Part shown: piece by piece, positions 1 to 64,000 of the stretch
How positions within the stretch are numbered: position 1 is the stretch's first letter
Layout of the letters: each line of letters starts with the position of its first letter
The notes under the pieces: generated by a model
The model's input: only the letters and a program-made list of their open reading frames with translations
What the model was told of the DNA's origin: nothing
Database searches by the model: none
Made by a program: the position numbers and the translations under genes
Origin: Tetrahymena thermophila SB210
Lineage: Eukaryota; Ciliophora; Oligohymenophorea; Hymenostomatida; Tetrahymenidae
DNA: 64,000 nucleotides
Direction of reading: 5' to 3'
Assembly: GCF_000189635.1 (NCBI RefSeq)
Contig: NW_002476422.1
Coordinates: 1 to 64,000 of the forward strand

Positions 1-111
1 CCAACCCCAACCCCAACCCCAACCCCAACCCCAACCCCAACCCCAACCCCAACCCCAACCCCAACCCCAACCCCAACCCCAACCCCAACCCCAACCCCAA
101 CCCCAACCCCC
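1..111. repeat. Telomeric C4A2 repeat array (left chromosome end)
   Basis: An uninterrupted run of about 18 CCCCAA hexamers, written C-rich strand first, ends at about 110 and passes directly into AT-rich unique sequence. C4A2/G4T2 is the telomere repeat of Tetrahymena. The orientation, C-rich strand running 5' to 3' into the chromosome, is what a left end should show, so this is a true terminus and not an internal block. Confidence 0.97.
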
Positions 112-3100
112 TGATTTGAAACTTTTAAAACATTATAAAATTATAAATTTAGCTTAAAATATTAATTTAATAAAATATTTTTAAATGAATAATAAAATTT
201 CTTTAAAAAATAAAAAAATAGGTTTTTTCATTTAAGTTTACAAATAAATATTTTAATTTATTTGATAAAGAAAATATTTTGATTTTAAAATTAATTTATT
301 TTACAAAATATAAAATTGCATCAGAATCTAAAGTTAATTTATTTGTTAAATTTAGCAAATAAAAAAACAAAAACTCATTTTTAAGAAGTATTTTTTGTCA
401 GAATTTAGGTTTGTTGAACTAGAAGATTTTTGGTTATTTGAGTGGTCAGGCAAACAACAAAATTTAAAATAAAAAAATGAAAAAAATAAATGATTCTATT
501 AATTATAAAATTTGTCTATTTTTTTTCTATATTATAAATAAAATTTTGTTTGTAATTCAACTTATGAAAAGAATATCTTAATTTTTAAACTAGTAAAGAG
601 GGGAAATTAATTCAGAAGTGTAAAAAAGGTGATTTATGTTATTTTTAACTATATTTTCTGTGGATAAGTTAAAAAATTGCAAATTGATAAAATTTAAATA
701 TTTGATTATTTAAATATTAAAGTCAGAACAATTAAATACGATAATAACTTTTAGATTCTTGTATATAAAAGGAATTTGTTAGAAAATCAACTAAATTATT
801 TGAGAGATATTAGAAAATATAGATATAAAATACACTAATAAGTCTTTTAATTAAAATAGAAGAGCTAGTGATTGATTAACTCTCATCAATTTTTAACATA
901 ATTTATAATTTGCTTGCAAATTTTAATTCTAACGCTAAATGTTGAATTTTTATAATGCACAAAAACCAACTAGCGTAAGTCATAAACAATTTATAAAAAC
1001 AGAGTTGAAGATTATTATAGTGGTCAAGATTTTTTTCATTATTTCTATAAATATCCTTTTATAGGAGGCTGGTAATGATATTCGATTAAAATTGACATAT
1101 ATTTTTTATATTTATTAGTATATTTTTCAATAAATATATTATTTTAATTACATGAAATCCTCATAGAGTAGTAGTATTTTGATTTATTTAGCTAGTTCAT
1201 AGTGCTTGGCATAATATTTTTTGACAGATTGAGAAATTTTACAAATATTAAATGGTTAAGAATACATAATATAGTTAAAAAAGTAAATTATGTAAGAATG
1301 AAGATAGTCTTTTAGATGTAGAAAAAAGAGTAAATAAATCAAAAAAATTGTTTAATTGATCTTTTTAATAAAAGTAAGTGCAATTTGTAGTGGTAGAAAA
1401 TAATTAAAATCATGAAATTAATATATATATCTTGTATCTTTTTTACTTATGTTAATTAATAATTAATTTTTCAACTGTTTCAATAGATTTTTAAGAGTGG
1501 ATACTATTGTCGTTCAAGCTAATTAAGTAGTAGGAGTAAAATTAAAATTAAGCTAGTTAGCCATATAGAATATTAATGATTTAGTTTACTTTTTTTCTTC
1601 TATGAGAGCTATAATAAAAGAATATACTATCATATCATCCAAATATAAAATAATTTTTGATATTTATTTGTTATTTTGTATATAATATATTTTCTTCTAT
1701 CTAAAAATTAATGAATCTGATCATCCTTTTAGATGCTGACTTAGCGAATGGAGTGTGAAATTGCAACTTAAAAATATATGTTGCATATTTATTTATTCAT
1801 TTAATAATTAATATTGTGGCTAAAAAGATAACAATTTCACAAGGAAAAAATAATAAATAAAGCTGGCTTTGTATTATTTCTTCCATAAATGTTAAAATTT
1901 AAATTTGTAATAGCTTGAAAAAAAATTAGCTATTTTTAGTATGAATTCAGTAAATTTTAATTAGATTTCCCTAATAATACACTCAGGGCTTAATATCATC
2001 TCCAGTTCATACTCAATATTTTATGTATTATCTTGTATTTGTAATAAGTTCTTATTATTAAATGCTAAGCAAAATATATTGCTTTTAGCTTGATTAAAAG
2101 TTATTCAAATAGCTAATTAACATGCTTTTAACAGTTAAAATTAATTTATTAATCTAAGCTATGTATTTAATATCTTTAACTTTTGTTTAGTCTTACTGAC
2201 AAAAAGGGTGTGATAAAAATTATAATTTTATGCTAGTTGTTTTTTTTAAGCTATTCATCAAAATTAGATTTAAGAATCAGCTTATTTATAGTAAAATTAA
2301 TTCTTTCTTAACTCAAATTTTCATTAAAAACAAATAGAAATTCACTTGATTCTATAAGAGGAGAATTGTATGCTAGCTTTTTTTTCAAAACACATTCACA
2401 AATGAATCAAATAAAAGAATTTCATATATTATTAGTTTTTCATGTGATAAACTTTTATAAAAATTAGCAAGAATTTATTGAGAAAATCCAATCATTTTAT
2501 TTAATTTAAATATAAAACAATATTTATTTTTAGAAATTTCAATCACATAAATTCATTTTATTAGATATAAAAGTATTATAATATAGAATAATGTATTAAA
2601 TAGTTATATATTTGTTTGATAGTAATTAAAGGCATTTAGATCTTTCTCACATGTGGCTTTAATTAAAAGTAAAAATGATGATTAAAATGTGGTTGAATTT
2701 TTAGTAAGAAAAAATTGTTTATTTAATCATATTTTATAAAAATCTGCCTACTTGATTGCTTTAACTCTTTTTATAAAATAAAATATAGTAATCTAATATT
2801 TCAAAAAGATGTGAGCTGAAATACATAAAAAATATACTTAAAATTTGATGGAATTTATTTGTTAATAACTGTCTATGATTTTTTAAAGTTAAAGATACAA
2901 AAATCTTATACTTAATTTGATTCAAAATTTTAAATTCATGTTTTTTTTTTTTTGAATCTCACTGAACTCATTTTTTTATGGATTCCAAGAGGAAAATATC
3001 TAGGTATTTTTAAGATTAACCTGATATCTTATAAAAAGTAGTAAAAATTATTTTAAATTCATGAATAATCCAATAAAATTTTTGAGATCTTTCAATATTT

Positions 3101-3927
3101 CCTCTAATCTTAAAATAGCTAGAATTTGATTTATATAAAATGTCTTATAATAAATATAATCTGATTGGATTATGTAATAAATGGGTGAACGAATAAAATG
3201 GATGAATGGGTGAATGAATTAAAGAAAAAATCAATGAACAAATGAATATTGAATCTTCTAAATGCCACAATTTATAAAAGAAAACTTATTGAACATATTA
3301 AATAGAATACATGTAATATTTACAAACAAGCATAATTCAAGAACTTTATCTTTTTTATAGATCATTTTTTTGATTAAAAGAAGCGAATAATTTATGAATT
3401 AAACATAAATCAGGTAAAATTGAAATTAAAATTTATGGGGGTAGGTTTTTAATTAGAAATCGAGTTTTTAAAGGAAACAAGCACGAAAGTAAAGAAATCA
3501 TTAGAAAATCATTCATGTAAAAAAAAACTAATGAATTAGATAAGCAAAAAATATATAAATAATAAATATAAAATATTCAAGTAAAAAGGAAGAAGTATAT
3601 TATGGGTGTATTGCTCGAATATTTTTTTATACGTGTATTTTTATAATTTACTTAAAATTGTTTCTCAATATTTTGTTTCATAGCTATGTAGACTAGGCTG
3701 GCTGGCCGAACGATAAAAATATGTAAATGTAAACTAGTGATATATTTTTAAATTGCATACAGTGCACAATAAAACTTCTAAGATTTATTTATTTTAAAGA
3801 GAAGTAAGTATGCCTTTAAATTAAATGAATTTTTAAATTCTACAAATAATTATAATTAATAAAACACAAAATAAATAATAAATCTAAGCTAATTCGTAAC
3901 ATCAACAATAACAACAACAATAAAAAA
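112..3927. other. Subtelomeric AT-rich region without recognisable genes
   Basis: About 3.8 kb of very AT-rich sequence adjoins the telomere. Apart from homopolymer runs and a short degenerate tandem of GAATGAA/GGGTGAA-like words around 3180-3245, I see no structure. No frame has the composition of a real Tetrahymena gene, and I find no degenerate telomere repeats further in. Confidence 0.6.
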
Positions 3928-4152
3928 ATGAGATTCTCAATTTGCCTTTTACTTGCTTTAGTATTATGTGCCTCCTTTACTTATGCTCAAAATTCTAACT
4001 AGACATATTAAAAAAAAAGTCCAGTCAGTCTCAAGGGTCCAAATGCAATTCCTGTTAAGTGCTCACTCACTAAAAATGAATGCGGATGCTGGTCCTGTTC
4101 CGCTGGATATTTAACATCATGCGTTTACGACTTCAGTAAAAGTGGATGCTGA
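3928..4152 (+). CDS. Small secreted cysteine-rich protein, copy 1 (74 aa)
   Basis: Family not recognised from databases. The frame (TAA/TAG read as Gln) begins at an ATG after an A-rich leader typical of Tetrahymena. It opens with a signal peptide of about 20 residues (MRFSICLLLALVLCASFTYA). The mature part has six cysteines at about 45, 52, 54, 57, 65 and 74, in the pattern C-x6-C-x-C-x2-C-x7-C-x8-C, with a CGCWSC core. The segment PVSLKG...CSLT closely matches the gene at 6278 (PVSLHG...CSMT), so the two are paralogues. It is probably exported and disulphide-bonded. Two more relatives lie at 4895-5140 and 11792-12004. The role is unknown: a signalling peptide, adhesin or defence peptide would all fit, and the sequence does not choose. 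Confidence 0.82.
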
Positions 4153-4894
4153 TCTAAATAAAATATTGAATGAATACCTTAAAATATAAATAAATAAATT
4201 TATTACTTCTACTTGTATTACTACATTTATTTTTATGTTTAAACATATTATAAGTTTAAATTACTTTATTACTTTCAAACTAAAAACCTCTTAATAAAAT
4301 ATTTTTATTTTATTTTTAATATCATTATTCGATATTGAATTTCTCTTTCTAATATCTAAAAAAAAAAGTTTGTAAATAAATATTCTTATTATAAGAATCG
4401 AAAAAAAAAAAAAAATGTTTGTTGTTATCTTTGAGTATTTTAGTTGATCAGAGAAATTGTAAATCACTTTTATTTACAATAAAGAAATTTTTTTTGTTTT
4501 TTCTAATCAAGCTATTTTAAGGATTATTTTATTTGCTGTGTTCTGTGAATTTTGCTGATTTTTAATTTAGAAAATACAAATTGTAAGCAAAAATAATAAA
4601 TATATTGTATTTTGATTTTATTTATTTTACCAAAGAGAAATATATATTTTTGATATAAACTTACATTAGTTGATTAATTCTACTAAAAAGTTGTATGCTG
4701 CTAAGATCATAAAATTTTTGTAAAGATGAGAAGACAGTATATGTTGATTATTTATTTATTAAGTTATATTTAAATGAAAAAATGGAGAATGTGATTTAAA
4801 GTTATTATATTAGTAAAATTAATAATGCTAGTAGTAACAAATAGGTATATATGTGTTGTAATACAGATAAAATATTATATTATTGTAATTGTAT
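4153..4894. other. Intergenic spacer between convergent small secreted-protein genes
   Basis: This is AT-rich spacer between the 3' ends of two converging genes. I see only poly-A and poly-T runs. The 70-aa frame at 4825-5037 on the plus strand is a shadow of the minus-strand gene. Confidence 0.55.
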
Positions 4895-5140
4895 TCATTA
4901 TTATACATCACAAGTCCAGTAGCAGTAGAGATTATTGTCAACTTAAAAGCAGCTCCAGCAAGTGCATGAGGGATCAGAAGGATCACAGGGGCACAAACTT
5001 TAGCTTGGATCGCAATCACTTATATTTGCAGAATTGAATTGGTAAGCAGTAGATACATTAGATGATTAGGTCATTCTGAAATTACCAGCTTGAGCTAAGC
5101 AAATTAAGGCGAATAAAACGAGGATGGTTAATTTTTTCAT
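4895..5140 (-). CDS. Small secreted cysteine-rich protein, copy 2 (81 aa)
   Basis: Read on the minus strand, the frame starts MKKLTILVLFALICLAQA, a clear signal peptide, and ends at TGA after two glutamine codons. The mature part has eight cysteines at about 43, 50, 52, 59, 61, 64, 73 and 77. C-x6-C-x-C occurs first, then a second CTCWSC block that matches CGCWSC of the gene at 3928 and CACWDC of the gene at 6278. It is the most divergent of the CWxC members and points the opposite way, converging on copy 1. No function is recognised. The ATG was chosen because it is the one that supplies the signal peptide, and an A-rich leader precedes it. Confidence 0.8.
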
Positions 5141-6277
5141 TTTTTAATTGTTCAAGTAATATATTTTATTTTTTGTTGGTTTGATTGATTGAATTTTGTT
5201 TTATCTTTATTTTTTTATTTTTTTACTTGAAATAATTGTTATAAATCTTTTTGTAGATTCTAATTTAAAGGTATCCGAATTAAGAAAGAGAGCTTGAAAA
5301 GACAAACATGACCAGCTTTATTCGAGGATGCCTAAATTGCTGGACTCATATTTAATTTAATTTTTACAAGGAAAATTAAAATTGTTCAAATTCTGAATAA
5401 ATTGTTCATATATCATTCTATATATACTAATTTATTTATTTACCTTTACTTATCTTATTTTTACCCTAGTGGGTAAGAATTTTATGTAAATTATTTTCAT
5501 GATTATATTCTCTTTCTTTTGGAAATTGCAATTTCAAAACGTAGATTAATTTACATTAGATATCCTAGAATCAATGAATCAATCAACCAATCACTCAATC
5601 AAATTCTATCCATTATGTAGCTGGTTTATTTTTCGACATTTTGATGGGATTTATCTTGTTTGAATTTTTCATAACTCTTCGTTCAATATAAGCCATAACA
5701 TAAATGTCAATACTCCTATTCAAAATTTTTATAAGCTAAGTAGCCATGCGACTAATTTTGAGAAAAATACGATGTTCAAGTGCTAGATTTTATAATTAGA
5801 CTGTACTTTCTTTAATACATTTTCTAATACTTCTCTTTCATATAGTAGTTTCACTACATTTGAAAGTTATTGATGCATTTAATTTATGTTAATTAGTAGA
5901 ATATATCACCAACAAATTATTAGAAAAAACATTTCTTTTTATCAAATTTATCGCTCATAAATCTAAAAGTGACAGTCTTAGTTGAAGTACAGCTCTTATT
6001 TTGATTTGAATAACACTTCTGTTTAAGCTTATATGAATTTTTAACTAAAAGTACAATTTATGACCTGTTGATATTTATAGACTCTTATCAATTTTTCAAT
6101 TCAAGTGAAAAGCTGAACAACTTTTAAAAAAATATACTTTAACATTAGCTTTAAATTGAGGAATTCCAAGAAATAAGTAAAATATATAATTAAATTAAAA
6201 ATTAAACAAGTAAAATAAAAAACAAACAAATAAAGATCAAACAAACAAAACAAATCACTTCTCTAAAAAGAATAAAA
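5141..6277. other. Intergenic region between divergent secreted-peptide genes
   Basis: This 1.1 kb should contain the promoters of the divergent genes on either side. The 60 bases before each ATG are A-rich with few guanines. There is a short CAATCAA-type run near 5575-5600. I recognise no other element. Confidence 0.5.
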
Positions 6278-6487
6278 ATGAGATTTACATTCGTCCTTTT
6301 GGTTGCCTTAGTTTTATTATCAACCATGACCACTGTTAATGCTACTACATATGTTAAACGTCCTGTTTCTCTACATGGTATTGGTGCCTATAAGGTCTAA
6401 TGTTCCATGACTGATCCTTCTTGCGCTTGTTGGGACTGCTATAAATATGGTTTAATCATATGCAAATATTTATGTGGTGCTAAATGA
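6278..6487 (+). CDS. Small secreted cysteine-rich protein, copy 3 (69 aa)
   Basis: The frame begins MRFTFVLLVALVLLSTMTTVNA, a signal peptide, and ends at TGA after 69 residues. Six cysteines lie at about 42, 49, 51, 54, 62 and 66, giving C-x6-C-x-C-x2-C-x7-C-x3-C with core CACWDC. It aligns without gaps to the gene at 3928 through PVSLxG and the CSxT...C motif, including the same first residues (MRF). The two differ mainly in the spacing before the last cysteine. It is a secreted, probably disulphide-rich protein of unknown role. Its codon TAA inside the mature region is glutamine. Confidence 0.82.
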
Positions 6488-9400
6488 AATTACTAATACT
6501 TATAATAATAATATAATATTTAGATTAATATTATCTTATACATATCTGTTTATGAGTGTATTATTACTTCTTACTATCAATTAATATATCAATTAAATCA
6601 AATTTCTTTTTTCATGTATTTATAAACAAAACAATATTCTAATATACTCGCAAATATTTACAATCATAAACAAAATTTTTAAATTCATTACTGAAACAAT
6701 AATTAAGTGAATACCACATTCATTTGTAAGCTTAAATCTCCAATTTAATATGTAAGCTAAAAAAAATATGGGCTTTTTAATTGTCTGAATCTATAATTTT
6801 TATGAGTGCAAATTATGAAGTTAAGGAAACAAGATATTATAAATAAGGAAATTCAAAAATAAAATTGGTTTTCATTTTAATTAGAAGTGTTAGATATCTT
6901 ATTAAATATTAAATGAAGTCTGAAAAAAATAAATGAAATTCATTAAATATTTTAATAAATAATTGAATAATCTAATATAAATAAAAAGTAGTCAATTGAA
7001 AAATAATTGTTTGAATATTAATTATAATTTCATATTTATTAATTTTTATTTTTTTTATTTTTTTTGTTGAAAGAATATTTATTTTTTATTCTCATTTAAA
7101 CAAAACAGATGTTTTAAACAATTTATATAAAAAAAGAAATTATTATTTTATATAAAAAAAATTTTATGAATCAGTTATTAAATAATAAATTTTGTTTTTT
7201 TAATCAAAGTTTTCAGTCTAAAAAAAAGTTTAATTTAATAAATAATTAAAATATTTTTAAAAATATTAATTAAATTTAATAACAATAACCATTTCTCAAT
7301 AAACGTTTATTTAATAATTATGAATATTAAAATTATTAACAAGAAATATTATTTAATATTATAAATTTGTATTCATTTTTTTAATTTGAAATCAATTAAA
7401 TTTAGATAGCATATTTAGTTAATAAAATATCTACTAATCTAGTTTTGATTAGGAGTTCAAGTATTAGATAAAGCCAAAGCTAATTATTTTCTAATTTTTA
7501 AAACATTTATTTTTTAAGCTATTTTTAAAATGTTGAAAAAAAAATACTCAAATTAGTTTATATTTATTTTTAACTTTTAAAATAAAATTTGAAATTAATA
7601 AATTTTTTTTATTTTGATAAGAAAAGGTACTTTCTGATCATTATTTTTTAATGTAAATTTAATCAATCCCTAAATATTAAAAATAAAATTAATAAAACAT
7701 ATTTATGAAAAACAATAAAATTTCATTATTTTGAAAGGTATATTCTTTATTAATTATTATAAACATAACATTAAAAAAGAAAAGGGTAACTACTGCACAA
7801 ATAATCCTAATTGTGAATAAGGAGATTTATACCTCATAAAGAAAGCACATACTATTTTAATGATGAATACTATTAAAATTTAAGATATAAATAAGTATTG
7901 TAAATACTGACACCAATTCATCAAATATTTATCTTTTGAATGTTTGTATTTTAAATTTAATTACAAAATTTTAACAAAAATGTTAGAATTAAATTTTCTA
8001 AATTAATGAAGTAATTAAAATTAAAACATAAATATTGTAAATGGTGACACAAATAAATTCATCAAATGTTTAACTTTTAAATATCTGAATTTTAAATTAA
8101 ATTAAAAATTTTAACAATAAATCAAAAATATAAATTGATAAAGTAATTACAATTAAAATTGATAAGTTTAGAATTTCTATTACTGCATTTTTACTACAAA
8201 ATAGTCCATTTATAAATTTTAATAATATTTGGATTAAATTCATGAGTATTTAAATATTATCTATACTTTTAATTTCAATTATTCACAATGAAATAAATAA
8301 TTTAAAGAATAAAATAAGAAATTTAAATAAAATAAAGACTTTCTTTAAAGTAAATTAAATTTTGTACAAGAAAAAACTACAAAATGAATTATAAATTGTA
8401 AGAAAATAAAGAAAAAGATAGAATATTTTATTATTTCATAACAAGAATATATAACCAAAGAACTTGCTGACTTTTCAATTTTTAGTTTAATTAAACTTTT
8501 TAAGAAAAATAAAATATGAACTTAAAAATTTAGATCATTCAAAAAAATACTCAATAATTAAAATTTATTTAGAAAATTTTACATTCTATTTTGATAACAT
8601 TAAATAACAGATAAAGTCAATATTTATAATTAATTAGTTTCATTATTGATAGCAAATCCAAAAATTTATAACATTCTAAAGAAAATTATTTAAAATAAAA
8701 TATATACTTAATAGAAAAAAGATAAATAAATTAATATAAATAAATAATTAAACAATTAATTAACATTTTGATGATTTAAGAATAATTAAAAATAAAAAGC
8801 AGTTTTTTTACCTCAACTAAAATTAATTTAAAAAAATTTAATTACTTTTCTAAAATAATTTAAAAGCATATTGATACTTATTAAATACTTTAGATTAGCT
8901 AATTACTATAAATACTCATTAATTAACACTTTCTATTATGTTTTAATAAGACTAAAATGGTTTTATAAAAGATTTTTTATGAAATTTTGCCAAAAATGGT
9001 GCTAAATAATGCTTAATAGGATGTTAATTGTATTTCTGTTTCAAAAAACGATTACTGAAATTTGTAAAATTTAACTAAATTTCTAAGAAAATTTATCAAA
9101 AGCCAAAAAAACTTTCAGGATGATTCATAATGCCTTATTTATTAACACAAACTGAAAAATCTCTATTTTTTTATTATTTTTTGATGAAAAATATTTTTTT
9201 AATATAAGAAATTTTGGTGTTAATTAATGAGGATTTAATTAATTTAATTTAATTTAATTTTTAATTCATTGAAAATGTTTTTTTAATTGAATAAAAAATC
9301 AAATTTATCTTTTTAGAAAAGTAATGATGAATTATTAAGCCAAAAATATACTTCTACTTTTAAAAATATTATTTACATGCTTAATAATAAATTTTAATTT

Positions 9401-11791
9401 TGCATAAAAGTTTATAAAATATTAATTCAATAGAAAATAAAATTATATTTTTAGTTAAATTTTACTGTTTCATTAGGTAAAAATACTCAATTTTATAAAT
9501 TAGTACTTTTTTAATTAATTTGGGCGTTTATTTATAGTGTATTTCAATAATTAAAAGTAATTAATTTGATAAGTTAAATAATAAAAATAATGGTTTATTT
9601 AACTGTAATTTTTTTAAAACAATTTTTTAACTTTATATTTCATTTCTTGTAAAATCAAAAATAATAGAAAAATGTTTTAAAAATATTTTCATAAAATTAT
9701 GAATTATTTATTAAATTATTTTTGACTGATGAAATTCTTTCACTTATTAATTTATTTTTATTACTTTAAAATAAATAATTGCTAATTACTTTGCTTTTAA
9801 TAATTCTAAAAAATATATTTTAATTTTACTAAAAAAGCTAATTTAAAAACTATTAGATTAGACTAGTTTAAATTATATTTGCCTAAGATAATTATTATAC
9901 TTATTTCTTACACCAACTGCAAGGCACTTAGAGTCAATTAATTATTACTAGTAAATAAATGCTTTTAGCTTACTAAAACTGTATTTACTTTTTTTATTTT
10001 CAGAGAAATTTATCTATTATTATAATTGCTATCCAATTTTAACTTAATTTGCTATCAACATTTAAAAAACGCTATGATATTAAGCTAAAAAATGTATTAA
10101 TTCATATCAAATGTGTTTACTTTTTAAAATTGTTGAAATGTGATTTTGTAGGTTGATCATACTTACTTATGTCATTTTATAATATGTAATTAAGAATATT
10201 AATAATTTAATATACATTTAAATCATTTAAGTTATTTTACAAAATTAAAGATTTATTTGTTTTTTTTGAATTAAATTATAAAATTAGTAACAATGTTTCT
10301 AATCCAGTAAAAATCAAATAGAAAAATTTTTAATATTATTAGATAATAATGAATAAATTATCAGTTAATTAAGTCAGCTTAGATCATCTAAGAATTCTCT
10401 AACAAGCTATATTCTAAAAATAATGATGTATTTATGAAATTTAATTTTATACATAAACAAATAAATATTAACTATTGATATTTAATCTTGCTCAAAAATT
10501 TTCTCTAATAATTAATTACTACAATTAAAACAGAATTTCTTATCACATTAAAATAAAAATATATTTTTTTATATATAAAATAATCTTTGGTTTAACAATC
10601 TATTTTATAAATTTTGAATATTTACTAATTTATTTTTAAAGAAATATTAAAATGTTTAAGCTATATATGTTAATAATTATTGAACCAAATATATATAATA
10701 TCCATTAAATATAATGTAAAGACTTTTTATTTATAACAATAATTATATAATCTTTTCAGCTATTTAATATGTTAAAATAATTACAAATAAAGATGATTTA
10801 TTTTCAAAATTTAATTATAATAAATATTTTTTGATCATTTTAGATTTTGTTTTCATAATGCTTCTCCTTTATATTGATACATGTATTTTTTCTATTTGAA
10901 TTAGCTTTTTAATATTTTGATAACTCAAAGGCCACTATTTAATTAATAGAAAAAATTATTTGATGGCGAATATTATCTTGGTGTAAAAATAGAGCTTTTC
11001 AAATACTTGATTAATGTAAGAATCATTAATATAATTTATTTTAATAAATTTTGAGTTATTTAAAATAAAATGCTTTAAATTATCTTTCATTCAATTTAGA
11101 ATTTATTTCATGAAAGCATGGAATTTGATACAAACAGCCAAACTTTATTTTCGTTTTTACTGACTAAAATAATTGATGAAATTAATACTTGCTCAATCTA
11201 TTATATTCACTTTGTTTATTTTACTTGATTCTAATTTTTTAGTTAGCTATAATCAATAGTTTTTATCAAAGAAATTGTTTGTTTTGAACGAATCAGGTTT
11301 AAATCAATCAATTAATTAATTAATAAACAAATATCAATTAATTAATTTTCTATTTAAATAAACTTAATACCCAGAAATCAGCTCACTATGAAAACATCAG
11401 ATAAGTTAATTAATTTTTTTATTATATTTTTTCTTTAGTTAATAGTAAAGGTTTTGTTTGCGAAATCTCTTGATATGTAGAACAATATCACTTGATTATT
11501 CAAATTCTATTATTTATGTTATATTTTTAATATGTTTTAGTTTACATCGAAGAATTGTTGAGGCACTGATCTCAATTACTCAATTTTACTTTTATGTTTA
11601 AAAAAATATTTGTGTTTTCAGTTATTTATCTGTCTATTTTCACTTTTAAATTTCTCAGAGAAATTTAAGTTATTTCAAAGCGCATCTATAAAAAAAGGTT
11701 TAACACATGGAAATATTATTAGATATTAATATAATAATTAACATAAAAACAATTTGATTAAAAAAACTAAAAAAATAATTAATTTTAAAAA
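6488..11791. other. 5.3-kb gene-poor AT-rich region
   Basis: I could support no gene on either strand. The region holds a 137-bp tandem duplication (listed separately) and an inverted pair of a 15-bp motif at 8915-8929 and 9217-9231. Around 9235-9260 there is a short run of AATTT units. Frames of 60-75 codons occur by chance because only TGA stops translation. Confidence 0.55.
7890..8165. repeat. Tandem direct duplication, period about 137 bp
   Basis: Two adjacent diverged copies begin near 7890 and 8027. Landmarks repeat at a spacing of 137: TATTGTAAAT followed by TGACAC, then TTCATCAAAT, then AAAATTTTAACAA. No coding frame is shared by the copies, so this looks like a non-coding duplication. 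Confidence 0.7.
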
Positions 11792-12004
11792 ATGAGATTT
11801 GCTAGTATCCTCCTACTAATTTTGGTTGTTTTCTCTTGTATCTGCAATGCCCATGTTTTTGATGACGACAGTAATGATCCAGGATATGATAGATCTAAAT
11901 TAAAATGCTCGTACAGTGAACCTGGTTGTAAATGCTTTAAATTAGTCCCCAAAACTAAAGAGCGTAAAGCACATCTTATATACGTTTGTGATTTCAATGA
12001 TTGA
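11792..12004 (+). CDS. Small secreted cysteine-rich protein, copy 4 (70 aa)
   Basis: The frame begins MRFASILLLILVVFSCICNA, a signal peptide, followed by an acidic stretch (HVFDDDSNDP). Four mature cysteines sit at about 39, 46, 48 and 66. The motif CSYSEPGCKCF reproduces the C-S-x5-C-x-C-aromatic core of the genes at 3928 and 6278, with Phe in place of Trp. The later CxxC half is replaced by a lysine-rich loop. I place it as a diverged member of the same family. The preferred start follows a leader of almost pure A and T. Function is unknown. Confidence 0.75.
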   Translation: MRFASILLLILVVFSCICNAHVFDDDSNDPGYDRSKLKCSYSEPGCKCFKLVPKTKERKAHLIYVCDFND

Positions 12005-14196
12005 AAATGTTGGCTCATTGTTTATAAATTTACTTAGATTGCAAAAAAAATAAAAATAAATATGTTTTGAATATAAAATAAATATATATTTTTCCTTTAT
12101 TATCATATCAATTAATAATACTAAAATTTCAAATGCAAATAATTTATCATTTTTACTTAATTTACATAATTTATTTATACATATCTATTGCAAAATAATA
12201 CTTTTGAAAATTTCTTAATTTATTAAATAACTCAATTAATTATTCTTTCATAATCTTAAAAATAACATAAATTAATTTGATTGAAAAAAATAATAAAAAA
12301 CACATAAAGAATGATTTTATGTTTTAGCCAAGTTTTAAAATTGCTTAAACTATATAAATCTTCTTTTAATGGTAGCATTAATCTTGGAGGAAAGATATAA
12401 CAGATCCTTATAAATTAACCTATATTTTTATATGAAAATTTTGTTAAAGCTGTATTTTTGAAATAAAAATCAAAATTTAAGTTTAAAGAATCATTAAAGT
12501 ATTTAGAAAAATATTTATTTAACTTAGAAGAAATGTTTGTTGGAGCTCATAAACATCTTAAGGTTTGATCATATTCTCTCATTATTATTTTCTCTTAAAA
12601 TAGCCTGAAAATCAAGGAAATAACTTAAAAATTTGTCTAGAAAATTATTAAAAATACAAAAATTTAAAAATTCATTTATTTATATCACTTTCAATTAATC
12701 AAATTATTAATCTGCAAACTAATTTAATATTTCCCCTGATTTTTATTGAGATAGATTGATTATAGATAAATTGGCTTTTATGTTAATGATTCTAATTATT
12801 AAATCAATTCGTTTTTATTTAATTAAGTAAATATTATTTCTATCTCATTTATTTTTTTAAGATGAAATGAAATTAAGATAAATCCTATTTACATTTTTCT
12901 TTAAACACTTAATAATTGTGCATAAATTTTTCAGAATCTAATTTTTCATTTTTAGTAAGAATATAATAAAAATTGAATAATTCATTGATGAAATAGAAAT
13001 TAAGCGAATTAATAAATTAAACCAAATGATTAAATACTTAGAGCTTAAAAAAGAATCTATAATTATTTTACATATTATAACTCTTTTATTTAATTTATTT
13101 ATTTTATTTTAAAATATCATTTTTTCAATATTTCTACAAATACCATATTATCAAAAGTATGATTTACATTTTATTGATAAAACAATAAATATGGTATGAT
13201 AGTCAATTTTTAATAAATAAGGTTTTTAATTTATAAAAAAAAAAACTTTATATACATTATAATATTATAAATTACTACTTAAGGTAATAAATAGTTGATT
13301 AAAGTTTATTAAGATATTTTAAATAAACAAATTTATTAATTTAAACCTTGAGTATTATAATAGCATACATAAATATAGTCCTCTTTGATATTTTGATAAT
13401 TATTTTGGTGTCTAATAAGGTCTCATTTATTTCATTTTCAGCCTAATTAACATCTCTAAATTTAATACTAAAAAAGTTATCTACAGTAAATAGAATAAAT
13501 TACTTTATGCTCCTCTAAAAATAACATATAAAATATAAATAAGTAAATATTAATCAAATTAAATACTTATTAATATAGAATAAACTTTCTATTTAATTTT
13601 GGATAGGAGAAGCTAATTAATATTTTATTAAAAGAAATATAGACAATTATTTAGCTTTAAAAAATATATTATATTTTTTTAATATAAGCTAAAGCTAGTT
13701 AGTTATTTGTTGAAAAATTGATGGAATCTTTGAAAAAAATTTTTAGATTGTAAATTTTTTAATATTTCATTTTATTTATGAATGAAGATAGAAAAGTAAA
13801 TACTTAGAAAAATTGAAAATTATCCAAAATTAAAAAGGCATTTATCTCTACTTATTATGTAAATTTTAATATAAATCTCATTGTTTAGTTTTGTCTGTCT
13901 AAGCATAATTTCAACATTTTTAATAGATTTTTATAATTCAATTTTTATTTAATTGAAATATAAATTAGAAAAATGTTATTTTTTGATCAAAAAATAATTT
14001 AACATACATAACTTTAAGGAAATTTAATTTTATTTTTTTCATTTATATTTTTAATTACTTTAAATTTTAATTTTCAAATATTTCTATTAAAAATGTTTAA
14101 TTAAGGTAAATTAAGTTGTATTTATGTATAAAACTGTTTACTAAAATGAAAATTTTAAATGCATGTATTTAAAATATTTTTAAAAAATATTATTTC
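12005..14196. other. Intergenic AT-rich region
   Basis: About 2.2 kb lies between the last small secreted-protein gene and the 3' end of the first dioxygenase. I see poly-A/T tracts and no supported gene. A weak minus-strand frame around 13330-13460 has some coding-like composition but lacks a convincing start. Confidence 0.5.
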
Positions 14197-15021
14197 TCAT
14201 AAAAATTAATAACACGAGCTCATAAATGTGTGCTACTATTCCAAGCATATTAAATTTCCTGGATACTATGATGTTCCTAAAGATACTAAAAGAGGCATAA
14301 AGTGGTCATCACTATGATGCATATAATTATACAGTTTGTGCTATTTGATAGCAATTATAGCATCTTTTCTTTTTTTTTCATCTTTATCTGTAATTATTTG
14401 AAGAAGACACTTTTCCCATTCTTTAGACCATTCTGTAAATTAAGGATGATGCCAGTAAGTAAAAGAGTGAGTTGATTAGCCACTATTAATTATGATTGTA
14501 TTTTCATCTCTAAACTATTCTAAAATTTATCCTATTTTATAATGAAATGCTGTATCCATTCCAGAATGGAGACTCACTTATACTATCTAAGGAGCATATT
14601 TTGTATTGCTTTGAAAGGCCTTTTGTTATTCTCCTATGTCATAAAGACAGAAAAGTCCACCCCAACCTCCATGATCTATATCTTCTGATGTTGTTGTCTT
14701 AGCTTAAATCTTATTATCCAATAATTTTTGATGGATCTATTTAGCTAATTCCACATTTGTATCTAAAGAAAAGTTATATTTGTAAAGCCACCTGCCTGGG
14801 TGGTCATGCACTAACTTAGGATGAGGATTTAGATTGATTGTTACTTATTTTTCTTCCCAGTGTCCTGATATTATTATTGCAGTTTTAATTCTACTTCGCA
14901 ATTTGTTATCTTTAGCATACTTATCGAGACATTTATATAGCTAAGTTTCTGGATTTAAAGTTTATCCAACATCTCCATGTGATATAAATAAGCTTGGTAA
15001 TCTGCTAGTTTTAGACTCCAT
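14197..15021 (-). CDS. Class III extradiol ring-cleavage dioxygenase (DODA/LigB-type), copy A (274 aa)
   Basis: The single-exon product is a 4,5-DOPA-dioxygenase-like enzyme of the LigB superfamily, which uses a metal ion to open catechol-type rings. Visible signatures in order are LPSLFISHG near residues 8-16, SGHWEE near 54, HDHPG, then DHGGWGGL, SLHSGMDTAFHY, NSGQSTHSF and HHSDDHFMPLLVSLGT near the C-terminus. The histidines in the SHG, SGHW and DDH motifs correspond to the family's metal ligands and are all present. Length is typical for the family. An in-frame TGA with no ATG after it lies about 85 bases upstream, so this start is well supported. Its close paralogue lies at 21310-22383, with an LRR gene between them. 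The physiological substrate cannot be read from sequence. Confidence 0.88.
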
Positions 15022-16392
15022 TTTGTTTTGAATGTTTTTTACTATTTAATGCCAAAATAAAAGTAGTAAATATGAATCCTTCCTTTTTCACCTAAAAATG
15101 TTTTTTATTTTTTGTTTTAACAAATATTTGATTATAGCAATTATTATTACCTTTGTTATAAAATGAGTGGAGAATTAATAAAGTAGAACTAAAAATTGTT
15201 TGTTTCATATCATTAATTAAGAAGTTTGTTTATTTTTTAATGCATAATATTCATTTAATGAACTGTTTTATTATATCAATTCTATCTATTACTTTTCTAT
15301 ATCTTATTAAAATTTGTTAAAATTAAAATTACAAACAATATTTTTTTCGATAGATCATTCATAGAATCTTTATCTAATAAATTCTTTAAAAGCAAAGAAC
15401 TAAATAAAAGTAATTACTCAAAAAATCCTTGCAAATGAGTAAACCTTTGAAATCTTAATTAATGATATAGATAGCTAATTTTTGATCTATTTGTTTTTTT
15501 TGTAATAGTAAAACAAGTAAATAAACTTTTAACAAAAAACATGATTTTATAGTATTCTCTACCGTTCTATATTTTTTAATCAGAAATCTAATTTAGGCGA
15601 AAATTGTAATTATTCAATGAATAATTAATCAAATTCATCATTCAAAAATACTTTGAATATTTTATATTGTATTTTTCTAAAGAAGTGTTGCTGGTTGTGA
15701 TAATCAAATTTATTTAAAAAATAAAATTCAAAAATTATTGATTGTTTATGATGTTGATCAAAATTTGGTGTTAATTAATAAGGATAACAGTATTTAAGAA
15801 AATTCTATCAATAAAATTTTTTTTAATTAATTTTATATCAACATGTAAAATAATGAAATTTATTATAATAAAGATAATCAACCATAAATTTAGCTATTTT
15901 CTAGTTTAAATTATTAAATAATAAACATAAAAATATAAATTACATAAAAAAGAAATTTTATATAGAAATTAAAATATTTTTATTTTCTTATTTATTTATT
16001 AGTAGTACTCTTTTCATAACTTATTTGTCAATATAAATATATACTTTTAACGACTAATCTCTTTAATTTAAGAATTTTTTTCATTAAGTTTGGAGAAGAA
16101 CTTTATTAGTGAGACATACTTTAAATTTAAATATAATTTAATGTAAATTCAAAATCAAAATATATTTATATTTAAAATAATTTAAATTAAATTAAAAATT
16201 TAAATTAAGAAAAACTAGCACAATCAAAATTAAATAATAGAAATTTTATTATATTGAAAAAAATATTTTTAATCAATTAATTAGTTAGTTAGAAGGAAAA
16301 AATGTAGAAGAAGGATTATTAAATAATAAGAAATTTATTTATGATGAACAAAAAATTAAAAATTAAATTTAAAATTAAATGCATAATAAGAA
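15022..16392. other. Intergenic AT-rich region
   Basis: The span lies between the dioxygenase start and the LRR gene's 3' end. It contains one copy of the 15-bp motif GTGTTAATTAATAAG at 15768-15782. I see nothing else of note. Confidence 0.5.
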
Positions 16393-19300
16393 TCAAAAGC
16401 CTAATAAATTAAACAAAAGCCTAAACCTTAAATAAAGTAACAAATTTGAGAGATTAGTGCATTTTGCTAAAGCAGAACCTAAGAATGATACACTCTTCGC
16501 ACTAAGTTATATATAACTTTTTAAAAATTGAAGAAAATTTAATTAATTAGTTAGTTTGGTAGATAGAAAGAAAGAAAAATATAAAATAATAAGAAATAAA
16601 TTAATTAATAATCAGAGCAATTCTTGAAAATTAAAAAATAAATGATTTAAATTAAGAAAAAAAAAATACAATCTTAATTAAAACAAATAAATTAAATAAA
16701 AAGAAAAAATTTAATAAATAAAAATGCCGAATCCAAAATAATAAACTATTTTTACCAAAGATGAAGTTCTAAATTTGAGAGATTGATACACTTTACTATA
16801 CCAGAAATCAAGCTACATGCAGATTCATCATTAATACTATTACAACTTTTTAAATATTGAAGAAAATATAATAAATTAAAAGGAAAAATTTTAAAATGAG
16901 GTAATAAATTAAGATGATAAAACATGATCTGAGCTTAAAAGCATATAATTACTGTAATCTTCCATTAAGAATTTCATATCAGTTACGAGGTAAGGGTCAA
17001 ATTTTATTTATTTTTGTCTTTAATTAGTAAAAAAATAGCCCTTACAAATTTCGAGCTTACGGGGTTTTACGGTTAATAAAAAATTATTTTTAATTCATTT
17101 TGTATCACAAGATATTTCAACATATAACAAATAAATTGATTTTACTTAAGATTAAGGTTCAAATATGTGAGTTAAGTGAAATTTTCTAAAGCTAAATCTA
17201 GGCATGATGTATCTTTCGTACCCATTTTATTCCAACTTTTTAAAAAATAATTTTAATAATTAGTTAGGAAGGAAATGAAGAAAAAGTATGAAATAATAAA
17301 TTAGAAATTAATTAACAATCTAAGCAAAATTTTTAAATGAGCTAAATTAATTTGAAAAAAACTATTATCAAAAAGCAAAAAAAGAAATAAATAAATACAT
17401 AAATACATAAAAATATTATTATTTTTAAATTAATTTTTATATGAAAAAATATGAATAAATTAAATAAACAAAACAAAAAATTTAATTTACTGAAGATCAA
17501 TAGTCAACTTTTAAAGATAAGTGCAGTTTGATAAAGCAAAACCTAAGCCTGAGGCACCTTTATATCCAATTTTATTATTACTTTTAATAATAATAATTAG
17601 TTTTTTAAAGGAAAAAATATGAAATAATAAGGAATTAATTAATTAGTGATCTAAAGATAGATTGAAATTTAAAAATAAGTTAAATTAAGAGTAGAAATAT
17701 AACGTCATAATCTAAATCAAAAAATAAATAAGCAAACTAATAAAAACCTGCTAAATAAATTAATAAATAATATTTATTGTTTTAAATTCATTTAATACTA
17801 AAAATTATCACAATCAAAAACAAATAAATTATTTTTACTAAAGATAAAGAGTCAAATTTTAGAGATTAATGCACTTAGCTAAAGCAAAACCTAATTCTAA
17901 TGTACCTTCATTATAAATTTTATTATCACTTTTTAAATATTTAAAAATATTTTATTATTTACTCTAAAGAAGAAGAAAAAATATTAAGAAATAAAAAATT
18001 AACTAATAAAAATAACAAAGATTAGAATTAAATAATTAGTTAAATAAAAAAGATCTAAAATAATCAAAAAGTAAGCAAATAAAATAAATAAATAAATAAA
18101 TAAATAAATAAAAAATTGATAAATAAATAAGTAAAAATAATTTTATTAAAATAAATTTCTTTTTATGCTAAAAAATATAACACATAATCCATAATAAAAA
18201 AATATTTTACCGAAGATTAAGAGTGAAACTAGATAGATTAATGAAGTTAGCTATAGAAGAACCTAATTCTAACATACCTTTGTCACCAATTTTATTTCTG
18301 CTTTTTAAAGCATTTTAAGAAAATATAATTAGTTAGAAGAATAGAAGAAATATGAAAGAATAAGAAATCAATTCTAAAAGAAAAGGTAAAACTTAAAAAA
18401 TAATTTAAATTAACAAAATAAAACATACACAGAAAGAAACAAAAATCTAAAAAATAAAATAAAAAAAAAATTTATAATAATGTGTTTTATTGCTTTAAAC
18501 TCATTTTCATATTTAAAAAATATCACCATCCAAAACAAATAAGCTCTTTTTACCTAAAGTTAAGTATCAAATTTTAAAGATTTCTACATTATGTTAAAGC
18601 AAAACATAAAGATGATGCCCCCTTTGCATAAATATAATTACAACTTTTTAAATAGAAAAATTAAGAAACAATAAGTAATGTATTAATTAATATTCAAACC
18701 AAAAATGGATAATTTAAAAATTAATTAAATTAAGAATAAAAATATACATATAAAAAGCAAATTAATCAAATAAAAGCTAATAAATAAATACATATATACA
18801 AACAAACATAAATAAAAATAATTTATTATTTTAAATTCATTTTTTATTTAAAAATATCACTACTCAGAATAAATAAAAATAAAGTATTTACGTAACATCA
18901 AGGGTCATTGTTTAGATGCTAGTGAATTTTGATACAGCAGAAGCTAAGATTAATGCACCTTCTTGGCCAATTTTATTTCCACTTTTTAAGTATTGAAGAA
19001 AATATAATTTTTTAGAAGGAAAAAATGAAGAAAAAATAGGAGTGAAATATTAAGAAATGAGTTAATTAATTATAGTAAAAAACAAATAAGCTGTTTTTAC
19101 CCAATTTCAAGAGTCAAATTTAAGAGATTAGTGCATTTTACTAAACCAGAAACTAAGTTTGGCATACCCTTTGCACCAATTTAGTTTCCACTTTTAAATA
19201 TTGAAGAGAATGAAATTAGTTAAAATTAAAAAATATAAAATAACAAGAAATTTTTAAATAACTAAAAAAAACACATTTAAGAATCAAAATGAAATCAAAT

Positions 19301-20014
19301 CAAATAAATAGTTTTAAATTCATTTTTATATTTAAGAGTGTCTGTCTCCATCCTAAATTTACAAACTATTTTTTTACCTTAGAAAAAGTGTTAAATATGA
19401 GAGATTAGTGCACTTTGCTAAAGCAGAAGCCAAATCTGATGCAGTTTCTTAACCAATTTTATTTTTACTTTTTAAATATTGACAAGTATATAATTAAAAA
19501 ATGATAAAATAATAATAAATTAATTCGTTCATAATCATATTTTGAAAATTGTAACAGAAATAAGTTAAAAGAAAAAATAAAAGCATTCATTTTACCGAAA
19601 ATTAAGAGTCAAATTTGACAGGTCAGTACAGTTTACTAAAGCAGAACCTAAGCTTGATAAGCCAATTGAACTTGTACCAATTTAATTTCTACTTTTTAAA
19701 TATTGAAGAAAATATAATTAATAGGAAAAAATACATTAAAAATATGAAATAATACTTAAGTAATTAATAATCAAACCTAAAATTGAATATATTAAAATAA
19801 ACCCAATCAAATCAAAAGCAAATAAATAAAATAAAAAGCTTAAAAATAAATTAAATGAATTTATTACTTAATAAATTTTTAAATTAAAAAATATCACAAT
19901 TATAAAACAAATAAACAATTTTTACTCAAGATTAAGTTCAAGATTTGAGAGATTAGTGTATTTTGCTAAAACAGAGCTTAAGGCTGATAAATCTTCTTCA
20001 CCAATTAATTTCAT
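16393..20014 (-). CDS. Leucine-rich-repeat (RNI/RanGAP-like) protein, 12 exons, one repeat per exon (~372 aa)
   Basis: Twelve exons on the minus strand each encode one LRR of about 30 residues. Exons, in order: 20015-19926, 19691-19596, 19467-19378, 19190-19101, 18981-18892, 18643-18554, 18300-18211, 17928-17839, 17580-17491, 17235-17146, 16845-16756 and 16516-16393. Ten are exactly 90 nt and one is 96. Every intron starts GTAAA/GTAAT-like, ends TTTTTAAAAG-like, and has the same phase, so one frame runs through to TGA at 16393. The repeat reads roughly NKIG..G...LGSALAKCTNL then SNLTLNL, the pattern of ribonuclease-inhibitor-like LRRs used for protein binding. The last exon keeps its 5' half but reads through the usual donor into a short unique tail (YLRFRLLFNLLGF). 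The in-frame ATG at 20014 gives 372 aa; another at 20095 would add 27 residues, and an unseen upstream exon is possible. Confidence 0.8.
16960..17075. other. GC-richer island with inverted repeat inside an LRR-gene intron
   Basis: The intron between the exons at 17146-17235 and 16756-16845 is the longest (300 nt) and carries sequence unlike the other introns. GTAAGGG near 16990 and CCCTTAC near 17040 can pair, and a stretch with unusual CG and CCCC/GGGG content (TTTCGAGCTTACGGGG) follows. It could be a decayed insertion or a structured RNA. No gene product is suggested. Confidence 0.35.
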
Positions 20015-20095
20015 ACTTGAACAATTCAAGAAATCATAATAACTTAGATAGTTAAATGGACAAAAGTAAGTAGAATAAGAAAAAAAAGAAATCAT

Positions 20096-21309
20096 AAGAA
20101 ATCAATTAATAATCAAAGCAAATGCAAAAATCAAAAAAATAAATCAATATAAGCTAAAAAAACATAATATAATTTGTAATATAGAGTAAAAATAAGAATA
20201 TTTTTATTTGAAAGATTATATTTTATATGGATTAATTCTCAAATATAAAAAAAATAAGATTAATAATAAGAAATTTAATTTACTTCAAATCAATATAGAG
20301 AATTGAGCAAGATAAAAAAGATGAGTTTAAAAACTTTTTTATTTAAAAAAGAAAATATAAAATGAAAACTCATTAAAAGTAATAATTACATCTTATAGAT
20401 AATAAAAGTTTTATTTCTATTATATCATTTTTTTTCTTCGAGATTATTCAATAACAATTTTATTCAAATTTAATCTAACTAAATAAATATTAAGAAATTC
20501 ATTTATTTTTAATTAAAGTTTTGATACAAAGAACGAAAAGAAAAAATAAATATTAGTAGATAAAATATCAATTTATAAAATTTGATTTAATTAAGATGTC
20601 TAAATAAATTGCTAGATAGATTTAATTTAATTATCAAATCTTAATACTTCTAATTCAGCTTGTATATTCAAAAAATATAAAGAATAAATAATAGGAATAG
20701 ATTGAAAAAACTATTAATTAATTATTTGAATTTTAAAAAATAATTTTTATATTAAAGATTTTTAATTAATAAAGAAAAATAAATTAAATAATAATAGTAA
20801 TTAAAAAAAATAAACTTAATATGTTGAGCATTCATATAACTTATGTATGTCTCAGTTAAATTAAAAGGAGTGTACGTGAAAATTTATATGGTATTTAATT
20901 TAATTTTTTAACATTTTTATATTTAAAGCATCTTTAAAGTAGTTTTTAACATATTTAATATTAAACTTCTTGACTTAAAAAAAGTGAATATAGTGTAGGA
21001 AGAATTAGCTTCTGAATGGATCATTTAGCCTAAATTACTACGCATATAATAATGTGAAAAAAATTTTATATTTTAAATTAAAAATTTTAAAAATCAATAC
21101 AAAATATTTAAAAGCAATCATAAAAAATATATTTTTTTTTTGAAAAATAAAAGTTATTAAAAATTATTTAACTACTTTGAATTTTAAGGATAACGATACT
21201 GCATACTGAAAATAAAGTTTTAAATTAAAATTAGTTTGTCTTAATGATTTAATTAATCATATAAAATCAAAATACTTAATCTTAATGTAGCTTTTATATT
21301 ATATAGATT
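20096..21309. other. Intergenic region upstream of the LRR gene
   Basis: This AT-rich 1.2 kb separates the LRR gene's 5' end from the second dioxygenase's 3' end. It might contain an undetected first exon of the LRR gene, but I found no segment with a clear donor site and coding composition. Confidence 0.45.
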
Positions 21310-22383
21310 TCATTAAAACGAATAGCAAGAGCACATAAATGTAAACTATTATTCAAGACAAATTAGCTCTCCTGGGTACTTTGAAGTACCTAAAGCAACT
21401 AAAAGGGGCATAAAATGATCATCGCTGTGATGCATGTAATTATACATTTTATGTTATTTAATAGCAACTATTGCATCTCTTCTTTTTTACTCATCTTTAT
21501 TAGTTACTATTTCGATTAGATACTTTTCCCATTCTTTTGACCAAGCAGTAAATTAAGGATGATTCATATAAGTGAAAGAATGTGTTGAAGCACCACTATT
21601 AATTATGATTGTATTTTCATCTCTAAATTGTTCTAAAATTTATCCAATTTTATAATGGAAGGCTGTGTCCATTCCAGAATGGAGACTCACCTGCACTATT
21701 TAAGGAGCATATTTTGTATTGCTTTGAAAGGCCTTTTATTATTCATTTATGTCATAGAGACAGAAAAGTCCACCCCAACCTCCATGATCTATATCTTCTG
21801 ATGTTGTTGTTTTAGCTTAAATCTTATTGTCCAATAGCTTTTGATGGATTTATTTAGCTAATTCCACATTTGTGTCTAAAGAAAAATTAAATTTGTAGAG
21901 CCACTTGCTGGGGTGGTCATGTACTACTTTTGGATGAGGATTTAGATTTACTGTGACTTATTTTTCTTCCCAGTGTCCTGATATTATGATTGCAGTTTTA
22001 ATTCTACTTTGCAATTTGTTATCTTTTGTATACTTATTGAGACATTTAAATAGTTAAGTATCTGGGTTGAGAGTCTCTCCTACAAGACCATGAGATATAA
22101 ATAAACTAGGTAATCTGGTAGCTTGAGATGTCATTTGATCTTTTTAATTAGTTTTCGATTTATTCTAGTTTTTGTCTGTATTTAGTTTTAGGTTTGTTTC
22201 TGAAGCTAGTTTTTTTTGTTATTAATTTTAGATTTTAAGAAGATTTGTTTATGATTGAGGTTATTATTCGGCTTTAGAAACTTTTTATAGTGCACTGAAT
22301 TAGAATTAAGGTAGGTAGTAAACCAAGAATAGAATAATAATTACTTATACGATTGTTAACTATTTTATATTTTTTTAATTCAT
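21310..22383 (-). CDS. Class III extradiol dioxygenase (DODA/LigB-type), copy B, with N-terminal signal-anchor extension (357 aa)
   Basis: The catalytic part (from the Met at 22134, 274 residues) closely matches copy A: LPSLFISHG, SGHWEE, HDHPSKW, DHGGWGGL, SLHSGMDTAFHY, NSGASTHSF and HHSDDHFMPLLVALGT. All likely metal-binding histidines are present. The same frame stays open 83 codons further upstream to an ATG at 22383. That extension begins MNQKNIKQLTIVQVIIILFL, a hydrophobic segment, followed by a Gln/Lys/Asn-rich linker. I infer a membrane-anchored or lumen-directed form, unlike copy A. The shorter 274-aa start at 22134 remains possible, but the extension lacks any TGA and has a sensible N-terminus. 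Confidence 0.82.
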
Positions 22384-25290
22384 TATTTTTAACTAATATT
22401 TTTTTTTTTGCTTTTAAATTTGAATTTTCATTTGCCTATTTCTTTCTAGACTAATTGAATAAAGTTAATAATTGTTAAAACACACATTACACTCTTCAAT
22501 TTTTTCTTTAGAATGTTTAAAGAAAAATATTCTGATTAATTCTTTAAGAATACACATAAAAAATAATAATTCTATTATAAAAAATATTAACCTATAGCTA
22601 AATAAATGAATTATCCTTAAATTTAAAAGACTCCTTTTATTTTTGCTTAAACCTTTTTATTAAGTCGCTATCTAATCGCATTTTTAAATGAAGGTAAGAC
22701 ATTTAAAAGCAATAATTATTTCTGTAAAAATTCTTAGAAATGTTATTCTCAAAAATAAAGCTTACATTAATAAATCTAGTTAAATTAAGTGTAATTTTAA
22801 TAGTTTAACAATCTATTTGTAAATGTATAAGATTAGTTTATAGATTTATTTAAAGATAATACTTAAAAGGATTATTAGAAATAATTTTTTGTTTCAATAG
22901 AATTTTGTAATAAATAAAATAATTTTTATTGAAATAAAGTTATTAAGGTTTACAGAACAAATTATTACATAAAAATAAAAATAATTTAAACTACTTCTAA
23001 AATAAGCAGAAATAATACTGATTACAACCTAATAATAATTTAATAAAATTTTTCTTTCGAAGAAACATAGAATAATCACAATAATTTCAATTTTAGCTTT
23101 AATAAAAACTATCATATTATATTCTATTAAAAATTCTTTCATTTATTTTAATGGTTTTTGATAATTTAATTATTTCCTTCTACATTTTTAAATACTCCTA
23201 TTACAAACAACATACATACATACATACATACATACATACATACATACATAATATTAAAATATAATAAAACTTCAGTAGAAATTTTTTAATTTGATAATAG
23301 AAAGACTTATTAAATATAATAATTACAATAAATCATATATTTTAGTTCCTTGCTTTTATTAAATCCTAAATTTACTTTTAAACATAAAATATTCTTTGAT
23401 TTATAAATGTTAAGATATTTTTTAGGTAATTTAATGCTTTTACTGCTAAAAAGGTTTAGTGACAAATAAATATTTTACTCGCTAGGTAATAAATCTTTTC
23501 TTACTCTCATGTATGATTTTATAATAATTTATTAGGGGAAATCTATTTATCTCAGTGAGTTATTTTGATTCTAATTCACTATAGTTAGTTAATTTTTATA
23601 AATTGTAAAATGTCAGACAAAGATTATAATAAAATGAAATTAAAAATATTAAATAATTAATTTTATTTCCTAAATTTCAACTTTACTTAAAAAATTTTTT
23701 AAAACAATAAAAAAACACTTTATTTGCTAACCAATTTGAAGTTAAATTATTTAAAACTTTAAGCAGTGTAAATAAGAAATATTTTTTTATTATAAAAGTA
23801 TTTTGATTTATTAATAGTTTAAATTTTTTATCCAATTAAAAAAGTACAATAAATAATTATGCGCATAAAATGTATAATTATGAATAATATCTTAATATTT
23901 TATTTAATTTTTTAACAAATCAAAAATTTCGTTTGTATTTTATTTGGATATCTTTGATTAATAAATTTTAAAATATATGAAAAAATAATTACTCATGATA
24001 ATTTTAGATGTTATCTTATGATATTTATATCAGTCTATTAATTTTAATGTGAGATAAAATAGATTTTATATTAAAGTTAAAATCTTATTTTCTAGTTACA
24101 AATTCAGATTTAATTATTATTTTTTAAGAATCAAAGAAATTTCAGAGGAAACAAATTTTTTAGATTCTCCATAATAATCTTTAATAATCATATATAATTA
24201 TTAGAATTATATAAAAAATTGATTTCATTTGAAACATATTATTAATTTCTTTTGATACTAAATTTATTTAGATCTTTTATGAATATTATTTGAAAGTTTT
24301 AGTTTAAAAATAATGATTATTTGACATTTTTTCTAATGTAATTATTTTTTAACATTTTGCAACAAGTCAATTGATTATTACTAAAAATGGTCTCATAATT
24401 TCCTAAAATTTAAATAAATGAGTTAATAAGTAAAGAATATCAAAAATTAAGGCTTTATATTTTTTAAATAATTAACGAAATAAAATTAATTTAAAAAATA
24501 TATCAAAATTAATATTAGATAATTATTCTTCAAATATCAATCCATTTAATTTGAGTAAAAATTATTTAATTTAATTGCTTAATATTTGAACTAACCTAAA
24601 ATAATTAAAAATTTGTTGTTAAGAAAAATAATTGTTTCTTATAAATATTATAAAATAAATATATTTTATTAAACTAAAAATATATTTTTAATAAGGTTAA
24701 ATTATTTAAGATTATTTATTGCTAATATTTCAAATTTTGTTTGATTAAATTTAATTCTTTTATATCAGAAAATTTTTGATAATTTATTTGATAATAAAAG
24801 TTTTTTTTAGAATAAAAAGTAATTTAGATAAGTAAGTAAAAACCATTTATTTTTCTTTCTTAAATTGAATTAATTAAAAATGATAATTACAATTTTTCTA
24901 AAAATAGGGATTAAAAAAGTAGATTTCGTCAAACATGTCTTTAAAAGTTATTTTAAAATTGAAATATATTACTTGATTTAAATTAAGTTGATATTTTCTT
25001 TCAATATTTAAGCAAAAAAAAAATAAAGTAATATAAAAAGCATTTTAAAAAAGTAACTATGAATAGAAAATATCTGTCTGCAATAAGTAAGTAATTAGAC
25101 TAAAATAGAAAGATGAAAATAAGAAAGATTCTTATCAGCAGATTAATTTTCTATCAAAAATATTAATGAAGGAAAAAAGTTAAAGTTAAATAAAATGCAT
25201 TTAAAATCTAAATTGAATAATGTAAAATAACTAATAAGAAAATAAATAAGATTTATTTTGGTAAAAAGAACAAAGAAAAAAAGAAAGTAA
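22384..25290. other. Gene-free AT-rich region with a CATA microsatellite
   Basis: About 2.9 kb has no supported gene. The one distinct element is a (CATA)n microsatellite at about 23209-23250. The segment just after 22384 should contain the promoter of dioxygenase copy B. Confidence 0.5.
23209..23250. repeat. (CATA)n microsatellite
   Basis: About ten perfect ACAT/CATA units stand in AT-rich sequence with no gene nearby. It is an ordinary simple repeat. Confidence 0.95.
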
Positions 25291-25798
25291 ATGGCAAGAC
25301 TTTAAAAAAATATTATTTTAATTTCAATAATTTGCTTTTAATTTATGTATATTAAGGCTGATCAATGTAATCTGAGCATAGATTAACTAAATAATCAAAT
25401 AATTTACCCTATCATGGAAAATTGTTCTAAATAACTATGCTTTTATGGAAACACTACTTTAACGATTTAATATGAAAGCATTAGAATTAATTCTATTACA
25501 TTAAAAGCAACTAATAAAACTAGCTAGTTGACTTAATTAGTTTTAAAAACACCTCCCTCTTAAAATCTACTAACAATAAACTCTTAATTTCTTGTCAATA
25601 TAACTGATTAATATAGTTAGGGATCATATAGTTTTATAAACTTATTGTAAAACCAGACAACTAAATGGATAGTAAATATATGATGTAATATTTAATGTGA
25701 TGGTAGATTCCTATAATTATCAATAATTTAAGCTTTATCAAGGAGCTCATATTTTAAATGTTATATTTAGTTTATTATTATTGATATTTTCAATATGA
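25291..25798 (+). CDS. Secreted or GPI-anchored small protein, probably one intron (148 aa)
   Basis: Not recognised. The frame begins MARLQKNIILISIICFQFMY, a signal peptide, and continues with a Thr/Asn/Ser-rich, Cys-containing domain carrying N-glycosylation sequons such as NTT, NKT and NIT. Unspliced, it ends at TGA 25681 (130 aa). A 61-nt intron (GT at 25672, AG at 25732) removes that stop and adds a 21-residue tail, ILNVIFSLLLLIFSI at its end. That is a typical C-terminal hydrophobic signal for GPI attachment, so I prefer the spliced form. Mature cysteines include those near residues 26, 45 and 50. It sits about 1 kb upstream of the antigen-like gene, on the same strand. A cell-surface role is an inference from topology only. 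Confidence 0.6.
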
Positions 25799-26845
25799 AG
25801 TAGGGCTATAAAACTTACATCTATATTTTATGTTTTGTTGGATTAATAATAATACCTGACTTAACTAAATAAAACAAATTTGTTTTTAAAATATAATTCT
25901 TTATATCTCAACCTTACAACTTTATTTTTATTTCCGCATAAAATTAAATATTTTTTTTTATGATTAAGAGGAATTAATAATATTGCTTTTAATATTAGGT
26001 TGTACAGCCAATTTTAAATTTTATTAAATAGGTTTATAATTGTAAATCATTTATGGAAATTTCATATTTGCTTTTATTTTTAACTAATTTAAATTGATTT
26101 TGAGTAAATTTTTGATTTACAACCTTTAATCTGATATCATAGATTTGAAAAGAAAGAAAGAAAAATTAAATATTCTTCATTTAAAAAAACATATAAAAAG
26201 TAAAAATTAATTATAATTTGTCACTAACTAACTAACTCATTTTTAAATTGAATGTGATTTATCAATAAAGAATTCATCTAAATAATAAATCATTATAAAT
26301 TGATTTAGGTGTATTTAATAGAATAGATGAAGGAAAATTAATTGATTAATTAATTATTTGTAAATTTAAAAAATAAATCCACTTTTGATTTAGACTTAAA
26401 TGCAAGTCTTACATAACTGATTGAAGGTAAATTTAAAAAAATAAATTGATAAAAGCGCTTAAAAGTATTAAAATTCTTTTTTAATTATCGCTTTTTCTCT
26501 ATCCAAGAAGCTAAATAATTGTCTTTGTTAATAAGGTTTTATAACTTAATTATACAAATAAATGAATTATTCATTTAGTAAGTGCTGAAAGCATAAATAA
26601 TCTCTGTTTTGGATTGTATTTTAATTTTTCTTCTTTAAGTTAATTATGGATTGAGATTGAAAGTTGAAGAAATTAAAATAAGGAAGTAGAAATAAATTAT
26701 GTGAACCACTTCTACTAAGAGAGTTTTTTTAATTTGTTTTTATAGTTAAAAGCAATCTAAATCAAAAAAACTATTAAAAATTCAATTAGAATAAATAATT
26801 TATTAAAAAAAGTAAAAAGAAATTTAAAACAAAGGATTGAAAATT
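25799..26845. other. Intergenic AT-rich region upstream of the antigen-like gene
   Basis: I see nothing beyond AT-rich spacer and the A-rich leader directly before the next ATG. A frame runs on through 25801-26098 without TGA but starts nowhere convincing. Confidence 0.45.
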
Positions 26846-28108
26846 ATGAATAATAAACATATTATTTTTGCCTTAATTATGGCAGCATTTGCAGTACAAG
26901 CTAATGCTTAATGCGCTTCAAATGCATCTGGATCTCCTGGAAGTTGTTTATGTAATTAGGGATATTATGGAACAAATGCTGAATCAAATGGTACATGTAA
27001 TTAATGTCCTACAGGAACAACAACTGCAGCTCCATCTAGTGCTTCTGGAGGAAACACTAATTCTGGTACAACTATCATTGTTTGCTCTCTTTGTGATGTT
27101 AACTATTACATGACTAAAGCTGCAGGTGCTACTCAAGGCTACTAAAACACTCCTGCTGCTGCATTATGTAACGCTTGCCCACCAGGAACAGGAAATTCAG
27201 GAGCTTCTTCAGCTGGAGATGTTTCTTAATGCACTATTTGCTTACCAAATTATTATATGACGGCACTTCCTGTAGCTGCAAACCCTGGTTCTGGTATTAA
27301 CGCTGCAGCAGCTACCTGCATCCTATGTCCAGATGGTTCTGGTAATGCTAGTGGAGTAAATGCTGTAGGAAATGCTTCTTAATGTAACACTTGTGTAGCA
27401 AATTTCTATATGTCAGCAGCTGCTACTGGTACAAAATAAGCTAATTGTTAGGCTTGTCCTATTGGATCAGGAAATGCTTCTGGATCAAGTACGGTTTCTG
27501 ATTCTTCTGTTTGCAATATTTGCCAGAAAAACTATTTCATGACTGCATTAGCTTCAACAGGAGTTTCTGCAAAATGCTCTCCTTGTCCTAGTAACTCCTA
27601 CAGCAGCGGTTCTACTTCAGTTAATTCAATTGCATCATGTATGTGCTTTGATAGTAATGCTGTTGCTCTTTCTTCAACTATTACTCAATGCTAATGCAAA
27701 AACGGATTTTTTGGAAAAGTTGCCACTGTTTTAGGCTAATCAAGTGGATGCAAGTAATGTCCAAAGGGACAATTTACTACAGCAGGAGCTAATTGCAATA
27801 TTTGTACCGCAGGTTCTACTATTACTACTGATTAAGGAGGTTGCACTTGCAACGATAGTAGTACAGGAACATTGCCTTGGAATCCAGCTACAAACGTTTG
27901 CGAATGCTAAACAGGATACTATGGTAATCCTTCTACTGCTACAACTGTAGGAACTACTGGTTCATGTACCTCTTGCCCTAAAGGCACTTCTTCTACTAGC
28001 GGATAAGCCTAAGCAGCTAGTGATTGTGTACAAATTCCAGGAGCTACAACATATTCAATGATAATCTACTTTTCAGGAGTTTTAGGAGTTTTAGCATTGC
28101 TTATTTGA
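26846..28108 (+). CDS. Immobilization-antigen-like GPI-anchored surface protein (420 aa)
   Basis: This is a cysteine-periodic surface protein resembling ciliate immobilization antigens. The start MNNKHIIFALIMAAFAVQANA is a signal peptide. The body repeats a unit of the form C..CP.G(T/S)GN.SG, then C..C, then N(Y/F)(Y/F)M(T/S). Four such units are clear (NYYMT, NYYMT, NFYMS, NYFMT). They are followed by CxC-containing and further CPKG-containing segments. It is rich in Ala, Ser, Thr and Gly. The C-terminus YSMIIYFSGVLGVLALLI is a hydrophobic GPI-attachment signal. Such proteins coat the cell and cilia and in Tetrahymena are expressed in mutually exclusive sets. I cannot assign it to a named serotype locus. 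No intron is visible, and TAA/TAG codons for Gln are frequent. Confidence 0.88.
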
Positions 28109-30434
28109 TTTTTTCATCTTGCAAGTTAATAATTTATTAAAAATCTACTTAAAGTTAGATCAAGCTTTTATTAATTTGGTTTATATATCGCATTCATATT
28201 GTCCATCCATCCATTCTTTCATTATTATGAATTAATCAATTATAAAATTTAAAATTTCTAACTTTTTTATATCTGTCGTATTTTATTTCATTTTTTTAAA
28301 AACTTTGGATCAATTTTTCTTTTGATTTATTTATAAATACTCCATATCTAGCTATGATAAGATTTGAAATCATTTGATAAATAATTATTAATGATGAATA
28401 AATTATACTACTAAATGGCATATAAAGCTAGAAAATGCTTACAAATAATACACTTTTTTATATCAATCGTCGTTTATTTCATTTTTTTAAAAACTTTTCA
28501 TCAATTTTTCTTTTGATTTATTTATAAATACTCCATATCTAGCTATGTTAAGAATTGAAATCATTTGATAAATAATTATTAATGATGAATAAATTATAAT
28601 ACTGAATAGCATATAAAGCTTGAATATGCTTAGAAATAATACGAAATTTTATATAAAATATTTTTTATTAATTATTTTTAATGCTATTCAAACAAAAAGA
28701 AAGTACCTTTGTTCCATTAAAAAACTAAATAAATAAAAAATTTCATAATATTTTCTGAAAAAAGTAATAAAAAAAGACTTACTAATCATCAATTAAAGAT
28801 GATTTTTATCTTTACTTTTAATTTATTTGTAATTTGATTGAATGAAATAAACTTAATTTATTAATAAATTCATTTAAAGCCATAAAGAGAATATATGTTT
28901 TTACTATAAAAACTTGTTTCAAATAATTTAAATTAATTTTTGTTTGAACTATATTTATATTTCTATTGTAAATAAATAGACGACAATCATTTATTTGAAA
29001 AATAAATTTTAAATAATTTCCCTATAACTATTTATCACTCTAATAGAATAAATTTAAGCTTTTGATGAAGAATAAATAATGTACATTATATCAACTAAAA
29101 TGTTATCTCCTAATATAAAAAACACTATTATTTTTTTATGTCTAATTATTAAAACATATATTTGATAAATAATTAACTTTTAGAAAAAAATATATTATTT
29201 CTTTACTTAATATATTTATTTATCCCCTTTCATCTATTTTTATAAATAAAAAACAATTAAAAAAGATAATTTTAAATAACTGATTGGCTTATTCTTTTTA
29301 TAAAATTTTTCTATTTCAAAGCACTAATAAAAGAGGATTTGTTGAGTTACTTATTTTTTTCTTCATAATAAAAGATATTTTTATAAAGTTATTTCAAAAA
29401 GACATAAAAATTAGTCATAAATAAATAAGATAAATTAGTCAATATATTATCAGAGATAAGCGCCTTTGCTTAATATCAGAATCTATAAATATGAGATATT
29501 TTTAGAATAATTATAACTTAGAAAAATTATGTTTGAGTTAATTCAAATTAGTTTTTTATTTATATTCATTTATATTCTCTTTTTAAGATTGTAAAAAAAT
29601 TTTTATTTTAGATTAAATTTTAAGAGTAATCATCTAAATTATTTTTCTTTTTATATTTTAATAACTAAAATTATGAAATAAGTTATTTAAAAATCCTTTT
29701 ATTAACTATGAGTATTTTTGAATTTTTAAAAATAATGCTTGATTTTTATTAAAAGTTAGAATAAATAAATAGAGAAAATTATTTTTTATGATTTTCTATT
29801 GTCAAAGTATTAAATTCATAATAAAATATAATTAGAAGTGCATATTTGATGATTTAAATAAAAAAGCCCTCTTCAATCATGGAGACTGGCTATTAACATA
29901 TTCGAGCAATGATTTAAAATAAGATCTATTTCGAGTTTTAGATTAAAAATACTAAAAAAAATAAATCAATTTTAAGAATAAATACTTAAATAGAAAATAA
30001 TTGAAAGTGTTGATTTGTACATAGTATTAGTAATTATCTTTATAATATAATATTTATAAATAACTTAATGTTATTTAATTCAATTATTTATTTAATCTTT
30101 TTATAAAAATTCTGAGCAAAAGTAGAATTTTTAATTATTTTGGCATTCTAAGATGAGTTTATTTAAATCAAATCTAAGCTCAATATGGTTTTAAAAATTA
30201 TCTTTAAAATTAGAACCACTTTAAATATCAAAAAATGAAAAAGATAAGCTTAATTTCTCTCATTAATTAATGTCAGAAAGACTCAATCAATCTAAAATTA
30301 TTCTTAATACAAGCAATAAGTTTAATAATAAAAATAATAATAATGATAACTAAAGAAGATTATTTTATAGCCCTTAAAGCAGAAAGTTACCAAAAATTAA
30401 TCTAACAGATAGCTAATTAAATAAATAAAATAAA
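28109..30434. other. Intergenic region with a 191-bp duplication
   Basis: The 2.3 kb contains a tandem duplication at 28261-28642 (listed separately) and otherwise AT-rich sequence. A small GC-richer patch near 29865-29940 (AAGCCCTCTTCAATCATGG) has no supporting frame. Confidence 0.5.
28261..28642. repeat. Tandem direct duplication, period 191 bp
   Basis: Two neighbouring copies, 28261-28451 and 28452-28642, match closely. Shared landmarks include ACTTTTTTATAT, TTTATAAATACTCCATATCT and CATTTGATAAATAATTATT, each 191 bases apart. It lies just past the antigen-like gene and does not appear to code. Confidence 0.85.
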
Positions 30435-32515
30435 ATGGTTGGAGTTGTTGGAAAATAAGTTTATGATTTTAGTAATGGCTCAAGGAAAATTCGCTCTGTT
30501 GAGCGTTAGGAGTAGAGTCTTCAAAAGAAGGAGCACAGTGTTTAACAAATTTAATATTTAAAATAAGAAACTAAATCATATTTCTAAGATGATAATAACT
30601 CTATCGAAGATTAAGTAAGCATAATCTAGTAATTATAAATATAAGATTAAATTACTAATGAGAACGATTAGTCAAATAAATCTAATCATAAAGCTATTAC
30701 AAAAATATAAGGATAGGAATGTTAATAATTAACATCTCTATTGGACATTCCAAATAAAATAACAAAAAATCAAGCCATGTTTTCACCAAAAAGATTGCCG
30801 AATAAACATATTTAATATACTCAAAACAATTTAACTGAGAGAAAGAATTAAAGCTAAAAGGAGGGAATACTTTAAACTTATAGATATGATAAAGATTTGA
30901 TTAATTTATATGATGATTTTGCTAACAGCCATGTCGTAAAGATCAAAAATAGACTATAAAATGACTTAAATACAACTATGATTATTAAATATAAACAACT
31001 ATAAAAATTGTATGATAATTAGATGAAGTATTTTTAAAAACTAAGTTAAAATGCAAACAATAATTCTGAGAGCGATTAATTTGAAGACATTAATCTATAG
31101 AAATTAGGAAACTAAGGTTAATATGGAGAATATCAAGTCATTTTAGATCAACTTTAGTTTCTTAATATTAATTAAAATGAAAACTTAGAGTTAGCCATTC
31201 ACGACTTTGAGACTACTGTATTTATTTAATTGTTAGAATCCCTTGTTGAAGGATGTAGCCTAGCGATAAAAGAGTAGCTTCTTTTCTTACAAAACATCTT
31301 CAATCGCATTATTTATGTGAATACAAGTTCTAAAATAGTTAATTAGTTATAAAGCACTCTTAAAAAATAATAGTGTCTCAATAAACAAACAACATATGCT
31401 CAAGTAAAACTATTTTTAAAATATTTATTCTATTCATTCAAATAAATAAATAATTAAAATATTTAGATTTATCAATTTGTTAAAATTAAATAAAAGGGAT
31501 TGTTTTTTCTATTAGATTACTTAGAAAAAAAATAAACAAGCAAGGCTGATTAAGAGCAGGCAAATGCTGATGACAAATTAAAAATAGAAGAGAAATTTAA
31601 GACAATGAAGAGAAGAATTGAAGAATTAGAATCAACTGTTTTTGATTTTGAATAAAAAGAAAAGTAGAAAGAGGAACATTTTTAGAAGAAGTAAATGATA
31701 CTTTTGAATATGATTGAGTAAAAAGACAAATTCTTAGAAAACGATGTGAAAAAAGAAATGTAAGTTCTACAAATGCAAATTGATATATCAGAAAATGAAC
31801 ACAAACTAGCAATATAACAATACTAAAATATGTTAAAATAAAAAACATAAGAAATATAAGAATAAAAAGATGTAAATTTACCTTTATTTTTTTTTAATAT
31901 TTTTTTAATTTATTCTAAATAATTAAAAGCTAAATGATGCTTAATAAAAGAAATTCTCTTAGCTAGAATAAGAATATCATTTAGTGCTTTAAAATTAGGC
32001 TCAATCAATTAAATGGATGATAAAAAACTCTGAAAATGCAGATAAATTACATTAAAAATTAAATTAATACAAAGATATGCTATAGACTATTACTTAATAG
32101 CATAAATAAAATCTCTAAGATTTGACTCCAAGACCATCTTTTAAAAAAGTAAGAAAATTTATTTAAATTTATTTTAAAAATTAAATAAATAATAAAATAG
32201 ATAGACTCTTTAATCGAAAGCAACAAATTTCTATTAAATAATAATAAACCTAGTAAAAAATTATTCGAAAATAAAATTCATGAAATTATAAGTTAGGGTA
32301 TTTCCAACAACAACAGCAATAGTAATATTTAATAAGATTAATAATATTCTGAAAACAAAATTAAAGAAAATAATTAAGTGGATAAGATTTCTACTTCATC
32401 TAAGCTTGACGAGATAAATGAATTTATTTCTTAGATTTTATAAAAGCTAAAGAAATAAAAACAACCAGATGTTTATCAAAATAGGAATCCTCGTCCTTCT
32501 AAATTATAAAAATGA
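30435..32515 (+). CDS. Coiled-coil protein of unknown function, 4 exons (635 aa)
   Basis: Not recognised. Exons 30435-31403, 31467-31871, 31930-32148 and 32201-32515 join in one phase through GT-AG introns of 63, 58 and 52 nt. The first intron lacks TGA and is a multiple of three, so it could be retained. The N-terminal 120 residues are Gln/Asn/Ser-rich and look disordered. A middle section (about 150-320) is mixed helix-like. From about 335 to 530 the sequence is Lys/Glu/Gln-rich with heptad character (for example KTMKRRIEELESTVFDFEQ), implying a long coiled coil. The C-terminus is again low-complexity. No signal peptide or membrane segment is seen. A structural or cytoskeletal partner role is likely but unproven. 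Confidence 0.72.
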
Positions 32516-32871
32516 TAAAAGTTAGTAAATAAATAATAAAAATTAAGTCATTATTTTAAATTTTCCAAAAACTAAAATTAATCTTTTTTCCAATTTTGGC
32601 TAAAAAAACAGTATAAAAACTTAAAATAATTAATACATTTTATTCGCTTTTAAGTTATACAAAATAATTAATATTAAAGTTTATTTCACTCTCTTTGTGT
32701 ATGTACATAAAAAATATAATAAAAATTCCTTTTCTAAATTTTATTTGGCTTAAAAATTCAAATTTATTTGTGTTTTATTTTAGTAAATATTTTATCAAAT
32801 ACTTTTTGAAATAATATTTTTTACAAATCTAATATAAAAAAATATTTTTTGTTATAATTGATTTAATATAT
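32516..32871. other. Spacer between convergent genes
   Basis: A 356-bp AT-rich spacer separates the 3' ends of the coiled-coil gene and the acyl-CoA lyase gene. It presumably holds both polyadenylation sites. No motif stands out. Confidence 0.5.
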
Positions 32872-34931
32872 TCAAAACTTTGGCAAAGGATCTTTCCTTG
32901 TCAGCCAAGAAAATTCTTGCTCTTTTCTTTATCCATTTGGATCAATCATCACATTTATGATATGTAAGACATCACTTTTGCTGAATGCTTATTCTAATGC
33001 TAATTTAAGCTCATTATGAGTTTTAACAAATAGACCTACTCCTCCAAATGCATCAGCTAATTTTTCATACCTAGTATTAGGTTTAAGAGCGTTTGGAGGA
33101 ATATTATGAGCATTTATCTCTTCAGGTAGATCTTCAACTCCTATGAATTTAAATTAAAGTCATAAATGAAAGAAAGTTATTTTAAAAAGCTTTTTAAGTA
33201 ATTTACCTGAAAAAATTCCATTATTATTTAAAATAATTACAACAAAAGGTAAGTTATATCTTATAGCTGTTTCAATTTCCATAGCTGAAAAACCAAAAGC
33301 AGAGTCTCCTAGAATTCCAACAACTGGTTTTTATGGATTAGTACATTTAGCTGCTATGCAGAAGGGTATTCCAATTCCCATAGTTCCAAAAGTTCCAGCA
33401 TCAAGCTTTGTCCTAGGCTAAAGTTGATTGATTACTGTTCTTCCAATATCCATAGTATTAGCTCCTTCACCTTAAAATTCATTTAAAAAAATTTAATTTA
33501 TGAGTACTTAAAATCAATATTATATCAATTCATACCAACATATATAAAATCTTTTGGAAGCATGCTTTAAATAATTCCTAAAGCTGAGTAGTAAGTTATT
33601 CTCTGTTTTTCATCATTTTATGATATTAACTTTTAAGAGACTAAAACATTTTTATCTATTTTTTCTTTGATACTTTTCCACCAATCTGCCTGAATTTATC
33701 TGCAATTATATCCTATTGTTTAAAAGCAGTGTTTTTAAACAGCATTTTATAAAAATAAAGAATATCTACCTTATAATTCCTACACAAGCTATTTAGTAAT
33801 TAAACCTATATCTCCAAATAAATTCACGCTACCTTTCACATTTGTATCAAATTCTTCTGGGCATATTTCAATATGAATAATTTTTACATTCTTGTTAAAT
33901 CTTGGAGGCTCTCCAAAATGTAAAATCCAATTTAATCTAGCACCTATCAGCAGAATTAGGTCTGCATTTTATAAAATAAAAGATCTAGCAGGAGCTGCAC
34001 AACAAGGATGAAGGTCTGAGACCACTCCTTTACCCATAGGAGTGGGTAAAAAAGGTAACTGTGTGCTCTAAATTAATTATAAAACATCATTTTCTGCTCT
34101 AGAGTAGCCTGCTCCTTTACCTTTTAAAAAAGAAAATATTATTTTTTAAATGAATGCAAAAATATCTATTTTATTTATATTTATTACCTATTATAACTAA
34201 AGGATTTTTTGAAGTTTTAATTTATTGCACTGCTTATTATATCAACTGTGTAGGTGCAAGACTTAAAGGTAAGACTTAGTTGAATTGTGGGAATTCTAGG
34301 GAATCTAAATCTATTGTTTCAGTAAGTACATCTCCTGGTATTTCGATATAAACTGGTCCAGGTCTTCCAACAACACTAAGTCTAACAGCTTTAGAGATAA
34401 CTTGAGGTATTTACTTAGCTGAGGTAATTTTAACAGCAAATTTTACGTATGGTTTAGTCAAACTTATTTAATCGCATTCTTAGAATGCTCCTTTTGCATT
34501 CTATGCCAAATCACTCGATCCCACTATTAATATCATAGGCCACCCGTTTGCCCAAGCATTTGCTAATCCTGTGACTGCATTAATCATTCCCTATTTTTTC
34601 AAATAAAAAATTCTTAAAAAAGGCCAATTAAATATGATATTTAAGCTTATTTTTACAGGTCCACTTACGCAAAGACATATTCCAGGTTTACCAGTTAAGT
34701 ATCCAACAGCTCCTGCAGAATAAGAAGCGCCTTTATAGTTAAAAATAAGTTAAACAACAGATTTATCTAAAAATCATAATTTCTACCTTATTCGTTTCTG
34801 TAACCATAGTAGTTGATTCCTTCAGCTTAAATGGCAAACCCCAATTCAATTATTGGAACACCAATAATACCAAAACAATGCTCTAAGCCTTGTCTACTAA
34901 GAGCTCTAGCAACAACTAAATTTCCGCTCAT
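32872..34931 (-). CDS. 2-hydroxyacyl-CoA lyase / oxalyl-CoA decarboxylase family, thiamine-diphosphate enzyme (560 aa, 7 exons)
   Basis: The spliced product matches HACL1/oxalyl-CoA decarboxylase along its whole length. These enzymes use thiamine diphosphate to cleave 2-hydroxyacyl-CoA (alpha-oxidation) or decarboxylate oxalyl-CoA. Exons: 34931-34787, 34730-34657, 34590-34188, 34120-33770, 33712-33536, 33470-33207, 33140-32872 (sum 1683 nt). The catalytic glutamate is E47 in GYRNEQ. Other markers are [29 protein letters not shown] and [12 protein letters not shown]. The cofactor motif runs from [14 protein letters not shown] to NNNG. The C-terminus (DPLPKF) is not a standard peroxisomal PTS1. 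A degenerate paralogue follows upstream at 35983-38142. The choice between lyase and decarboxylase activity is open. Confidence 0.9.
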
Positions 34932-35982
34932 ATTCTAAATTTACTGAAACCTTATTAAATGAAGTATTGCTTTTTTTAATTTATTATTTCTGATATAATA
35001 AATTGCAATATCCAAAATGCGTCATATGTGTATCTATCTGATTGAAATTATAACTAATAAGCAATATCCAGAAATAAATTAATAATTAATAAAACTTTTT
35101 ATATTACACACTAGTCAACTACTTTGTATTTAGATTACATTTAAAAAATTTGCCTCCATTTTTAAAATAAAAAATTGATAAAGAAAAATTCGAATGAATA
35201 AACTATTAAAATTCTATACAATGATTTTCAAATTAAAGTTTAATAATAGATAATTAATCTTGCAAAGTTCAATCAAAACTTTTAATTTATTTAAAAATGC
35301 TTAAAATTATCTTTTATTTTAATGTTTTAATGAAGATTGTTGAAAATAAGAACTAACACTAAATATTTTACACATAAATTGAATAAAAATAAAATCTTGT
35401 GTCATATTATGAAAGATCGCCTTTTATTTGTCTATAATCATTAATTAGATATTCTCTATCCTTTGGTTAATCTTAATTTATTTATTTAAATATGTTATTT
35501 TTCATACAATTTTTTGATAATTTTTTCCATTTTTTGACTAAAAAAAATATCTTGTGATTAATTCCATAAATCTTCTTTAAATACTATTTATACTGCTATT
35601 TCATTAATAATTTTCTTTTTATTAAATTCTATTATGTTTGATTTAAAAATTAATAAATTTAAATCTTAATTAAAGTAAGTCTTTATGTCTTGTTTTGGCT
35701 TTTAAAAGCTCAAAATACAAAATTACATACAACAAGTTAAAAATTAAAATGAAAAATGCTCAAATTTAAAAAACAAATGTTTTAAATTAAAATAAAAAAT
35801 AAATACTAAAATAGCCTTTTAAAATTAAAAAAATGATTTTTAAGAAAAAATAATTTGAATTTAAAAATTAAGCTAATATTTTAAATGCAACTTATTTTAT
35901 AACTAAAATATACAGCTAAAAACACTTATTGAAATCTATTTTATCAATAATTATTTAACAAATATCCTTCAAAAAAGATATC
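34932..35982. other. Spacer between the two acyl-CoA lyase paralogues
   Basis: About 1.05 kb of AT-rich sequence should hold the promoter of the downstream lyase gene and the 3' end of the upstream paralogue. No other feature is seen. Confidence 0.5.
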
Positions 35983-38142
35983 TCATAACTTGGGATTTAT
36001 ACCACTGTTTCTGAAATAATTTGCTTTTTATTCTATTTCTGTTTGGTTTAATGGCTAATCTATTAGAATATTGATTATGTAGAGTCTTCCTTAGTTTTTA
36101 AAAGCTTAATTCAAAGCTTATTTCAACTCTTTCAAATTATTTACTAAAATGCCTACTCCTCCATAATTATCAGCTGCTTTCTCAAACCTAATTGATGGAT
36201 GGGCTACAAATTAATAATTCTATTGCTTATTTTCTTAGCTTTATTTTTTATACATACCTAATTTATTTTAATAATTATTTTCATTGATATAAAAATATCT
36301 TAAATTTTATTACCTGCATATTTTTTTGTATTAAAAATTATAGCTATGAATGGTAGCTTGTATTGAGATGAGGCCTCTATATCTGCTTATGATAAATTGA
36401 AGGATTCGTCATCAAAAATGCACACTACTGGTTTGTTTTTATATACACACTTAGATGCTATGCAAAAAGGAATACTTACACCTTTTATAATACTATTTCC
36501 TGAGCTTAAATACTACTTTGGTTTTACCTAATTTATTATTGGTCTTGCCATATTTTTTATATCATCACCTTCTATTACACATATAAAATCTTTAGGTAAA
36601 ACGTTAACTATTTCTCCTAAAGCAGAATAAAAACTTAAATATTGCTTTTCTTCAAAAAGCAAATATTTGTTAACCTACTCATTTCTATGAATTATCTACT
36701 AAATTGTTTACCACCATTTAATTTAAATCTACCTAGAGTTAAATCCTTATTTTTTAATTGAGATTAAAACAAAATAATATAAAAATATATAATTAATACC
36801 TTTCATTTCAAGATAAAGCATTCTTATTGTATCTTAAATATTTCCACATAAATTTACAGTGCCTTGAATGAAATAGTTAAAATATTCAGGATCATTAAAT
36901 ATTTAAATAATTTGTGCATCTCTGTTAAATTAAGGGTATTGGCCGAAGTCTAATATCCAATTAAGACCCGTTCCGATTAAAAGTATGACATCTGTGTTTT
37001 ATAAAACGTAATTTTGAGCTTAGATAACACAGCAATTATGCTTATCTGAAATGACTCCTTTACCAAACAATGTAGGTAAAAATGGCAGATAAATCTTGCT
37101 AATTAATTTTTTTATTTCTGCTTCTTCAGCATGATTTAAAGGACCTTTTAAATTAAATAATTAAATGAAATACGTGATTAGTAGTTAGTCTAAATAGATG
37201 TGTAAGTTTTTATGTATAAAATATTTGGCATGTTTTTTTTTAATTAAAACTTAATATTAAGTCATAGTATTTGCTTGGTTGTAATATTCTTCGCTACTAA
37301 CAAAAATATAATAGCTATTTTATCAGAAATCTATCATTTATAAAATCACAATTAATCAATATAGTAATTACCAATCACAATTAAAGGATTCTTTGCTTTC
37401 TTCAAAAGGTCTGCTGCTATACTGATATCTTCATATGAAGACAGAACAGGAGGTGCTTAAGTTATGATTGCTGGCTCTAATGCTTATTAAATTGGTACTT
37501 ATGAATCTAATATATTGCCTGGGATCTCTATGTAGACAGGTCCAGCTCTGCCAGAAACACACATTTTGTAAGCCTTTTCGATCACCATAGGAATATCAGC
37601 AACACTAGTCACCTTCTATGAGTACTTAATATAAAATTTCTTAAATGCCTTCCTATCTATTTCTTAATGAGTGCCTTTCGCTTGATTATATATGTCTTTA
37701 CATGCTGAAATTACTATGACTGGCCATCCATTAATCCATGCATTTGTGAGACCCTCAATAACTTAAATAATATCCTTTCAAATAAAAAATGTAGAACCTC
37801 AAACAATAAAACAAAGCTATTACATATTCTCTACCAAAAACACATATCCCAGGTCTCCCCGTCATAAACCCAATAGCTGATGCTGCAAAAACAGCTCCTT
37901 TTTCATAGTCATAAGTTAATATTCAATTTCTGTATATGCTTTTTACCTTTTTAACTTTTAAACCCAATATTCTTAATCTCGTTAGCTATAAGGGCAATTT
38001 CCAACTGTATCACTGGAGAATTTTCCACACTGAAGCAATACTCTAATCCCTATTATTGCAGAGCCTCTGCCAATAAATTATAACCTAGTTTTTTTTGGAA
38101 TATTGGTTATTTGCTACTGTTTTCTTTAAAAAATATGGACAT
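35983..38142 (-). CDS. Acyl-CoA lyase-like pseudoenzyme, paralogue lacking catalytic Glu and ThDP motif (558 aa, 6 exons)
   Basis: This is a diverged tandem paralogue of the lyase at 32872. Exons 38142-37947, 37897-37835, 37761-37372, 37144-36800, 36745-36314 and 36233-35983 sum to 1677 nt with consistent phases and no TGA. Family landmarks persist: [37 protein letters not shown] and YGGVGILVNN. But GYRNEQ is replaced by GFKSQK, so the catalytic Glu is Gln64. [14 protein letters not shown] has become DDESFNLSQADIEA, and NNNG has become NTKK. The SGPGM segment is deleted. It also has a Ser/Lys/Gln-rich N-terminal extension of about 18 residues. The protein probably cannot bind or use thiamine diphosphate. 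It may be a regulatory or structural subunit, or an early-stage pseudogene. The 227-nt third intron is unusually long and that junction is the least certain. Confidence 0.78.
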
Positions 38143-39613
38143 TTATTTTAATTTATAAAATTAATTACTAATAGTTCTAATAAAAACAAATATATAAATG
38201 TAATTGAGGAATTGAATATGAAATTTATATATGAATGTTAGATAGAGATATATTGATTTATTTATTTATTGATAGATAAGATGTTAAGCTTAAAAAAATC
38301 TTTACTAAATAATATTGTTTTAATTCATGCAAATGATAGTTTATTGAGGTAATAATGATTACTTATAGTTAATTTATTATTATTTATTATAATTAAGTTA
38401 TTGGGTTTCTTGTTTCAATTCCCTATTACGTATTTATTCCAATTTGATGTCATTTTAAGCCCTAATTTCAATAAGCTCCCTTAGCTATAATCAAATTATA
38501 CATTTTTAAAAATAAAAACAACAATTATTAACATTCGTTCATTCGTGTAATCCCACCATTAATAGTCATAATTTTCTAAAGTTAATTAAAATATTCATAA
38601 TTTCTAAAATTTCATTTTGAAATTTGATTATGCTCTACATCCTGTATATTTACTTATTATATTCTGTAATCTACTTGATTTATATTAATTTCAAAGCAAA
38701 AGTAAATCTCTTAAATTTATATTAATTTTCTATTGTATTTCTCACATTATACCATAATAGTAAAGTAAAAAAGCTATCATACAAACAAATTTTAAATAAT
38801 TCTTTAATGAAAAAAATTAAATACATTTTTTACTTTTAAATAAAAAAAATGTTCAAAGTATTTCAACTATAATTATTGAGAATTTTGCATAATTTATTGA
38901 GATGTTTTCATTTTAAAAAACAATTAAAAAAATATTTTTTGATAATGTATTTTTTTTTAATTGCTTTACTTTTAAATATTTAGATATAGATATAAAAATA
39001 TTAATTAATTTTTATTTTATTGAAGTTTTTTCAAGCAAACAAAATGCTTATAAAGAAGGATTATATTAAATGGTTGATTTAAAATTATTATTTCTTTTAA
39101 AATACATACCTTTAATAAAAAGTAATGTAAAAAAATTAATTAATTTTTATAGATAATTTATTGATTAATTTCATAAAATTATCAATTTATTTTAGATATG
39201 AACAAAAATGATAATAAAAGATAGATATAAAATTAGCAAAATAATATTTATAGGTACTTTCATTTTTCAGGATCATAACATTTGGATTTGTTTTATATAA
39301 ATAGTACTAGATAATTTTTGATGATATTAAATATAAATACTTTTGATTATGTATGATAACAAGATTTTTAGATATAATTCATAAGAAATTAATCTCAAAT
39401 TACTCTTTTCTTGTTTATTTGAATGTAAAATAATTTGGATGTAGAAACTTTTATATGACTCTTTAAGAATTAAAAATCTATAAAAAATTAAACATATTTA
39501 GTTAGATACTTCTTAAATAATATTAGTGCAAGAAAAATTTTGTTAGTATGCTTAAATTATTCAATTAAGTTAGTCATGAATTATGCTAATATGAGAATTA
39601 ACATAAAAGAAAA
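38143..39613. other. Intergenic AT-rich region
   Basis: About 1.5 kb contains no supported gene. A GC-richer patch near 38395-38490 has no open frame that looks coding. Confidence 0.5.
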
Positions 39614-40492
39614 ATGGCTATAATATATGCATTTGTCAGCTAAATTTTCTTTGTAACAATGTTTACTTGTGTAGGTATGTTGAGAAAAGGATATACTACA
39701 TAAGAAATTGTATAAGGAAGATAATGCATTGGGTTTATACTGAACTACTTGTTTTGCTATCTATAAAAAATACCAATATATCCTAAAAACACTTTAGAAC
39801 TAAAGCTAATGATTATAAGAGGAGTTATGGGTGCAATAGCAATGCTTTTAATCTTTGAAAGCTTTAAGTTACTTAACCTTTCTGATGCAATTGTTGTTGC
39901 AAATACAAATCCTATTTGGACTACTTTTCTTGCAGCTATATTTTTGGGTGAGAATCTATCTAAAAAATCTGTGATATTTTGCTTGATAAGCTTTATCGGT
40001 ATAGTATTAATCATTAAACCAGCTTTCATATTTGGTGAAACTACTTAATCAACTCAAATAGAAGGGAGAAACTAATTTCTTGGTGGTCTAATTGCTTTAG
40101 TTGGAGCTATTTGCATTTCTTTTATTTAAATAGTGGTAAGTAAAATGTAGAAATAAATGAAATTAAATAATGCCTAAGTGTTAATGTATAGTTACTTCTT
40201 TACTTGTATTATAAGTGGCATTGTGCAATTAGACACTCCAAATAATGAATTTAAAGCTACCCCTAAATACTTATGTTTGATTTCAATAATTGGCGTATTA
40301 GGATTTATAGCTTAACTTTTCTTCTCACGCTCATTTACTCTTGAAAAAGCTTCAATAATATCACCTCTTCAATACACTGAAGTCATTCTATCATTTATGA
40401 TAGATATATTCTTTTTTAATGAATAGATTTTTTTCGTAAATGTAATCGGCTCTCTGCTTGTAGTTTTAGGTAGCATAGCTATACTAATTTGA
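39614..40492 (+). CDS. EamA/DMT-superfamily membrane transporter (292 aa)
   Basis: This multi-pass protein of the drug/metabolite transporter superfamily (EamA type, like SLC35G) probably moves a small metabolite across a membrane; the substrate is unknown. The first EamA half ends with the typical SDAIVVANTNPIWTTFLAA and FLGENLSKKS, then ISFIGIVLIIKP. The second half carries FSRSFTLEKASIISPLQYTEV, FFFNEQ and IGSLLVVLGSIAILI. This is the duplicated five-helix layout, about ten helices in all, and length is normal. The ATG at 39614 is the first in frame after a TGA, and the gene has no intron. It stands alone between long spacers. Confidence 0.88.
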
Positions 40493-43400
40493 AAACTAAA
40501 CTTATAAGTTTACTCCTATCTAGTTATATATATTAATTAATTTATTTACTATTTAATTGACTTAATTTTGATATAAAGAATAATCTCAAGATAGACTATT
40601 AAAATAATTAAGCATCTTTGAGATATTTAATTATAAAGTAGATGTTTCTTTATTTTGTAAAAATGTGTTAAGAGACAAACATTACTTTCATAATTTTATT
40701 ATCCCAAAGATAATTACTCTTATGATTTTTTTGGCTTCTTTTTTAAATGAATATTCACATTCTAAACTATAATAACAAATTTTAAATACTTTAAACTTCT
40801 CATTAATTATAACCTATTTAATTAAGACATAACTTTATTGAAAAATAATATAAAGGAAGATTTTTAAAAAATGACAATTAGTATTAATAAATGAAGATTT
40901 ACAGCATAACATTTTTTTTTACTGTTTTTTCAAACTATGAAAAAAATAATTATAAATTACGATTTAAAGAAATATTTTATAATTATATATTTAAAAAAAT
41001 AAATAAATAAGTTATAAGATTGAACAATAAAATTAACGTATTAATTCTTTAAAAGATAAAAAAATTATTTTGAACAAAAAGAATAGGTTAATTTTGTTAA
41101 TTGAGGATATAAATATTTTTATATTCTTATAATATATTTATTTTAGTGATTTTAGGTATGAATTTATCTTAATTCGCTACGATTATCAAAGGGGAATATT
41201 AATAATCTTCAAAATCAAATTTCAAAGAAGATTGGCTGCTAATAGTAATTTGTTTTAGTAAAGATGAGCTGAATTTTTAAATGAAATTTAATCTAATTAT
41301 TTTCAAATAAGAACTTTATGCAAAGTAGTTTCCAATAAATAAATAAAAATTTTATTTTTGAACTAATAAGTTGAGACTGCTTGGCTAATAAATAAATAAA
41401 TAAATAAATAATAAGAATACTAATCTTGTCCTATAATTAATATTTTTTTAAATTCTTAAATTTAAAATATTATTTTAATTAATATTTATTTTTAATGAAG
41501 AGAAAAAAGACTACCTTAAAGTCATAAAAAGTTTATTTTTTTATTTATTGATATAAATATTATCATTTTTATCAAATTAAACTAATTTATTCTTTTAATA
41601 CTGAATTTTTGAGCTTGATAAATATCCTTTGCTTATGAAAACTAAATATTCTTTAAATTTTCTAAAACTTGAAATCAAATAAACTAAGATAAATCTAAAA
41701 GATTTCTAAGAATTTTTAATTCATATTTTATGAGTTATAAATATTTTTCTTAAAATTAATTACGAAGTACTTAGTCTTTTAGATATCATAATAATTTCAC
41801 CATAAATCAGAAACTATTAAATTCTTTAAAAATGAATAGTTTTAACACTAAAAATTTTAGTAAAAATAAAAATTTTATTTTGTAATCTAATTAAAAGTTT
41901 ACAATATGACAATTGAATTATAAAAATAAAAGAGTGATATAAACTAAATCTTTTAACTTTTGCTTTAAAATATTATATTTTTGTGATTTTACACTTCAAA
42001 GCATTAAGAAAAGTAAAAATTTTTTTGTTAATTAAACATGAGTTTATTTGTAAATTTAAGATTTTTTTACAATTAATTTCCAAATTTGAGAATAACTTTT
42101 TTTTGTGATGAAATCAAAAATTATAATTTACTTACAAACTAAAAAACTAATTTTCATTTTATTTAGTTATATTTTGAGAAATAAATCTATCACTTTTTAT
42201 ACATCAGAATTAAAAGCAAAGTTTACTTGAGAGCTAAAATGCCAGGAGCTAAAAACATAAACTTTTAATAAAATAAATCAATTTTAAATATTGATTTAAA
42301 AATAATGGATGAGTGAGTACTTATTTTATTCTACATAGAATATATTAAATATTCTATTTAGCTTTCCATTTTTTATACATTTAATTTATTTTATCTCAAA
42401 AAATTTTTTTAATTTGGTATTTTTAAATCTTTTATGATAGTGATTTATATTTTCTTCAATAATTTCAGTATTATTCTTCATCATAAATTAAGATTAGTTT
42501 GGATCAATTTGATTATTTTTTTTTATAAACAATCCAATTATTTAAATTGCTTTTTATATTTTCCATATTAATAATTAATTCTGTCTCATAAAATAAAATA
42601 TTTTTATATCTCTGCGCATGAGAATATAAATAATAAATTATTTTATTTTTATTAAATAAAATTATAGACCCAAAAAAAGTAGTATAAATAAAAAGATACA
42701 CAAAAACATTTCCTTACTTGTTTTGGCAAGAATAAAATGCAATTTTTTTTCTTCTCATAATCTTTTAAAGAGAAAATAAAAATTGAGAAATTTTGAGTTT
42801 TTGTTTTATATTTTATTCAAATTCGAATATTATAAAGAAAATTGGTATTATTAAAATTAACCTTACAAAAGAAATGTTGACTTCTAAAATTTCTCTTTTC
42901 ATCTAAAATAATATTTAAGACCATTTTATTTTATACATTTAGGGAATTAAATTTTATATAGATGTAAAATTTATTATTTAGTGATTTCAATATGAATTTC
43001 TTAAATTGACTTTTTTGAATTAGCCAATATTAATCTTACTTTTTAATATCAAAAATAAATCAAAATTTCTCAACTTTTATGACTAACAATTAACCAAAAA
43101 ACAAATCAAGCTATTTATTTGTCTAAAAATAAAAAATAAACAATTTGGAATGCTTTATGCTTAAGGAAAATTTTTTTTTTAATATTCAATTAAATGCATT
43201 TTTTATACTTATTTAGCATATTCAGGCTTATAATAATTAATGACTATCAGCTTCTTAATTTGTGTATGTTTAATATTGCATATTTTCAAATTGTATTAAA
43301 TGACTTAGTTACTTATATTTATAAAAAAAACCTTGTTTTAAAAACTCATATAAAAAAATTGTTATGATTTAATTGACTGCTAAGACTAAAATAGTGAAAT

Positions 43401-43647
43401 TACTTTTTCCCTAAAACGACTTAATGTAAGTGATACATATTTTATTTAGATTTAGTGATACTAGAACTAGCTTACTAAATATTGAGAAAAAATTTATATT
43501 TCTCATAAATTTAATAATCCTTAAAACCAAAAATATCTTTTAAGTATCAAATTTTTTATTTCAAATATCAGAAGAAAAAAAACCAAAATTTTATAATCAA
43601 TTTAAATTAAAAAAAAAATAAATAAATTAAGTAAAATAGTAATAAAA
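40493..43647. other. 3.2-kb intergenic AT-rich region
   Basis: No gene could be supported. A 67-codon frame at 41158-41361 and an AATA run near 41390-41413 are the only distinctive items; both are compatible with chance in this composition. Confidence 0.5.
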
Positions 43648-44202
43648 ATGAATTCTACCTACCTTCTTATCTTCTGCTTATTAGCTGTTTCAATTAATGG
43701 TTAAATGTTTTTCTCACTTAACCTGAACAAAACTTATTACCCTTTTGCTCAAACTTTAAATGCTGGTTAGAACACTACAAATCTTTGCTATTTTACCAGC
43801 ATGGTCACATTAACTCCTATCTAAGTTCCTAATTAAAATTAAAATTTCACTGGATTCTAAGTCTCAGGAAGCATCAACAAAAATGTTACCAACTGCGTTG
43901 TTCCCTCAGTACTTAATTTCGTCAAATCAAGCACTGACCTCACACCCCTAGTTGTTGATAACTCAAGTAACAACACTGATTTTAACAATATTTATGTTGT
44001 TGACAATATTAACAAAACTCACATTTACAAATTTATAAACTAAATTAATAATGCCTAAAGTGCTAACGCTAATTTGTATGTTTATCACAATGACACTGGT
44101 TTGGATAACTACGTTCAATAAGTTTTAAAACTTATTGCAATATCGTCATCTTCCTCATTAGTTTTCACATTAGTTTTTGGTTTATTCGCTCTAATCTACT
44201 GA
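43648..44202 (+). CDS. Putative GPI-anchored surface glycoprotein, copy 1 (184 aa)
   Basis: Family not recognised. The start MNSTYLLIFCLLAVSINGQ is a signal peptide. The C-terminus LVFTLVFGLFALIY after a Ser run is a GPI-attachment-type hydrophobic tail. Between them lie at least six N-glycosylation sequons (NKT, NTT, NFT, NVT, NNT, NDT) and two cysteines, C47 and C83, that are conserved in the paralogue at 46923. Shared blocks with that paralogue include NTTNLCYF, MVTLTPI, NKNVTNC and LYVYHNDTG. There is no intron and the leader is A-rich. A surface coat role is inferred from topology alone. Confidence 0.82.
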
Positions 44203-44520
44203 AATAGGTTATATCATTCTAATATAATTAATTAGCTAATATCTCAAATAAATTTAAGAATGTATGGTTCATATTTTTGTGTGGATTTATGTATTTTCTT
44301 TAAATTTTATTTTTTTAAATTCATAAAAATATATGTATATTTTATACGTTTATCAACAAAAATATTTAGTTATATCTAATAAATTTTTTAGAAATTAAAC
44401 TTTTTTAAATTTAATTCATAAAAAAAAAGTTCATTAATTAATAAATATTAGCTTTTAATCAAAATTTAATAGTTAAGAAATTAATAATTTTTAAATAAAC
44501 TAGCATATTTCTCTAAAGTT

Positions 44521-44640
44521 TGCTTTTATCTTTATCATAATTGTACTTACTTAGATAATTATGTTCAACAAGTTTTAAAACAAACTTATGGCTACAACAT
44601 CTTCCTTTTAATATTTACACAAATTTTATTTATTCACATA
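44521..44640 (+). pseudogene. 3' remnant of the GPI-anchored protein family
   Basis: The sequence reading roughly LDNYVQQVLK is nearly the same as LDNYVQQVLK near residues 152-161 of the gene at 43648. Upstream bases resemble the LYVYHND coding segment. It breaks down on both sides: there is no signal peptide, the Ser-rich stretch is lost, and the frame runs into AT-rich sequence. It looks like a truncated duplicate and shows this family expands and decays locally. Confidence 0.65.
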
Positions 44641-45001
44641 AATCTAATTAAATAAATTTAGATTCTGATATTTTAATTTACTAATATGTTAAGTTTAGGT
44701 TAATATAATCTAGGGCAAGATTTTGTCAATTAAAAAGAAATATAAAATGAGAATTAAAATTTTATTTTTTCTGACAATCATATCAAAAATAAAAAATATT
44801 TTTGGTATTTTAAATAAAATAATTAAAGAATAAAATAATAATTTATACAAATTTGTTTTAATAATTATTTTTTACTTTACATTCTAATATGCTAATAATA
44901 TATGTAAAAATTAAAATTGATTTTATATGTAAATTTTTGATTAATTTATTATTAATTAACCAAATTAATAATATTTTATTGAGATAAAAATAAAATAAAT
45001 T

Positions 45002-45720
45002 AATTTATATCTTATTGAGGCTAATTTAATCTATAATCTTAATTAAAATAGCTTAGCTAGTTTTTTTGAAATAATTTATATGAAAGGCTCTAATGAATTT
45101 GAGAGTTATAATAATATTGATAGCTAAAATAAAAAAATAATAAATTATTTATTAAATTAAATAATATTTTTAAATTAATTTAAAATAAAAAATAAAATTT
45201 TATTAATTGTTTTTTTAAATTATTTTATATTGAATAATTTTTTTATAGTAATCGCTCATCAATTTTTTAATTTTTTGGAATATTATTCCTTTATCAAAAA
45301 ATACATGTAAATAAATATTTTTAAATTTTTTTCTGATCAGTGTTAGATATAACCATTCTTTGTTATACCTGATGTTAGTTAGATAAGATTATTTTGATTT
45401 TGATTATTATATTGATAACTAAAATAGAAAAATAATAAATTGTTTTTTAAATTAAAAAAATAGTTAAATTGATTTTTTTAAAAGTTCAAAAATAAAATTT
45501 TATTTATTGTTTGTTTTAATTATTTTATATTCAATAATTTGTTAATAATATTGGCCCATCAATTTTTTACATTATTTATTCACTTTATCAAAAAAACATG
45601 TAAAAAGATAATTGTAAATTTTTTGTTTTTTAATCTGTGTTTGAAATAAAAATTTTGATATTCCTTATGTTAGATAAGGTTATGCTGATTTTGATTATTT
45701 ATTTGATACTGTCTATTATT
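45002..45720. repeat. Dispersed intergenic repeat modules A and B (first cluster)
   Basis: Module A (45002-45115) starts TTATATCTTATTGAGGCTAA and includes TAGCTTAGCTAG and an AGTTATAATAATATTGATA end. Module B occurs twice, at 45185-45420 and 45470-45720: an ATTATTTTATATTGAATAAT start, a CATCAATTTTTTA section, a CTTTATCAAAAAA section and a GATGTTAGATAAG-like end. The same modules recur between the Piwi genes at 52288-52640 and 56565-57100. Confidence 0.65.
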
Positions 45721-46922
45721 ATTATTATTTATTTGTATAAAAGAATTTTTTTTTTCATGATATGTAGTTAGTTCTTTTTAGAAAAACAAAAATACTTAGC
45801 ATAATTTAAATCTCTAAGTTTAAATTCCTAGAAAATAATTGATTTTATTGTTATTATATTTAAATAATTTTATATTTGGCTAAGACTTAAAATAAAACCA
45901 TGTAATTGAATTAGTAAAATAATAATTTAGAAAAAATAAACAAATATCTTTTTAAAAGAAGAAAATTACATTATTAATTTTTTTTACAATCTTCTAAAAT
46001 TAGATAAATTTTGACAAAATTAATATTTTCATTGAATTTTGATTCTAAATTAAAGAAAAGCAATTATTAATAACAAAAATAAACTTATAAAACAAATTTT
46101 AATTTTTTTATAAATTCTCCCTAAATCTAAATTAGTATTTCTTACAATTTTTTTGTAAATATTTATAATAATAAAAAAATAAACAAATAAATTATTGTTT
46201 GATTTATTATTGATTTTATTTTGAGTATTGTATGTATTTTTTAATAGACTTTTGTGAATTGATTAATCACTCTCAGATATTACAGAAAGTCTCTCAATTA
46301 TAATGGTCTATGATTTCTTAGCCTTTATTCTAAATAATTTATGATGCTATTTGTAAATTGTAAGCATGAAAAGTTTGTAAATAGAATAAGCTGAAATAGA
46401 ATTACTTTTTTTTTTTAAATATTCAAAACATTTTTTGATACTGTTTAAATTAATTTTTTATTATTTACTTCATAAATTCATAAAAATTATATTTGAATTT
46501 ACTCATTTTTTATATTCTTTTACCTAAAAGTTTAAAGATTTTCTTATTACAGAAAATTGATTTTTCACCTTTAATTTTATATGAAACACAACCTCTCAAA
46601 ATTATAATTTTTGTAAAAATTCATAACTTAAAAACCATATTGATTTTGCTAATTGACTTGATATGATTTGAATGAATTTAAATTACTGTTTATTGTTGGA
46701 ATTGGTTTTTATAATTTTGAAATAATTTTTTTATTCATTTTCTTACTAATTCCATAAAATATTACTTTTCTAAATATTTGATTTTTTAAATACAAATAAA
46801 TACATCTATTTTTGTCAACTTTTTACTTTAAAAACAGTAAAAAAAGCAAAAACTTTATAATTAAAAATAAATTAAAAAAATAGATAACTAAATAAATAAA
46901 CACAGTAAGCACATTTATCAAA

Positions 46923-47465
46923 ATGAATTCTTCTTATCTTCTAATTTTTGCTTTGTTAGCAGTATCTATTAATTGCTAATTTTACTCAATTAATCTAAAC
47001 AGAACTTAATACCCTATTGCTTAGTCTTTAAACTCTAATTAGAACACTACAAATCTTTGTTATTTCAATAACATGGTCACATTAACACCTATTGCACTAG
47101 CAAATTCAAAAACAAATTTCACTGGATTTAGCATCTCAGGATAGACCAACAAAAATGTTACTAATTGCCGTGTTCCTACAAAGCTTACCTTTGTTACATC
47201 AAGCAAGGATACTACACCCTAGAGTATTAAAAGTACAAACACCACTGATTTTAGCAATCTTTACGTTGTTGATGATGTTAGCGGTGCTAGCTATAAATTA
47301 ATCAACTCAGTTGTTAACAATTACACTGCTAATCTTAATTTATACGTCTATCATAATGATACTGGTGTAGATAACCGTGTCTAATAAATCTTAAAACTAA
47401 TCAATACATCTGCTTCCTCATTAATGGCTACATTAGTATTTGGTTTATTCACATTGCTTTTTTGA
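46923..47465 (+). CDS. Putative GPI-anchored surface glycoprotein, copy 2 (180 aa)
   Basis: This is the paralogue of the gene at 43648. The start MNSSYLLIFALLAVSINC is a signal peptide, and the C-terminus SLMATLVFGLFTLLF is a GPI-type tail. Conserved blocks are NTTNLCYF, MVTLTPI, NFTGF, NKNVTNC, LYVVD, LYVYHNDTG and VQQILKLI. Both conserved cysteines are present, at about 46 and 82. The two proteins differ mostly in the central region, as expected for exposed surface parts. It is a single exon ending at TGA. Function is unknown. Confidence 0.82.
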
Positions 47466-49069
47466 ATGAAATTTAAAGTCAGTAAAATCAAATTAAATAA
47501 ATAATATTGCGTTTAAGCGTAAATCTTATTCATATTTTTTTAAAGATTAATGTATTTATTTTAATCTTCCTACAAAAAATTCATAAAAATCCATATTTTA
47601 TATGCTAATCAAATAATTCATTTATCAATCAATATCTTATTATTTAGAAATTAATTTTTTCTAATTCAATTAATCACAACATAAAAAAGTCTTTAATCCA
47701 AAAATGTTATATATAAATTTGATTTGATTAAAATATTAACTAAATTACTTAATTAATTATTTATTTATTAATTAGCTGTCAGCATATTCAGCATGCTTAA
47801 AATTGATTATTTTTTCAAGTGTTTAGATTTATAAATGTGTTTATAATAAATAAATCAACTCAAAAAAATATTATTAATTTAATTTTTTAAAAATAAAACA
47901 TTTCATAATAATAATTTAATTCATTTTTCAAAAAAAAATTATATTTCTATTTATAAAATATGAAGCCTAATAATCTATTTAAATTAAAACTCTTCTTATA
48001 AAAACTTTAGTTAATTTTAAATATTTTTTGAAATTATTTTTTATTAAAAATTAAATTCTATTTTAAAAATTAATTAATAAAAATAATGTTTTATATTTTC
48101 ATTTAATAATTAATATATTATTGCTTATTTATAAAATTTTTATGTTTTGAAGATTAGCTAGCTTAAAATAACTTATTTCTAATAATTTATTTAAATTAAA
48201 TTATTTCTAAATAAAATATTTCATAAAAATGATATTTCCATAAATTAAATTACTATTAAAATAATTTTAATTTTATAGTATGGGAAAAAGGTTAAAAGCC
48301 TCATCTTATTATATTTATTGTATAATTTTAGATCAATTGTAAAATTAATCAATTTATATTCATTTTAAATTTGTAATTGCTTGGTTTTTTAACATGAAAG
48401 ACAATTATTGATTATTATAAAGCAAATACACTTTGATCTTTTCCAAATTATAAAATGAATAATGGTTGATAATTAAAATATAGCTTTATTCCTTATTAAT
48501 AAAACATTCGTATAATGCTTTTCCCTTTGAGATATAAGTATATTTCAAAAAAAACTATTTTACTAAAAATAAAAAAAATATTTATTATTTAATAGATACT
48601 ATAATTTAATTTTCATAAAAATTTAATATAGATAAATTTTTAATAATGTCTTATATGGGTAAGTGTCTTAAACAAAAAATCAAACTATTTCATTTAATTA
48701 CCAATTAAATTTTGCATTAATATTTTTTATTATTTATAAGGTGCATTTTGATTTTTTTTTTTAGAAAACATAAGGCTTTTAGCTTATGTATCTTTATTGT
48801 ATTTGTAAAAATATTATTGTCATGTCTTTTAAAGGTATATTCTGCATAAATTGATATTCACCATTAAAAAGAAAAGTATTTTATTATTTTATCTATTGAA
48901 AATAAAAGTCTTTTATCTACTAATTTACAAAATGCATGCAAATGTTAATATCAAAATTTGATTTTGACAAAATTTCTATTAAAAGAGGTAAGGAAAACTC
49001 ATTATATTAATAATAATTTGTATCCCTTTTCAATACACTAAAAATTAAAAAAAGTCAAAAATCAAAAAA
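47466..49069. other. Intergenic region; right part is the Piwi upstream block, copy 1
   Basis: The left half is AT-rich without features. From about 48180 to 49069 the sequence is recognisably homologous to the regions before the other Piwi genes (52660-53469, 57210-58073 and about 62860-63986). The duplicated unit therefore includes about 0.8-0.9 kb of upstream DNA. Confidence 0.6.
48981..49069 (+). promoter_or_regulatory. Conserved leader of Piwi gene copy 1
   Basis: The block AAAAGAGGTAAGGAAAACTC, then an ATTATNTTNATAATAATTTG-like stretch and AATACACTAAAAATTAAAAA leads into the ATG. It is shared with the other three copies and far better conserved than the DNA further upstream. It probably covers the promoter and 5' UTR. 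Confidence 0.55.
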
Positions 49070-51487
49070 ATGCTTTAATAGTTACCAAAAAGACCACCTA
49101 AATCTTCAGCTCAAGAGATCAGCAAAATATGCAGAAACATTAAGCTTCTTACAAATATGTTTACTATGTAAGTAGAAGCCCCCTAGTCTTCTGATTCTGA
49201 TGGACCTCAAGGTTGTGTCTACAAACTTCTTTGTTATCAATATGATGTTGAATTCTCTCCTAATATTGCTGAGGACAACAGATCCCTAAGATACAAAATC
49301 TTTAAAGAAGCTCGCAGAGATATTGAGACAATCATAGGAAAATTCTCTTTTTCAGGAAAATCTCTATTCTCAATGAAAAATCTTAGCATAGTTAAGCTTA
49401 ACAAAATAAAGAATATTGATGCGATCAATGTTGATGGACAAAAATACTCTATCCTTTTGAGGTTCACAAAAAGCTTTGAAGTGAATGATGAGTCTGCTTA
49501 AAATAAAGACAAGACGTCTGTAAACTTCAAAAAAGGCAATCAAGTCACTTAGTTGCTCAATATCATCTTAAAATCTATCATGCGTGATGAGAAATTTTAG
49601 GAAATTGGAAAGAATTCTAAGTTCTATGATGTTAACTCTAAGAGTGATATTATAATCAAAAGTAGAGATGGATCTACTAGTGCCCTCGAAGCCTACAAAG
49701 GATTCACTTTCAATGTCACTCCAACCTAAGACAGACTTTACTTAATGGTTGATTACTGCAGTAGAATTATCAGAAAAGAAACTGCATTAGAATACTTAAA
49801 GAATAACAACAATTAATTGTCTGGTCTTTCAGTAATTACCAAATACAATAATTATCAAACTTACTTAATCGACAGAGTAGATGACAGAAAAACTCCTAGT
49901 TCTACTTTCCTTAACTAAAAAACTAAAACCTAAATTAGTTTCGCATAATACTACAAGGAGCGTTATAATATCTAAATCAGAGATATGAGACAGCCCTTAC
50001 TTGTTCATAAAAGAAAATACAGAGAGCCTAATACTAACATCTAAAAGGTTGAAGAAGTTTATTTAATTCCTGAATTATGCAATATGACAGGAATGACAGA
50101 CGAATAACGTGAGAATTTCTAAGCAATGAAGGAAGTTGCTACTCATACTAAACTTACCCCATAAGAAAGATATCAAAATTCTGTTAATAATTGTAAATTT
50201 TTAAGTAACAAAACAAGTTCTAGTGGAATTAAAATTGATGAAAGAAGCAATTTGATAGATGCTGTTTAATTAAGAGCTCCTAAAGTCACTTTAGGTGGTA
50301 ATAAGACTGCTAATACCGAAAGAGGTAATTTTGACATGAGAGCTCCAACCTTAGATAAAATTGAGTTTAAAGATTGGTCTCTTATATGTAACAAAAAAGA
50401 TGACTAAAGTGCAGATAATTTTATAGACACTCTTAAGAAGGCTTCCTAGACATTTGGAATTACTGTCAACGATCCTTGCTTTTTGGCCTAGAGAGACTGG
50501 AATGCTAATAACTGGATTAGATCTCTCGATGAAGACTTTTCCAATAATGGTTTACCTCAATTTGTTTTGAGTTTCGGTCAAGCCAATAGTGGTTTATACT
50601 CTGGTTTAAAGAGATTTTTAACTTCAGAAGTAGGTATAGAATCCTAGCATGTTAATCCAAGATCCCTCCAAAAGAACGGAATGAGTGTTGCTTCAAAAAT
50701 TGCTCTACAAATTGCCTCTAAACTAGGTAGAAGAATCTGGTAAGTTGAAACCCCAACTGGAATTGATAAAAACACCATGATTATCGGTATAGAGACCAGT
50801 ATGAAGAAGATCAATAGATAATAGGTGATTGGCGTTGTTGCTTCCATCGACAAAGACTTTACCAAATACTTTTCTGATGTTGAAATTAGGAAAGAAAATG
50901 ATACTACTTTCCCTACTCTCTCTAAGATTGTTACCAAAGCCATATAGGCTTATGTTAAAAATACCAAAGTTGTTCCTGCTGAAGTGATTATTTACAGATA
51001 AGGACTTGGTGAAGGTCAAATTCAATAGAGTTTTAATCTTGAAATTAAAGCCATTTAGAATGGTTTTAGCAACTTTAAGAAAGATTACAATCCACGCTTA
51101 GCCTTTTTCTAGGTTAACAGAAAAATTGGCCAAAAGTTCTATCAATAGCCTTAAGGTGACAAATCAGAAGTTTCAAATCCTGCTTCAGGTACTATTGTAG
51201 CCTCTTAAGTTGTTTAGAACAACTTTGAATTCTTCATGGCTGCATAAAACTGCAATTCTGGTGTTTGTACACCCACTAAGTACACTTGTTTGTATAACAA
51301 CACCAACTTAAAAGAGGATCAAATCTGGTAATTAACTTACTATCAAACATTCAACTATTATAACTGGCAAGGACCTGTAAGAGTACCTGCTGCTATGAAG
51401 TACGCAGAAAAACTTGCTAAGTTTGTTAGTGACACTATCCAAGAATCTGCCAATGAAAACTTGGCTAACAGTCTTTTCTATTTGTGA
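49070..51487 (+). CDS. Piwi-clade Argonaute, slicer triad absent, tandem copy 1 (805 aa)
   Basis: This is an intronless Piwi-type Argonaute (TWI family in Tetrahymena), expected to bind small RNA guides. The N-terminus is MLQQLPKRPPKSS. PAZ spans about residues 245-340, with YKERYNIQIRDMRQPLLV and YLIPELCNMTGM. The MID/PIWI signature MSVASKIALQIASKLGRRIW and the block VVASIDKDFTKYF are Piwi-like. The catalytic triad is gone: the first Asp is Glu575 (IIGIETSMKK), the second is Gln644, encoded by TAA (YRQGLGEGQ), and the His is Glu780 (KYAEKLAKF). Slicing is therefore very unlikely while guide binding appears retained. In T. thermophila several TWI genes are known to be tandem and very similar; I do not assign a number. 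The start is supported by the same ATG in all four copies. Confidence 0.93.
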
Positions 51488-52287
51488 GAAAATAGAAAAA
51501 CGTAGTAGTTAAATTAATTAATAATAATATGCATTTATATACCTTTTTGTATTATATATTTTTCCATATATTTGTATATTTGAAATTAATTTCTTTACTA
51601 CTTTAAATAAAACTTTCATTAATTCAAATTCTTCTCATGATATCAAAATATGTAGTTTATACATTTTACCTTTATAATATTTTTTAGATTAATGTTTGAT
51701 AATATTCGCTTCCATCTCTATAAATTTTATAGAAACATCAAATTTAGTAAGATAAAATCCAAAATAAATTTCATCATTTTAGAATTAATAATAAAACTCA
51801 TGAATTTTTTTTTGTTAAATCTTACTCATAAATTTTGTCTAAAATAATAGAATAAAATATATTTCTGTAAATAAACAAAAGAAAGCTTCATCGAAATTTT
51901 ATTATTTTAACAATATCTTGGCTTATTAAATTTATACAAAGAAAACAAATTTTCCCTTGTTTTACAAGATATTAAGAATTTAATATTTAATCTATTTAAG
52001 CACTACAAAATTATAAACAGAAAAATGACTTTATCATTTTAAATATTATAATAATCTAAGTTGAATGACTCTACTAAATACTTGTTAGCATAATAAATAA
52101 TAGCATAAATTTTAGTATAAAATTATTTAATTTTTTTTTTATGAATAAAATTAATAATTCTATTTTATTTTTTACATAAATTAATTAATGGAATTTTAAT
52201 TAAATAAATAATTACTGTAAGCTCTTATTAATTAACACCCTATTTAAAAATTTTGTGTGATATTTTGGGTGTTAAAATAAAAATGAT

Positions 52288-52640
52288 AAAAATAAAATTT
52301 TTTTAATTGCTTAAATTATTTTATATTGAGGAATTATAAATAGTAAACTCTCATTATTATTTTTTTTTGGAATATGAATTAACTTTATCAAAAAAAATAT
52401 ATAAATAGATATTTGTAAATGTTTATGTTTTGATCAGCATTAGTTATGTATTTATCTTTATTTTATCTGACGTTAGATAAGATTATCTTAATTTTAATTA
52501 TTTATTTGATACAAGTAAAAAAAAATAAATTAATTTATATCTTATTAAGACTATTTTATCTATTCTAATAGCTTAGCAAGTTTTTTTTAAAATACTTTAG
52601 ATTAAAGGCTAAGTATATTTGTATGTTATAATAATACTGA
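52288..52640. repeat. Dispersed intergenic repeat modules B and A (second cluster)
   Basis: Module B (52288-52515) has TTGCTTAAATTATTTTATAT, AATATGAATTAACTTTATC, and a GACGTTAGATAAGATTATCT end. Module A (52530-52640) has TTATATCTTATTAAGACTA and TAGATTAAAGGCTAAGTATA. The order is B then A, the same as at 56745-57100. Confidence 0.65.
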
Positions 52641-53378
52641 TAAATAATTTCCAAATGACTTTAAAAATAATTTTAATTTTATCAAAAAGCTAAAAGGTTA
52701 AAAGCATTATACTATTTTATCTGATTTATAAGATTAAAGTAATTGATTGATTTAGATTTTATATTTGTAATTGATTGCTTTTTTAACTTTCAAGCAAATA
52801 CACTTTAATATATTTCAAATAATAATAAATATAAAATAAATAATGATTTTTGAATAACATAGCTTTATTTCCTATTCATAAAACACTCATATAAAACTTT
52901 TCCCTTTAAGAAATGCATTTATCTCAAAACAAACTATTCTATTAAAAATTTATAAAAATATTTGTAATTTATTTAGTAGATGCTATTATTTAATCCTATA
53001 AAAAACATAATATAGATAAATTTAATCTTTTCTTTTAATTTCTGGGTAAAAAGTGCCTAAGAAAAAAAATAAATCTATCTTATTTAACTATTTTAGACGC
53101 TTTTTTTTGAAAACACAAAGATTGATTTTAATATCAATATCTTTATTGTATTTGTAAAAAATATTATTCTCCATGTCTTAGAAAGTAATATTCAGCTTAA
53201 ATTCTTTTTCGTAATTTATAAGACATGTATTTTATTATTCTATTCTATTTTTAAAATAAAAGTATTTATAAAATAGAAATAATTTTTTCAATCCTAAATA
53301 AAATAAAATAAAAGTGTTTTATCATTTATTTTATAAAATTGAAAATAAATAATTAAATTAATTGATAAAAATTTTTTT

Positions 53379-53469
53379 AAAAAGAGGTGAGGAAAACTTA
53401 TTATCTTTATAATAATTTGTTTCCCTTATTAATACACTAAAAATTAAAAAAAAGTCAAAAATCAAAAAA
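53379..53469 (+). promoter_or_regulatory. Conserved leader of Piwi gene copy 2
   Basis: This is the same leader as before copy 1: AAAAAGAGGTGAGGAAAACT, a TTATCTTTATAATAATTTG stretch, and AATACACTAAAAATTAAAAA up to the ATG. Confidence 0.55.
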
Positions 53470-55887
53470 ATGCTTTAATAGTTACCTAAAAGGCCACCTA
53501 AATCTTCATCCTAAGAGATTAGCAAAATATGCAGAAATATTAAACTACTGACAAATCTGTTTACTATGTAAGTAGAAGCCCCTTAGTCTTCTGATTCTGA
53601 TGGACCTCAAGGTTGTGTCTACAAACTTCTTTGTTATCAATATGATGTTGAATTCTCTCCTAATATTGCTGAGGACAACAGAAACCTCAGATACAAAATC
53701 TTTAAAGAAGCTCGCAGAGATATTGAGCAAATCATAGGAAAATTCTCCTTTTCAGGAAAATCTCTATTCTCAATGAAAAATCTTAGCATAGTTAAGCTTA
53801 ACAAAATCAAGAATATTGATGCGATCAATGTTGATGGATAAAAATACTCTATCCTTTTGAGGTTCACAAAAAGCTTTGAAGTGAATGATGAGTCTGCTTA
53901 AAATAAAGATAAGACGTCTGTAAACTTCAAAAAAGGCAATCAAGTCACTTAGTTGCTCAATATCATCTTAAAGTCTATTATGCGTGATGAGAAATTCTAG
54001 GAAATTGGAAAGAATTCTAAGTTCTATGATGTTAACTCTAAGAGTGATATTATAATCAAAAGTAGAGATGGATCTACTAGTGCCCTAGAAGCCTACAAAG
54101 GATTCACTTTCAATGTCACTCCAACCTAAGACAGACTTTACTTAATGGTTGATTACTGCAGTAGAATTATCAGAAAAGAAACTGCATTAGAATACTTAAA
54201 GAATAATAACAATTAATTGTCTGGTCTTTCAGTAATTACCAAATACAATAATTATCAAACTTACTTAATCGACAGAGTAGATGACAAAAAAACTCCTAGT
54301 TCTACTTTCCTTAACTAAAAAACTAAAACCTAAATTAGTTTCGCATAATACTACAAGGAGCGTTATAATATCTAAATCAGAGACATGAAATAGCCCTTAC
54401 TTGTTCATAAAAGAAAATACAGAGAGCCTAATACTAACATCTAAAAGATTGAAGAAGTTTATTTAATTCCTGAATTATGCAATATGACAGGAATGACAGA
54501 CGAATAACGTGAAAATTTTCAAGCAATGAAGGAAGTTGCTACTCATACAAAACTTACTCCAAATGAAAGATATCAAAATTCTGTTAAAAATTGCAAATTT
54601 TTAAGTAACAAAACAAGTTCCAGTGGAATTAAAATTGATGAAAAAAGCAATTTGATAGATGCTGTTTAATTAAGAGCTCCTAAAGTCACTTTAGGTGGTA
54701 ATAAGACAGCTAATACAGAAAGAGGTAATTTTGACATGAGAGCTCCTACCTTAGATAAAATTGAGTTTAAAGATTGGTCTCTTATATGTAACAAAAAAGA
54801 TGACTAAAGTGCAGATAATTTTATAGACACTCTTAAGAAGGCTTCCTAGACATTTGGAATTACTGTCAACGATCCTTGCTTTTTGGCCTAGAGAGACTGG
54901 AATGCTAATAACTGGATTAAAACTCTCGATGAAGACTTTTCCAATAATGGTTTACCTCAATTTGTTTTGAGTTTCGGTCAAGCCAATAGTGGTTTATACT
55001 CTGGTTTAAAGAGATTTTTAACTTCAGAAGTAGGTATAGAATCCTAGCATGTTAATCCAAGATCCCTCCAAAAGAACGGAATGAGTGTTGCTTCAAAAAT
55101 TGCTCTGCAAATTGCCTCTAAACTAGGTAGAAGAATCTGGTAAGTTGAAACCCCAACTGGAATTGATAAAAACACCATGATTATCGGTATAGAGACCAGT
55201 ATGAAGAAGATCAATAAATAATAGGTGATTGGTGTTGTAGCTTCCATCGACAAAGACTTTACCAAATACTTTTCTGATGTTGAAATTAGGAAAGAAAATG
55301 ATACTACTTTCCCTACTCTCTCTAAGATTGTTACTAAAGCCATATAAGCTTATATTAAAAATACCAAAGTTGTTCCTGCTGAAGTGATTGTTTACAGATA
55401 AGGGCTTGGTGAAGGTTAAATTCAATAGAGTTGTAACTTTGAAATTAAGGCCATTTAGAATGGTTTTAGCAACTTTAAGAAAGATTACAATCCACGCTTA
55501 GCCTTTTTCTAGGTTAACAGAAAAATTGGCCAAAAGTTCTATCAATAGCCTTAAGGTGACAAATCAGAAGTTTCAAATCCTGCTTCAGGTACTATTGTAG
55601 CCTCTTAAGTTGTTTAGAACAACTTTGAATTCTTCATGGCTGCATAAAACTGTAATTCTGGTGTTTGTACACCCACTAAGTACACTTGTTTGTACAACAA
55701 CACCAACTTAAAAGAGGATCAAATCTGGTAATTAACTTATTATCAAACATTCAACTATTATAACTGGCAAGGACCTGTAAGAGTACCTGCTGCTATGAAG
55801 TACGCAGAAAAACTTGCTAAGTTTGTTAGTGACACTATCCAAGAATCTGCCAATGAAAACTTGGCTAACAGTCTTTTCTATTTGTGA
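53470..55887 (+). CDS. Piwi-clade Argonaute, slicer triad absent, tandem copy 2 (805 aa)
   Basis: Same length as copy 1, with no insertions or deletions apparent. It differs by scattered substitutions, many of them silent. N-terminal differences include SSSQE for SSAQE and TNLF for TNMF, and later it has SCNFEIKAIQ for SFNLEIKAIQ. The non-catalytic triad is unchanged: Glu575, Gln644 (TAA), Glu780. PAZ and MID signatures are intact. The near-absence of frame damage and the bias to silent changes imply a recent duplication under selection, or ongoing gene conversion. It lies 4,400 bp downstream of copy 1 (start to start), same strand, with its own upstream block, so it is probably transcribed independently. 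Confidence 0.93.
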
Positions 55888-56564
55888 GATAATAGAAAAA
55901 TGTAGTAGTTAAATTAATTAATAATATGCATTTATATACCTTTTTGTATTATATATTTTTCCATATATTTGTATATTTGAAATTAATTTCTTTACTACCC
56001 TAAATAAAACTTTCATTTTATTCTTCTCATGATATCAAAATATCTAGTTATTTCATTTTATCTTTTTAATATTTTTTAGATTAATATTTGATAATATTCC
56101 CTCTTGAATTAAAATTTAAATTTTATAGAAACATCAAAATTAGTTAGATAAAATCCAATATAAATTTCATCATATTAGAATTAAAAATCTTAATTACATT
56201 TAAGAATTAATTTAAATCTTTTAGGAAGAAAAAATTTATTTTTAAAATTAAAATCATAGAATAAAATAATTGCATTACACTAAAGCGATAAAACCCATAC
56301 TACATTATAATGTTTGTAAAATATTATTTAATTAAGAAGAAAATTAATAGTTTAACTTAATTTTAAATAAATGCTAAATAAGAAAACTTATTATAATTCG
56401 TGTATTTAGCCTTGAAAAAAGCAGTACCATAAGGTATTATATATATAAATAAATAAAAATAATATATAAATTTATAATAAGTGTCTGCAACAATTTAATT
56501 TATGGATGAGCAATATTTAACCATAGTAATAATTTTTTATTGATATAAAAGTCAAAATATAATA

Positions 56565-57100
56565 ATTTATATCTTATTGAGGCTAATTTAATTTTTAAAC
56601 TGAATTGAAATATCTTATCTAATTTAAAAAAAATATTTTAGATTAAAGGCAAAATATATTTGAAAGTTATAATGATATTATAACTAAAATTGAAAAATAA
56701 ATAGTTATTTTTTAAATTAATTTTAAAAAAAGATAAAAATAAAATTTTGTTAATTGCTTAAATTATTTTATATTGAAAAATTATAAATAGTAAACACTCA
56801 TCATTATTATTTTTTGGAATATGAATTAACTTTATAAAAAAATACATTTAAATAAATATTTGTAAATTTTTGTGTTTTGATCAGCATTAGATAAATATTC
56901 ATCTTTGATTATACCTGATGTTAGATAAGGGTTATCTCAATTTTAATTATTTATTTGATACAAGTAAAAAAAGTAAAATAATTTATATCTTATTGAGACT
57001 AATTAATCTATAATCTAAATTCAAATAGTTTAGCTAGTTTTTTTAAAATATTTTATATTAAAGGCTAAGTATATTTGAGAGTTGTAATAATATAGCTAAA
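56565..57100. repeat. Dispersed intergenic repeat modules A, B, A (third cluster)
   Basis: Module A (56565-56680) begins TTATATCTTATTGAGGCTAA. Module B (56745-56965) has ATTGCTTAAATTATTTTATA and ACCTGATGTTAGATAAGG. Module A recurs at 56975-57100 with TTATATCTTATTGAGACTAA and TATTAAAGGCTAAGTATATT. The arrangement shows the modules move or duplicate as units. Confidence 0.65.
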
Positions 57101-57980
57101 ATATAATAATTTATTAATATCATTAATTTTTTAGAATTTTAATTCTCTTTAATCACATTTAAATAGATATTTTTTAATTTTTAGTGCTTTTACATAAATT
57201 TAACTTTTTAAAAATAAAACATTTCATAAATAGCATAATGATAATTTTCATTTATTAAATAATATTAAAAATAATTTTAATTTTATCTAAAAGGGAAAAG
57301 GGTTAAAGCCTCATCCTATTTCATGTAGCGTTTTAGATTAAATCAATTGAAAAATTAATTTATTTATATTTTATATTTTTAATTTCTTGAATTTTTAAAT
57401 TTAAAGTAAATACACTTCAAATAATAATATAGATAAAATAAATAATGATTATTGAATAACATAGCTTTATTCCCTATTAATAAAACACTCATACAAAATT
57501 CTTACCTTTGAGAAATGTATTTATCTCAAAACTAACTAATCTATTAAAAATATAAATAAATATTTGTAATTAATTTGGTAGATGCTATAATTTAATTTCA
57601 ATAAAAAATTTAAGATAGATAAATAAATATAATCTTTTCTTTTAATTTCTGAGCAAAAAGCGCCTAAAATAAAAAATAAATCTATTTTATTTAAATTATT
57701 TAAGACACTTTTTTTTGAAAACATAAAGTTTGATTTTACCATCAATATCTTTATTGTATTTGTAAAAAATGTTATTCTCCTTGTCTTAGAAAGTAATATT
57801 CAGCTTAAATTCTTATTTGTAATTTAAAAGACATGTATTTTATTATTTTATTCTATTTTTAAAATAAATGTATTTTAAAATAGAAATAATTTTGTCAATG
57901 AAATAAAATAAAATAAAAGTGTTTTATTACTTATTTGCAAAATTGTAAATAAATAATTAAATTAATTGATAAAAATTTCT

Positions 57981-58073
57981 ATAAAAAGAGGTGAGGAAAA
58001 CTCATTATCTTTATAATAATTTGTTTCCCTTGTTAATACACTAAAAATTAAAAAAAAGTCAAAAATCAAAAAA
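57981..58073 (+). promoter_or_regulatory. Conserved leader of Piwi gene copy 3
   Basis: This leader is almost the same as that of copy 2: AAAAAGAGGTGAGGAAAACT, then CATTATCTTTATAATAATTT, then AATACACTAAAAATTAAAAA and the ATG. Confidence 0.55.
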
Positions 58074-60491
58074 ATGCTTTAATAGTTACCTAAAAGGCCA
58101 CCTAAATCTTCATCCTAAGAGATTAGCAAAATATGCAGAAATATTAAACTACTGACAAATCTGTTTACTATGTAAGTAGAAGCCCCCTAGTCTTCTGATT
58201 CTGATGGACCTCAAGGTTGTGTCTACAAACTTCTTTGTTATCAATATGATGTTGAATTCTCCCCTAATATTGCTGAGGACAACAGAAACCTCAGATACAA
58301 AATCTTTAAAGAAGCTCGCAGAGATATTGAGCAAATCATAGGAAAATTCTCCTTTTCAGGAAAATCTCTATTCTCAATGAAAAATCTTAGCATAGTTAAG
58401 CTTAACAAAATCAAGAATATTGATGCGATCAATGTTGATGGATAAAAATACTCTATCCTTTTGAGGTTCACAAAAAGCTTTGAAGTGAATGATGAATCTG
58501 CTTAAAATAAAGACAAGACTTCTATAAACTTCAAAAAAGGTAATCAAGTCACTTAGTTACTCAATATCATCTTAAAGTCTATTATGCGTGATGAGAAATT
58601 TTAGGAAATTGGAAAAAATTCTAAGTTCTATGATGTTAACTCTAAGAGTGATATTATAATCAAAAGTAGAGATGGATCTACTAGTGCCCTCGAAGCCTAC
58701 AAAGGATTCACTTTCAATGTCACTCCAACCTAAGACAGACTTTACTTAATGGTTGATTACTGCAGTAGAATTATCAGAAAAGAAACTGCATTAGAATACT
58801 TAAAGAATAACAACAATTAATTGTCTGGTCTTTCAGTTATTACCAAATACAATAATTATCAAACTTACTTAATCGACAGAGTAGATGACAAAAAAACTCC
58901 TAGTTCTACTTTCCTTAACTAAAAAACTAAAACCTAAATTAGTTTCGCATAGTACTACAAGGAGCGTTATAATATCTAAATCAGAGACATGAAATAACCC
59001 TTACTTGTTCATAAAAGAAAATACAGAGAGCCTAATACTAACATCTAAAAGATTGAAGAAGTTTATTTAATTCCTGAATTATGCAATATGACAGGAATGA
59101 CAGACGAATAACGTGAGAATTTCCAAGCAATGAAGGAAGTTGCTACTCATACAAAATTAACTCCTAATGAAAGATATCAAAATTCTGTTAAAAATTGCAA
59201 ATTTTTAAGTAACAAAACAAGTTCCAGTGGAATTAAAATTGATGAAAAAAGCAATTTGATAGATGCTGTTTAATTAAGAGCTCCTAAAGTCACTTTAGGT
59301 GGTAATAAGACAGCTAATACAGAAAGAGGTAATTTTGACATGAGAGCTCCTACCTTAGATAAAATTGAGTTTAAAGATTGGTCTCTTATATGTAACAAAA
59401 AAGATGACTAAAGTGCAGATAATTTTATAGACACTCTTAAGAAGGCTTCCTAGACATTTGGAATTACTGTCAACGATCCTTGCTTTTTGGCCTAGAGAGA
59501 CTGGAATGCTAATAACTGGATTAAAACTCTCGATGAAGACTTTTCCAATAATGGTTTACCTCAATTTGTTTTGAGTTTCGGTCAAGCCAATAGTGGTTTA
59601 TACTCTGGTTTAAAGAGATTTTTAACTTCAGAAGTAGGTATAGAATCCTAGCATGTTAATCCAAGATCACTCCAAAAGAACGGAATGAGTGTTGCTTCAA
59701 AAATTGCTCTGTAAATTGCCTCTAAACTAGGTAGAAGAATCTGGTAAGTTGAAACCCCAACTGGAATTGATAAACACACCATGATTATTGGTATAGAGAC
59801 CAGTATGAAGAAGATCAATAAATAATAGGTGATTGGTGTTGTTGCTTCTATCGACAAAGACTTTACCAAATACTTTTCTGATGTTGAAATAAGGAAAGAA
59901 AATGATACTACTTTCCCTACTCTCTCTAAGATTGTTACCAAAGCCATATAGGCTTATGTTAAAAATACCAAAAGTGTTCCTGCTGAAGTGATTGTTTACA
60001 GATAAGGACTTGGTGAAGGTCAAATTCAATAGAGTTGTAACTTTGAAATTAAGGCCATTTAGAATGGTTTTATCAACTTTAAGAAAGATTACAATCCACG
60101 CTTAGCCTTTTTCTAGGTTAACAGAAAAATTGGCCAAAAGTTCTATCAATAACCTTAAGGTGATAAATCAGAAGTTTCAAATCCTGCTTCAGGTACTATT
60201 GTGGCCTCTTAAGTTGTTTAGAACAACTTTGAATTCTTCATGGCTGCATAAAACTGCAATTCTGGTGTTTGTACACCTACTAAGTACACCTGTTTGTACA
60301 ATAACACTAACTTAAAAGAGGATCAAATCTGGTAATTAACTTACTATCAAACTTTCAACTACTACAACTGGTAAGGACCTGTAAGAGTACCTGCTGCTAT
60401 GAAGTACGCAGAAAAACTTGCTAAGTTTGTCAGTGACACTATCCAAGAATCTGCCAATGAAAACTTGGCAAACAGTCTTTTCTATTTGTGA
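58074..60491 (+). CDS. Piwi-clade Argonaute, slicer triad absent, tandem copy 3 (805 aa)
   Basis: Again 805 codons ending NSLFYL then TGA. It shares most copy-2-specific changes and has its own, such as KHTMIIGIE for KNTMIIGIE, NTKSVPAE for NTKVVPAE and NGFINF for NGFSNF. Glu575, Gln644 and Glu780 again replace the D-D-H triad. PAZ (YLIPELC) and MID (MSVASKIALQIASKLG) are kept. It lies 4,604 bp beyond copy 2. The 99-100-aa frames on the opposite strand of all three copies are shadows. Which of the known TWI genes this is cannot be settled without a genome map. Confidence 0.93.
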
Positions 60492-61295
60492 GAAAATAGA
60501 AAGACATAGTAATTATATTAATTAATTAATAAATCCATTTATATACCTGTTTATATTATATTATTTTCCATATATTTGTATATTTGAAATAAATTTAATT
60601 AATCCCCTAAATAAAACTTTCATTTTATTCTTCTCATGATATCAAAATATCTAGTTATTTCATTTTATCTTTTTAATATTTTTTAGATTAATATTTGATA
60701 ATATTCCCTCTTGAATTAAAATTTAAATTTTATAGAAACATCAAATTTAGTAAGATAAAATGCAAAATAAATTTCATCATATTAGAATTAATAATCTAAA
60801 TTACATTTATAAATTAAATAAAATCTTTTAGGAAAGAAAAATTTATATATTTTAAAATTAAAATCATAAAACTAAAGTAAAAAAGCAAATAATTTAACTG
60901 CATTACACTAAACCAAAAAAAAACCATACTACATTATTCTCTTTATAAAAAATAATTTATTATTAAGAAAATTAATAGTTTAAGTAATTAAGTAAATATA
61001 AAATACTAAGACCATTTAAAAGACTCATGAATTTTTTTTTGATAATTAATAACGCACATAAACTATATATTATAAATAAATCAACTATTTAAAGCGCCTC
61101 ATTAATTATCAATTAACTCTTTTATTATTTTTGGTAAAGAATCATAACTATGTTTAAATGAAATTTTATTTTTTATGATTAAAAAAAAATGTTATGCCAT
61201 TCTAAATATTAAATTAATCTTGATTTTGTTTTTCAAGCCTTTTATTCCATAAATTATTTTTTATTAATGGCCCTTTTACTCAAATAAATTTAATC

Positions 61296-61330
61296 TACCT
61301 CGTAATTCATACTTTTTCCTCAACGAGGTA
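61296..61330. other. Short inverted repeat (8-bp stem)
   Basis: TACCTCGT at 61296-61303 and ACGAGGTA at 61323-61330 can form a hairpin with a 19-base loop. It is GC-rich for this region. Purpose is unknown, and a T-run does not follow directly. Confidence 0.4.
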
Positions 61331-63902
61331 TTACTGTATATTGATTTCTTATAATTTAATAATTATGGTATAATTACCTATTTATTAAATTATTATATTT
61401 TAAATATTATCTTAATATATCATATTTCTAAAAAATTGATTTCAAATTTAATTTTTTCTAAATTAGTAAATTCATAAGAAATAAAATAAATCTATTTTTT
61501 TAATAAAAATTATGATTTCTGTTTATGAAAAAAAAAGATGACTTCTTAATAAATTTTTAAAATTTAAAATAGTTAGTATTATAATTAAAAAATAATTCAT
61601 AAAATTGATTTTATCAAGTAGAATTTCATTTAAAAAAACAAATTTGATTTTTATAATATCCTTCCTTTCACAAGCATGAGTAGTTTATATTCAAAAGCAA
61701 ATTAGTAACTAGGATTAAATAAATATTTATATACAGTTAATCCTTTTGAATTAGTTGGAAAATATTCAGTATATACTTATTATATATAAATATCCTTCCT
61801 TTCATAAATGATGCCATTCTTTTTAAATAAAAAATTTAAATATCTTTTAGTTTTGAAACCAAATATTAATCGCATCATTTACTTAATACAATTGATTATT
61901 TTATAAAGCTAAATAATTTTAAGTTTTTAAGATCGCTGTTTGCTAATAAATAAAATATTTAAGAGAAAAGGCTTTTATGTAATTTTATTTTTAATAAATA
62001 AAATTTTATCTATCTATTTGTATGATAATTTGAAAGAATTAATTATTTTTTGAAATTTTTCTAATTATTTTTGTAAAAAAAATATTTTTCATTAAAAAAT
62101 TTTAATTTTAAATAATTTTAATGTAAATTTTATTCTTGTAAATTTATTTTATTTTTTAATAATAAAAGAAATAAGTTGGTATAAAATTTTCAGATATTAT
62201 TTTATTTTTTAAAGCTGAAAAATAAGATAGATTGATAGAGTTTAATACTAGTTAATTTCTTTGTAAAGACCTTTTATTAATGAATTAATTAAGCTATTTT
62301 ATTATTTTATCATGATAAATTATATTTAACTAATTTAAATCTTAATGATATTATACTTCTTATATATTTATAATAGATTATAATATTCTTTTTAATGACT
62401 TTTATTTGCAGAAATACAAATATTTTTTTTCTGATTAATCTAAATTTTCGAAAGAAAATAAATAAGATACAAAAGACTTTTGTTTTATAAGCTATTTTAA
62501 AATATTTAATTTATTTTTTTTATACCAGAAAAATTTGTTTAAAATGACCTAAGCTTTTGTTAACTACTTGCTTACTTTAAATCTTAAATAGAAAGGAATA
62601 CACTACTCTCATAATAATATATAAGGTTTAGATTAATTTAATGGAAGGGAAAATCCTATTTATTTTAAATAATTATAAATGTATATCTACAATAAAGCAA
62701 TCTTTGTAAGCAATTCTTTTAAATGGAATAAATCATATGAGTACTTTTTTAAAAGCTAAATAATATGATTGACTGTATTAAAAAACTAATTAATTGGTAT
62801 ATTATTTTATATTTTATTCTGTAAATTTATAAAAATTTTAAATTACACTATAAAATTTTAATTTTATCTTATGGGGAAAAGGCTAAAAGTCTAATCCTAT
62901 TATATGTGGAGAAAAAGATAAGATGAATTGAAAAATTAATTGATTTATTTGCATCTTAAATTTATAGTAAATGCTTGAATTTTTCTCTTTAAAGGGATCA
63001 TTTCAAAGCAACTACATTACAATATCTTTTGATTGATAATATAGATTAAATAAATTAAGAGTATTGACAATTTATCTTAACTTTTTTCACTATTAATAAC
63101 ACACTCTAATAAAGCTCTTCCCTTTGAGAAATGTATTTATTTCAAAACAAACTACTTTAGTAAAAATAAATGGTATACATATTTATAATTTTGTAGATGG
63201 TATTTTTAATTTTCAAAAAAAATTTAATATAGACACATTAATAATAATATCCTATGACAAATATTATTTAATTTTTTTATATTATAGCTTTTAAATTCGT
63301 CGATTATTTATAATCTATATATTATATTTGCTTTCTAATCCACACTATATTTGCTATAATAAAAATAAAAATATATCTATTTATTACTAGATATAGCCAT
63401 TTTTATGATCAATTTGTATTTATTTTCTTCTAAAAAATACTAAATAAATAAAAAAATTTTTAATATACAGAAAAGAAAAATCTAAGTCAGACAAAAATTT
63501 ATTCAAACCATGAGAAAAAATAGATAAATCATATTTAGGTAAAAGAGCGGTAAAGAAATAAATCAATACTATTTTATTTTTTTATTTTTTTATCTATCTA
63601 ATCTTGCATTAATATTCTTTATTTTTTTTAAGATGCTTTTAGGCGCTTTTTTTTTGAAAACATAAAGCTTGTACATTCTGTATCTTTATTGTAATTGTAA
63701 AAAACATTATTACCTATGTCTTAGAAACTTATATTTTGCTTAAATTCTTATTCGCCATTAAAATGAAAGTATTTTATTATTTTATTCTATTTTGAAAATA
63801 AAAGTGTTTCTGTCAATTCTGAAAATAAAAGTCTTTTATCTATTAATTTGCAAATTGAATGCAAATTTTAAAATCAAAATTTTGTTTTGATTAAAATTTC
63901 TA

Positions 63903-63986
63903 TAAAAAGAGGTAGCAATACTCATTATCTTTATAATAATTTATATTCCTTTAAATACACTAAAAGAAAAAGTAAAAAATAAAGAA
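63903..63986 (+). promoter_or_regulatory. Conserved leader of Piwi gene copy 4
   Basis: AAAAAGAGGTAGCAATACTC and CATTATCTTTATAATAATTT match the other leaders, with more changes close to the ATG. Conservation of the block in the most diverged copy argues that it is functional. Confidence 0.5.
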
Positions 63987-64000
63987 ATGCTTTAATAGTT
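63987..64000 (+). CDS. Start of a fourth tandem Piwi-clade gene (cut by window end)
   Basis: The last 14 bases, ATGCTTTAATAGTT, match the first codons of the three complete genes (M-L-Q-Q-L), and a recognisable leader precedes them. Only the start is visible, so whether the gene is complete or keeps the altered active site cannot be told here. Start-to-start distance from copy 3 is 5,913 bp. Confidence 0.8.

Follow-up and report, generated by a model that had tools for sequence, protein, structure and literature searches.

What can a row of Piwi genes encode when the residues used by Argonautes to cut RNA appear to be replaced in every copy? This question is raised by a 64,000-nt stretch of Tetrahymena thermophila macronuclear DNA (the window), in which an initial annotation had noted three 805-codon Piwi genes in a row. 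All three are indeed present on the forward strand, each intronless and coding for 805 aa (copy 1, 49070..51487; copy 2, 53470..55887; copy 3, 58074..60491). The tandem arrangement was correctly recognized, but the array comprises five genes rather than three: the window holds copies 1-3 whole and ends with the first 14 bases of copy 4 (63987..64000; full gene C125:63987-66404, forward strand), and copy 5 lies beyond it, on the same contig as copies 1-4 (C125:67992-70412).

Under the ciliate code (table 6), copies 1-3 run from ATG to TGA in uninterrupted frames, with 36, 38 and 39 in-frame TAA/TAG codons in copies 1, 2 and 3, respectively, and the frames are intact in all five copies. Use of a wrong genetic code was ruled out, since the SB210 proteins of C125 copy 5, C200 and C9 equal their table 6 translations; a pseudogene reading was likewise ruled out as regards the reading frames of the copies. 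Homology extends into the flanking sequences. The upstream flank of copy 1 (48186..49069, forward strand) shows 67-76% identity, over the main blocks, to those of the other copies (the flanks of copies 2, 3 and 4 end at 53469, 58073 and 63986), and its downstream flank (51488..51792, forward strand) shows 86-89% identity to those of copies 2 and 3. Directly 5' of the ATG, homology is retained at every copy of the array.

The product of copy 4 is 99.75% identical to Q6UE79, which is Twi2p, and copies 1-3 share 90.7-91.3% identity with Twi2p. The array proteins and P0004 (Twi2p) form one clade (support 100/100), and copies 1-3 share both Twi2-family kinship and a common locus. The array represents the cluster of TWI2 genes in a model ciliate. 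Twi2p is encoded by copy 4 and has an E/T/Q/E pocket (see below) in common with copies 1-3, whereas these are separate paralogues; individually, we presume, they may be among TWI3-TWI6. According to the accessible parts of the literature, Twi2p binds Dcr2-made siRNAs of 23-24 nt, a constitutive class, a property published for Twi2p only. Since this siRNA class, as well as a Twi11p lacking the slicer core, is already in print in these sources, the genes and the principle were known, and the initial annotation overstated the discovery. Our search of the literature, which covers its sources in part, returned no mention of the catalytic residues of Twi2p; we do not claim that they are absent from print.

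The central observation was that Glu575, Gln644 (encoded by TAA) and Glu780 occupy the columns of the catalytic Asp, Asp and His, and this was borne out against both EfPiwi and Twi1p. Columns were assigned by HMMER alignment to EfPiwi (all three printed alignments are to EfPiwi sequences), by MAFFT alignments of 34, 151 and 61 rows, and by the anchor residue D526 of Twi1. All of these concur, ruling out misaligned catalytic columns. As Twi1p we take Q8MXZ9, a record titled Piwi-related protein, whose identity is supported by D526. This residue is the site of the published slicer-dead Twi1p mutant, and D526N alone abolishes slicing, as far as the available text of that work describes.

Compared with D526/E564/D596/H745 of Twi1p, the array proteins have E575/T612/Q644/E780, a replacement of the entire tetrad. 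The complete triad is thus lost, as had been claimed, but the loss is not confined to these three residues, as the fourth (column 612) is gone too. By arithmetic from the ORF starts, codon 575 (Glu, GAG; first catalytic Asp column, Twi1 D526) lies at 50792..50794 in copy 1, 55192-55194 in copy 2 and 59796-59798 in copy 3; codon 612 (Thr; glutamate-finger column, Twi1 E564) at 50903..50905, 55303-55305 and 59907-59909; codon 644 (Gln, TAA; second catalytic Asp column, Twi1 D596) at 50999..51001, 55399-55401 and 60003-60005; and codon 780 (Glu, GAA; catalytic His column, Twi1 H745) at 51407..51409, 55807-55809 and 60411-60413, all on the forward strand. The GAG, TAA and GAA codons at 575, 644 and 780 are identical in copies 1-3 and in both downstream copies, and all four replacements recur in P0004 (Twi2p) and P0005 (copy 5). 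A D-E-D-H/D slicer tetrad is accordingly absent from copies 1-3. Column 612, presumably the glutamate finger of Argonaute structures, holds Glu in 18/18 D/D/H rows and in none of the 19 E/Q/E rows, where it drifts among T, K, N, I and H.

Catalytic residues placed elsewhere in the protein would have overturned this reading. Across columns 430-805 of the 19 E/Q/E proteins we found no alternative conserved D/D/H set, the only invariant acidic or His residues being D487, E560, E575, E658 and E780. E658 is common to the E/Q/E proteins and to 18/18 D/D/H rows, and therefore does not point to a second set.

The guide-holding parts, by contrast with the cutting residues, are kept, in agreement with the initial annotation. 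Pfam placed a PAZ domain at residues 228-362 and a Piwi domain at 503-788 in all three copies, within a predicted Argonaute fold, and the array proteins are nearer to Piwi than to AGO proteins. The MID residues Y510, K514, Q526, Q547 and K551, which we take to hold the guide 5' phosphate, are identical in 61/61 alignment rows, and the PAZ aromatic residues are retained.

How old is the loss? E/Q/E was found in 19/19 Twi2-like proteins, from three Tetrahymena species. Their sister clade (100/97) consists of Piwi proteins from environmental contigs, mostly D/Q/E (P0027, P0028 and kin), most of which match them in having Gln at the second position and Glu at the third. Unlike the E/Q/E proteins, they keep the first Asp. 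Their contigs are mostly 2-3 kb long, so the sources may be ciliates whose chromosomes are gene-sized. A scan of viral_contigs and genome_contigs with P0028 yielded no confirmed relative. Judged from these comparisons, the triad loss is older than the formation of the array, and together with dN/dS values of 0.04-0.19 among the copies this upholds the earlier proposal that the loss preceded amplification and was then maintained. The sequence in which the residues were lost depends on a tree that places the D/Q/E group on a long stem (1.51), a point that calls for caution. Placement of the D/Q/E locus C65 inside the Q/E clade was marginally disfavoured (AU p = 0.033, for a group picked post hoc and on a long branch), and its Gln and Glu may therefore have a separate origin.

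Taken together, the five genes of the array most probably code for Piwi proteins of the Twi2 type, able to bind a small guide RNA but unable to slice. RNA binding without slicing is very probable because the guide-holding parts are kept and the cutting residues replaced; the support computed here comprises the predicted Piwi fold, the MID and PAZ residues, the four replaced slicer residues, the low dN/dS and the pre-array loss. Since slicing would not be possible, the passenger strand would be removed by unwinding, or would never have been there. Once loaded, the protein may hold a complementary transcript and recruit partners instead of cutting, and the extra gene copies may serve to supply more Twi2-type protein or to split up its expression. 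We know of no E/T/Q/E protein for which a slicing assay exists.

A bolder extension, which we regard as tentative and rather unlikely, is that an old Piwi lineage has put its dead slicer pocket to a conserved, non-catalytic use. Gln and Glu would have arisen first and Glu would then have replaced the first Asp, under selection for some positive function, for instance keeping a guide-target duplex or a passenger strand in place uncut. On this view, siRNAs in several ciliates would be carried mainly by Piwi proteins of this type, and only Twi1, the Piwi of genome rearrangement, would have retained the slicer.

It is also unlikely that copies 1-3 are passive, functionless by-products of tandem duplication, with frames kept largely through gene conversion by an adjacent gene that does work, for example TWI2. 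In favour of this, 84 polymorphic sites in succession are shared by copies 2 and 3 (permutation p = 0.0002, the lowest value that 5000 shuffles allow), and the flanks are far more diverged than coding silent sites (copy 1 vs 2, 67% identity in the main upstream block, dS 0.092). These are signs of gene conversion among the copies, so that low dN/dS need not mean that each copy works alone, and selection on single copies is blurred. Moreover, according to the accessible portion of a review (PMC6562869), small RNAs were analysed with tagged versions of 8 of the 12 PAZ/PIWI proteins, leaving four untagged. All five frames are nevertheless intact, dN/dS is still 0.13-0.19 in the more separated copy pairs, and the homology retained 5' of every ATG also argues against passive copies.

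It is improbable that the copies are guide sinks, absorbing siRNAs without acting on targets and thereby buffering the pathway: invariant guide-binding residues, a lost slicer and multiplied genes are compatible with this, but compatibility is all that was found, and partly available reports describe Twi2p itself as the carrier of siRNAs of a constitutive class, for which an effector role is at least as good a fit. A pocket still catalytic with Glu, Gln and Glu is very improbable. In its favour, E575, Q644 and E780 are polar and the same in 19/19 proteins, but the glutamate-finger column drifts, unlike an active site, D526N alone kills Twi1p slicing in the published work available in part, and columns 430-805 hold no second conserved acidic/His set.

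The five copies of the array could account for a null outcome, should one be seen when a single gene is removed. We found 12 Piwi loci in T. thermophila, of which Twi1 alone keeps the tetrad, making this species tractable for separating the binding and cutting roles of Piwi proteins.

The WAGO Argonautes of Caenorhabditis elegans are a lineage separate from the array Piwis. By description they are likewise a multiplied group without the catalytic tetrad, and they act as downstream silencing effectors (PMC4245922, in its available part); the array proteins also lack the tetrad, a common state only. Within T. thermophila, Twi11p also lacks the conserved slicer core according to the accessible text of PMC5666084, but differs in carrying late scan RNAs in conjugation. 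Twi1p has the domains and MID residues of the array proteins, whereas it retains its tetrad and its gene matches the genome in several exons, those of the array in one. Twi1p is reported to slice its own passenger strand, its slicer aiding efficient removal (PMC4331008, in the part available); with no slicer residue left, the Twi2 family must mature and act by another route.

The three 805-codon Piwi genes that the initial annotation had described in a row were found as ORFs starting at 49070, 53470 and 58074, with start-to-start spacings of 4400 and 4604 bases. The window spans positions 1-64000 of contig C125 in a 101-Mb genome, where the array extends to copy 4, which starts at 63987 and encodes Twi2p (99.75% to Q6UE79), and to copy 5, at 67992 of the same contig (C125) and outside the window. 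Pairwise identity is 97.5-99.4% within copies 1-3, 90.7-91.3% between these and Twi2p, and, for copy 5, 91.2% against Twi2p and 88.5-88.8% against copies 1-3; homologous flanks on both gene sides belong to the repeat unit. Proteins from C125 and two further contigs, C200 and C9, are 100% identical to three T. thermophila SB210 macronuclear proteins, and we take the genome to be that of Tetrahymena thermophila. Elsewhere in the window, ORFs carry an Ephrin_rec_like match (26837-28108, plus strand, 423 codons, 4.8e-09; located in the 2-kb bin of highest GC content, array excepted), central and C-terminal thiamine pyrophosphate enzyme domains (36132-37265, minus strand), two EamA transporter stretches (39353-40492, plus strand) and a LigB ring-opening dioxygenase domain (21310-22767, minus strand).

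Aligned to Twi1p (P0152), whose numbering was taken from motif positions (D526 sits in the motif GMDV), the array proteins place Glu575, Gln644 and Glu780 opposite D526, D596 and H745, confirming the catalytic columns, and T612 opposite E564. The D526N change of Twi1p is a published slicer-inactive mutant (PMC4331008). Our 61-row alignment comprised 34 of the 35 proteins P0001-P0035, 12 of 116 new homologues, 12 of the 15 proteins of another homologue set, and three genomic fragments. Column 612, which by Argonaute structures we take to be the glutamate finger, is Glu in 18/18 rows that are D/D/H at columns 575/644/780, and in none of the 19 E/Q/E rows (T in 14, K in 2, and N, I and H). Since 612 varies among the E/Q/E rows, the finger column drifts while the other three are fixed; this fixation suggests constraint, short of proof because 83 of the 306 columns between residues 500 and 805 are invariant among these 19 proteins anyway. 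The predicted structure is confident (pLDDT 83.9), and this model superposes on Piwi structures.

The guide-binding signatures were indeed kept. Y510, K514, Q526, Q547 and K551, presumably contacting the guide 5' end, are identical in all 61 rows, and the PAZ columns 259, 265, 294, 295 and 299, which we likewise assume to serve the 3' end, hold Tyr in 53, 57, 59, 54 and 56 of 61 rows, respectively (gaps in 7, 2, 2, 2 and 2; His, Phe, Trp or Val in the few other rows).

We classified 151 proteins at the three columns (the three array proteins, 32 homologues and 116 new proteins among the matches listed, 120 of 213). These comprised 19 E/Q/E, 109 D/Q/E, 7 D/D/H, 1 D/D/N, 5 others (DQS twice, DTE, DEE, DKQ) and 10 gapped proteins, with all E/Q/E proteins coming from Tetrahymena (thermophila, malaccensis and utriculariae). 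The D/Q/E group (n = 123) has Asp575 in 123/123, Gln644 in 116 (4 gaps; E, K and T once each) and Glu780 in 111 (9 gaps; two S and one Q), counts that are non-independent because the proteins are close kin. In a tree of 56 of the 61 rows (five near-duplicates dropped, catalytic columns excluded), the E/Q/E proteins and the C434 protein form a clade (support 100/99) that is sister to the D/Q/E group (100/97). Judged from these sequences, the simplest order of events would have Gln and Glu appearing first, Glu replacing the first Asp next and the array arising last, in line with the earlier proposal that loss preceded amplification. Two results weigh against this reading of the tree: the stem of the D/Q/E group is long (1.51), and the C65 protein, although D/Q/E too, is placed outside the Q/E clade (joining marginally disfavoured, AU p = 0.033). 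This divergent Piwi (C65:433000-441000, about 3139-5011 of that stretch) has D/Q/E like the environmental clade, and the tree keeps them apart.

The five copies group together with 100/100 support; given the signs of gene conversion, homogenisation may lie behind this grouping as well as recent duplication. Copies 2 and 3 agree over 84 polymorphic sites in succession (p = 0.0002, the lowest value attainable with 5000 shuffles); the other nine pairs gave p of 0.012-0.082 in four and at least 0.19 in five (ten pairs, uncorrected p). Constraint that varies along the gene is another possible reason for longer shared runs. Copies 1 and 2 have a dS of 0.09, while the main block of their upstream flanks shows 67% identity. 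dN/dS (NG86, ciliate code) was 0.041-0.114 within copies 1-3 and 0.134-0.193 in the other pairs of the five, an overall range (0.041-0.193) that agrees with the change having been maintained after amplification.

Genome searches, which score only the top candidates, found twelve Piwi loci, array included; a review gives the same count (PMC6562869). Outside the array these are C200 and C9 (both E/Q/E), C99 (S/E/K), C434 (A/Q/C), C65 (D/Q/E), C114 (C114:206000-212000, 1588-3597 of that stretch; S/D/Y, read by eye in an alignment of ~21% identity) and C173, taken as TWI1 (D/E/D/H with column 612 added). The tetrad is thus kept in one of the twelve loci found. C428 carries a broken C-terminal remnant of a Twi1-like gene, its frames interrupted (C428:65000-71500, about 2077-2606 of that stretch, minus strand). 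The Twi2-type genes (array, C200 and C9) matched the genome as single exons, and the match of the very divergent C114 locus is likewise a single piece; the TWI1 match is spread over several exons, and those of C99, C434 and C65 fall in at least two pieces (introns, or weak similarity between). This may mean that the Twi2-type family went through an RNA-copy stage or that its introns were lost.

Twi2p is described as carrying 23-24-nt siRNAs made by Dcr2, and pseudogene-derived small RNAs are reported to prefer Twi2 over Twi7 or Twi8 (PMC7792047). As a guide-loaded Piwi that does not cut, a Twi2-type protein would tether partners to complementary transcripts, and its maturation would be slicer-independent. 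The triad loss noticed in the initial annotation is a sound observation, real and conserved within a known gene family; the array genes have been catalogued before, and Argonautes without a slicer form a recognised class; it is the fixed replacement pocket and the extent of slicer loss across the genome that merit specialist attention. Precedents include Twi11p, described as being without a slicer core (PMC5666084), and the WAGO proteins, reported to lack the tetrad (PMC4245922). A further precedent comes from Paramecium, where PTIWI13 is called the only Piwi of its pathway with potential slicer activity (PMC4937312), so that other Piwi proteins seem to be slicer-less as well.
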